From positions 4,216,001 to 4,280,000 of the forward strand of contig OY783212.1 in NCBI GenBank assembly GCA_963678705.1: a stretch of DNA of 64,000 nucleotides, read 5' to 3'. Shown here one piece after another: positions 1 through 64,000 of this stretch. This DNA comes from Panorpa germanica (lineage: Eukaryota; Arthropoda; Insecta; Mecoptera; Panorpidae). The stretch's first letter is position 1. Each line of letters starts with the position of its first letter. Under the pieces are notes generated by a model. The model saw only the letters and a program-made list of their open reading frames with translations, ran no database searches and had not been told where the DNA came from. The position numbers were made by a program, and so were the translations under genes.

Positions 1-714
1 ATAATTTGCATGTTTTTAAAAATATTTATCTAAGTGCATCAATTTTTGATAGTTATTAGCACTAAAAACAATATACATTTATAATCATTTATAATCTATC
101 ATTTTTAAATTAGTTTGGGTATTTAAAGATATTGAGATTAAATTAGATTCACTGATAAAGACAATTTTATTTATTGATATAACTTACGAGTATGTAATTT
201 ATTATTTTTGTTTAATTTATTCAATTTCGGCTAATTTCCGATGCTCCAGGAAATATAGGCATCTACTGTGAACTAACTAAAAGAAACAACAGTCTAACGT
301 CAAGCCAAAATGCCCTTAGTCACTGTGCCATCTGCACATAACTCGTTTACATTAAAACTTATCACAAGACTTTTGTATTTATCCAGCCGGTATTTCTAAT
401 TGCAGCGCTGACAGAAAATAAACAGAAAAATGTGCAAATATTAGTTTGACATTTCTTTACCTAAAACAAACCAGTTTTGGTTAATTGTTTATATCATAAC
501 TGGGAAATTTAGATTCTCACAAATATTGACATTTAAGAAGGTCATGGTTCGGATCGTGTATGCTCTACAATTAATTGGAAATTGTTTTTAAATTTGTAGA
601 GATTGAACTTTGTTCCTTTACCTATGTAAATTATTTCAATTAGTTATTAGCACCTAAAATAATATATACATTTATAAACATTTACAATATAATTTACAAC
701 TTTATTATCTTTAC

Positions 715-1705
715 TAGCTTTTACCCCCGTCGCAAGCGACGTCTGTCTTTTGTGTGTGGCTTGAACTTCATGTAAAAATTTTAATTCCACCAGAGTTTAC
801 CCCCGTCGTAAAGCGTCTTTTTGGCGTGTATATTTGAATCCAATAAAATAATTCGTAATCACAATTCATACTTAACTCTACTATAGTTTACCCCCGTCGC
901 AATGCGACGTCTTTTTGGCGTGTATGATTTGAATCCAATAAAATAATTCGTAATTAAATTTCATATTTAACTGTTCTATTTTTAAATTGAAATAATTAAT
1001 AAACTCGCGCACATATACACACATATACACACATATAAATTGACTAAAAAAATATTATTTTTTTATCAAAATAAAAAATATTTTCAATTTATGCGTTATT
1101 TGACCAACTTTTTTTCAAAATTTGGGATTTTTTTTTTCGATTCGTAAATAAGTTACCAAGGTTAGCCTATATATATACAAAATTTCAACTTTCTAGCACA
1201 ATTTTTACTCTCGGAAAATACTGCCCCCGTGCCCCCAAATAAAATTTGGAAATTTTGAATTTTTTTTTATTAATAATATACTTAATTATTCTACAATCCA
1301 GAATATGAACTTTCTCCAAAGTTCCCTACCGGGCCCCCGAATTTCTTCAACCCCCCCTTTTTCTATTTTTGAAATTCTAATTTTTGAGAAATGTCAGCAT
1401 TGAATACCTTAATACACATGCAAAATTTCAACTTTTTATCTTTTACGAATTAAAAGTAATACAGCAAAAGAGGACTCACTTTTTTTCCAGTTTTTCCAAA
1501 ATTACGGGTTTCCAGGAAATTCAGGGAAAAATCCGGGGACGCCAAAAGTCTTAGAATTTTTTTCTCTACAAAACAGGAAATTTTTAAAAACTTCCATGGA
1601 GCCGTTTTCGAGCTACCATACGAATCGCGTAAACATATAAGAATATAAACATATAAGAATATAAGAAAACAAACATACACCTCGGACATTATAATATAAG
1701 ATTAA
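715..1705. repeat. Dispersed repeat block with tttacccccgtcgc motif
   Basis: The motif tttacccccgtcgc (or gtcgta) occurs near 719, 797 and 888. The last two lie in a tandem pair of about 91 bp (794-884 and 885-975) that share the stretch around gaatccaataaaataattc. Downstream are homopolymer A and T runs, acacatatac repeats at about 1010-1040 and a duplicated acatataagaatata at about 1633-1662. This resembles common uncharacterised insect interspersed repeats. The ORF at 1450-1689 (minus) is low-complexity shadow. Confidence 0.6.
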
Positions 1706-2936
1706 TGATAAAACACACAAGTTTGTAATAAATTGCTTTATTCGGCAGCAGAAAATGATACTGTCTAATATACAAAACTCTCGTCACATTTTAATTAAAT
1801 CTTATAAACTAAATTAAATCTAAAACTAAAAAATATTCTAAACAAAAAATGCATCATTTCATTCTATCATTGATTTTTTTTTCTTTATCTTAAAAAATAA
1901 TAATTTATAAACTAATAAATGGAACACAGCTTCAATTTTTAAAATTTATTTCAAATTTATTTGTTGTAGGAATGTTTTACGGTTTTTTACATTTAAATAT
2001 TTTTATGAAATAATAATTTGTCCTTTGAATTTAACAGTGTATAATTTATTTGCTTATTGCTATTGGAAGTTGTATCATGGCTTAACTCTGTGGAATTTAC
2101 AATGGAATTACAGTATGATAATAAAAGTTACAATTTTTAAATTATTCGTTGTTAAATTTAGTTAACATATTTATTAAATAAAAGCTAAAACATTTTTATA
2201 TTTTTATCATTAATATCAATTTCAAACCATGTTGAATAAGTTTTTATAGCATGTAATTAATATAATACTTTTATTACCACACTGTAATTACTTGCGGTGA
2301 ATGGCACCTAAATTGTTATTATAAAATTTCATTATATAAATGTTACAAAAAGAGAATACTAATTGACTGTTGCTTTACAATTTATTTAATTTTTTTGCTC
2401 TATCAATTTATTTTAAAACTAACAGTGTAACAATAAATTTTATTTATTTTATTGAAAGTGTTTAATACACAATTATTATAATTATATCTTTTTGAGTATA
2501 AAAGTCTTTATAAAATGAATATTATAAAAAATGAATCACAGCGGTGAAGACAATTTAATTGTACACAAATTTTATTCTATATTTTAATTTATTTTTCTTT
2601 ATATATAATGTTTTTTTTTTATTATATTTTACCGTGTAAAATTTAAACTGATAATGTAAATAATTATTCAGCTTGACAGGTGTTTTTGTTTTTTGAGAAA
2701 TATTTAATATTTAGATAGGTGTTATAATTGTTGCAATCAAAATATTTGCAGGGGTAAATTTATTTGCTATTATTGTGTTATTTTGTTATCATTTATTTTT
2801 GTTTCATTAGCGTCATTTTGAGGTTATGAGTTGACTGTAATTCCATGAAATATTTGTCTTGTAGTTAGGAAGCCGCAAACAATTTAACAGAATTGTACGT
2901 TACGCATTTAAGAAATAATCTACTTAGCATAGGTGC

Positions 2937-2962
2937 GGCCTGGCCTGGCCTGGCCTGGCCTG
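2937..2962. repeat. (GGCCT)n microsatellite
   Basis: About five consecutive ggcct units stand out as GC-rich in AT-rich surroundings. Confidence 0.9.
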
Positions 2963-3114
2963 CTCTTTGTTTTCTGTTATAATATTTATTTTTAAAATTC
3001 CACAAAATTGAAACTTTAATAATTTCAATAATGCAATCATGAATCAACATTTCTTACATATTTCAAATGTTCAAATAATAAGATACTTTTTAAAACCCAT
3101 TTCTTTTATTGTAT

Positions 3115-3275
3115 ACCACATCACTCAATAAGTGCGTGGAATAACATATAGATGGCGACACTGTTAACAAATCAAAATGTCAAAATTTCATGATTTTCAG
3201 ACCATTAATTTACGAGTTACAGTGGTGCTACTTTTGTATTTTCAAAACAATGGAAAAATCAGAATTTCGTTTTGA
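3115..3275 (+). mobile_element. mariner-like element, 5' remnant
   Basis: A terminal-repeat-like stretch, catcactcaataagtgcgtg, begins near 3118. About 130 bp later comes a start resembling a mariner transposase, MEKSEFR (ATG at about 3250), after which the frame is lost. Three further pieces of the same end occur at 46195, 51483 and 57783. Only the 5' part is present; it is a relic. Confidence 0.7.
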
Positions 3276-5486
3276 ACTTAGTGAGAAATTAATTGCTTTT
3301 TTTGGTTTCAGATGGACGTAACTTATAAATGATTGCAACATGGGTACATTGGGTGAGTTCCTTTTTTTTGCATAGAATATTCGGTGAGCTAGCATGATTA
3401 TAATTATCAAAAAACCAATAAATAATAGAAGTACTACAAACGCCTTGATTACTGCAATTACAACAACAACAATTACATATTTTTCACTCAACAATAAACA
3501 CCTGACCTATAGCTAAAGTTTCGCTGTGTTAATTATAACTCTCGCTCATTAATTAGCGCGAGGGTTAATTACTTAACTTACAACTTAAATTCTCATGATG
3601 AGCATGTACGAGTACGTATCATTTGATATGTTCTTTCTATAATTATCTCATAACTAAAATATCATGCAATTTTATAAAATATACAATAAAAATAAGCGGA
3701 AGGTTTACGATGAATAAGTAGCCTATTGATTTTGAATTTTTGTAAGTAGTAATCGAATGAATTTCCCTAATTTCATTTCTATTATTACATAGTAGCGATA
3801 AAATTCATAGTTAAAATTGTAATAATTACAAATATTTTCATAAAAGAGAAAATATTTTTAAAAAGTTTATATAAAAATTTGTATAAAGTTTATAAAATTT
3901 TTAAGGCTTTTTTATATTTATTTTTTTTATTTATCATATTTTTAATACTAAATTTTTATCTCGAATATTTGATAAAGTCTTGTCTAGTCATTTTTGTAAA
4001 GTTAGAAAATCGGATTGTATTTTGATGAACGTGTTTTCCTGAGGTTTGGAAATTATTATATATATATATGTACATCACATTTTTAGTATAAGTTTTATTG
4101 AAAAGTTCAAATTATTATTAGAAGTATTTGAAAAAAAATAGGAAATTTCAATTTCATTATTTTTGATGACGAAAAATGAACTATGGCCTAGGAAGCCATT
4201 CAAAATATAATTTAAACTAAACTGGTCAAACTAAACCAGAAGTACTTAAACGAAACAAAACTAAAAATGGTTTTAGTTTTAGGATTTCATAGATACATCA
4301 TTATAGCACTTGTAAATTTCAGTGCCCGTCTGTGGGGAGAAACGAATATGATTATAAAACAAAGCTTATAAAGTTTATAAATATATACATTGTGTATGAA
4401 TCTTATAGATTAACTTTTTATTAATATTAGCTTCACCCCACATAAAAGCGCTGGAAATTTAATGTTACAATTAGGCGAATTACAGTAACAAAAAGAGAAA
4501 AATTTCACCAAAACACTACATAGGAATTTCATATACTTTTTCTCTTTCTATTCCTATAAGTGCGAAAGAGACCGATCTACTCTGCATCGTTGATTTCATA
4601 TTATGCATATAGGTATCATCCATGGCAATTTTTTTTATTAATTTAAAACTTAAAACATAAATAAACTTGCACATAATGTTTCTATAATAAAATAGTGAAC
4701 TATTAAAATTATTTCGTTGTTAGATAATTAAAATCTGTACTAAATTAACAACGTTAGCAGCCAATCCAATCGTTTCTTCAATAAATAAAAAATAAATCTA
4801 CTTAAAATCTATAATTCATTAAACACAATTAATAAGATCGTCTATCACTGTTGCACTTTACATACGAGTAGTTTTCCAAATACATGAAACATATCTGCAT
4901 CTCTGTCTCTCCAATTTATAATAAATAAAAATAAAAGAGGAAGTCATTTTAGGATGATTTATAAGAAGGGTGTCTTTGACGCTGTAACAAAATATTTTTA
5001 ATAAAATGTTGATTCAATTTCGAAACACACACCAATGTTGGTTAATTAGTAATGAAACTAATGTACAAATATGAAAATTAATTATGAAAATAGAAAACTG
5101 TTTGAAAATTATTACAGCAGACCAGTCACCGATGTATGTACAGAGGATTGTTTATTATTCATAAATTTAACGTTTTAACGTAAAATGAAATAAATAACTA
5201 CTATAACCAAAGCTCGTTAAGATAATGAAAGTAACAACTAAAATATTTCTTGAGAAAAAAAGTATAATAATATTTGTTCTTGAAAATGAAGCGTATTCTA
5301 GACTCTTCTTAAACATGGGCGTCCGTAAAAAATTTGATAGGAAAAGGAAAGGCCAAAAGAGGTAAAGTGAGTCATTTTGTTTAGTACAAATTTATAGCAG
5401 ACTCTGGTGTAGTAATTAACTATTAGGGTGGAACAGACTACGTTCGACCTTCGACTTTTTCAATAGCAAGAATTGGAATTGTTTTA

Positions 5487-5543
5487 CATTAGCACACTTT
5501 ATCAAGAAAGAAGAGGCTTTCGTTCATAATAAAGTATGCTAAT
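5487..5543. repeat. Near-perfect inverted repeat (hairpin) in a MITE-like block
   Basis: cattagcacactttat (5487-5502) pairs with ataaagtatgctaatg (5528-5543) with one mismatch around a 25-bp loop. Weaker outer arms, tagggtg near 5426 and caccctacta near 5560, suggest a small palindromic element. A related half is seen near 16229-16262. Confidence 0.55.
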
Positions 5544-6499
5544 GCGATACTACTTTATACACCCTACTAATACTTGGAACCCCAAAATAAACATCTTTTT
5601 TGACTTACGAAACATGCAATTCTAAAAATTACCAGAAATTTTAACAACATAGAAACTGAGCCTGCCCGAAATCACGTAAACTTAGGGCGACCTGTCAGCT
5701 TTACTTAGAAAATGACAACTCTTTAAGTTATATAAAAGAAAGGGATTGCTAATGGATAGTAATAAATATCAGTGGAAGATCAAATTTAAAAATTGTTTAT
5801 GAATTTCATAATATTTTATCTTTTGTATAAAATGTGAAGCTTGAAACATATGCAATCTACCATTCTGTTATCTCCAATAAGTAGCCTTATCTATTTCCAG
5901 AGATACGAGTGTGCAAAGAATCTCTAAAATGTGTTCAGTCAATGCAAAGACGCGACAAGTCCCTAAATATCTTAAATTAAATACATCACAATAAAAACGA
6001 AATTAAGATAATATAATATAACCTAAACTGTCAATTTATAAAAGAAAATTGATCATGTCTGGTGAACAGTAAATAATTATTTATGAATTTGAATATTCAG
6101 CGGTTCTAATTGCTCAATAAAATCTCTACATGAAAGTGAAATGAATTCTAAAAAATATAATTAAATAAATGTAAATTAGGTAAAATATTCAGCAATTACC
6201 AAAAAAAAAAAATTACAATCACCTGAAGCAGCAGAAATTAAATTAATTAAACGAAACGATTTCAATGGTTTGAGAAAGCTTTGCGAAAAATTATATGTCT
6301 AGTCTATGAGAAGAAGAAGAAGAAACTCGTTGATAAAACAAGGCTTAAGCTACATAAGGTAAACATCAGTACAGTTGTTTATAAGAAGCATCCTAATAGA
6401 TTCACTATTTTAAAATAAAAACACTAAATGCGATAACAATAAATGATCTAAAAATGTGAGTATGCCAAACCAGTGGTTAAATCATTAAGTCAATCAACT

Positions 6500-7069
6500 C
6501 TAACCTTGGCCAGAAGAAGTCTCCATCTTCTTTGCTAATTCGGAAATAACTTCCCGATAAATCAGTGGATCCAAATTCTTCCCAAGCATATACAGAATCC
6601 ACCAGTCTCCGACGTCAGTCTTCTTTGATATGGAAGTCGCAATCTCCCGAGGCACCATCCTATTCACCGCAGTCAGTAGTCTAGGTCTCACCACAGGCGC
6701 AAAAATGATTACCGCTCTGAAGATAATCAAGCCTGCCAGAAGGCAGGAAAGAATAATGTACCAGAACCATATGAAAATGTAAGTTTTCTCATTTACAATA
6801 TTTAATGGAAGGATACACAAGGAATCGTGTTTCTGAATTGATCCTGATGCTCCGTATTTATGGAATATACATTTTGTCACTCGTGGAAATACGTAAACCA
6901 TCGGATCTACTCGTTCTTCTTGAGGAAGCTCTGAAAATTTCATAACCCGCAAACCGTATGACATGAATTCGCCGTCGAAGAATTTGTTCATGATGAACAT
7001 CTGCAGGACGATGTTCACGAAACACAGCGCCTCACAGAACCAATATCTTGCCGCATAGAACTTGTGCCT
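6500..7069 (-). CDS. ogre: ogre coding exon 4 (residues 172-360, stop)
   Basis: The acceptor ttttattacag|AGG starts RHKFYAARYWFCEAL. The exon carries the third and fourth membrane segments, second-loop cysteines 238 and 256, GDWWILYMLGKNLDPLIYRE in the tail, and a TAG stop at 6500-6502. No AATAAA signal was found close downstream on this strand, so the 3' end of the transcript is not placed. Confidence 0.95.
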   Translation of the reverse strand, partial: RHKFYAARYWFCEALCFVNIVLQMFIMNKFFDGEFMSYGLRVMKFSELPQEERVDPMVYVFPRVTKCIFHKYGASGSIQKHDSLCILPLNIVNEKTYIFIWFWYIILSCLLAGLIIFRAVIIFAPVVRPRLLTAVNRMVPREIATSISKKTDVGDWWILYMLGKNLDPLIYREVISELAKKMETSSGQG

Positions 7070-10000
7070 CTGTAATAAAAGATGAAGAACTGTAAGCATT
7101 AACTTATTAACTTATTGAGAGAACCCTACAAGAGCTGTAGCACCATGATGGTAGTGATAATTTACTAATTGTGCCATATTAAAGTAACATGTTAAAAGAA
7201 TTAGAGTAGAGCACATAAAATATTTCGCCGAAATGCATAATAGTAATTGTTCTAAAAACAGATGATGAAAAAGCAATTGCAATAACGTCATCTAGATCAT
7301 TGTATTCTTCATAATAGTGACGCCTACTAAGTAAATAATGAATGACGTAATTTTTTCATAGTAACATGGACATGGACCAGCGGAAGCAATTCACATGAGA
7401 GCAGAGCGTTGGTTGTGAATGAATCTATACCACAGTGAGTGTTTTATTCATTCATGAGGTTTGTTGCTCCGACAATCCGACAAATGTCATCGCGCGGCGC
7501 CCATTTCCTGGAATCGTTGGTGTCACTGCGCTCAGTCACCGTGACTGGTACCGCGCGAATTACTTAATTGGAAACGATGAAATAAGCCGTTTAATGGAGA
7601 CCAATACTGTATTAAACAGAAATTTAAAGATATTTATTACCAAAAACGAACAAGGCAAACGATGAGACAAAGGCAAATGCATTCTGTCATGACGGTTTAT
7701 TACATCATAATAATACGTCATGGAATTTGAATATATTAAAATAATACTGAATAAATTAATGTATACATATGTAATTTGTAGCCGTAAAGGGTGTATTAAG
7801 GCAAGCGTTCATTGGTCCGCATGAAATTCTTTGGATGCATCGCACTAAGTGTACTTTGTTCAGTATCGTATGCGTCAAAATGGCGGCATTACAGACCGAA
7901 GTAATGTGATTGTATCAAATAGATTCATTAAAATCATGTGCACAGGGGTGAAAATTAGTCTTCTGATTTTAATTCCAGTTTTAACGTACAGACTAGTGCG
8001 ACATAAACATGTGACACTAATAAAACCCTTACTTTTGCTATTTTTTAAATTTCTAGGTAGTATTTTTATGAAACACAAATGTTTCAATCCTTCAGCGGTA
8101 CTTCTAAATCAATGCAAAATGAGTGCTATGATTATCAAAAAAACATTTTATGTGCCCTATTCTCGTATATTAAAAACTGTTCAGATTTAGTTATAAAATA
8201 TTATTTATTTTACAAAGTAAACCAAATAACAATCACTATAAAAACCAGTTTATATCAAGGTGCATAAACTCTAATAGAATTATATTTAAAAGCCAATGTT
8301 TTATTGTTGTTGGAGCAATTGATTGTTGTTTACAACAACAATAATAAATAAATATAAATGAACAAGTCGATTATGTTTTTAAATGAGAAGTGCGCCATCG
8401 CAATCAAATATTATTATTTAAGCAATAACATTACTCGTATAACGCAATAACAAAGTCGTATTTTATTATTATTCACATTGTCCTTATATAGGTCAATAGT
8501 ATTGTCCTGTTCCTATGTATGATTAGAAAAGGGCAAGAGTGAGACAACAATATTCCATTAAATATAAATCAAATTAATCAATCATTTATGTTATAATTCA
8601 GCGTCGCAAAAATACATTTAAGATTTCAATGACCCCTGTTATTACATACACAGTACATAGATTTAGTTACTTAATAAATAATGATAAGGAATGACCTTTG
8701 CTTATTTCCTAAATGCCTGACCCCGTTCTCAAGGTTATTATCTGTTATAAATGTAAATATTATTATCTCTGACGTAATTTTCTAATTACCAAATCGAACC
8801 ATTTATTTGTTTTTTTGATATTATATACCATGCTAAACTCATTCACTCTAAAACAGTGAGATTAATTTTACAATAATATTCATTACACAATTAAATATCT
8901 CTATTGACATTCTATAATAACAGATTCCCTTTTATTCCTATTAAACCATTTCATTTTATTTAAATTAATTTTTTAAAAGTTATGTTAATAATTGATTGCA
9001 CAAATTGTGACCACAAGAATCATTTATTATAACATTTATTATAACATTATAACATTTGCTATACGATATTTACAGTTATGTTAATTTGAATAACACATGT
9101 TATTAATTCTCGTGATTCACAACGTGACCTTTGAACTGTTAGACAAGTAATAATGAGATTATATTTAAAACGTTGTGATAATAATAATGTAATTGTATCA
9201 CTTTCGTCATCACTAACCGCATTGACAGGTTAAATAAATAAAAGAGATCATCTGCAACCACAAAATGTGCTGCTCTGTTCTTCTAAAAAAAAGGGATTCC
9301 GTAAAAAACAATTCTTTAGTTTACTATGTTAAATCATTGGGAATATCCACAGGAACATGAATGGAAATAGATACTCAAGGACGTTCTCTTTGCGTAAACA
9401 ATACAATCTGAATAGCAAATCTAATTGGAGATGTAGATGAAGGCAACTGGAATGAAATAGCTTTATCCTGTTTGAAATCGCAATTTGAATTGAAAACTTA
9501 TCGAACTGGAAACTGAGAACTGATCAGATCGTGTACACTAAAATCTGTGTGGAAAACTTATCTAAACAAAAATCAAATAGTCAAGTCAGAATAAGGTTCA
9601 TACTTCCAAAAAGGTCCGACGACATTTAACATTAAACGATGATTACAAAATAGGAGCCTAAGGCCTGTCTCAGTATGGGACCGTATTTAAGCGACGGCGT
9701 ATTCGGACGTAAATCGGCGGATTGGATGAGCTACAAAGCAAACCGCCTATGTGTGTTACAGATGTCTGTAGTCGTGTATTAGAGGGTGTATTGGAGTTCT
9801 TTAGCACTTATATAATTTATCATGAGAGCAAACTTTACCTTTAATTTTTATCGATACACTACTGGTATTAAAGGGACTTTAGCATTTATTATATATCTGA
9901 GTTCTGGTTGTCGTGAATTTAAATTTAGTTCTATCGTATCGGTATCGGTATCGGTGTCCATGATTTACTGAAATACAAACATAAACTGCATGCAGAACAT

Positions 10001-13000
10001 ACTCGTCATAAGCGATGTCGCCGATAGAACCGAAAAGATCCGTATTGCAGCGTAACAACAAGCGATCTTAGGTATCCCCTCCAGTCTGAGTCCATTTACA
10101 AAGGTTCGGATAGGATATCGTTGTAGTAGTGGTAAACTGATCCATTATACTCGTGCAAAAATAATAACATTAAAATCAATTATTATATTATATTAAAGTA
10201 AGTCTAAGTCAATTCAAGTTATAGAATTATATATGCGTTTCCTTTGTGGCGACTCAAAACTGATTCCTATTGTAATTATACCTGTATACATTCTTAACAG
10301 TAATTAAACTCGTCATACAATTCTTTCAATATTAATCATCAATAAAAAACACAATGTATACTTCTAATGACGAACACTATGAATTTAATTAACAATTAAT
10401 AATGATCCTACATTAGTGACCTACAAAGTGCATGTAACAACAGCAAACACTCTATTGTGTGAAATTAGCTACGTTCTATTGTTACCTTATGGATAGCTAT
10501 ACTTTTACATTAATGTCAGTCATTTGATATACGAGTATATTAATTCGTTCGACATTATCGTGAATATAAATCGCTTATGTTAATCAAGAACTTGCAAGGG
10601 AATGTACGAGCCCTGGATTTGATTACCGTAGATTGAACGATATTTGATATGGTTTAATAGAAAATAAATAACATCTAAACCCAGGTTATGTAACCGAGTA
10701 GAATGGACAGGAAAAGGGTCAGACGAAACAAGATTGTCTTACACCTCACAATGACAAAATGGGAAAGTATTGGTTTTCATGTTCCAGTAGTAGTCCCCCT
10801 TGGCCTGAAGTTTTTGGGGTCCCTAATCCATAAATTACATCACGCAAATGACATGGTTTTTAATATCCTCATCCCCATTATCACGTCTTCCCTCACATTG
10901 AATATCAACGCTCACTATTACGACGTAACACTTTTGTTCACTTTTTGTTCAAAATTTAGATTAGTTGTGACAACACAAAACATATGACTATGGTAGAGGA
11001 TATGAAATTTAAATTTAGATATTTTTACTACATTAACGAGTTTCAGAAAGATAGACAATACCAAAAGTCAATCCTAAACCTATTTCTAATTTAAGAAAAG
11101 AACCATGAACTCAAATTTTAACATTTATTAAGTTTCACTTTCTAAAAAATGAAAACATACCTTAACATGTTTCATAAGATAATCAATTAACGCCTTTTTC
11201 TTCTTGTTTTTTTCTTCTTCATGGCACATTCCTACATTTAAACCCATTACAATAGTCCGCATTAGTCCTCCTTCGAAGGAATCCCAGAGGAACTTCGGTG
11301 TGTAGCACATTATGGCCTGGAAGGAGAAATAGAAATTTTCTTATGAATAGTAGATATGAATGGACAATATACGTAGAATTTGTGTTAGACACACGTAAAA
11401 AAATGGGGAAAAGTATGGTGGAAAAATAGGGATATGAAGATACAGCAGGAGGAAAGTATGGCAACAATTGAACAAACCAATTACATACCAGAAGAGGATA
11501 TGAAAAAAGCAGATATCAATGTATTTAAGAAAAAGTATAATAAAGAAATAAGAAGAAACGTTAGATTTAGAATGGTGAATAAGACGAAAGAAAACAGATA
11601 GTGGAAAGTCGGCAAAGAAATGTTCTGAAGAAAAGAGACTAGAGCAAGGTAGACAGCAAAAGCAAAACAAAGATAGAGAAAAATATTGATAGGAGGCAGA
11701 GAAGAAAGAATATTGAGGGCGGAAGTTCAGAAAAAACACAAAGAAAAGAGTAGGAGAAGATATGAATGGAATACAGGAAAGACAAAAAAAAAATTAAGTT
11801 TTACTCTTATATTATTTTGATTTGTTATTTTATTTTTACTTGCAATGGATGCAAATGATTTTCTAAATGTGGTTGTAGGAGGAAGAATAGAATTGTATGA
11901 TACGATTATAACGCCGAAGGACAAATAAATAAATAAATATACATAGATAGAAGTAGCATACATTTTTGCAGATAAATGATTTTACATTTGATTGTGAGCT
12001 ATAAAGGCTGTAACGCTTAGTACAGTAACAACCCATTAACGGACTTACCTGGAAGAACAAGACGAAGCACACCCATTGGTAGTACGTGTAGTATTTCTTC
12101 GCGTCCTCGTTGTTGAAATCATTGCTGACTCCAGGATGCGCTACTTCTAATCCAGCCTGTAACAAGAATACGATAGAATCAGTTAAATGATGATAAATTA
12201 TCCTATAAATTAGAAGCAATTGATAATAACAAGATGAAGACGTGACCATATGATCCGGGTCGTTTGTCAACTGACTGGTGGACACTTGGATTTATACATA
12301 AAGGAATGTTGGACTTGTCTGGCTATTCTAATTAACTGACAAATAACAAAACAACAATGTGATAATTAAAATGATCTTCTAAAAGTCGTAACAAAACTAG
12401 AACAGACACATATTACACCAGAGCAAAGCAGTTTGAAAAAGTCAAAAATTCATTAATCTAACTCATCATGTTTTGTAGAAATAATCAAACTTATTAGGCT
12501 AATATTATCGATATTTTTGCACTGTGATTCGCAGAACAAACAACGCTGAAACTGCCTGTACTTTAGCCTCACATAAACAATTTCTCCATATCTCTTGTGC
12601 TTCTCAGAACTGAAGGGAGCAATTAGAAGGTTCCAAAGAGCGATCTTAGCTTTGGACAATCATTGTATACCAGTCAAATGAGTTACTCCCATTTTTCCAT
12701 TGTAATGTATACCAATTCAACAAACGGCTTGTAATTTATAATTAGTATATTTATTCTAATTATTCCTAACACTAAACATAATCGTTAAAAAATAATCCTA
12801 TTTATTAATTCTAAACGCATTGTTAGGTTAATGACAATGACCTTGAATTAATGCTGATAATTAAAAACCTGTATAGCGAGTAAGCTAAAAATGGTGTAAG
12901 AAGTAGTTACTAGTACTGCAAAAGGCTTAACAAAAGACGATTTACTGCTTATGTGATTACAATGGAAATATAAAACTTCTGCTATCAAAAATATTCCTTA

Positions 13001-16000
13001 TACGTTTTATTATGTCTTAAAACTTTTATAACAAAGATAAGTCTATCAAAAGATTATTATTAGAATTAAATATTTAACTTATTCCTACCTAGATCACGTT
13101 TGAACCTTGCTACAAGCTAATTTTAAGGTTCATTTTCCACTTCCTCTATAAAAAATTGTCTTACAGTGAAGATGAACTGCTAACTTGCTACAAACTAATT
13201 TTAGGGTTCATTTCAACTAGATGTTACTTACAAACTTGCTATAAGCTGGTTCCAAGATTTCCTGGGTATATAAAGATGATTACAAAACTATATTTGAACA
13301 AAAGAAATGATATATTTCATAGTAAAATAGTGTTGTTGCAGCTTGCAGATAAAATAAATGATACATCGTATACATATATTTATAGACGACATAACCTGAT
13401 GCTATTAGCATACGTCAGAGGTTACAAAAATGTCCCCTGTATGCGTGGTGGTGATGTTTGTCACATCAGACATCTGTCTATCTCGCTATCCTGTCTGTAC
13501 ATTAGCCCGCATTAGCAAACACATGGGTACAGCCACACATACAAGTCACACAAAGCCCCAGCAGGAAACAAATCCGGTTCCAAACTAATTAACTCGATTA
13601 ATTAATAAACGGATGTTCCATTTCTAGGTTTTTATATATTAGCAATATTATTATACCACAAACTATTGTCTTTTTTTCAAATTTATTTCCTCGTTCAAGT
13701 TTGTTTTTATTCGATAATTGGATCAAATACTTTTAACAATATTATCCTTATTTTAAAATATAAATATTTTTATTTGTATGTATTTAACTTTTTAAAAGCA
13801 ATCTCTTTTACCAGTTCTTGTTCATCGCAGTGTATAGGTATGTAATAAATTTAATTACAGTAAATAACAGATAGTATCAAGATAGACACGGAATAATATG
13901 TAATTAAGTATTTCGAGATTCGAATTCCACAACTCTTGAACTCATCAAGAGCGTCAATCAATTTAAAGCCCTGAGAACAGAATGGTATACAATCATAACT
14001 AAAGGGAGAATAGAATTCAGAACGTATGAACAAAATAAAAATTCTTCAATTAAAAGGTTGAATATGTACGGTTGATAACTCATTCGGCTAACATGCTCGA
14101 TTCTAAAAATTTCGTATACTTCTACCCCCCACCCCCTACTGTGCCACGTCTTGTCACACATCCCCCCACCCCTACGTGTTGACCAGGAATGGCTCACACG
14201 GGTATTGGGAACCGCGAGCATGTTCGGTTCAGCGAGAATAACATACTTGGGTTTTTAAAAAAAGATCTGGTGAGTCAAACGCATTACCTCAGGGCCCATC
14301 ATACTATTTATTAATGTTACGCCACTGCTAGTAATATTGTAAATGGTAATTGTTACTATACCCTGAAGATATTTAATATTCCGTTATGGAATGTTCACCA
14401 TTTCAGTGAAACGCTCGTATATGGTAGGTACCAAATTAAATCTACCACATAGCTGTCATTATCAATATTTGAAATAACAATACAAAATATTTAGTAATAA
14501 TAACAAAACATTTGAAAAAACAATGACACAGATAATAACGTTTCAAAATGTATGGAATTTTTTTAATGTTCATAGTAATTTGTCTGTGTGTATGTGTCAT
14601 GATAGTTTATTTGTTTACCTTAATTAACAAATAGTACCACGGGCGCCAGTAGAAAATTTGGCATGGAGGGGCAGGTTCTATTCTATGTAGTGAGAATTTT
14701 CCACAGATTCCATTTTATTTAGTGAATTTGAAATTAAGGGTAGGAGACACTTCTCCCGTTTTCTAAAAATGTCAGATTATATTAGCAGACTACGAATAGA
14801 TTTCTTATATTTATACTGATAATACACTAATGCCGTCTGGGGAAGTTGGGCACTACGAGCCATTCGATATCCCCACATAAAATACGATTACACAATTTTT
14901 TTTCAAAAATGTGATGTCACAGCAGTGTGTGACAAGACGGGGTTTTAAAATCATGAAATTTGTGTGACAACATTCCTGTTTGCACAGGATATTTCAGGAA
15001 TAGAAATTCAGTCGCTACCTAGCTGGACGCTCTCCATTCTGAGTATACATTTTGATTAATACCGGTGTAATTACTGAGATGAACAGCCTATTTTTTAACT
15101 ATAACAAACCATTACTGGATACCTATCACCGCCTCCTAGAGGAACCGTGTCTAATGCAACAGTCCGTAGTACACCAACATGTAATGATTCAATTCTTGTG
15201 TCTAGACTCGGGCTGCACTGCCTGTCTAACTCAATGCCTTTCTCTAATTGCTCTAAATTTGAACAATATCCAAATTAAATATAGATTTAAAACTATGTTA
15301 AATAATATATTTTTGTTAAGCTGTTTTTAATTGTTTGAAATATATTTATGTTATATATTATGTTAATAGGAGTTACACCTACTTGACTATTTAAAAAAAG
15401 CGTTCTTTTTTAATATTTTCTGACGTATAGTTCAAAGCTTAAAGAATATTTTAAGTCTGTCAAAAACCGAAATATTTTGCTTGCTTGAAAGCTACAGTTA
15501 TGTCCGACTCGAACCCAAATGAGTGAAGAGTAATAACAATATCAACCAAGGTTTATAACAAACCTCAGTCAACTGATAACTATATAATGACCTTCATTTT
15601 GTTATCAAGGTATTCAATAATTTGTTTAGACAAAGTGTTTATCACTATGTAAACAATCGAAAGGATTTATCAGCTGTTTCATTTGGCTACAACAATAGCA
15701 TAATCAACAAAATCAATTGCCATCCATACTAATAAATTTATTATTAGTCACAATATGTATGTTTGTGTCATTAGTACATATATATATGGATATGTATATT
15801 TATGTTTATATGTATTGTAATATGATACTCATCAAATTAACGTGCTCACCGGTTGACCTTGACCGTGTTTTAACGGCGAGGACATCCGCTTTATCGTCAA
15901 ATTATTTTTAGCGTTCGATAGGCGTCTGTTATTTACTAAAACAAAAATACAAAACCATCAAAAGGTACGTCACGACGATGACACAGGGTCGGGCACCAAT

Positions 16001-19000
16001 ATCGACTGAATGTAAGCATTGCAGGATTTGCTCCTGTTGAATTTCTTGAGAAACGTTTTGTTTATTGTAGTAGTTCTTACTCATATTGTTCATATAAAAT
16101 ACGGATACGAAAGCTAAAATAATTCGTTCACTAGAAGTTGATTTCAATGGAAAACATTCCGAAATTCATCGTGTTCTCTCATAGTGGAAGAGATTACATC
16201 CGTCGACTATGAACGACTATTGTCAGCAGGGTGTATTGAAGTTGTTTCACATTAGCACACGCTTCTAACATAATGTTCAAGCTTAAACAAAATTATAATT
16301 TAATGTTTCTATTATTTCATAAAAGTACATATTATACAATTTATCCGCTATATCAAGATATAGGTAGAAAGAGTATCGAGTATATGATAGTTGAATAAAA
16401 TAAAAAATATAGATAATCAAACAATATTGTCTAAACAACGATCTTAACGTTCTCACTCCTCTAATCTCGAACGAAGATTAGTAACAACACGGAACTGTCG
16501 CCATGTGATATTGCGCTTCAATTGCGTCAAATTCGTCGGTTTGTTCCGGTATAACTTACTTTTAAGATATCCCCACAGAAAATAATCCAGAGGACTGAGA
16601 TCACGAAGACCAGATTATCTTTGGGAAATCACTTTGTTTGGGAATAATTCGTTTACTAAGTTAGAAGTATGGCAAGTGGATCTAATTGGATCTTATATGC
16701 TTTTAAATGTAAATCTTACTTCAAAATTATCTGCAAAGACGATGCATAAAATATGTTTTAATATATATCGAGATATTTAAGAAGTATTACCATTCCATCA
16801 GTAGCTAACATATAAATAAATAAACAACTAATTCATTGCATTAAGCAAATAGGAAATTCGTCAATTTAATAAAGCCAATAATGTAGGATGCGTGTGGTCT
16901 ACCATAAAAACTTGACAAATTAACTTACTAGTCAACATAATTAATTGCTCACCAGTGAAAATATTATTGGTAAATAGCTATAAATATAAATCCCGAAAGT
17001 TTGTGCAGTTTCTGTCATTTACTAGTTGTGGCTTGTGGTCCCGAAAAATAAGAGGAAAGAATTTTTCTAAAATAGAAATATTCCTTATAGTCTACTTCAA
17101 TTTTAAAATTATGCTGTATAAATATGTAATAAGTTTCAAAATTATATTTTTAAATACAAATGCACAAAGCAGTAATCGTGGGAATCTTACGCTTTCATTT
17201 TCTCATAAAAGTTAGGTAAATGTTCAGAAGTTTAGACATGAAACATGGATAATCGTAGCAACACACAATGAACCTTCTCAATGTGGGGCGATCTTCTGTT
17301 AGCGGTGTTTGACCTTTATTATTTAGGGATCTCCTCCTATTCAAATATATTTAGCCGATCTCCTATTTTACCGAAACGTTCGAACATTATCAAGCGTTAT
17401 GGCGATATTTGGCGCTATGGATATTCCATATGCAGGTCTATGAATTCACCAATGTAATGAATCTGCATGACCGTTTGCATTAAAAGATGATTTCATCTTC
17501 TAGCCTGTTATAAAGCCACAGGGTTCTTTCTACTGGGAGTATTCATACTACCAAATATCATTACAATAAATAGACTACTTTGTGAAATAAATAGCACCAA
17601 ATTTATTTGCATTCAATCTTAGTTGTTTCTACACGTTCGTAGACCCGGGCACCCAGTTCAATTCATCTCTGATTTAAAGGTTCTGCCATACTTGTTAATT
17701 CGTATGATTCAATCTGTATAACCTGAAACTTTTTTTCTATCGATCTAACTTACACGTACACACGCTTTCTAATGCAACAACTATTTCAATCACCTAAGAA
17801 ATGGTTGACTAACCAAATTAATAACTGGTTAACAATAGTTTTTATAGCCTGTAGATAAATACTGTATCCATACATTCATCCGCTTTGTTACAACAACAAC
17901 AAGTCTATCTGCATCATAAAACAATTTCTTATTTACTTATCTTTAAAAATAGAAAGCGAGCGGTGTTTGTGTTTTATTGTTTAGATCAAAAACTAGTCTC
18001 ACGATTTGCATTTTATGAATTACACGACATCACGATAATAACTATTATCAATAAATATATTGAAAAGTAATATATTTTAAGATAGATTTGAATAATATTA
18101 TAGATGGCGCTATATAGAATGCAAAAAAAAATTGACAAGGGTATTAAAATTTTGGCAATCTAATCTGTAAGGCAAGTCTAATGTATGGTAGCTAGCGCGA
18201 CATAAACATGCGACATTAATAAAAACCTTACTTATACTATTTTTAAAAATTGTAGGTAATATTTTTATGAAATAAAAATGTTTCAATCCTAATCACAACA
18301 TCTAAAGAAATTACGGTTTTGAATGTGATCTCGAACAAAAGGATCGAGTACTACAGTCAGTCAGTCTCAAGTATAATCTCACTGTGCGTTGATGTTTTAT
18401 TTAGTTATGTTTAGTAAATAAATAAAAATAATTGTAAATACTGTTTAAATGGACAAATGAAATAGACCCAATTATTACAAAATAGGTAATCACGAGTTAG
18501 CTGAGACTTTGTTAAATATTAAGCAACGTATTAAGTTGCATGTCGCACTGGTGTGGACGTGTTGTACAACTTCTTACAACCAATGTAGGACGTCGCATGT
18601 TTAAGTCACACGATGTGTACCATACTTCATTGAGTACAGACAGTATCGCTGGGTTCTGCTTAGCTGTACCACAACAACAGTGCTCTTCCTAATCTTTTTT
18701 GACAAAGTAAAAGCCAGGTGGTGCTATCGTTCGACCATAATGCATAATTATAAAAGAAGTGTTGTTAGTTCTTGTGCATTTCATTGTTCATTAATATACT
18801 GGTACTGATAAGACGGCATGTTTTGTGACGTACGTCGCACACTATCAATTTGCATGTTACCATTTGTAAAATGTTCACGCTCAAACAAATTACATACCAA
18901 CAAAATACATTGTGACTATATCTACTATTTATAAACTTAACATTATTGAAGTCTAACATTCCACATGCAATTGACATGTGAATCACATGCCTGTTGGGAT

Positions 19001-20974
19001 GTAATATGGCTTGGAATCAGTCCTATGCAAGGTTATTGCTCAAAAAGATCCTCACGCTTACTACTGACAACTATTAAGCTCTATAAACATCGTTGCTGGT
19101 GACATCAATTGTCTTTAGAATGAATAAAAATCAAAACACGTAATTTAATACATATTTCTTTTGAATAAGACAAAAAGTACGACAAGACGTAACAAGTGTA
19201 AAGAGAAATTAAAAAACAATTCATTTTGTGTGTTATCACAAATTAATAAATGTTTTACTACTTTACGTGCGGTCGAACTACGAGATTATAGACCATAAGG
19301 AAACCCTTATAAAAAAAATAAGGTAAAATATTTAATATAACATTTACGTTTATATTTAGCACGTAATTGCAATATGAAAAACTTGTATGTTTTAAAGTTG
19401 GTTAAAGAATTGTTTGGTCATTGTACAAGCAATAAAAAAATGTCAGTGCAATGATTGGTGCCCTGGTCAAAGTACAAAGTTCATTTCAACTACGTCACGT
19501 TGCTGAGATTTATTCGATTAAATTACATCTGAAATATATGTAAAAATGTTTATGTGTGTGTGTGTGTTTATTGTATGCATTGGTTGGGTGTGCCTGAAGG
19601 CTATACTATTGTAATACAGCACACACAGTTCTTAACGGTTCTTCTGTAATCTCTGCAAATGTAATACGATGATAAGAAGTGTCTTTTTTATAAAAAAAAG
19701 TTTTGTATATTCAGTCGCCAACTGTAAAAAAATCATGACAATGGAATAAAGATGCAATGTGCCTCAATTTAAAAAATATTCCAGTTTTGTTTTCTTCAGT
19801 AGATGAAAGACTGTTATGACAACTAAATAAACACAATCAGAATTTGTCTTCATGGCGCGTCTCCACTTACACTCTTATAATATTCACAAAGTACAATAAA
19901 TCCTATATAGAATATATTATTAAACAACGAATTCTAATTACTATGTGCGGATTTTTGTTATAATAATTGTAGTGAACATACACAGTGGACGAGAGCGTTA
20001 AGGCGTTGACATCATACAACTATTAGATCATAAAGACTAAGAGTATAACAAAAATTAATTAAAATTTCATAAATCGAAGTACGTAATATTCATAACATGT
20101 TCAATAAGAAAGTACTAAATTGTCACTAGTAATATTTTTTTCTCTTTAATATAACAAATAGCATGGTTGTTTAGCATGGAGCACAAATTACAGCCCCTTA
20201 TTTCCAATCTCTTATAACTAGTAAATATATACAATATTTAATACAAACAAAAACGCCTAAATTTGACCCCGTTCTACTGATATTAGTCTGAGGTCAAATC
20301 ATTTCAGAAATGAGAAAATGCGTAAAGAGCCATCGGCTTATATGAAGCAACAGCGACCTTGAATCTCATATTTGTTAAAAACCTAAAAATTAGTTTGAAA
20401 ATAATTTGAATGCAAACAGATTTATAAATACATAAACACTCGTATTGCTGAATACTGTAACGTCTGGCGTAACAAATACAAGGCCCTTTATTTATACATG
20501 GAGGTCTGCAAATATAATACAAGTTAAATATTTTATGGAATTTATTAAACAGAAAGCAAAAGTGTATAATATTCCAGTTATTTTTTTGTTGGCAACTGTC
20601 ATTCATGAACCCTTTACGCTTTACATGAAACACGTGAGGAAAACATTATTATCATATGAGAGGGGTTGTAAAATTTGATATATTAGCATCTCTAAAATAT
20701 TAAAAAAGAAGTTTGGAATACTTACTTGCCTCCGAAAAGCGTCTGGCATTGTGAAAGTTGATGTCACCCAGCAAAATGTGTTGATTACATGAACAGGCAA
20801 CCCACTAACAATACATTGAATAGGCGCACCAACATATTGAGTTGCAGTAATTATTAAACTACAAGTTAACAGCAAAACTGTTGTAAATACATTATGTAGC
20901 CTAAATACAGCATTGTCTGTTGAGATCTCCTGCCTTTTAAAATAGTCTTTTAAACCTCCTAGCAACTTATACAT
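6500..20974 (-). CDS. ogre: Innexin-1 / ogre gap-junction protein, complete four-exon gene
   Basis: Four coding exons (20726-20974, 12049-12156, 11161-11316, 6500-7069) join in phase 0 throughout and give 360 residues, matching the roughly 360 usual for insect ogre. Innexins form gap junctions and hemichannels in the plasma membrane; ogre is needed for neuroblast proliferation and glial junctions in flies. Visible marks are the ATG in caaaATG, first-loop cysteines 54 and 68, the innexin signature YYQW at residues 108-111 leading into the second membrane segment, second-loop cysteines 238 and 256, and a GDWW motif in the cytoplasmic tail. The stretches CILPLNIVNEKTYIFIWFW and RVDPMVYVFPRVTKC are typical of ogre rather than Inx2 or shaking-B. 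Introns are 8569, 732 and 4091 bp, each with GT donor and AG acceptor. It is co-oriented with Inx7 about 21 kb away. No frame break is seen; 5' UTR exons and promoter are not identified. Confidence 0.95.
7070..11160 (-). other. ogre intron 3
   Basis: This 4091-bp intron has GTATGT and AG borders. It contains copy A of a dispersed repeat (7975-8098) and a slightly GC-richer patch at about 7430-7560. Short ORFs here on either strand show no recognisable domain and are read as chance. Confidence 0.8.
7975..8098 (+). repeat. Dispersed repeat family, copy A
   Basis: The stretch from tacagactagtgcgac to aaatgtttcaatcc aligns with 18180-18300 and 28672-28795. Copy A lies in ogre intron 3 and is the shortest. 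The overlapping ORF at 7849-8190 arises from this repeat and is not taken as a gene. Confidence 0.7.
11161..11316 (-). CDS. ogre: ogre coding exon 3 (residues 120-171)
   Basis: This 156-bp exon encodes AIMCYTPKFLWDSFEGGLMR and the basic cytoplasmic loop ending LMKHVK. The acceptor is ctccttccag|GCC and the donor is AAG|GTATGT, phase 0. Confidence 0.94.
11400..11945 (+). mobile_element. Purine-rich 3' tail of a non-LTR retrotransposon (probable)
   Basis: A long A/G-rich stretch with scattered stops ends in gccgaaggacaaataaataa, a simple AAAT-type tail. This is the usual look of the 3' end of some insect LINEs. It lies inside ogre intron 2, between exons 12049-12156 and 11161-11316. The Phe/Ser/Leu-rich ORFs on the minus strand are shadows of this purine bias. 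Confidence 0.5.
12049..12156 (-). CDS. ogre: ogre coding exon 2 (residues 84-119)
   Basis: This 108-bp exon begins AGLEVAHPGV and contains the innexin signature YYQWVCFVLFFQ. The acceptor is ttcttgttacag|GCT and the donor is CAG|GTAAGT, both phase 0. Confidence 0.95.
13102..13265 (+). repeat. Three local imperfect repeats
   Basis: Related segments start at about 13102 (gaaccttgctacaagctaat), 13190 (ctaacttgctacaaactaat) and 13230 (acaaacttgctataagctgg). Each is about 35 bp and the spacing is irregular. They look like decayed local duplications. Confidence 0.55.
14895..14985 (+). repeat. Dispersed repeat with gtgtgacaagacg motif
   Basis: It contains tgtgatgtcaca, then gtgtgacaagacgg, then gaaatttgtgtgacaac. 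The same order recurs at about 26640-26750. A C-rich reversed piece at about 14120-14175 includes gtcttgtcacac. The type of element is unknown. Confidence 0.55.
18180..18700 (+). repeat. Dispersed repeat family, copy B
   Basis: The left part aligns with copies A and C. The right part, around gtgtggacgtgttgtacaac (about 18552) and gtcgcatgtttaagtca (about 18592), aligns with 29145-29205. Copy B sits in ogre intron 1. No protein-coding content is recognised. Confidence 0.7.
20726..20974 (-). CDS. ogre: ogre coding exon 1 (residues 1-83)
   Basis: It encodes the cytoplasmic N-terminus, the first membrane segment and the first extracellular loop, with cysteines 54 and 68 and the peptide FTMPDAFRRQ at its end. 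The donor is CAA|GTAAGTA, phase 0. The start is a true ATG at 20972-20974. Confidence 0.95.
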
Positions 20975-23791
20975 TTTGACACTTTAACCCCAATAATTTT
21001 TTAGGTTATATTTATTAATTTTGTGCTATATTTTACTCTTACACTTCACAAACATTTAAAAATCACTTATTGCTTTATTGTTTGCACTTGGCACTTTATA
21101 CAAACTCTTGTTTTAGTTATTTAAATATATGTTTTGTTAGTTTTAACTATTATTTTTAAATAGTTTTACTATACTCCACCGAAGCCTGTTTCTTTACGTT
21201 CATATTTGTTTCCTGCTACTGATCGTTTGAAGTAACATCTCCCCTCCAATTTTACTTGGTATTATTTTATTTTTTTTCTCCCTCTCCTGTATAGTCCTAC
21301 TACTATTTTGTTTTAATACTACGTTCTCATTTCATTGAAGTTAACTAGCAAACTACATTGCTCAGGACAGGATAAACGCTTGCTTATATATTTATTATAA
21401 ACTTTTATATTTTTAAAATTCTCTCTCTAGATACAAGATGTGTTTTACATGTGCCTAATCAGCAAAAACTTACAGCAATAATAATAAAATATGTAATATT
21501 GCAATAGGATCATAACTTTAAAATTATCTGATGTAATGAAATACAAATACAAAGTTACACTGTGAAAATTAATTTGAGGCGTTGCGATTTGAATGAAAGC
21601 TTAAATCGCGTGAAATAACCAATTAAAAAGAGTTAAATTTTTATTTAATTTGTGTTAGGAATAATCCAGACAACGTTCAACCAAACCTCCTGGTTCCCAG
21701 GAATATATACCAGTGTTATTAAGGATTGTTTATGTTAAGATAAGATTGAAGCAGTCTTAGAGCAACATATCGCTAACATTGTATATTTCTATTTGATAAA
21801 AAAGCAAGCATAAATGAATGATTGAAATGTTGATTTGCTTGCTAACTACCTTATAATTTCAATGATTCTTCTTCTCTGTATGTTCCTAAGCCGCTACTGC
21901 TACGTATGGAGTTTACATATATACTTCTCCCTTTCTATAATGATATGTTGCTCTCTTTCTCCCAATTCATAAATATATTATGCATAGCATAAAGTATAGT
22001 ATAAAATAAAATTATTATCACTGCAATACTTTTATGTACATGAACTCCAGTAATTTAAATACAATAAATTCTAATTGGTTCTTGTTTGAAATAATTGAAC
22101 ATGATGAAACATTGAACAGAATGTCTCACTGTTGTAAATTGGGAGATGAATACGCAGAATCGGGCTTGCGCATGTCTGATGCGATCTACGCGAGAATGTG
22201 TGCTGGTCCACGCGAACGCAAACGTGGGAAAAGTCATTAAACTGTTTTACGAGCATTAGTTTAGCGTAGAAAATGAAAAACTATTTCATTCATATGTAAA
22301 GAAGATTTATTTTGAAAATTTATTCGAGGAATAACTTAATCTAATTTAAATCTTTATTCAAATTTCATATAATATTTCAGATGACATTGGATTTGGCTAT
22401 TAGACTTAAATTTAGCGCAGAATTAGCGCCTTAGGACAGGGGAATGTGCACATGGATCCATACTCTCGGTTTGAGATACAGTGGTCCCAGGTCTAAAATT
22501 TATTACCATATTAAGTTTTTGATGCGTCATCAAGTATTTCATTTGGCAGGTGAATTTTGTTACACTTCATAATATATTTTTGATCTTGCATCATTTTTAA
22601 ATACAAGTAAATGTTACTTTCTTTGCAAAAGGTGAATGTCTCTTTGCATGGGCGTCCACAGATAATATTCCAGAGGATAATCTCGAGCATGTTCGGTCCA
22701 GCATATTCGAGTGTGGATTCTACTTACTTATGTACACTTACGACAAAATATATTGTAGACAATAATATTAGCATTGTTTCTGTTTATTCAATAAATTGAA
22801 ACGGTGTTCTCTGTAAGTTTCTGCGATAACGATAAGCCTGATGTCTTTTAGTTGGGCATTTTCAGTGGCTAGACAATTCACTGGTGCAGCATGCAGGCCC
22901 ACGGAGACAAGTATCGGCTGTTTGCGAAGCCGGTCCATACGTTGTGACCATGTGGGTCTCGGTACCACAGAGCGACAGCTGTTTCTTCAGATTCTATGAA
23001 CGGCGGACCCATGAATCTCATGGAGCGCCAATGCAAGCACGTAATCACGATTCCGCCTGTTCGCAGTGCACCGACCTTACTCAAAACATTGCCGTTGCCG
23101 TTATTTCATGTTGCCGCCATTTTTAAACGGAGATGCTGCACGTCTGCATTTTATGAATTTGTATATAACATGCATTGTATCAATTCGTATCAATTTGATT
23201 TGGCATCTATTACAGTGGTTAAAATTTGAAATTACTTTTTTCCTACTTTTTTAATTAATATGATGTATATATTTTTTCTTTTTCTTCCATTTAATTTGGC
23301 AAACAAATTAATTATTTTATTTGTGTCTATTGTTGTTAGTTTATAATTATTGGAAATATTTTACTTTGTTTAGATTCAATTTTATGTAAAACTTCATAAA
23401 ATGTTAACAAATTTCTAATAAAGGCGCAATTATTTAAATTGTTTCTTTGCACATCAAAACAAGAATGAACTAGTTTTAAAAGAAATAAGTGTTGTCGAAT
23501 TTAATTTATGAATTAAATAATAATATTTGACGCGCTTAAAAATAGATGCACTAGAGTTTAGATTTCGGGCGACAGATTGCGCTCTTTACGTCAGCTCACC
23601 TATCGTCCTCGGCTGCAGTCGGCTACGCACGGTTCCTCATACAGTCGTCTGGTACTCTTCGTTTCGCAAGCTGCGTGTCGCACCCCTGAGGGTTTTACAA
23701 ATTTACAATCCCTATATATTACTTTAACCTAAAAATAATATTCAGTTTATTGTGGAATGTTGAGTGTTGTGTATTTTAAAACTATATAAAA
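20975..23791. other. Intergenic DNA between ogre and the hAT-derived gene
   Basis: This should contain the ogre promoter (minus) and the 5' region of the hAT-derived gene (plus). A relatively GC- and CpG-rich patch at 23560-23690 precedes the latter. A second mixed patch at about 22640-23110 has overlapping ORFs in several frames with no recognised domain. No gene is called. Confidence 0.6.
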
Positions 23792-25663
23792 ATGCAAAAT
23801 TGGTTGAAAACTGGAAGTCTGAAAAGAGCAAGAACCGTAACAGAGTCAGACAAACCACGTGATAGTGATCAAGATAACAATACTGATGAGCCTAAAGCGA
23901 CGTGTTCGGAAATAGAACTTGCGCAGGAAACAAATGAAGATTCTAGTGACGAATATATGAATTTTGGTTTTACTATTAATAAAGAAAATGATACAGACAA
24001 ATTCCAGTGTGTTCTCTGTAAGCAGGAGCTTGCGAAAAGTAGTCAAAGTATGGAACTCGCGAGACAGCACCTTGAGGAAGAACACCGTATTTATAAAGAC
24101 AAGCCTGTTGAATTTTTCAAAGAGAAGTTATTTGAATTAAAGCATAATTTAACTCCACCAACATCGTCAAGTCGGATAAAAATATCGAAAGCAAAGTACG
24201 TGGAGCTGTATAACAAAGCCAGAGATTTTGAAAGGTACTCCATTTCACCGGATCTTATTGTTCCATGTGCTAAAGTAATGTTTGAGTCTATGTTAGGTGA
24301 AGAGGTACCAAATAAAATTGATATGAATTTCTTAAGAAACGATAAAATGCCTGAAGGAATATTGGAAATGTCAAAAAACGTTGAAGCTACTCTCGTCGAC
24401 AGATTGAGGAGATGTTCTGCCTTTGCTTTGCAGCTGCACGAGACTAGTGATCTTCCAGAGTTAGCTGTGCTGCTTGTTATCGTGCGGTGTGTTTATGAAG
24501 GCATCCTGCAGGAGGAAGAAATGCTTATCTGTCGTGCAATACCACCGACTGTGACAGGTGTTGATATTTTCATCATTCTTAATTCCTATTTCAAAGAAAA
24601 TAAAATCGATTGGGCTACCTGTTGCGGAATTTCTACAGATGGAGCAAAATCTTCTTCTTCAATATATCAAGGATTTGCATGCTGCACACAGACTGTTGCG
24701 CCACATGTACCGTTGACTTATTGTACCATGCGAAGACAGGATTTCACCATGAAAGGAATGCCGCATGACTTGAAAATTGTTTTGGACGATGTTGTTAAGA
24801 TTGTAAATGTTATGAAGGATAAACCCGACAGAACAGGAATTCTTAGCAGCTTGTACGAGAGAACTAACTCAGCTTATAATCCCTTGCTGAAGTATACTGA
24901 AAATTGGTGGCTGTCTTGCGAGGGGATCTTAAAGTGCTTCTACAACAACAGAAATGGGATCAATTTCTATAATCCTGTAGGTCTTTTGTCTGTTCTTAGG
25001 GATCCTATCTGGCTTCAAAAATTGGCGTATTTAGTAGACATTTTTGAACTTGTTAACGAAACACCTTTTACTTTTTCGGTGTATACAAACGTCTTTACAG
25101 TGCAAAATAAAATGGAGTCATTGATGAAACGAGTGTCGAACTTAGTTATGTACCTGAATAAAAACCAAACGGAATATTTCCCAACTACTCTTGATTATTT
25201 CCTGTTGGAAAAACAATTAAAGTTGGATAAGAATGTAAAGGTGAACTTAATTGAACACCTGACTATCCTTCTAGATACATTCAAGACAAATTTTCCAAGC
25301 ATTCCTGACTCCAACAACTGGATTCGTAATCCATTTCAAAAAATGTTTGTTAATCAGGCTAAACATCTTTCTAGAACAGATAAAAAGGTTTTACGCGAGC
25401 TCTCTGGCAATTCTGCTCTGAAAACATTATTTGGACGGAAGCTCTTGATTAATTTTTGGTTGGAGATTATGGATGCTTATCCTCGATTAGCCGAAAAGGC
25501 AATTAAATTTTTGCTACCCTTTTCTAGCACAGCTTTATGTGAAAAAGCATTTTCTGCTTATATAGTTATAAAAAACAATTATCAGATTAATCTTAGTGTT
25601 GAACCAGAATTGAGGCTTTATCTAACTCTTATTGATCCGGATTTTGAAGCGTTGTGCGCTTAA
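23792..25663 (+). CDS. hAT-family transposase-derived protein (ZBED5-like), intact ORF
   Basis: This is one uninterrupted ORF of 623 residues with an ATG in aaaATGC. An N-terminal acidic, low-complexity stretch is followed by a BED/C2H2-like finger (C73, C76, H93, H98), then the hAT RNase-H-like core and the C-terminal dimerisation part (LLPFSSTALCEKAFSAY at 574-590, EPELRLYLTLIDPDFEALC near the end). Family wording fits ZBED5/SCAND3-type hAT proteins. Compared with the usual family motif LQLDESTD, this protein reads LQLHETSD (213-220), so the expected first catalytic Asp is His216. TDGA (D283) and the Glu in CEKAFS (E584) are retained. Other family positions also differ (YCTMRRQ at 310-316, NWWLS at 371-375). 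An intact frame with altered catalytic positions suggests either a domesticated host gene or a recently dead element. A polyadenylation signal lies at 25804-25813. Confidence 0.85.
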   Translation: MQNWLKTGSLKRARTVTESDKPRDSDQDNNTDEPKATCSEIELAQETNEDSSDEYMNFGFTINKENDTDKFQCVLCKQELAKSSQSMELARQHLEEEHRIYKDKPVEFFKEKLFELKHNLTPPTSSSRIKISKAKYVELYNKARDFERYSISPDLIVPCAKVMFESMLGEEVPNKIDMNFLRNDKMPEGILEMSKNVEATLVDRLRRCSAFALQLHETSDLPELAVLLVIVRCVYEGILQEEEMLICRAIPPTVTGVDIFIILNSYFKENKIDWATCCGISTDGAKSSSSIYQGFACCTQTVAPHVPLTYCTMRRQDFTMKGMPHDLKIVLDDVVKIVNVMKDKPDRTGILSSLYERTNSAYNPLLKYTENWWLSCEGILKCFYNNRNGINFYNPVGLLSVLRDPIWLQKLAYLVDIFELVNETPFTFSVYTNVFTVQNKMESLMKRVSNLVMYLNKNQTEYFPTTLDYFLLEKQLKLDKNVKVNLIEHLTILLDTFKTNFPSIPDSNNWIRNPFQKMFVNQAKHLSRTDKKVLRELSGNSALKTLFGRKLLINFWLEIMDAYPRLAEKAIKFLLPFSSTALCEKAFSAYIVIKNNYQINLSVEPELRLYLTLIDPDFEALCA

Positions 25664-25803
25664 AAACGGTTTTATTAAATATTTTCTAAAAACTTGTTAA
25701 AGACTGAAAGATATAAATTGTGAACAATTATTGTGATTTCTTCAAAGACTAAAATATTTATTTTTTAATTAAACATATATAGTAAAATGGTGCCAAAGTA
25801 ATT

Positions 25804-25813
25804 AATAAATAAA
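25804..25813 (+). terminator. Overlapping AATAAA polyadenylation signals
   Basis: Two overlapping AATAAA hexamers lie about 140 bp after the stop of the hAT-derived ORF. This fits as its 3' end signal, although such hexamers are frequent by chance in AT-rich DNA. Confidence 0.45.
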
Positions 25814-26061
25814 GAAGTTTTAATATGTATTTTAATCATCTATTAAGCTATATTCTATACGTTTTATATAGTTACTTCTATAAACTGGTGTTCTTTGTTG
25901 ATAGCATGTTGTTTCATCATACACTGTATATAAATTCTAATGTTCAAGAGAGAGATAGCACGATTATGATGACAGGTTATAGAAGTGACTATGTAAAATC
26001 CTATTTTTATGATTTGTACTTACTTTTAACAAACAATAAGACTGAATGCGAGGTAGATCCC

Positions 26062-26103
26062 AGGTGGCCAACAACATAATATGTAAAAGGTTGGCCACCA
26101 CTG
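26062..26103 (+). mobile_element. Probable 3' end of the hAT element with a terminal hairpin
   Basis: ggttggccaccactg (26089-26103) read inward on the other strand is cagtggtggccaacc, which matches the CAGNGGT...CC style of hAT terminal repeats. Just inside, ggtggccaac (26063-26072) is the exact inverse of gttggccacc (26090-26099), giving a 10-bp stem. A possible 5' end (cagtggttaaaattt, about 23213) is only weakly similar, and the flanking 8-mers atctatta and atcttaca agree at 5 of 8 positions, so the left border is not settled. Confidence 0.5.
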
Positions 26104-26639
26104 ATCTTACATATTGTTAATACTAAATTCTTAGCGTTAAGAAACAATTGAAGACTGATAATGTAACAACACAAATGCATGTGCCATAACAAAGTTCCTA
26201 TAAACAATTTTAAATAAAATTATTTTGTGTTTAAATAGTCTTTTTTCTTTAGTCTTTAGGGATAAAAGAAATGCTATTATTTTTTTGAGGAGAAGGTATC
26301 CCAGAGAATATTTGAATTTCAGCTACTTTCCAATGTACGCAGGCTCGGATTAACCAGCAGACAAGTAAAGCAAATGACAATCTTCTGAACTAAAAAGAGA
26401 AGAACTTTTCACTCAGGATCCTGCCTGTTTTGTGTCGAGATGCAATAAATTTTGACTCAGACAATTGTGATTATATACAAAGTGATATTCATTAATTACG
26501 TCACTCGCCAAGAGCGCCGGAGGGGGGGAGGGGGAATTTACAAAGTGTGACAAGAATTGCAAAGCTTCGTCATATCTAATCTAAAATTCGGGTTCCACAA
26601 AAAGGAAAGCAGAAACTTAAATACCACTAAAAGAAAATT

Positions 26640-26755
26640 ATTTTTTTTAAATTTGTGACATCACAACAAAAAGTGAGACGGTATAATGTGTGACAATACG
26701 TGACAAGACGAGTACGTAGGGGTTAGAAAACAGTGAAATTTGTGTTACTTGATTT
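26640..26755 (+). repeat. Second copy of the gtgtgacaagacg repeat
   Basis: It contains tgtgacatcacaac, gtgtgacaatacgtgacaag and gaaatttgtgttac in the same order as at 14895-14985. A G-rich stretch (agggggggaggggg, about 26522) lies just upstream. Confidence 0.55.
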
Positions 26756-27756
26756 GGCGTGAACCTAAAAGAAGCAAATAATTATTAAATAGTCTATGGC
26801 CGAGCTGGACTTTAAGTCTCTAGCTGAATGTTACATTTTTAGAAACAATGTAATGTATATTGTCTGTTTAATTCATTCTCACTTACATCTAGTAGGTGCA
26901 CCTTTGTCAATCTAAGTACAACAAGCAAATTAAAACCAACATCTGACACAAATATCTCATATCACTTATTAGGTAATACATAAATCTCGATGCAACTTCT
27001 TATGACACATTGAAGGTTGCAGATTGCATTTCTCATTGATTATTAATTAAAACTCTGCACAGCCTTCAGGATTAGTGTCGATAACATTGCGTCACTGATC
27101 TAAATATTTCTTTACATAAACATCGAATATGACCTAATAGTTGAAATCACCGTAAAACAATTAATACAGAAGAAACCTTATTAAAAACATGAATATTATC
27201 TTAAGTGTATGTAATTACAAGTTCGTTCTCTCACTAACAACACAGTTCCATTCTCATTCGGTCCGGGCAGATTCGGAGCTAAGGTTTCCAACCAATCGCC
27301 CCATGTGCGGAGAGCCTAAGTATAGTTTTTTTTAAACTTTAATTTTGTCAAATACCGTTATCTACCTGAAAATGTAAATAAGTTATTTTGCACGGTTATA
27401 ATCCTCAGTTACAACTAAGAATTGTAAAAATGGTCATTATAAAGTAATAAAGAATTAGAAATATTTCAGCATTGAAGTGGAAAATATTCCAAAAAGTAAT
27501 TAACAAAATATTTTCAAAAAGAAATCTTTTCTAAGAAATTCATAGAAAAAAAGGGTTACTCTAAAAGTAAACCTATTACAATCCTAGTAATACAAAAAGG
27601 TTATGTTAATAATATCTATAGATTTAAAAGGTATGCATCTCGGTGGTCATAAAGTGATCTGTACCTTTGGTAACATTGTCTGGTGATCGCAAAGGTATAG
27701 AGTTGTTATCGGTATAGATCTAATGGACTAGTAACGGTGATCTAATGCCCCCTACA

Positions 27757-28110
27757 CAGAGGCGGCCTTAGGGGGTTGCAAGCAGGGCAACCGCCCGAGG
27801 CCTCGCATTCTCGCGCAACAACCCAAGTAGAAAAATTCATTCCTGTATATGTATTTGAATCTCGCGCCTCGCGCTTTGGAAAACCCACTTAAATCACTGC
27901 ATCTCCTTTTAAAACATTCATGTACCTTAGTTTATCATCATTAATATTTGTCGTCTTTGTGCTTGGTAACTTCCAATATCAAATTTAATTTCTCATCAAT
28001 TATCATCAAAAATACTAATTATAAATTTACATAAATTATACAAAGAACAAGTGCCTCGCGAAGATCTGCCGCCCCGGGCGTCGCAAAGTTCTGCGGCACA
28101 TTTGAGCAAC
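27757..28110 (+). mobile_element. Nonautonomous hAT-like element (probable)
   Basis: It starts cagaggcggccttagggg, like one end of many hAT elements, and runs to a GC-rich end with gcctcgcgaagatctgccgc. The right 130 bp match 29475-29600 closely. No transposase is encoded and a matching right terminal repeat is not clear. Confidence 0.5.
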
Positions 28111-28671
28111 TCCAACAATCATATGTTAGAAATGGATTTAATATAAGTAACCTAGTTTGACTGTTCTTTATTATTGTATAATTGTATTTATTTATCACTC
28201 TTTTGTATCTTTGGGAGGGGCGTCACGTTCCATTTAAAACATTCACCCGATACATTTTTAATTAAACTTGATAAAATTAAAAATATCGTCAACATATCAC
28301 ATGTACCATGTGAGTAGCGTTCGGAGTTCTGTTCTCATAGCTCAATTGGTGCATTGAGAGTCCAATACAAACACCTCCCCCTTCTCCTCTCTTCCTCGAT
28401 AAGCAATGGTCCATGTTCATGTCCATTGATCCATTGCTACAATCATACAGCAATTCATTTGACCTCCATCGTTTGACCTAATAATATAATATGAACACTA
28501 TTAAACTAATATAACCAAGTCATTAGCTGATCTATTAGCTCTCACGACAGTATATTGTATACATTCACTGATTACATACGAATATGCATAAAGTAAGGGC
28601 CGCATTTAAAGAAAAAGGGAAAAGTGATTTTGTAGAATTTTTCTTGCTTCTTGGGTGTACTAAATGTATTA

Positions 28672-29260
28672 TAATTTTAACCTACAGACTAGTACCACTT
28701 CAACAGGCGACACTAACGAAACCCTTACTTATGCTAATCTTAAAATTCTGCAGAGTATTTTTATTGAACAGAAATGTTTCAAAAACTTAGCGGTAAATTA
28801 CAAAAGATTAGTATTTATAAGATGGGTTGGGTAGATTCTCAGTCTCCAGTACAATCTCAGTTTTTGTTGACGTTTGCTTTGGTAATTAGTGTTTGGTAAA
28901 TTCGTTTACACGATAATCTTGTAGTCAAGCAGCTGTTGCCAACAGAACATCTTCTTTATCGCACATGGTATATGAAACAGATCCTTCCGAAATGACAGGA
29001 TTCCATATCCAATATACAAAAACAATTAAATAAACTAAATATTATCTTTGTTTTTTATTAGGTGTTCGCAAAGTGATCACTGTATCGTGACATGATTTCA
29101 TACGAACTATAAAAGATGCCGGTGTATTAAAGTACATGTCACCAGTGTGGATGTGTTGTATAACTTCTTCCAACAAATGTTGGATGTCGCATGTTTCAAG
29201 TCAATGTGTATCAGGCATTAGTCTCTCAGTACAACACTACACTGGACCTGTTTAGACCTT
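28672..29260 (+). repeat. Dispersed repeat family, copy C
   Basis: It aligns with copy B over both ends (28672-28795 and 29130-29210) with an unmatched middle. Its left end also aligns with copy A. The ORF at 28584-28790 is a by-product of this repeat. Confidence 0.7.
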
Positions 29261-29474
29261 ATTTTATTGAAAATATTATTTTTTTATTATGCTTGGTTTA
29301 TTAGTTTAGTTACACGGCTGCAAAAACCATACATTTTTTTGAAAATTTTAAAGGTACCTTGTCTAATGTTTATTATTTAGCCTTTAACCGTTGCAACTTT
29401 CAGTAATCTGCACTTTTATAAAAATTTATAAATTTTTATTAAAAATTATTATTATTATTATTAAACTTTTATAA

Positions 29475-29612
29475 AACTTCCAATTTTAGTTCTCATCAAT
29501 TATCATCAAAAATACTTACAATTTACATAAATTATACAAAGAACAAGTGCCTCGCAAAGATCTGCCGCTCCGGAGCCTCTCAAAGATCTGCCACCCCAGG
29601 GCCTCGCCTGGT
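29475..29612 (+). repeat. Second copy of the right part of the 27757 element
   Basis: The stretch from tctcatcaattatcatcaaa through gaacaagtgcctcgcaaaga matches 27990-28080 almost base for base. Its end carries two tandem 26-bp-type units around aagatctgccgctccgg and aagatctgccaccccag. Confidence 0.7.
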
Positions 29613-30011
29613 GAACGTAATTTGAATAGTAAAAGAAAAATACAAATATTTTAGTGTGTCTAGATTGTGTGATTTGATTGAACGTCTAAGCATTAAGAAG
29701 TCTACGCTCGTATCAAAACAAATATTTCATCTGAGACAGTTGAATGCACTTATTAAGATCATCATCTCAGTCTCTGTCTCAGAGTTAACTGGTGACGGTG
29801 CAGAGATGCTCAACTTTGTTGTTGTTTGGTTCATTTACAAAGATTTAAGTAGTAATATGGGTTTTATAACATATACTCGTACATATTTACGTAAACCGTT
29901 GGTTAGAATGAGACACATGTACTGTAAGGATTTTATTAGATGCATATCAATTCATTTGATGAATATTACGATAAAAGTATAAATTACACTTAATAAACTG
30001 AGGGCCAATAG

Positions 30012-30540
30012 ATAAAACTGATACTTCGCACTATAACTGGTGACTGGACCTGCGTATACCTTATCTTAATATATACAATATCTGGGATTCACTTACGATA
30101 TGACGCTATATACAAATGGGGGATGCCATGGGGTAAGCCATGGTTTGCCAAACTAAAATGGCCAAGAAGATTAATAACAATAATCTCAAGACTAAGAATG
30201 AATCATACTGGAGCTCCGAAACATCTAGCAAGAAACAAAATCATTCCAAACTCTAAATGCGAATGTGGTGAAGAGGAAGCAGATCCTGACGACATTCTGT
30301 GGCAATGTAAAAATACAGCAATGGCAAGAAATGGACTCCAAAGGGCGGTGCTACAGACTTCGCAGACGCTTCATGTTAACAACGCCTTTTTGATTGAGAA
30401 ACCGAAATTTATAACAGCAGTAGCCATGAATAGATCATTCTTGTTATCGGGATACAAAGTATAAGAAGAAGCAGAATATATTAGGGGCGATAAAAGGCTA
30501 CGTGCCTAGGAAGCCCGAGAAACTATATTAAAAAAAAAAA
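30012..30540 (+). mobile_element. 5'-truncated non-LTR retrotransposon (I/jockey-like) C-terminus with poly(A)
   Basis: A reading frame open from 30012 to the TAA after 30464 encodes the end of a LINE ORF2: GIHLRYDAIYKWG, then ISRLRMNHTGAPKHL, then the zinc-knuckle-like CECGEEEADPDDILWQC. This order (PW..., RLR.nH, C.CG...HilleC) is typical of the region after reverse transcriptase/RNase H. A 3' UTR of about 65 bp ends in a run of A at 30529-30540. The reverse transcriptase domain itself is absent, so this is a dead 5'-truncated insertion. Confidence 0.75.
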
Positions 30541-31070
30541 CGACTAGCATATTCGATGTCCATGCTGCATTTGTTAAACAGATCCATTTGGATCGAATAC
30601 ACTTATTGTAGCAACTGTTTTCAATCCCTGATAGCATATACTCATAAATAATAAATTAATATAACACTTGGTCAAATGCATGTAAAGAAACGCAGACTTT
30701 CATGAAAGCTAAAGGGATACGACCTAAACAAATATTTCAGTAATTTAATATTATTAGTCATTGGTCAAACTCATTCTGATAACAAAATATTTGTGGAACA
30801 CCCAAGAACTAGACTTCAGTTTAACTTTTACTTTAAAGCCGTAACGTCCATCCTGCGTGATCAGTTTCAACTGGATTAGCATAGTCTGCCGATAAGGCAC
30901 TAATTTACATGTTCTAAATATCTGATACGGCTCAATTTCGTTTTGACTCAAATTACAACGAGATATCTGTCCACTATAAAACAAATGACACCAACTTGGT
31001 GTCAATTGATATTAAAATTATGTAACTTATAAAACTAATATCAAAGACGGGATTCTCTAGGTACCACTTA

Positions 31071-31229
31071 CTGTCTTTCTAAATATTTTAGGAAAAATGT
31101 TAAGTATAATTACATGAATTCGTTAATTGTAATGTGCTACTAGAAATTTAGAACTGTCTTTCTAAATATTTTAGGAAAAATGTTAAGTACAATTACATGA
31201 ATTCGTTAATTGTAATGTGCTAATAGAAT
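31071..31229 (+). repeat. Tandem duplication, period 83 bp
   Basis: Units at 31071-31146 and 31154-31229 share ctgtctttctaaatatttta and the following sequence up to taattgtaatgtgct, with only about two differences. The near identity points to a recent duplication. Confidence 0.9.
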
Positions 31230-32689
31230 CTTAAAACACATTATGTTGTTTATACATTTAAATTGTTGTTTATTTATTTAAATCTATATATTTTATTTAA
31301 GAAAGGGCGGTTTCTTAAAGGATCTAATCCAATCAGTTAAGACTCAGCTGAAGAAATTGCAGTAATAGAATATCAAATTTGAAAAAAAACGTGTTGAATT
31401 GCTGTTAATATAATCTTGTGACGTCACATTATGCTATTCATGCTGACGTGGTTTCTTCGGGACCTGTTAACCAGGACAGAGTGATGTGTGAAAAGACTAT
31501 GCATTTTAAGCGATTTTAGATTTATAGAACTTCGAGTTCACAGTTCGACACGGGACGTGAGACATGGGACTTTTAGTGAATTAGTTGTGGTGTTGCATGT
31601 ATGACTTAGCAGTACCAAGCTGTACTATGGTTATATCAATGAATAAGCTATAGAAAACACCCTCCTTGTTCAACGAAATCAATTAAAAATGAGTATAACT
31701 TGTCATTGAGATATCTTATTTAAAAAGTGACTGTGTACTAAACAGAAGATCTGTTTCTCATAGATATTTTAATACTCATATAATTGTTGGTATGTCTCGT
31801 AACGAGAATTTGAACCTTCTGGAATCATAACACTGTAACTTTGATTGAAACATATTATTTATAAATAAAAGTTAAAACAACTATCGATTTTTAATTGAGA
31901 GAACCCTGATAATTCAGAAGTGGGATGTACACGGGAGTGTACATAGTGACTCTTTTTATAATAGACAAAAATAAAATTTAAAGAGCAGAATTTTTTTCTA
32001 CTCCAATCCAGAGAAAGTGCAACACTCTTTTTGCAAAAAAGGTTATACAATTTGATCGCTGTTTAATAAGTTATTTTTATTTTTGACTACCTAACAGCAA
32101 TATTGTCTATGGTATATTTAATCTAAGTGGTGCTTTCACTTTCGATTATTTTTTCAAACTGTATATTCCTTTAACATTTTGTTATTAATCGACACCTGTC
32201 GAAGCTTACAGAATCCAAGCATTTGTGTATATGCATGCACATACATTACTTTCAGTATGCTTAAGTATGTCAACAATAAACCGGTTCAAACCAGTATTCA
32301 TTGAATCGCTAATCATAATTTAAATATTTTATATTGAATACATACGATATGATCACATATAACTTTAAGTACATAAAAATTAAGGTGCACATGATTTATG
32401 TTCAGCATGTGACATAAGCAACATTAACGTGTAGTCCTTGAAGACCGGCCGACTGGTAGATATAAACTGGTTCTCACCTAGTGAGAACCCTTATACTTTT
32501 TCTTAGAAGGTTGACAGATTCAATTAAATATGAATTAATTATTTATAAGTTGTTATCTCATTTGGAAACAATGTGTCGGAGCTGTATGTCTTCTTTACTC
32601 TACAATTTTTAGAATAACAATTGTTAGAATAACAAGATTCTTTAGAATAACAAATTTTAGAATAAGAACATTAATAGAATTCAATTTTT

Positions 32690-33260
32690 AAATACATTAT
32701 TTTTTATATTTTTATTTTTATTTATTTATTGTTAATTGTGTGTGCCTTTCGGCTTTACAATCTACCGTATTCTATTTCTTATTACATTTCATTCCTATCT
32801 TAACAATTCAGCCTTAAAACTAAACTTGCTAATTTTATTTAAAACTAATTATTTTCCTAAAACTAAACTTAATTTATTTATTAAAACTAAAAACTTATTT
32901 TAGACTTTTAGTACTTCCAAACAGTGCTTTCTGCTTCTTCTTCTCTTGACCCTCTCTCTTCATGTTCCCCATGCAAACTAGATAACGAGCTGGACCAGAT
33001 AACTGGATTTTATATATGGACGACGGTCACTTCGCAGACAATTAAATTTACATTATTCTAGACCTTTTTATCTCCAAACGTACTTTCTGCTTCTTCTTCT
33101 CTTGACCCTCTTCCTTCATTTTCCCTAGTCTTCCTTCTGTACTGGTCTATTCCCTAGTCTGTTTTTCTGGGCTGAAGTTTACCTGTTTCCTCACTACTTC
33201 TTTCTTTCTCCTGCTTCCCTTCATTGCCTCTTTTAGTACTTCCTTTCTCTTTTATTATAC
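32690..33260 (-). mobile_element. 3' tail of a purine-rich non-LTR retrotransposon (probable)
   Basis: Read on the minus strand, it is A/G-rich and ends in gattgtaaagccgaaaggca followed by an AAT/AAAT-rich tail (32700-32735). The 45600-46003 copy has the same ending on the plus strand. A segment around cttctgcttcttcttctctt is duplicated inside it (about 32927-32960 and 33080-33112). Confidence 0.55.
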
Positions 33261-34340
33261 ATTATTTTTTATATGTTACCGCCTTCTGTGTCCGCAATGG
33301 AATTGTCGAGTAAAATTTATCACAAACTCGCATTAAATAGTTTGAAATCTGGTTTATTTGTTTAATTTCTTTCTCAAGACCAGAAATTTCAGAATTTTAT
33401 TTTATTTTGTTACAGTGCCCCGATTGCAATTGAATGATCATATTCGGCTTCCTTGTTCCCAAATAGCGAATATTGAAGGCAACAGAAGACAAAAACTGTA
33501 AGTGTAATAGTTTTAAATAATATTTCAATCTTTTTCAAGAATGTTAACTTACTATTCATAAGGAACCTTCCATTGCAAATGAAGTAATATTTAGTACTTA
33601 TGAGTATAGTACAGTGAACAACTGTATCTCGTTAAAAACATGTTATGTTGCATCCCATATTCCAAAAGAAAGAACGAAGTTAAAAACAAATCAAGAATAC
33701 GAAAACGGCATGAACGGCAAGCTCTCTCGCATTTGTAAAAGAGTGTGCCGCAGTTGTATGTTTTCAAAGTACAGTTTCTAAAATGCAACCGGAATAATTT
33801 CATCTCCAAAAGCAGACGGAAAGTTACAAGGCGTGTCTGGAATGGTTGCCTAAAAATAAAACATAAAAATAACACGCACATTTATATCACCGGAGGTGTT
33901 TTAACTTATAAATAGAAAACGAAAACGACCCTACTTGAAACATAGAGGGCAATTATTTAATCTTTAAACAAAGATGTATTAGGCCGACCATTTGGTAAAG
34001 GAAGATGACAGACGTTTTATTTTTATATTTAGAATTCATTAATTTGACGTGACGTGAAAGTTAAGTTAGAAAACATCAACATATAATTGGATAACTTACG
34101 CAGTAATTAATTAATGTTAGTCGAAATTTTTTGTAGGACCCGATGTTTCTCGACGCATTTTGTATATATCTTTTGCTGTGAATATTATTTCATTTGTGAT
34201 ATATTGAAACAATTATAGAACATAACTAGACAAAAAATGTTACGAGTAGAAATGTTACCCGAGATGCATGATAACCCGACTAAGAGTTGTCGAGTCATGC
34301 CTTATTAGCGGTGGCCCGATGTGGTACTAATCTGGTACTT

Positions 34341-34460
34341 ATAAGAATTGCACAACTAAGGAAATATAATATAAAGCGCAAGTCAGGTAGTCCGGAGATT
34401 CGCATAAGATTTGCTGAACTAAAAGCATATGATATGAGGCACCGGTCGGGTAGTCCTGAA
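34341..34460 (+). repeat. Two 63-bp repeats in an open frame
   Basis: Units beginning at 34341 and 34404 keep frame and encode IRIAQLRKYNIKRKSGSPE and IRFAELKAYDMRHRSGSPE. The surrounding ORF (34284-34529) has no ATG near its start and no recognised family, so it is listed as a repeat, not a gene. Confidence 0.5.
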
Positions 34461-36094
34461 AGTAACCTGAATAGAGCATATTCGATAGGGTCAACTGCTT
34501 GCCCACCTTATAACCCTACCACAGATTGACATATGCGTCTTCGGGTACGAATGTTTAATATTTGTGGTACAAATATGCATGGTTTCAAACATGCATGCAA
34601 GGATTCGTGTACATTCGCTCTAGGAATGGTAAAGAAAACACATCAAACGGTACGAATCTGACAATCAGCAAAGAACACAAATAGACGATCGCACATGAGT
34701 AGACATATAGGAAAAGATTAACCTAGATAACATTTGTTACCAGCACCTTGTCTAGGCGTGAAGCATGCCTGATAAGAACCTTATCAGAGATTTACAACAT
34801 CTAGTGCAAAATTTTACTCAGTGTTAAATTATTATTCTCAGTATACATCGAGTTAAATTAGTAGTATGTATAATAAATCAGTTTCCAATTTGTTTTAAAT
34901 TTATATTCTCACAGCCACAGTTTTATTGTTACTAATTAGCACCGAACACATAAAACTGATGTTAATTTCCTAGAATTACACAAATATTTACAATTCATAT
35001 GAATTATTTGTTGTTCGAGCATTTTAGTTGAAAGGTAAATTATTTAATTAGAAATCGTTGCTAATAAATTAATTTTCAAGCAACATTATTTTTTTAAATT
35101 CCAAGAAATTTATTAACAAATAACATATGTAAATAATATTGCACAAATAGACAATTCCTATTGTAGAAATAATTGTCTTAGTAAGTTTAATTAACGGTAG
35201 ATGGATGAAGATTGTACGTTATGCTTTAAGCACTTGAGCTACCCGGTTGTTGTAAATAAATTTTGATATTTTGATATATAAATACATCGGGAGGGACAGC
35301 GTATCCACAATGTAAACGTTGCGTGTGACGGAAGGTGTTAATACATTTCCCCAAGTAATTTCAAGTATTTCATTCATTAACAAATATGTTCGCTTGAACA
35401 AGTCTATAGGTTAGCATACTGCTACGGATGGTTAAGACGATCATTCACCTTGTTCTTTTCGATGTTTTTTTAAAGCGACAATCGTTGTACTTTTTTACTG
35501 TTAATTACAATACCTTGTTGCTGTTATTCTTCTTCTGAAACATGTGTTACATGTTTTATCATACATTTGTATACAGTCCATTCGAAAGACATGGGAGCAA
35601 CAGTTATTCATTTGAACTTTATGCAATGTTGGAATTTAGATTGAACTTTATGATTTAGCGGAGTGTACCCGTTCTTGCACGTGCTGCAGTTACAAATCCT
35701 GTTCGATGTTGCTTCTTATGGTCTCATGTCGACACTCTGGAGTCAACTCACACTGATACAAATACAAAGAATCCAACATGGACTCTATGCACGGTACGAG
35801 TACGCCATTTTAAACACATATCTATTGATAGTTTTATTGTCATGAAATGTTCACTCAAAGTTAGCGTCCACAAGTCCGCACTATTCGCACGTACACTTTG
35901 AGAACGTATGTGATTTGGACGATCGACATAGATCCCAGATCGCGGTTCGCTCTGAATTTTCAGCAGTCGTTTGTTTCGTAAATGTTCTAAGATATATTTT
36001 AGAGCTTTTATGAATTATACGTAAATTGTTACGATACTTAGAAGTATTTTATTTTAAATCTAGATATAATATCTAAATTATACTAAATTTGAAA

Positions 36095-38122
36095 ATGAGT
36101 AATAGTACAGATAAAATAGTGGTGCAAAGATATGCTTTCTATTCATTGTACAAATGCTTTTGCTTTCGTAAAAATTTTGTGCCGTTGATTGCGATAACTC
36201 CTAAGAAAAATAAAACTTCAACTCTGGATTTCTTTGCCGATCGTATCAAATACGATGATTGGATACCAGTACTACTTGCGTTAAAGCAAGATAGAAGTTT
36301 GCGCATTATTGCAATTCGAGTTCGAAAACATTGGAAGAAAACTTTAGAATATGTTGATACCGAAGACAAAACTCGTGAGTTAAAGAAATTCCCGGTACTA
36401 CTTACTAAATATGTTCTATTAGCAACACTAGATGCCATTTCAAAATGTTTATTACATTCAAAATTACTGTCCTGCTTGATTTTGGAGGGTATTCCTCTTT
36501 CCACTACTTACATTACCTTAATTTGCAATTCTCTGTCCAAGAATCAAACCATTCGGCATTTTAGTTTGAGGTATTGCTTGATAGGTGATGAAGGTTGCAA
36601 AATAATTTGCCAACTATTGAAACACCTGTTAACCATACAATCTATCGACCTCACGGGCTGCAACCTGACGAAACAAGGTGCAAGCTATATTGCAGATATA
36701 CTAAAACAACAGGGAATTATCAGATACTCTGAACATTGGAAGCAAAGTTTGAGGTATAGACAGTGTGACTTGAATTCCGTTGGGGGACTTCGAAGGATAA
36801 CACTCAATGAAAACCGTTTGAAGGACGTTGGAGCAATGCTAATCCTTGAAAGATTACACGATGATATCTGGCTGAAAGCATTGGATCTGCAAAACTGCCA
36901 CATAACCGACAGCGCAGCCGAGTATGTGGTGAATACCCTTCAGAAGAACACCATATTGGATTTGATTGACATAAGGTGTAATAAAAATGTCAATAGAAGT
37001 ATATTAAAAGAAATCCAAAGTATTTTAGATCGTCCATCTTATGGAAACGCTAAAAAATATGAATGGCTTAACACTCCCGTGGAATTTATTATTTTGAAAA
37101 GACCTGTTGAAAAAATTTCAAGCAAATCAATTCCAGTGGAGGTTCCAAAGCATGTAAAGAAGGAAAAACCACTCGATATGCCGAAGAGGAAACAGTGGCG
37201 TCCTGTGCTGCGAAAACGATGTGAGGAGAATTTGAAGGAAGAGAGGTTGCGTAGTCAAAGTGATTTGTACCGGGAGTTTGTCGGGGACTCGGAAATTAAA
37301 GAAACTGCGGAAAGTCTAAACGGGGACCTGCATTCACAGATACTAACGATTGAGAAAGAGAGGCAAAAGCAACCGTCCTTGTTTGTCGATACGACGGTCA
37401 ACAACATAAATGGAATATTTGATGTGTTTAAAAATTTTGTGACGCTGGTCGACGGACATAATGTGTTTGCGTCTTCTCCAAATAGCCCTCCTAGCAACAC
37501 CACCTCAGCTTCACTTAGCTTCATAAACCGACGAAGGGAAGATAGTAACAGTTCTGTTACAAAGATCACTTCACTTGGTGGAACGTCAGATGGTCTAAGC
37601 TTCTTACCCACTACAACGACGTCAAACACTTCGGTACCGAGCTCGTCTCTCACGGACACGACTGTCCTCAGGAAGTCGCACAAAGAACTGTCGAAAGGAG
37701 ACTTAAGTGAATCCTACACTAAAGTAACCAGTGACACCAGTGGATCTACAACGCTTGTCGAATCGCCATCTTGCTCAAGTATGAATTCATTCATAACATT
37801 GAAAGACGAAATCACAAGTATCGGTGAGCCGAGAACACAAAGTCAAAATGCGACGGATATCCCTGATATGTTGATGGGATTTTTAAAAAAGGTAAACAGC
37901 GCTCATGCGGCTGACAAAAGCACTATTAACCTAAATAGCAGGGAGGTGAAGTCAGACAGCGTCTTACACACGAAACTAAAGCGTCAAGGAGAAGGACAGG
38001 ACATTAAGATGAAGAATGCACTAATAGATGTTTTTGAAATGGATATGGGCGATGCTTCATCTTCCAAGTCAAAAGAAAAATGTTTATCAAAAAAATTTGA
38101 TTTTGGTCTATTTCATGACTAA
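36095..38122 (+). CDS. CEP78: CEP78 homologue, centrosomal leucine-rich-repeat protein
   Basis: This intronless frame encodes 675 residues from the ATG at 36095 (a TTG codon two codons upstream is not used). CEP78 is a centriolar protein implicated in cilium formation and centrosome regulation. The match covers the family from end to end: LDFFADRIKYDDWIPVL (44-60), tandem LRRs of the RI type from about 124 to 300 with LTGCNLTKQGA (186-196), the diagnostic SLRYRQCDLNSVGGLRRITL (218-237), ALDLQNCHITD (262-272) and KYEWLNTP (321-328). The second half is Ser/Thr-rich and polar, as in other CEP78 proteins. The length is near the vertebrate 689-722. Vertebrate CEP78 is split into many exons, so a single exon here could mean intron loss or a retrocopy; I see no poly(A) tract or target duplication. 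It lies between ogre and Inx7 on the opposite strand. Confidence 0.9.
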   Translation: MSNSTDKIVVQRYAFYSLYKCFCFRKNFVPLIAITPKKNKTSTLDFFADRIKYDDWIPVLLALKQDRSLRIIAIRVRKHWKKTLEYVDTEDKTRELKKFPVLLTKYVLLATLDAISKCLLHSKLLSCLILEGIPLSTTYITLICNSLSKNQTIRHFSLRYCLIGDEGCKIICQLLKHLLTIQSIDLTGCNLTKQGASYIADILKQQGIIRYSEHWKQSLRYRQCDLNSVGGLRRITLNENRLKDVGAMLILERLHDDIWLKALDLQNCHITDSAAEYVVNTLQKNTILDLIDIRCNKNVNRSILKEIQSILDRPSYGNAKKYEWLNTPVEFIILKRPVEKISSKSIPVEVPKHVKKEKPLDMPKRKQWRPVLRKRCEENLKEERLRSQSDLYREFVGDSEIKETAESLNGDLHSQILTIEKERQKQPSLFVDTTVNNINGIFDVFKNFVTLVDGHNVFASSPNSPPSNTTSASLSFINRRREDSNSSVTKITSLGGTSDGLSFLPTTTTSNTSVPSSSLTDTTVLRKSHKELSKGDLSESYTKVTSDTSGSTTLVESPSCSSMNSFITLKDEITSIGEPRTQSQNATDIPDMLMGFLKKVNSAHAADKSTINLNSREVKSDSVLHTKLKRQGEGQDIKMKNALIDVFEMDMGDASSSKSKEKCLSKKFDFGLFHD

Positions 38123-38198
38123 TATTTTAATATTTTGGAAACTTATTTAATTAGGAATTTAGTTTTAATTAAGTTTAAGGGGACATATTTGTTTTTTT

Positions 38199-38204
38199 AA
38201 TAAA
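38199..38204 (+). terminator. AATAAA polyadenylation signal of CEP78
   Basis: It lies 77 bp after the CEP78 stop and is followed by the T/G-rich stretch gttacatgttttgtttatga, as expected for a cleavage region. Confidence 0.6.
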
Positions 38205-38440
38205 GAATGTTACATGTTTTGTTTATGAATGGATTTCTATCTCATTGTAAATACTGCTACATTTAAGTTGATATAAGTGTCGATGTTAAGTTGCTAACCA
38301 ATCCTATATTGCACATTTAAGAACTCAAAAATATCTAGCTGTCAATTCATAATCGAATCGTTGAATACTGATGTTTACTAATAAGGTTGTGAGTTGTGGA
38401 CTGGACAAGAAGGAAACAAGGTATGGAAAGAAAGCTGATA

Positions 38441-38714
38441 GTATCCAGTCAATATTTTTCCATTAGACAATTTGGTGAAATGTCCTGTTTTGTGACGTTT
38501 CCATCAATATTGCACTTCAATTATAGTTCACATCAACTTTATCTTCATTTGTATTCCGACAAGTGCAGTGGTTTCGCTATTTTTAGCCGATAAAATAGAT
38601 ATTTCTTATGAAGGACTATATATAAAAACTTAACTGTAAATTAACTCTATCATGATAAAAAAATCATACACAATTTCAATATGATGTCAAAGTGGCTCCA
38701 CAATGTTTACTGGG
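38441..38714 (+). mobile_element. MITE family copy 1 (degenerate)
   Basis: The internal sequence (gtgacgtttccatcaatatt, ttatcttcatttgtattccg, tatgatgtcaaagtggctcc) matches the copies at 50160 and 54041. The right end aatgtttactggg is kept and the left end is decayed. Confidence 0.75.
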
Positions 38715-40460
38715 GGCACATCTTGCTGAGTCTACTTCTGTTCATTCATGGTTTTCTACCTGCCACCCATTAGATTGGGCTCTGCATGTCTTCACTGATA
38801 AAAATAAAATGTAGACATCCATATCTGCGGAAATTCATTATGCAACTAATCTCTCTCTAATGGAATGAGTTAATAGTTAAACTTGTCCTAATGCAGTCAA
38901 CGTGATTCTTTAATTATTTGTGTACTAGCATTCCAATTGTCTGCATAAAGTAATTAAATCTTCAATAGGTCTTGTATATTGGTCATAACTCTCATTTGCT
39001 AATGTTTAAATATATTTAGCCGATGTTATCGGAAACTCTTTTGATAATCTGATAACAACTGCTTTCAAAATCATTGAAATAATTGCATAGCAAACCAGCT
39101 ATTCCAATTCTGTTCCAACTTATAATATTTAAAATTAGTTGAGCAGTGTTGGAAGGAAGTATTTGCTTATAATTTATTCGAGCAGCTCTTCGGTGGGAGT
39201 CAGTGGCAGATTTAGGTATATTTATAATGTTGATCTTTTCCTTTTTCTAACTTAAAGTCTGTCTGAATTTATTCTTTTAACTCCGTATAAATAAAATCCC
39301 TAGATCTTTATTGATCTTCGTAATTGAGGTGCACGTTGTCTCTTCTTGTTGTCTTCATCTTTTGTAAACTTATACACAATTAATATTGCACTAAAGGAAT
39401 CTTGACGTTAGTTCTGAGGCCGTTAAATCCGCCATTGGTGAAAGTGGGAATTCGATAAAAGTGAACAGTGACTGATTCTAAATCTAAAACTATTTCATCA
39501 AATGATTGATTGAGTTTGCTTTAACTGTAGCATTGCATAGAACATTCTCCTCTTCTGCGCAATGCTTCTATATTAATTCTACGCAAGTTATCAAGTTAGG
39601 CAATCCCTCACAAGTTCTGATCCAGAATATTCTGCCGGACAGATTTCTGCAGTGTCATTGTCTTCTTAACTCTCGCAATTAATTAAAGTTCGACTCGCTA
39701 CGGTTCACTTCGGTCAAATACTTCTGCTATATTTATTTCACTTAATTACTATATTAATACATTCTCATTATTTTATTACTTTTAGTATTTTTATAGCTAA
39801 AAATTTACTGATATCCAAGTAAATAATAGTAATAAATAAATAATTGATCGTTGTCATCTTCCGTCATGTGATGGATTTCAAAGAAATCTTTGTCCACGAC
39901 ATGAACAAGGACCTGGATGCGGACATCTCGTGATGATATTGCAGAATCTTCTGACTTTTGACTTAAGTCGTGCACATGATTAAATAGACGGCAATCAAAT
40001 GTTAAAAAACTTTGAATATCTTTTTTGTTTTTTGTTTTACACGGAAAGAAATTATCTATGGTTTTTGTTAACTTACTTTTTAAACTATAAAATCAGTGCC
40101 ATAACTAATGTTAACTATTTGTTCACTTTGCAATACTGTCCAAGGCAAGGTCTATGACCTTAAGAAGGAGTATGATGATTAAATGTGATTAATTTACTAT
40201 TTCCAACAAAATTTTCTGCGGCCCATGCTCCAATTTCTAAGTTACTAAAGAGCCTAATACACACTTGAATTATTTTATTTGTTTGGTAAGTTGCTCGACC
40301 AACATGCTTCATCGTTTATGGATGCAATTAACATAGTAAGTGATTGGCGTGATCGATTTTAAGGTTCGAACATTGCCAGCTAACACGGCTCTAGTCTGTA
40401 TAAGGAACACAGCTAACTTGCGATCGTAAGAAGTAAATAGTACAGCAACAAGTATATAAA

Positions 40461-40482
40461 GAGAGAGAGAGAGAGAGAGAGA
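40461..40482. repeat. (GA)n microsatellite
   Basis: An uninterrupted run of about eleven GA units. Confidence 0.95.
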
Positions 40483-41917
40483 TAGAGTTACGATGTACTT
40501 GTAGAAAAGCTTAAGAAAGTTAATTCTTCTGTTGATGAAAAATAAACTAAAACTAAATTAGAAACCCAATTTTTACTGATTCAACAATAACAATTAGTTT
40601 TACATTAAAACAAAATATTATTGTATTATTTTTTCACACAATTATAAAAATTAGTTTTATTATTTTTACTTAAAAACGATTTTCAGTAAAATGTGGGACT
40701 CATGTCGGCTTTGGTTTTGCGATTAGAGCTGAGCCGAACATATTCGAGTGTGTATAGGGCCTTTAATATCTGGTGTTGCGCAGTATATTTGAAAATATTA
40801 TAGTAATAGTATTGTATATTGTTATTGATTTACAAAAGTTACTTTTTGCAGAGTCGTGTCTTTGTATCTAGATACTATGTTATATACAGATACAAGGTAA
40901 TAGATACGTTTTCAAATAGTATCATTAAAAATGTCTTATATGCTTAATTTATCTAGACGCACTGGCACGGATAAAAATAACACGTGATGGTTTATATTTA
41001 AATAACTTTTTGTTCGACAATTATATGTTCAGTATCGGCCCAGACATTTTTTGAATAGTGAGCCATTGTAGCTTTTGACGCTCTTAAGAGTAAAGCTCAG
41101 GTAACACAATTACAACAAGAAATGATAAAATTAAAAATTTGATACCCCTATAAAATGGTAACAGTGGTTCATAATAGCCCACCTGACCTGTCATTTAAAC
41201 CGGCTCTGTATACGTTACATAGCTACAAGATTACTTATGTTCTGATTGTGTCTGTACTTAACGCATGCGCAGTAGAAATGCACGGCATAAACATTTATTT
41301 GCTAATTAACTAACCATTTCATAAGTGCATAAAAATATTTTTAAAAAATAACTAAAACTTCTTGTTTTATTACAATCAAGTTATTTCTTAAGGTTCTCTT
41401 TTTTTAACTTAACGTCGTCCGTGAGGTCAACGTACAGCTCTGAACTCTTCGGATGAATTCACGGTCACTCTCTACATCCTCAGATACGACGAGCTTCTTA
41501 GTAAATATTGTTTGGTCACTGCAATATGAGTTTCATTCTGAAACGAACTCAAAGATGTCTCTAGTTGCATGAATATCTTGATATTTTATAGAAAAATTCA
41601 CCAGAATGATTTTTAGAGTAATTTTCCTGAACATATTTATTACAGGCTTACAAACACGTTTGTGTTTTAAAGTGTATTTATTTATTAATATTTATAATGA
41701 TTATCTTCATGCCCTTGGACACATAGTCTTCATTCGATTATCACCGGATGTGTTGGAATATAATTTTTTTGATGTATCCCTTTAACTCAATCAATTTAAA
41801 CCAGTTGTAGTCTATTGTCCTGTGTCCAGTGTCCAGATGTTGTTCGATCAACGTAATGCTGACTTAATATATGTAAATTAGTCAGCTTATGAAATATTAA
41901 ATGATTTGATTGAATCA

Positions 41918-41932
41918 TTTATTGTCTTTATT
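41918..41932 (-). terminator. Candidate Inx7 polyadenylation signals
   Basis: TTTATT at 41918-41923 and 41927-41932 reads AATAAA on the minus strand, about 280 bp after the Inx7 stop. They are the first such hexamers seen downstream. Confidence 0.4.
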
Positions 41933-42209
41933 GTAAAATGTAAACCGGATGTAATTGTGGAGGAATAAAATACTATGTAGGGTACTTAGTAAAACACTAT
42001 GCACACCCGAAACAATTGACCTATGAAACTAACTTTCTAGATCAATAAGAAGACGAATAGTAAACATGTTTTCAAATAAATGTAATAGCAACATACATTT
42101 CCTAATCACTAATTAATGATTTATAAAAGTATCACACAATATGTCAATCTTAGATATAAAATTACACAATAATAAAGTACAAAAAATCTTTGGTAATACA
42201 AAGTTTATC

Positions 42210-42728
42210 TTATTCTATTTTCTTATCTAAAAGTGCATCTTTATAATCTTCTTCCAAATCTTGTTTCTTCTTAAGAGCCTCTACATCATTCTCATAGTCT
42301 TCTTCAAAAGCCTTTTTCTTGATCTTACCATCCAGTTCATCAACAGTGGTGCCATCAATTTCTTCAGCCAATTGAATGAACAAGTCGCGGAAAAGAAAAC
42401 CATCCATATTCTTCGCTAGGTAATATAAAAACAACCAATCAGCGAAATGGCAATGCTTGGTGACTGTGAGGACGTCCCAGGCGCGTAACGTTCCTGGAGA
42501 AGCTTGCTGGAAGATGTGACGATTGAACATGGACGATCTGGAGTGGAATATGAATGTAGCAATTCTGTAAAACAATCCCAGAAGAGTAACAATGGCAACG
42601 ATGAGGAACCAGAACCACAGGAAGGTGTAAATTTTCTCATTAATCACGTTGAGAGCCATAACGCACAGAGCGTCGTGTCGTTGAATACTACCGGAAGCAC
42701 CATACTTATAGAAGTCACATTTAGTCAC
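42210..42728 (-). CDS. Inx7: Inx7 shared exon 4 with stop
   Basis: The acceptor atgtttag|GTG starts VTKCDFYKYGASGSIQ. It carries both second-loop cysteines, the fourth membrane segment (YTFLWFWFLIVAIVTLLG) and a 100-residue cytoplasmic tail rich in Glu, Asp and Lys. The stop is at 42210-42212. Confidence 0.93.
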   Translation of the reverse strand: MTKCDFYKYGASGSIQRHDALCVMALNVINEKIYTFLWFWFLIVAIVTLLGLFYRIATFIFHSRSSMFNRHIFQQASPGTLRAWDVLTVTKHCHFADWLFLYYLAKNMDGFLFRDLFIQLAEEIDGTTVDELDGKIKKKAFEEDYENDVEALKKKQDLEEDYKDALLDKKIE

Positions 42729-45700
42729 CTAAACATAAATTTTAATTATTCGATTAATAAAGTTAAATAAATAAATGATCAATGTGTAATTTATTTAGAA
42801 AAAAGAATTTACTTTTGGGAATACAATTTCCAATGGATCCATTATGCTATTGAAATTGCCATTAACTACTTGTGGTCCTAGATTTAAAAACAGGCCTCCC
42901 AGGAAGGCATCGGTGATCCAGATCTGCAGGAGGACATTGAAGAAATTCAACAATTCGCAGAAGATCAACCAAGAGGACCACGGTCTGTTCACATGGAGAC
43001 GATTCATGAATGCTTTTTGAACCAGGACAACCTTCTTTGATGTTGATTCTCTCGAAGGTACTGTGATATTGTTTTCACATTTAACTTCACAATCTGCGTG
43101 TTGCGATAATGCTACCATCTGTAGGCCGTCAACAAGAGCTTTGATACGACCTCCTAAAATAAATAATAATTTAAACAATGAATAACTTTATTATTTCTAG
43201 TATTTAGATACTTCTGTTATATATGAAAACGTATCTAGATATAAAGTGTTACAGCACTAACGAGTATAAATAAATTAATTTAGTTCGTGATAGACTTGAG
43301 AGAATCGTGAATTTTTAGTAACTGCAGTTCTGTTACCTAACAATCGTGACTACACAAATTAGTTTCGTTAAGTACGAGTATATTGCATACAATAATTTAT
43401 AATACATAACAGTATTAAATTATGAATTAAAATGATACAGCCTTGAACTAAAACACAAATCAATTTAAATTTAATTAAATCGGATCCTAATTCTAATCGT
43501 TTTGTTTTGTATTAAGTAATGTTAGAATGTATGGTTTAGGAATTGATCATGTTTAACAGTAGCCTCATAATATGTAGGGCCACATTCAAAGTTCATAGCC
43601 CTGTCGAATTAACGATAAATACTAAAAGAACTGCAAAGAGAATTCTGGTTGAGATCAAAACAAGTATACGATCATTTAAAACTGACTGATTGTAAACCTT
43701 AGCCCGAACGCCCTTAGTGACAGAACGAACGTGTATACGAGTGAGAGAAAACACACTGCACGAACGAAACTAAACTGGTTTCGAGTAAATTTTCAGCGAG
43801 TCTGTTTCTCGGTTGCAGAGCATGGTTTGTTGCATGCTTTTGATGGTGACATCATGAGCGGAGATGTGTACAAATACTATTCAAAAGTATTTAAATACAT
43901 ACAAATACGACACAATAAAATCCCCTATTATGCTATTGTTAAAAATTAACCATAGGTTTGCAATCAATCGCCTCATGTGCAGACGCCCTAATTAGTAACT
44001 TAAGAAGGACCTCACAGGAGTGTATTAATAGCAGTAGTAAATGGGCGAGTAAAATTTTATTATTTATGGTACAAGGATCCTGATGAGGCCCTTGTGCGAT
44101 ATTTCTCGCCTTTTGATAAGGCGCTGGTAATAAAAGTAACGCGAATGCGTCACGAGGATGTTACAAGGCAAACTTAGTATGATTCTAATCGGGAAAATTA
44201 TCTATAACTTATTAATACAATTAATAATTTAATAGTAAAGGAAAACATTTAATGTAGACGAATCTGCCCAGTTAGTAGTGATATACATTTTTAAAGTATA
44301 CTGTTGATATATTCTTTTTAGAAATCTAGAAATTTAAAAATTTCAATATCGTAATTGTTTGCTTATTTAAAGATGTATTCTCTTTAATGACAATTTATTA
44401 TTTCTACTTCAATCATTCCACTTAGTAAAGTTATCTTCACTGGACGCCCATGCTCATTTTGCCACGTTTTCATCTCACAGATGGTTTCTATTTATATCTT
44501 ACTATTGTCCATGCTAAATCCTATTACTCACATTAAAATCTAATCCGACTAGACCTTGAAACTACATAAGGAACAGCTGTGCCTGCTTCTTTTATATTAC
44601 ATTGCACAACTTGGTTCCCAAAACTATTTTCATACTTCTTTACTACTTTCGTCTATTCATGAGTTCTTGATATCTTGCGATCTCAACTCGCAGCTGTTAC
44701 TTTGTTCTGGTGTTTTTTACGAGCTCGACATTTCTATACATGGAGATCATTTGTTGATTTCAACAATATTTCTTTGTAAATGTCTTATAAATGACATCAT
44801 CAAGAAATAAAGTAGTAATAAATATGCAAAGAATCGTCAGAAGAACTGACAATGTTTCTTGGACAATGAATAAACATTTACATGATGACTTAGAAATAAT
44901 TTGTTGACTAAACAGTAAATCAAATTGCTGAGCGCAATTTCTGAGAGAATTGAATAAGCTACTTGCTATGTGTTTCATGTATTGATTTATTATCTACCTA
45001 AGTGTCCTACGAGTAGTATATTTATTGCTTATTGAATCCGGTTACATGCTGATTGACCATATGGTGGTCGTCATAAACCATTTCATTGAATTCATGAATG
45101 ATTCCACTAATCTGTTACAAGGAAAACCAAGAAAATAATTATTATATAGGACCTAGCGTCATATACGCGGAAATTTCACGTATTTTAATTTACCTTCAAC
45201 TCTTCTCCAAATGTAATGCGGAAGATAGAACATGATGGCTTGTGCAAATAGCACAAAGGGAACCCATTGGTAGTAAGCATGTCTTATCGTTGGTTCGTCC
45301 GTGTTGGAAATGGGGCCCACTCCAGGATGGGGCACCAGACCTTGCAGCAATGATGTATCGTTCAAGTGACGCACCTACAACAAAAAATATTGTGAGAACA
45401 TGTGCTGATCTGAGTAACTATTCATGACATAGAGGACACATGTTACTGCAATATATTTTGAACAGTAACAGTGAAAGTAAACACCAAATTTTTAGATGAA
45501 TTATAAAAATTATAAGTGAATTCTTTATTTATTATTGTTTATAAATTCATTTTGGTTTAAGTTAGTTCACTAGGGATAATCGCAAGCAAAAGTATAATCG
45601 TATATTAAGTACACTTTGGAAGAAGTAATTAGAAGGAGGAAGTGAAAAAACAGAGTGTTTATGTCTGAACAGAGTGATAAAGATAAAAGGCAAGAAAGGG

Positions 45701-48700
45701 AAAATGAAGTCTGAAAGGAAGAAAGAATTGTACAAAGATAATAGAGGGTTTGTCGAGAGGGGACAAGGAAGGCAAAATGTGAAAGACGGAGGTACAGGAG
45801 AAATAGGAAACTGTGAGAAGGAAGGAGGTGTTCGGAACAGGAAGGGAGAGGGTAAAAAGAAGAAGAAGCAGAAAATACTGTGTGGAAAGAGAAAGGTCTA
45901 TAATAGTTAAGATTAATTGTAAGTCGAAATGAAATGTTGTAAGAAATATTAATGTAGATTGTAAAGCCAAAAGGCAAACAATTAATAATAATAATAATAA
46001 GACATGCAAAAAAATTTAAATAAAATTTATTTCAACAAGTACACTTTCTTTGGAGATTGTACTCAATACGTTTCATTCATATACAGACTAAATACAATCA
46101 CGTAAATGATATATGGCAAAGCTGTCTTATATAATGACGTACGTTATAGCAAAGTGTCGTATTTATTTATGTATCTGACTACGTATTACGTATAACATTT
46201 CAAAATTACAAAAGTAGCATCACTAAAACCATTGTAACTCGTAAAATAATGGTCAGAATGTCATGAAATTTTGTTACATATTGGTTGAAGGTTGGTACTA
46301 TCTAAAAATCATATTGATTCGTCAATAGTGACGCCATTTATATGTCCTCCTACGAACTTATTGAGTAATGTGTTATGTAGTTTATTAGGGAACTGTCTTA
46401 AATTCACACGTTCATGTCACTATACGTGTTATCTGTAATTTGATTATCGGTTCTTTTCATTCAATATCATTTCTCAATATTTGTTATTGGTCAGGTGTCT
46501 AAGAATATGTTATCAGGTATTTATAATCAATTAGTAGTAAAATATTGATACTTGCAGCATAGTCGGACATCAATCCATGCTCTTTCAGAAGAAAAACAAA
46601 CCAATTTCTCTAATATGCTTGTGACCATGACCATGTATATATAACTGTACTATATATTGATTAATTAAAGTAATCCAAAGTAATCCAAGTAATCCAATGT
46701 ATCTGTTACAAATATTCATAAAAATTATAGTTAATTTCAAGTACTTTATATTTTAAGTCGCATATTCCTGCTGGGCTGGCACAACTGACGTTGGTTCCTG
46801 TAACGTATAGAAGGAAAAACTTTCTTGTATCTCACTTCACTCAGAAACTCAGAACACTTCTATTTTTGAACTGAGTATCATTCTAGTTTCAGGCTGTAAG
46901 CAAAATCAATTCTAAGTTTTTATTATTCTAAATTTATAGTGCTAAGTTTATATTCCAAACTAAACAGGATATCTACAGAAGAAAAAGGATTATTGTGCCT
47001 TTTATTCCGAGGTTAAATCCGAATTTAACTGGTCTAAACAGATTACAAATATGTCTTTAATATTTTCCATTCCATAATATCATATAAGTCTTACCACGGT
47101 GTAAGTAGTTGTGAAGAAACAAAACGTATTGATGACATGGTCCGGGATTGGCCCTTCGTGTTGCGTTATACACTTAATATGTTCACCGATATACTGACGT
47201 GACGTCACCAGAATCGTGCACACTAGCAACATTAAAAATGTGAACCGATAATGTAATTTGAACACCAAATTATCAACAGACACTTTCTTCGGCTTGAACT
47301 TAATGTGTGCCGAGATTGATTGGAACGTAGGCAACATGTTTTACAGCAAAGATCAACACAGAAGTAAATAATAATAATTAGTTGTTAGTTATAATGTTGT
47401 TGATTATTTAATTATAGCATAATTAATTTTAATAATCATGTAAACGTGCTAATAAGTAGGTTTAGTTTTTTGTTATCACTTTTTTTTGTTACTATTCACT
47501 GACACAAACAGTTGCTGTTACATCTACTAAACGTATAATTGAACTAATCACTTTTCACTGCTGCTAACAATTATCTTATCATTGAATTATTTTTCAGAAG
47601 CCACAAACCTTTTGCTGCAATTATATTTCTGAGTATTTTATATTGAATGGTTTCTAAATTGTTATTCCGCGAATGAATATAGTTCAACTAGTTTCCGAAG
47701 TTGTACCGAGTCACTTGTAGTTTCCAAATTGCATTGTTTATATTTCGATTAGTATTGCATAAGTATATTCATATATGCTCCATAATGTGAAAATAATATC
47801 CTGAATATATATTGCATATACGTGAAATGTACATGCAGCAATGGTTTAAAAATGCACATACCTTTGCATTTGCACATACATAGGACGTATTAAGTATTTA
47901 TTTAATACAGGGTCGCTTTGAAGATTGGTGTGCCTTTAGCCACAACTTGTGTGCGGGCCGGGCATCCTTACTTAAAAATTTCCGTGAGAGAGTTTCCAAG
48001 AAATCTATTCCCTAAAAATATATAAAAAAAGTGACGTAATATTACTAATGTGGGTACTACTACAAAGTGTATAAATGGAACTTTTGATTTAATTTGTATC
48101 TAGTCTGTATTGAAACCTAATTTTTCAACCTAAACCTCCAAAAAATGTGGGTCCTGGAGCGGGTTATACTCTCTATTTTGAAATCAACATAAAAAGTCAA
48201 AATAATCACGTGATCAAACGATGAAACACCTCTGATTTTCACGCATTATCAGTTCTTATCAATTTTATTTCATTACAAAGACAAGTACGCGAGTAGGTAT
48301 GTAAGTCAGGTTCTGAATGAGACGGAACGCGGACCAATTAAGCAGAAATTAATGAATCCTTATTAAGAGTTAATTACAAATATGGAACATTACAATAGCG
48401 GAAACATTTATTAAATTCTACCTTAAATTCACATATTTATTTTATGTTTTAATCTTAAATGTAAATTTGAGCTTGTGACAGGTTTTTTTTAAATTAATTT
48501 ATTTAACGTCGGCCTACTTCCGACATTCTCCTTCCATAGTGAGATGGTCTCCTATATGGTGTCGTGGACTCATATAAATGTACTGCATCGCTATATAATA
48601 AGTTTTTTATAATGTATGCACGTAATCGAACCCATAAGACACAGCAGTTACCACAAGCATCATGCTCACTGTGTTCTCCATGTGAAGAAATAAAAAGAAG

Positions 48701-51700
48701 CAAAAATAATGATATTAAACACAGTAATTTATTTGAAATAAGTTTAATAATTCATATTTAAGCAAAGTATATTATAATTATAGTACAACGCATGCACAAA
48801 AAGTACATTCGAAACAAAAACTAGTAAAGAAGGTCTTACTAGTCTTAGAGTGGGGCTTACCTAGCTATTTCGATTTTTATCTTAAAGATAAAGAAATAGG
48901 GTTCCACAATAATCATTTTGATAATTTGACAAATTGAATCCAGTGTTTATTTTGAAAGTGCCAGACTTTTTTGGGCGCCCTATCTACGTCCTCCGTCTGA
49001 AACCCAAAAACCGATGTCTGACTGAAACTGGATGCAACGCTGTTCTTTATATGACGTAATTAATGACAATTATCATTAATTATTAATTACGCAAATGAAG
49101 ACGATAAATTAAGTTAATAAAATGTACATTAAAATTATGTAAGAATATCTTACATACGAGTAATTGAATACTTAGTATGAAAAGTTTAAATAGATCAATT
49201 CACATTATGTTGTTTTTAATCAAAGAAGTTGACAGAGGCGGACTGAGTTCGTGAAATGCTTGTTCCTTTACACACGTATAGACATATTAACAAACTTTAG
49301 AGGCTCTCCATAAACTATGTAGCTCCATTTTTGGCTCTTTAGAACTGCTACTAGTACACAAACACATTGATGGAATCATTTACATCAAGAACTTACCACC
49401 GTATACGTAGCAGTGAAGAAACAAAACGTATTAATCACTTTATCAGGTATAGCACTATTCTTACTACTGTCAGCTTGAACGCATTTAATATGTTCACCAA
49501 TATATTGTTGTGACGTCACCAATATAGTACATGTTAACAAAATCAGGAAACTAAAACGATAATGAAGCCTAAACACTAAGTTATCAATTGACACTGGCTT
49601 CAATTTAAATCTAAAGTTTGATTTGATGGATTGAAATGTTGACAACATTGTTTATTAACAAAGTTTCACAGATGACAATTATTAAGTACTAGTTTTTAGG
49701 TTATGAATGTTTTTGGTTATTTTTTTTTAGGTTATGTAATGTCTACGGGTTCTAGACACTGGTCACCATTTAACAAGTGTATTACGACTATTATTTCATC
49801 GCAGTAATTAATCAAACTCATTAAGTGGACGGAACTGAAGCAGGAGTGATAAACCTGTTGTTATCTGAGGATAGAAACGTTTAAATCAGGTCAGCCTAGA
49901 AAAAATATTCCTAGACTAATACATCGCATTTTAATTCATCGGTCAACTATTTATTGCGAAGTAGGACTTTGCAAATTGGGTGAGAAAAGAATGAAGTAAG
50001 TGAAGAAGGCAAATAAACGAAAAATGAAAAAACGTGAGTAATTGTTTTAGTCAAATCAGTGCCCTAATTTATTAACTTCATTAGTTTGGCTGCAGGTTGT
50101 GTCACCACAGCTTTTGACTTGACCGCATATTTAGAAAATGTGTTGTCAGTAAGCCACAACCCAGTAAACATTTTGGAGCATTTTGGAGTCACTTTGACAT
50201 CATATTGGAGATGCGTATGATTTTTTTGTCATGAAAGAGTTCATTTATAGTTCAGTTTCTCACAATCGTTCATATGAAATGTCTGTTTTATCGGCTACAG
50301 ATGACGGAACCACTCCACCTGTCGGAATACAAATGAAGACAAAGTTGATGCGAACTATAATTGAAGTGAAATAGTGAGAGAAACGTCACTAAATAGGGCA
50401 CTTCACCAAATGTTTACTGGGAAATAACAAGTTACAACGAAAATTATTACATGTGTTGTAAAATAAATTATATATTGAACATAATATGACATCAATGTAT
50501 ATGCCATACAAGGAAGAAATAACAAAGTACTATTTGAATTACTAGGCAAAGCGTGATCGTTTCTTGGTTTACTTGCTAATCTCTCAAGTCTATTTACATA
50601 CAAGTATGTTAAATTTGTTCTACTCTATGTATACAAAATAAGAAGCTAGCAAATCAAATCGCTTATTTTCTTAAGTTACAAAAGCAATTACGCAATATTT
50701 CTATGTAATGTTTGTTTTTACAAGTTTAAGTTAATTTGCAACTAACGAACGCTATTCATAAAATTATTGTTTCCAATGTAATACAAAGCCCGTGAAGTAT
50801 TAATAAAAAGAGAAAAAAAAATGTAATACACTATATTTTACACTATTTATATGAAAATTTCTAGAAGAATTTTAATGAATATTGTATAGGCAGTTTCGGT
50901 ATTAAACTTGACAGGGACGTAGGCATCCCGTAGTGGCCAATGTACGTAAGGAAAAGAAGAACCATTAACTTACCAGGGACTTAAAAAAAATTTGACCCAA
51001 AACAATTAAGTTAACTAGTATAATAGAATTTTTTTCGTGACGATAAATGGATAGTAGATAGCTCTCTTTATTTTCATGTCAAACAATATTTTTACAACCG
51101 TTCCATCTCTGGCTTTATGTAAAAGCAATAAACTGCAAATACCTTTTCAAAATACGAATTTCTACAATATAATCAATATGACTTTTTATACAAAGCCTTT
51201 TTCATAGAACGCACTAAGAGATCTTAATAGCTAAAATATATTTAAATTGACGTGTTAAATGTAATAAAAATGGTGTAAAGACCTCTTTAAAATTTACTAG
51301 GTAATAAATAACAAACAATGATATAAGAGACCCCGAAAAATCCTTAGTAATAAAAATATAATAATTAAAGTTTTTAATTTATGTATGAATATTTTTGAGG
51401 GGATACAAATTTGTACATTATAAACCCAGAAACATTACAGTTAGGGGGCTTCTAACCATTTCAAAAAAATATAAAATATGTACACATCACTGCACAAGTT
51501 GGTAGGAGGACACACATATAGCGCCACTATTGATAAATTCATATGATTTTTAGGTTGTATCAACCTTTAAACAATATATGTCAAAATTTTATGACATTTC
51601 GACTATTAGACTATTAGACTTACAGTGGCTTTAGTGCCGCTACTTTTGTAGTTTTCAAAATAATGGAAAAATCTGAATTTCTAGTGTATTGATAAAGTAT

Positions 51701-53344
51701 TGCTTTTAAATGGCAAACAATACCGGGTCCGAATAACACTTGTCAAGTTCTTGCTTTGCTTGGACGGTATTTTTTTGGTTGTATTTATGAGTTAACTATT
51801 TAATGAAGCAGATAGAGAAAACAGTTTTACATATCTTATAATAAAAAAGCATGACATAGGGAAAACACTAGAAATAAATTAACATCAATACTGCAAAATT
51901 GATTATTTGACAAACCGAAATCTTTCACAAAATCGGTTTGTTACATAAATGTGTTCTACGACGCATTATGGTAAATACACATAACAGAGAGAAATTCCAT
52001 AGTCAAGATAAGGAATAGGGCAGGAAATATAACATGTTGAGTAACAACCCCATAGATCAAACACTCTCGTGTTTTTTTCTCATTAAAAATTTGAATAAAA
52101 GATAAATAATCTATTATAGAATATTACAATAAATCTGACTGCATACAAAACACATTTATAACTATACTTTTTTCTCACTGACAAGTATTTTTTATCCCCT
52201 GTTAAGTTAGTCTCAAATAATCAATGCAGTCGGTTACATTTTTCATAATTATACGATAACTATAAATGGCTGGCAGTTTATTAAATTAATTGTTCGGTTT
52301 TTGTGATTAATGGCACAGCTACTAGTCATTTAAGTTCACCACACCTGATTCATGAAAACATTATCAATTCTTATCTGCTACCATAATTTAAACGACAAAT
52401 ATATTTCAGAAACAATGTGGTTTTGTGATTTGGTTTTTTTTATTGCGATATTCCAATGTTGTGTGTAATTACACTTTACTTATTTAATATTTTATTACTT
52501 TACTTTATTACAGCTAATTTGCTAGTACATATAATTCATACAAGGTGGTACTACTTATATGCACTATATTTAAAATAGTGCAGAGCTATTCTAATTTCTA
52601 AAGTGAATGTGGTTCTAGTTTTTTCCTATGAAGAACACCATCAATTCAATGTTATAGTTTTAATCTAAATTCTCAATTCTAAATTCTACATATAATAAAA
52701 TACAAAAATAAAAACATTCTAAACTGTATTTTTTGAAAAGAGGTTGAACCTAAGCTACTCAAATTGTAATAATTACACTCTTTAACTTAAATCATACTAT
52801 GAGACCTGAAAACAAAGAAACGATATTTAAAGTTTATTATTTAAGTTGTCAATTCCTTTTTATCTAATTCTTTAATAACTTAAAATTATGCACAGTGAGT
52901 TCTGTCAGCTCCAAATATTAAGTACACACTACAATGAAAGTAGCTATTATTAATATATACCGTTAGCTCACCTGACCAGAATGAACTTGTAATATCTCTG
53001 GTCAGTGTTACCAACTAAAGAAATATAATTTCTTTACAACTATATAAGATAAAAAGCTTGTAGCACGGAATTACCTTAAAGATTATTAAGTACGTACTTA
53101 CCACTGTATACGTGGTAGTGAAGAAACAGAAACTGTCAATCACGTGTTGATTAATTGGCCCATTAGAAGCTGTGATGCACCGGATGTGTTCCCCAATGTA
53201 CTGTTGTGACGTCACCAACACTGTGCCAGTCAATAGGAGGAGCACTGTAGCGCGGTAATGAACTTTAAAAACTATATTATCAATTGTTACTCGCTTTGGA
53301 GTGAATTTAAAATGTGTACAGATCTTTTTGAAAGCAGGATACAT
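42210..53344 (-). CDS. Inx7: Innexin-7 gap-junction protein with three alternative first exons
   Basis: A shared body of exon 2 (45194-45374), exon 3 (42813-43153) and exon 4 (42210-42728) follows three tandem first coding exons (1a 53102-53344, 1b 49397-49648, 1c 47095-47337). Each joined to the body gives 427, 430 or 427 residues, close to fly Inx7 (438). Innexins form gap junctions and hemichannels in the plasma membrane. Inx7 identity rests on QYIGEHIKC and NTFCFF in the first loop, RHAYYQWVPFVLFAQ, EGGRIKALV, and DALCVMALNVINEKIY. Second-loop cysteines are 259 and 277 (1c numbering). The tail is strongly charged, with repeated EEDY. All junctions have GT/AG borders and keep frame (phase 0, 1, 0). 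Whether all three first exons are expressed is inference; each needs its own promoter or exon skipping. Confidence 0.9.
42813..43153 (-). CDS. Inx7: Inx7 shared exon 3
   Basis: The acceptor attttag|GA is followed by GGRIKALVDGLQMV, the variable cytoplasmic loop, the third membrane segment (LIFCELLNFFNVLLQIWI) and part of the second extracellular loop up to LEIVFPK. The donor is AAA|GTAAAT, phase 0. Confidence 0.92.
43154..45193 (-). other. Inx7 intron between exons 2 and 3
   Basis: This 2040-bp intron has no nested gene. Near 43965 (aatcgcctcatgtgcagacg) it carries a short piece related to 27293-27315. Near 44085-44130 it carries a hairpin-prone stretch. Confidence 0.7.
45194..45374 (-). CDS. 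Inx7: Inx7 shared exon 2
   Basis: The acceptor ttttttgttgtag|GTG begins VRHLNDTSLLQGLVPHPG. The exon contains RHAYYQWVPFVLFAQ, the innexin signature at the second membrane segment. The donor GTT GAA G|GTAAAT is phase 1, and the split Gly codon is completed by exon 3 to give EGGRIKALV. Confidence 0.92.
45600..46003 (+). mobile_element. 3' tail of a purine-rich non-LTR retrotransposon (probable)
   Basis: An A/G-rich stretch (gaagaagcagaaaatactgt) ends in gattgtaaagccaaaaggca and an (AAT)n tail at about 45986-46000. It is homologous to 32690-33260 on the other strand. The long Ser/Leu/Phe-rich ORFs on the minus strand are shadows of this bias. Confidence 0.6.
46195..46376 (-). mobile_element. 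mariner-like element, 5' end remnant
   Basis: Read on the minus strand, it begins cattactcaataagttcgta and continues as in the copies at 3118 and 51483. It breaks off just before the transposase start. Confidence 0.7.
47095..47337 (-). CDS. Inx7: Inx7 alternative first exon 1c (81 aa)
   Basis: It starts at an ATG (MLPTFQSISAHIKF), has RQYIGEHIKC (C56) and NTFCFFTTTYTV (C73), and ends ACC GTG|GTAAGA, phase 0. It is nearest to the shared exon 2, 1.7 kb away. Confidence 0.9.
49397..49648 (-). CDS. Inx7: Inx7 alternative first exon 1b (84 aa)
   Basis: It starts at an ATG (MLSTFQSIKSNFRF), has QQYIGEHIKC (C56) and NTFCFFTATYTV (C76), and ends ACG GTG|GTAAGT, phase 0. Three extra residues lie in the first extracellular loop (DSSKNSAIPD region). 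It is about 75% identical to 1c over the first 56 residues. Confidence 0.88.
50160..50421 (-). mobile_element. MITE family copy 2 with terminal inverted repeats
   Basis: It begins cccagtaaacatttt and ends caaatgtttactggg, giving near-perfect terminal inverted repeats of about 14 bp over a 262-bp element. Its body is the reverse complement of the copy at 54041. It lies between first exons 1b and 1a of Inx7. Confidence 0.85.
51483..51745 (+). mobile_element. mariner-like element, 5' remnant with broken transposase start
   Basis: The end acacatcactgcacaagttg is a diverged form of the family terminal sequence. About 180 bp later, ATG GAA AAA TCT GAA TTT encodes MEKSEF and is followed by a stop and frameshift. 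It lies between Inx7 first exons 1b and 1a. Confidence 0.65.
53102..53344 (-). CDS. Inx7: Inx7 alternative first exon 1a (81 aa)
   Basis: It starts at an ATG (MYPAFKKICTHFKF), has QQYIGEHIRC (C56) and SFCFFTTTYTV (C73), and ends ACA GTG|GTAAGTA, phase 0. It is the most distal and most diverged copy: about 63% identical to 1c over the first 56 residues by my count. Confidence 0.85.
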
Positions 53345-53639
53345 GTTGCAACTGTAGTGGACTTCATCTGTAGGCTGGACCGTTACGTCGAACGTCCTGG
53401 ATTACTTAAATTGTTTAAATTTTGATAATTATGTTTGTAGACTAGGACAACGTCTCTCCTTCGTGATAACACATCTGAATTGTTAGGGTTCTCTCAATTA
53501 ACATTTATTTATTAATAATCAATTCCAATCGAATATGTCTATGATCAATTCTTTGAATCAAATATGCAACCTAGAATGGACAGAAGAATACTAGTTACCA
53601 AAAAAACAGAAAGGAAGAGAAAGCACAGAAAAATTACAC

Positions 53640-53837
53640 ATGCATACATCTTCAAGACAACCTATTTACGACACTTGTAAAAAAGAATTAAAAGTTGAAC
53701 ATTTAGAATGCAATAAATTTAGCCATATTAGACAAAATTTACAACTAGACGATAACGTTACTGACATAATTCATGCCAATGACATTAATATTAATAAATT
53801 ACAACAATTTTTACGAGACACAAAACTAATAAATTAA
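53640..53837 (+). mobile_element. Possible C-terminal end of a non-LTR retrotransposon ORF2
   Basis: The 65-residue frame includes RQPIYDTCKKELK and HLECNKFSHIRQNLQL, then a short helix-like end FLRDTKLIN. The latter part is reminiscent of LINE ORF2 C-termini (HilleC...R..L...I..FL). A TAA stop is followed by AT-rich sequence. This rests on pattern only; the catalytic domains are absent. Confidence 0.35.
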
Positions 53838-54040
53838 ATATAAATAAAATACGTATAGGTTCAAATTCCAAAGCCGAATCTAAAAGTGCCCTGTTTTAAA
53901 TTGCAAAAAAATTGTGAGTACAAAACATATGTTTTGTAAAAGTTTTGAAAAAAGATTGGTGGGGAGGGGGGGTCAAAATTACAGAAAATATGTGACGTAA
54001 TTTATGGATGGTCCTTAAGAAATGCATAGATAGTATAAAA

Positions 54041-54291
54041 CCCAATAAACATTTAGTGAAGTGCCTTATTTTGTGACGTTTCTATCACTATTTCACTTCA
54101 ATTATAGTTCGCATCAACTTTATCTTCATTTGTATTCCGACAGGTGGAGTGGTTCCGTCATATGTAACCGATAAAACAGACATTTCATATGAACGATTCT
54201 GAGAAACTGAACTATAAATGAACTCTTTCATGACAAAAAATCATACGCATCTCCAATATGATGTCAAAGTGACTCCAAAATGTTTACTGGG
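54041..54291 (+). mobile_element. MITE family copy 3 with terminal inverted repeats
   Basis: It begins cccaataaacattta and ends aaaatgtttactggg over 251 bp, and is almost identical to copy 2 in the opposite orientation. It lies about 700 bp upstream of Inx7 exon 1a. It encodes no protein. Confidence 0.85.
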
Positions 54292-57200
54292 AAGTTTCAC
54301 TTGTAGTTTCTCGGTTCACTAATGATTCAGACGCCTTTTGAACTCCTGGTACAGTGTCTGCTGAGAGTAAATTTACTTTACTAGAGAGTTTTTCCATAGC
54401 TCATCTTTAAAAAAAAAAAATTTTACAACAATTATTTTGTGCCTTGAATTATTTGATTTGAAATTCAGTTCAATTTTTAAACAAAAACTATTTATAGAAT
54501 GTATTGTTTATATTTAATAATATTACTAATTGTTATATAAATGACACTTGTTTATTATTTGTTTTAGTATTAAAATAATTAATAAAGTTGATTTGCATTC
54601 AAGGCACATAGTTGATAGTGCCAGTCTCCGAAATAAATATAAAACCATAACGTTGTTGTTGTTGTTGTCGTTGGCGATTAGTGATTAGGCCCGCATTGAC
54701 CGATGCAACAATACAATTGACATAAACAATTTAGTCGGTTAATTATTATGTTTTGTACATTACTGTGTTCTAATTTAGAGGTTATGTAGACGTTACGTCA
54801 TCAGTTGGAACTGGACACGTGTATGTGTCCAAATCGGTTGAAGGGAATGGAAGAGTGCAGGGATAAAGCGCATGTAACATTCTCGTGAAAACCAGTAGCA
54901 GCTCAGAGAAATGTGTAAACGGGTTTTTTGTTAATTTTTTTCTTTTACAACTACTGACTACCTGTATTTATTTCGTAATTCAGGTTGAATGCTTTTTAGT
55001 TAAAATTTCGACATAGGTTCCAATGTACCTTTTGTATATTCAATATTTTAATGCCTTTGAAAAGCGCTGCATGATGACTATTACTGTGTATCATATTTGT
55101 ACCTTCTTAATTAAATGAGTTACCAAATTAAGAAGACGGAAATAAGTTTCTAAGGATGTTATGAATCTTGTTATAACAAAAGCAATTTGAGTATCTTTAT
55201 CAAAGAAATACAGTTTGGTATTTTTGTATTTAATTTATAATAAGATTTTAGTTTACGAATTTAGAATAAAATATAGTATTCAATTTACTTTTGAAATTGT
55301 AAATTCATTTAACATGTGAATATCTGAATACATCCCTGTCCCTGTGCATCCAGGAATGTTGTCAAACTGCAACAACATATACAGGTACAGCTGGAGAAAA
55401 TATTCTTCCAGCGTCTACAAGAAATCGGAGACGGATTTACACAGATCTAGTTGAAGATGCAAAACAGTAGATGTAGCACATATGTGTCTATAGTTTTTTT
55501 TAACAGAAGTTTTTAATTACAATCTACCGATTGAGCACCGGGTACTGTAAATGCCCTTCACACCATATCTGCATTGGGGAGAGCAGGTTCATCCCAATTC
55601 AATTGATATGAACATTTAATATTTGAAAGTTTACAAAAGGTTTTTATTACTTCATATGTGGTATAATTACCTTTCAAATAATATTTTTTTCATATCCGTA
55701 AGACCTTTAGATCCAGAGATATTTTTAGCACAGTCATATAAAAGAAAAGATTAAATTGAAAATAGTAGACATTCTAACAGAAGGGGGATAACCCCCACAT
55801 GTGGGTGTTTTTGTCGATAAAATTACGTGTACAATATGCTCCTAAATTAACGGTAGTGGAAGACAGGACACCCTGTATTTTTAATATCATATACGGTGAA
55901 AAACTCATCTCTCTAAATAAAACCGATGTTAAAAAAAGCGTTGTCATTTCAAAAATTCATTACTGCGCTTGCGTACTAATTTGACTTACAAACGGCGTCG
56001 ATTTTCCAGCGTGTAAAACTGTAAAAGCAGTAATAGATATATGCATATGGAATATGGATATTCCCAGACTTAATCAGTTACTGGTTACAGTTACCTTGCA
56101 ATATTATTCATTTACTGTGATGATTTACTTTATCACTTGTTATGTTTTTTACAATAGTTAAGTAGTAAAATAATGACACATTTGTGTTTTACAATAAGTT
56201 TTCAAGAATATGGCCGTCTGTCATGCGTGATTATCATCACGAAGTGTCATAAACAAGTATTTACTTTACTTTGTCGTAAAAATAGATTAAGAACAAGCAA
56301 ATAATGAATATTACACTTGAATCTTATCATGTAGCGATGACTGATTACTCGAAACGCTGCGACGATGCTCGCACGAAGCCCTCAATTTAAAGTGAAACAA
56401 ACGTCAGATTTTTACTCTACTGAACAATTACTAAATTAATATTTATTTCTTAATAAAGATAAAAGTACAGTGCCACACAAAAGAACACTCAGCGCAACCA
56501 TTCAATGGGCTAGTGTCCTATGTCTTAATTTCTATAAAACTCTACTATATATTTATAAAGATGGTTACTAGAACCTCAAATGTCCAATTATTTTTTAATA
56601 ACTCTTTATATTTCAGGAGATATTAACTATTAAAAAAGTCATTTTTTCTCTTTAATTATTAAAGGGATTCAACGTTGTACACATTCCAACTGAATGTGAC
56701 ATCACAACCGCTAGTTACTATTTCTTTTATACAACAGAGCGTAAGAGAGATAGCATATTCAAGATAGAACTCTGGCAAGTTTACAGGCTACCAACCTTAC
56801 AGCTCATAAATCTCTGCTATATGTATTTATATATCAAAATATCAAATATTATTTACAGCTATTTCAAGGAACAATAAAATTTCAATATTATGTCTGTCGT
56901 AACAGGGTTAAATAAAATAAAAACTTATTATTCTTTGACTTGACTTGATTATTTCGACTACCAACAGCTACACAACATTACCAGAACACTGACCTATTTA
57001 ACAAATAACTGACGTTAAAATGCATTGCACGTCATACAAATATGGCCGATCATTTCTAGCGCTAAAACTACAATTCAAATTGAGATATTCAACATTCAAC
57101 AACAGTCAACATTTAGATATTTAATAAAATAGACACGCCAATACACATTTATTAACATCAATTTCAATCAATTGAAAATTGCTCATTACATGGTAATAAA

Positions 57201-57782
57201 ATTTAGTCGAAAAAATGCTTTAGACACCTCGTTCATAGGGTAAGGCTGCACTGCGAATTAGAACAGTGACAGTTTATACATCAATCTTTGATTGAAATTT
57301 TTACAAATTTACTATTGCTTACTCATACAACATCTATCATACTTCTTTCACATCGTTTCGTGTTATAAATTTTTCTTATCTTTCAAATACATCCATTAAA
57401 ATTTATGATGGCACCTGTCAGGATGTAAATTACACATAAATTAATAAAAATTAACATTCCTGTATTTTTTTATCTATAATTTTATTTAACAAACTTGTTA
57501 TCTACACAAAAATTACAATTCGTTAAAAATGCATGGGCAGGAGTAGCCTTGTGACGTCATAATGCAAAACGGTTCTAGTTTTTAAACTCGTTAACTCGTC
57601 AGGTGTTAAATGAATAATAACACGTTTCGGTTTGGAATGATAAACTTGTTGTTATTATTATGTTAGTTGTTCATAATTCACTTGCAAGTTATTTTTACAA
57701 TGTTGATATTTTTTTTTTTTCTAATTCCTGTCATTGTTAGAATTTTGTTGGTGATGCAATAGCGATGTAATGTAGAACACAT

Positions 57783-57835
57783 ATCACATCACTCAATACG
57801 TTCGTAGGATGGAATATAGATCTGTCAGACTAACT
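57783..57835 (+). mobile_element. mariner-like terminal sequence only
   Basis: atcacatcactcaatacgtt and the following ttcgtaggatggaatataga match the first 50 bp of the family. The match ends there. Confidence 0.6.
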
Positions 57836-60554
57836 GATATATTTGAAATATAAATATTTAAGGCGCCAACATTCAAACTTAAAATTATTTGCAGAAGGCT
57901 CAATCAACTTTCATAAATTTAAAACACACTATATTATCTATAAGCAAAGCGGATGTTAAAACAAAAAATTATATTTAACAGAGTCGCAATTAATCAAAAT
58001 AAATTAAAATGTGTTAGCTAATAATAAAATAATGTTTGTTTTATTTTTTGTTTTAGAGGATGTTGAAAATTACTTTTTTATGTAGGTGTATTATATTATG
58101 TATTCAATTATGTACACAATGGGTACTTATTACTAATCTAATAAATAATTAATTATCTTGTTATTAAAAACCTGGAATTTCCGGAAATATTTGGTTTTAT
58201 AATTTATTTAAAGGTTTGTAAGCGTCAATAGATTCGTATTGTTCGCCAAATTATTACTATGTGATGTAGTAATATAAAAATTACTATGTGGTATATCAAG
58301 TAGTACCAATAACATCAAGTAGGTACTATGTTCACAAAGCAATTTTTTTGAATATTTCTCACAGTGTTAAAAAAACATTTTGTTGAGAGATATTTAGGAG
58401 ACAATGCAAACTGTCTATGAAGATATACAGCAATATTTCTGTAATGTAAAATTGACTCCTACAGTATATGCTCAATGGCATATCCGATAGTCAAAGAATA
58501 CAATAATTAGATTAATGATTCATTAAGCCTGAAGTTAGCTAGTTTGGATGGTATTCAATCCGTTTCTTGTAGATTTTCATTCGAGATTTTATGGTTGTGA
58601 TTTCCAAATTACATTGGTGATATACCAAGATATTGTATGAAGATATTTTGATTGGATTCTGTAGTGCATTTTTATATTCGCCTTGGCTGATGTGCCCCAT
58701 AATTGAATTCCAAAAGACCAGATCAGTCTTAGGATGCATTTATAGAGGAGTAGCTTATTGTCCAGTAAAAGTTTTGATTTACTATTGATTACCCAGTAAC
58801 TTTCCTTAATTCAAGTCCCAATGCTTTAATCTAAGCCTAACCAAATGGATTTGCAAATGATGCAAATGTTGCAACTGCTGCAGGTATCACATTACACTCA
58901 CTCATCTACATACATGTTTCTAGTTTTGCTGTTCTGCTTTTATAGCTCCTTGCATCATTACCACAGCTAAACCAAGGTGTATTTAGTTCAGCAGTTTTTC
59001 TATTTGCTTGCAAACTGTAAACACACCATGCAAGCAAATACAGTCTTTTATTTTAATCGAAATGTTTGCAGATCATTAATGGACTCAACCATGTCAGTTG
59101 TCGTTGTCACATAAATAAAATGTCAAACAAAAGCAGATCCAGAACAGATGCTGCACATTGCCTTACAGATACACAGATAGACAGTTGTTGAAACGGAACA
59201 AATATTATAAAGATAATAGTTGTTAATAATACCTCATTTTTATGTTAATTAGCAGACGCTCCATGTCAACAGATATATCTATAATGTAATATTATTACTA
59301 GAAATACCCGTGGTTATCGTTCTATCCCGAGTAGAAATATTACTCGGGAAACACCAGGGCCCGATCAGGCTCTGATCCTGTGATTGCCTAATCAGGTTGT
59401 CTTAAGGCAGGTCATCAAGGTATCAAACGCATTGGATTAGATCGTGCCAAAATTGGAATAACCAGGAAGCGGTGAGATGGGTTAAGCACGACACAACACT
59501 GAGATCGGTTTCTGATTCTGAGCTAAGATCAATTCCAACAGTTGGTCGAGAAGCAATCTCGTTGAAAATGCAGTATGTATATATCTCTAGCAATTGTAGT
59601 GATCGCTGCATAAAGGTTACCTTCTTTTCTCTTTCACGGTTCATACGATAAAACTGCAGTATTTTTTTGCAATTTTTAAAATCTACTATTCCCCGTGTGT
59701 TTACAAAAACCGAGAATATCTTAGTTTTTACCAGTGGTGCCGAGTTAAAAGAAAATGGAAAAGTACAAGAAGTGCAATAGTAGGATTCTAGCAGGAAATA
59801 CAAATATGTTTTAGAAACTCAATTCACGTTAGGATCCCTGTAGGCCTGAACTTTGCTTTGCAAGCATGCACCGATTAATCAGGTTTAAATTCTCAAACAA
59901 ACTTTAGTTATGGTATAATTGAGAATTAGGTCACTAACGAAAAATGAAATCAAAGTATTTTGCTTGGTTATCAAATAGTTAACTAACCAAAAATTAGAGC
60001 TTAGAAACAAAAGTTTGAGAAAACGGCATTAGTTGTCTAAGAATTTAAAAAACGAAAATATACTGTATAGATTTTTTGGTATTTTGTTTTCCAATTATTG
60101 TGGGGACAAAAAACAACAAGCTGTTGCTTTGTCTAATCATTGTCCCTGCTGAATTGAACTATTTAGTAATCATAACAACTCAACTTATTTTTAGTTGTAA
60201 AAAGCATTGCGTGATAACATTCATTTATTGAAAATATTAAAACAATTACATTGAACGAGTGCAATTAAGATGAAGAAATACATTTATCGATAATTAATTG
60301 CTTTATTGTTTTGTGGATGTACAAATAAAACTTCTGGCAATTCAATTAGTACAAGTTAAATTTATTTAAACAACAAATACGCTTATCAGTTCATATCCTG
60401 TCGCTCAAAGTTTAATTGATGGCTTGTATCTTATCTCAACATCTTGAAACTTTGTTCTAAGTGGGTCTTGCAAACTTCAGATATCGATTTATTTAAAGAA
60501 CTTGAGATTAAATGACAGATGATCGTGTCAATGATACGTTTTAATTATATAACA

Positions 60555-60895
60555 AATCAATTAAAATGAGTTGCCAGATAATGAGGGGTATGGCTGTGGA
60601 AGAGAGGTGCAGAGGATGACAACGGAGTACAACAACAAGAATGGATGAAGAAGATGGAAGAATTAAAGAACAAAGATTTAGGCAAGGAAACGAAAAAATA
60701 AGAAGTAATATCTGAGAGAAGAAGAAGAGTAACAGATGGAGCACATGAGGAATAGGTGTAGTGAGAGGTTAAGAAGAAGAGGTACAAGATGACTTTCGGA
60801 AATAAAAAGAAGGAAGAAAAGAATAGAGCGAGAAGCATTGAAAAGGAATTTAAATTTTTAAACTTTGTAAATGAAATAAAATGTAAAATCAATGT
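60555..60895 (+). repeat. Purine-rich stretch, possible retrotransposon tail
   Basis: An A/G-rich segment with many gaagaag words is similar in composition to the tails at 11400 and 45600, but without a clear ending motif. Minus-strand ORFs of up to 111 residues here are compositional shadows. Confidence 0.4.
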
Positions 60896-61034
60896 AAGGA
60901 TTATGGAGGAGAATAAAGGAAAACGTACATACGGCTAGCTATTAAACATTCCTTTTCCTTTAATTTAAAAAAACTGTGCCAGGGTAAAGAAATTGCAATA
61001 TAGAGAGATTAAGAACCTAATTCTAAATTACATT

Positions 61035-61090
61035 TGAAATTAGGTCTGGCTTGAGGATCGAACCCGTAGTACAGCATCATAGCTCGATTA
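61035..61090 (-). repeat. Possible tRNA-derived SINE fragment
   Basis: On the minus strand, tactacgggttcgatcctca contains a good RNA polymerase III B box (GGTTCGATCC). A weak A-box-like segment lies upstream. No folded tRNA can be drawn, so this is at most a SINE or tRNA relic. Confidence 0.3.
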
Positions 61091-61960
61091 ATATCGATAT
61101 ATTGATTTTAACTTATAACTTTCTTATTATAAAAGTTATAACAAAAAGTAGGTAATGAAAGTTGTAGATAGATGTGTAAAAGATGTGCGTGAAAGTTGTA
61201 GTTTTCATGATAAACAAATACAACTGATTACACTCTTATTTTCAAGATAGCGACCGAACAGGGAAGTTCCTAACCTTGAAAACTCAAACATACATCCAGA
61301 TTTTATCTCGTTACGTGATAAAATAAACTACTGCAAATGAAATTAACAAATAAAAGAAACAATTAAAAAATTGATTAAAACATTTATTTTATTATTATTA
61401 CTCGTATAATCAAGTCGTCGTTTGGAAATTGTTAATAACAATAATCGATTAATTGGAATACGAATAACTCTTCAATGCTTGTATGTTTAGAACATAGTCA
61501 ATTCCAGAAGATGGTACGAATACTCTATGGGCATTTTCTGTAAAATAAATATTAAATTATGTTAATCGATACTGAGTTGGGAATAGAACTAGTTTAGGTA
61601 ATTATGCTCATGAGCAGAGGCGAATTAAGACAGCTCGAGACTCAAAGTCCTAAAAATGTGTTTATATGCTGCAGAGCCGTTCTAAGGGGATCGATTATAG
61701 AATGCAGTTTGAAATCAATAATAAATTACGTCACACAAAATTGATGGCTTTTATAAAATTGACTGATCCGCTCATGACAAAATTAAGATGTATGACCAAT
61801 GCCAATTTAGCGCTACCTACGAACTAATGAAACATATAACCAGAGAAGAAATAAAGAAATAAGTAATTTGGGAAATAAAGTATGAAAATAGAACTGTTTT
61901 GGGTCCCCGGCACATTACATCAATGGCTCGATGCTAAGCGTCTTACATATTGCCATAAAA

Positions 61961-62143
61961 TCATACATTTATTTTACAATTTATAATATCAGTTTTATTA
62001 GTGCAAACCTTCACTTTAACCGCTTTGGTGTCCCTTATTATTAGTTGTAAAGGTTTGACTCTGTGTTTTTGACACATCAACTCTGCCTGTATTGACTGGA
62101 TTAGTAACGGAAAGTACATGTTTTCTCCAGACAACTCTAAATT
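61961..62143 (-). CDS. LRR protein, exon B with stop
   Basis: It encodes 60 residues starting NLELSGENMYFPLLIQSI and ending INCKINV with TGA at 61961-61963. The exon was found by its acceptor and by continuity of the LRR pattern. An AATAAA on the minus strand (61968-61973) overlaps the last codons. Confidence 0.7.
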   Translation of the reverse strand, partial: NLELSGENMYFPLLIQSIQAELMCQKHRVKPLQLIIRDTKAVKVKVCTNKTDIINCKINV

Positions 62144-63580
62144 CTGTAAATAAAGTACCAGGTAATAAAGACTCTTACGGAAATTACAGCAACATCATTG
62201 TGAAAATAGCATTTTGTTCTCCTATGCTATGATGTGCTTTACTATAGACTTGACTTTTAAACCAACAAGGTATCTGATTAAATATTTGTTGAAACTCACC
62301 GTCAAATTTCTACACCCTCTGACTAAAGCAATACCGAGGTGTGTGTTAATACCAGGAGAGACTAATTTAATATCGGTCAAACTCTGACTTCTAGCAAGTT
62401 CGCTCATGGCATTCTCCAAATGTCCCCTGGAATCTGGATCACCATTGTTTATAATAAGTTTGCTTATGTTTCGATGTGCCGCAATTGTTACAAATGTGTA
62501 TGGAACAAGTTCAAGGCATTCACTTGATAACTCCAATTCCTGTAGATCCGCACAATTCCTTACAATATTTGTCACTATATCGCTGGTAACGCGAAACGTC
62601 TTCAATCGGACAATCTTTAGGTGTATAAGTTTGTTAAAGGAATTACCACTTAAGTTATTTAGATTTCCAGACAGACTTAGATGCTGCAGCGTTGATGCTA
62701 CTGTTTCTACTGCTTGGAAAATTCCCGGCACAATATAGGAATCAATAACAAACAAACTTAATGATTCAATAGTAGTACATCTTGCTATGCACTCGATAAG
62801 TGTTTCATTGTCATCTACTATTGAATCCTCTGATATCTCTAACCGCTTTAACGTCCATGGTAATTTTTTTAGACAGACTCCGTTGATGTAACTATGAACC
62901 AGTGTAAACTCCTCGAGACCTCTGTTGTTGAGGAATAATGTTTCCAAAATATCATCGCTGTGATCTTCCACGGTAAGTGTCAAGGATTTGAAGGTGGTCT
63001 TTTTACTAAGTATAAGTATATCGTTTCTGCATAGTTGTAGGAAAGGAAGGGATAGTATCTCTAGTGGGCATTGGTCAAATTGTGTACATATCCCGATAGG
63101 TACCACGTGTCCAGCTTGTTTTATTTCATACCGCTTAAGAGTTTTAGGTAAAGTTCTGACGTAATAAGAGTTAAACGTGGACACACTTACCAGCTCAGTA
63201 TTGCTTTGATACACCGCCTCCAAGATACTCTGATTTAGTTCGGACCATTCGATCCTAATATTCAGTATTTTTAAGTTAGTGTGATCACGTAAGATTAATA
63301 GATCATGCATATCTAATGTTATTCCCGGAACGTCCAGAATTTCTAACTTACGACTAAAAGCGACAATAGCACGGACAAAGTACTTGAAATCATTACATCT
63401 CGGCCTGGTGAGATGCACTTCCCTTAAATTTATACATTGATGTATCCGTTGTAGCGAAGGTAGGGCATCTTTATATAACACAGCATCTATGTTGAAGTAA
63501 TGTTTAAGCGCCCATGCATCATCTGCAGTCTTCATATGATCCAGAGAGGATGTAGAAGCATTTACATTTGATAACTCCAT
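61961..63580 (-). CDS. Leucine-rich-repeat protein, two exons, function unassigned
   Basis: Exon A (62300-63580) and exon B (61961-62143) give 487 residues from the ATG at 63578-63580 (GAAATGG context). The donor ACG|GTGAGT and acceptor tttacag|AAT are phase 0, and the junction restores a repeat, CRNLT plus NLELSG. The protein is built of about 16 irregular LRRs (LREVHLTRP, LEILDVPGI, LEILSLPFLQ, LKRLEISED, LQHLSLSGNL, LQELELSSEC), without signal peptide or membrane segment. The repeat style resembles F-box/LRR substrate receptors, but I see no F-box at the N-terminus. One could lie in an exon further right: an in-frame TGA at 63644-63646 requires any upstream exon to join between it and the ATG. 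I cannot name an orthologue. Confidence 0.75.
62300..63580 (-). CDS. LRR protein, exon A
   Basis: It encodes 427 residues from the ATG to the GTGAGT donor. The frame is also open upstream to about 63643 without an ATG. Confidence 0.8.
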
Positions 63581-64000
63581 TTCGATAAAGCTGATGCTAC
63601 TAATTTCAAACAATGGAGATTGGAGTGGACAGGTAACAAATCTTCATTCACCTAACATGAAAACACAAATCACTAAGTTGTAATCAAATTATTTAATTAT
63701 CAGTAAACTAAAACGAACATCAAAAATATAACAAAATATTACAATTGAAAATTCTTTCGTCAGCTGAAGACACTGAACAAACAACAGCACAAATGAAATG
63801 TATCTATTGTATCTTCTTGTAATTGAACGAACAAATGATGGTATGCTTGAGGAACAGAATATTTATTATTGATTTGCTCCTATTGTTTCTACTAGTGTAG
63901 CTGATGCTCGGCTCCGATGTTCCTTTTTTGCCAATAACGTCGTTGCCAAATCGTGCTATTTTATCAACCATACCAATGCTCTCTTTGTCAACACTATCGC
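63581..64000. other. Right edge of window
   Basis: It holds the 5' side of the LRR gene. On the minus strand, a good acceptor-like run lies near 63650 (tgttttcatgttag). A frame open from the edge to about 63810 codes about 62 residues without a recognised domain. Confidence 0.4.

Follow-up and report, generated by a model that had tools for sequence, protein, structure and literature searches.

The layout of the innexin locus described here is best read as a single gene that has three alternative first coding exons. In the 64-kb window (the whole stretch of DNA that was analysed), exons 1a (53102..53344, 81 codons, 243 nt), 1b (49397..49648, 84 codons, 252 nt) and 1c (47095..47337, 81 codons, 243 nt) lie in tandem on the minus strand, and are followed on the same strand by one body of three common exons (exon 2, 45194..45374; exon 3, 42813..43153; exon 4, 42210..42728, which includes the stop). 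The one-gene reading rests on the open frames of the three first exons, their common phase and undamaged donors, the single body behind them, and a conservation that is stronger in the protein than in the DNA. We consider it very probable that this is one Inx7 gene whose three mutually exclusive first exons go back to tandem duplication of exon 1, with each probably having its own start site and being spliced directly to exon 2.

Three first coding exons and a single body

Each of the three first exons starts with ATG, holds a single open frame and ends in phase 0 at GTG followed by GTAAG (1a, GTG followed by GTAAGTACGT; 1b, GTG followed by GTAAGTTCTT; 1c, GTG followed by GTAAGACTTA), and the initial annotation had the coordinates, start codons, phase and donors right. 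Several starts with same-phase donors and one body are the structure of alternative first exons of the ShakB kind. Taken singly, all three exons matched the Pfam Innexin family (E = 2.1e-18 for 1a and for 1b, and 4.6e-21 for 1c). Joining them to the body gave a complete open frame with one stop in every case, encoding 427 (1a), 430 (1b) and 427 aa (1c). The introns leading to exon 2 would span 7727 (1a), 4022 (1b) and 1720 nt (1c), and both introns within the body are GT-AG.

If the general innexin topology applies, the alternative part of the protein comprises the N-terminus, the first membrane segment (TM1) and the stretch of the first extracellular loop (EL1) that carries both cysteines; all forms have the remainder of EL1 and the EL2 cysteines in common. 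Exon 1a, for example, encodes the N-terminus, TM1 and the initial part of EL1 with both cysteines. The proposal that every first exon encodes a full N-terminus, the first membrane segment and a first extracellular loop held for the N-terminus, TM1 and the two EL1 cysteines but not for the remainder of the loop, up to the YYQW of TM2, which is encoded by exon 2. Exon 3 presumably covers the cytoplasmic loop and TM3 region, and exon 4 is taken to hold EL2 with its cysteine pair, TM4 and the C-terminus.

Searches of the window with tblastn returned one full match each for exons 2, 3 and 4, as expected from the earlier claim of only one common body. The remaining matches to these exons with E < 0.1 all fell inside a second, ogre/Inx1-like innexin gene (20974-6500), and the interval 45375-64000 contained none below E 0.1, which bears out the view that no copy of exons 2-4 lies among the first exons and that these are not three genes. 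Exon 1 queries found the three copies and the sole first exon of the ogre-like gene, with other matches at E of at least 0.1.

Identity of the gene and its neighbours

The joined 1a form, which was the only joined form put through the whole-protein Pfam scan, aligned with profile positions 1-332 of 333 of the Innexin family (E = 4.6e-103), and against C. elegans INX-6, whose structure is solved, the 1c form gave a match with E = 1.3e-19. C56 and C73 lie in exon 1c, YYQWV in exon 2, and C259 and C277 in exon 4; the four cysteines are invariant across a four-row alignment that includes ogre. Assignment of the cysteine pairs to the extracellular loops follows the innexin topology that we assume.

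Membership in the Inx7 group was judged against unverified sequences of five fly innexins (Inx4, 5 and 6 were left out). The best match of the joined proteins outside the window was this fly Inx7 (45-46% identity, compared with 39-40% for Inx2), and in trees with these fly sequences the body grouped with fly Inx7 at 100/100 and the three first exons did so at 97/95. Measured against these unverified fly sequences only, the grouping of the gene with fly Inx7 is thus supported, and the Inx7 label of the initial annotation stands on both best match and trees. The similarity to fly proteins also points to a probable insect source. Among the first exons, identity to the fly Inx7 used was 60% for 1c, 58% for 1b and 53% for 1a. 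In the reverse direction, the N-terminus of that fly Inx7 gave 93.2 bits with 1b, 79.7 with 1c and 68.6 with 1a, the last being lower than its 73.6 bits with fly Inx2. The best tree tentatively placed the three exons together, apart from fly Inx7, with support of 63/38, and an alternative clade of fly Inx7 with 1b and 1c had a p-AU of 0.065. Exon 1a pairs with 1c in the best tree (86/87), whereas 1b and 1c are closest by identity.

Other features of the window were recorded alongside. The ogre/Inx1-like gene has four coding exons on the minus strand (20974-20726, 12156-12049, 11316-11161 and 7069-6500), is 74% identical to the unverified fly Inx1, and has one first exon that we found. Between the two innexin genes, on the plus strand, lie an uninterrupted 681-aa ORF with leucine-rich repeats (36077-38122; Pfam LRR_6), which we take to resemble CEP78, and an uninterrupted 627-aa ORF (23780-25663), presumably hAT/ZBED-like, which gave no Pfam family above the cut-off and no solved-structure match. 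Upstream of Inx7, a 473-aa open frame on the minus strand (62222-63643) had leucine-rich-repeat matches that were all sub-threshold. Scans of the 64-kb window for tRNA genes and Rfam families gave no hits. According to PMC8580445, the fly 6E4 cluster consists of Inx1, Inx2 and Inx7, and the Inx1-Inx7 neighbourhood found here agrees with it.

Divergence, selection and age of the first exons

Over the tblastn alignments, protein identity between the first exons was 56% (1a/1b), 65% (1a/1c) and 69% (1b/1c). Synonymous change was near or past saturation (pS of 0.72, 0.85 and 0.84 for 1a/1b, 1a/1c and 1b/1c, respectively; NG86, 81 codons), while non-synonymous change in the same pairs was low (dN of 0.32, 0.28 and 0.21; pN 0.18-0.26). 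We compared these pairs with a neutral simulation in which sequences were changed to the same DNA identity under a simple base-composition model. Observed amino-acid identities of 0.568, 0.654 and 0.716 exceeded the simulated maxima of 0.494, 0.457 and 0.536 (2000 simulations per pair), and only a fraction of 0.02-0.03 of simulations per exon pair was free of stops.

The combination of near-saturated synonymous and low non-synonymous change indicates that the exon copies are old and have long been kept as coding sequence, and argues against a recent duplication of the first exons or one produced by assembly. Excess non-synonymous change had been named in advance as a sign that two of the copies are decaying; dN is 0.21-0.32, and all three exons are open with intact donors. 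Pairwise comparisons average selection over a long period, however, and one copy could have gone out of use recently without this being visible in them. Branch lengths were 0.70 for 1a (the longest), 0.28 for 1b and 0 for 1c, and the long branch of 1a, together with its low score from the fly side, would fit a constraint on this exon that has been relaxed or has changed.

Searches for related loci with the 1c protein gave no pattern match in viral contigs and six matches in genome contigs, none of which was a relative. With the four-row alignment, relatives numbered none among 53 pattern matches in viral contigs and none among 112 in genome contigs.

Exon edges and 5' flanks

The ungapped repeats among the three exons begin 6 nt 5' of the ATG and reach no more than 5 nt past the donor boundary, and homology thus stops at the exon edges. 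Alignments of 300-nt flanks beat all 200 shuffles for none of the three pairs downstream and for one of three upstream (1b/1c), compared with three of three for the exons themselves. The alignable flank of 1b is 64 nt long (49667..49730, minus strand, -82 to -19) and that of 1c is 61 nt long (47357..47417, minus strand, -80 to -20), and their local alignment scored 42, whereas the 200 shuffles reached at most 34. It lies at a nearly equal distance from the ATG in both, which suggests that the 1b and 1c flanks are common by descent, with a certainty lowered by their AT-richness.

Two pairs of inverted repeats occur in the same region. Copies of a MITE-like element, 96-100% identical and inverted, lie at 50179-50421 (intronic, between 1a and 1b) and at 54041-54282 (upstream of 1a), and a second pair, 80% identical, lies at 46247-46373 (in the intron after 1c) and 51482-51608 (between 1a and 1b).

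Choice among the first exons

A first exon brings a donor and needs no acceptor, and a transcript from any of the start sites would therefore be expected to skip the other first exons. In addition, an in-frame TAA lies two codons 5' of the ATG in exons 1b and 1c, and would cut translation short if one first exon were spliced to another. The three predicted subunits would be common from exon 2 on and distinct in the N-terminus at the pore entry, in TM1 and in the EL1 stretch that carries the cysteines, and cell types could, by analogy with ShakB, choose among the isoforms. Use of all three exons in transcripts, separate promoters and the properties of the channels are what we infer from the sequence. 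In the 600 nt upstream, a scan for four core-promoter motifs matched none for 1a, Inr-like and CCAAT motifs for 1b, and Inr-like, TATA-like and CCAAT motifs for 1c, matches that are unremarkable for a scan with four motifs tried and no shuffle control.

The choice might instead be made by splicing and not by promoter, if one or more common non-coding exons upstream were joined to 1a, 1b or 1c, an arrangement that we regard as unlikely. Acceptor-like sites upstream of 1a (at -482, -247 and -227) and of 1b (at -217 and -187) would allow it; however, 1c has no such site within 600 nt and no AG in the final 60 nt (the same interval holds one AG before 1b and five before 1a). Sites were called acceptor-like if they had YAG and a pyrimidine fraction of at least 0.65, a crude rule by which the real exon 4 acceptor (0.53) would go uncalled; neither it nor the motif scan tells separate promoters from a spliced leader.

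Use of a single first exon (1c, which is nearest the body, or 1b), with the others as relics of partial gene duplication, appears more improbable still. The branch of 1a is the longest of the three, 1c has the highest identity to the fly Inx7 used (though 1b is best from the fly side), and Aedes Inx7 is reported as a single form (PMC8580445). Against this, the frames and donors of all three exons are intact, synonymous change between them has neared or passed saturation, and in each of the three pairs the proteins are more alike than in any of the 2000 neutral simulations. Almost no weight can be given to the upstream exons being separate tandem innexin genes with bodies missing or misassembled: tandem innexin genes are usual, and the ogre-like gene lies downstream, but the window consists of A, C, G and T only, with no N, the interval 45375-64000 has no match to the body at the threshold above, and the first exons are too divergent for haplotypic copies. 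We therefore retain one Inx7 gene with three alternative first exons as the preferred reading.

Comparison with known innexins and implications

The array resembles Drosophila shaking-B (Inx8), whose variants ShakB(Lethal), ShakB(Neural) and ShakB(N+16) have a variable N-terminal part and a constant remainder. The fly ShakB variants are reported to diverge over the first third of the protein and to be the same beyond the outer end of TM2 (PMC5412853, PMC4833477), ShakB(N) and ShakB(N+16) differ solely in the first 16 residues (PMC5412853), and rectifying giant-fibre junctions are formed by ShakB(N+16) and ShakB(L) (PMC4833477). One N-terminal swap in ShakB produced rectifying junctions, but the reverse exchange did not carry the gating over (PMC5412853), and the functional analogy is therefore partial. 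Unlike shaking-B, to which we liken it by protein variants, the present case involves another innexin gene and three full, separately diverged N-terminal exons in tandem.

Counting one first exon, the gene has four exons, as does Inx7 of Aedes aegypti according to PMC8580445. However, no alternative splicing was identified in the mosquito gene according to that paper (which cites Calkins et al.), and the array may therefore not be general. The same source reports coding alternative splicing in Aedes Inx1 and Inx3, but of the C-terminus and not of the N-terminus (PMC8580445). For Tribolium castaneum, the name Inx7a hints that this beetle has more than one Inx7 sequence. Among the titles and abstract openings listed from the open-access literature, mostly without subscription papers, no report of alternative first exons at Inx7 was found, and earlier notice of such an array elsewhere is quite possible. 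The best reading is a set of first exons like that of ShakB, a kind already known from the alternative N-termini of that gene, which came about at Inx7 by exon duplication.

Differences between the predicted isoforms are spread over the alternative part (pN of 0.22-0.35 in residues 1-22, 0.12-0.26 in TM1 and 0.20-0.23 in EL1). Net charge (K+R-D-E) is +2 (1a), +1 (1b) and 0 (1c) over residues 1-12, and +4, +3 and +3, respectively, over residues 1-22, and exon 1b adds three residues in EL1. By analogy with ShakB, the Inx7 forms should differ in voltage gating, rectification or hemichannel pairing. More tentatively, and with the odds against it, the Inx7 of this lineage may have evolved its own three N-terminal modules separately from shaking-B, such that one gene would supply hemichannels of different gating and docking and could form rectifying junctions wherever two cells differ in the first exon that they use. 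If all three exons are used, Inx7 would be a second, separate innexin with a choice of N-terminal module, after fly ShakB. Its isoforms would then be natural exchanges of the N-terminus, TM1 and EL1 with the rest of the protein kept constant, and could serve to test which part determines voltage gating, rectification and the choice of partner.
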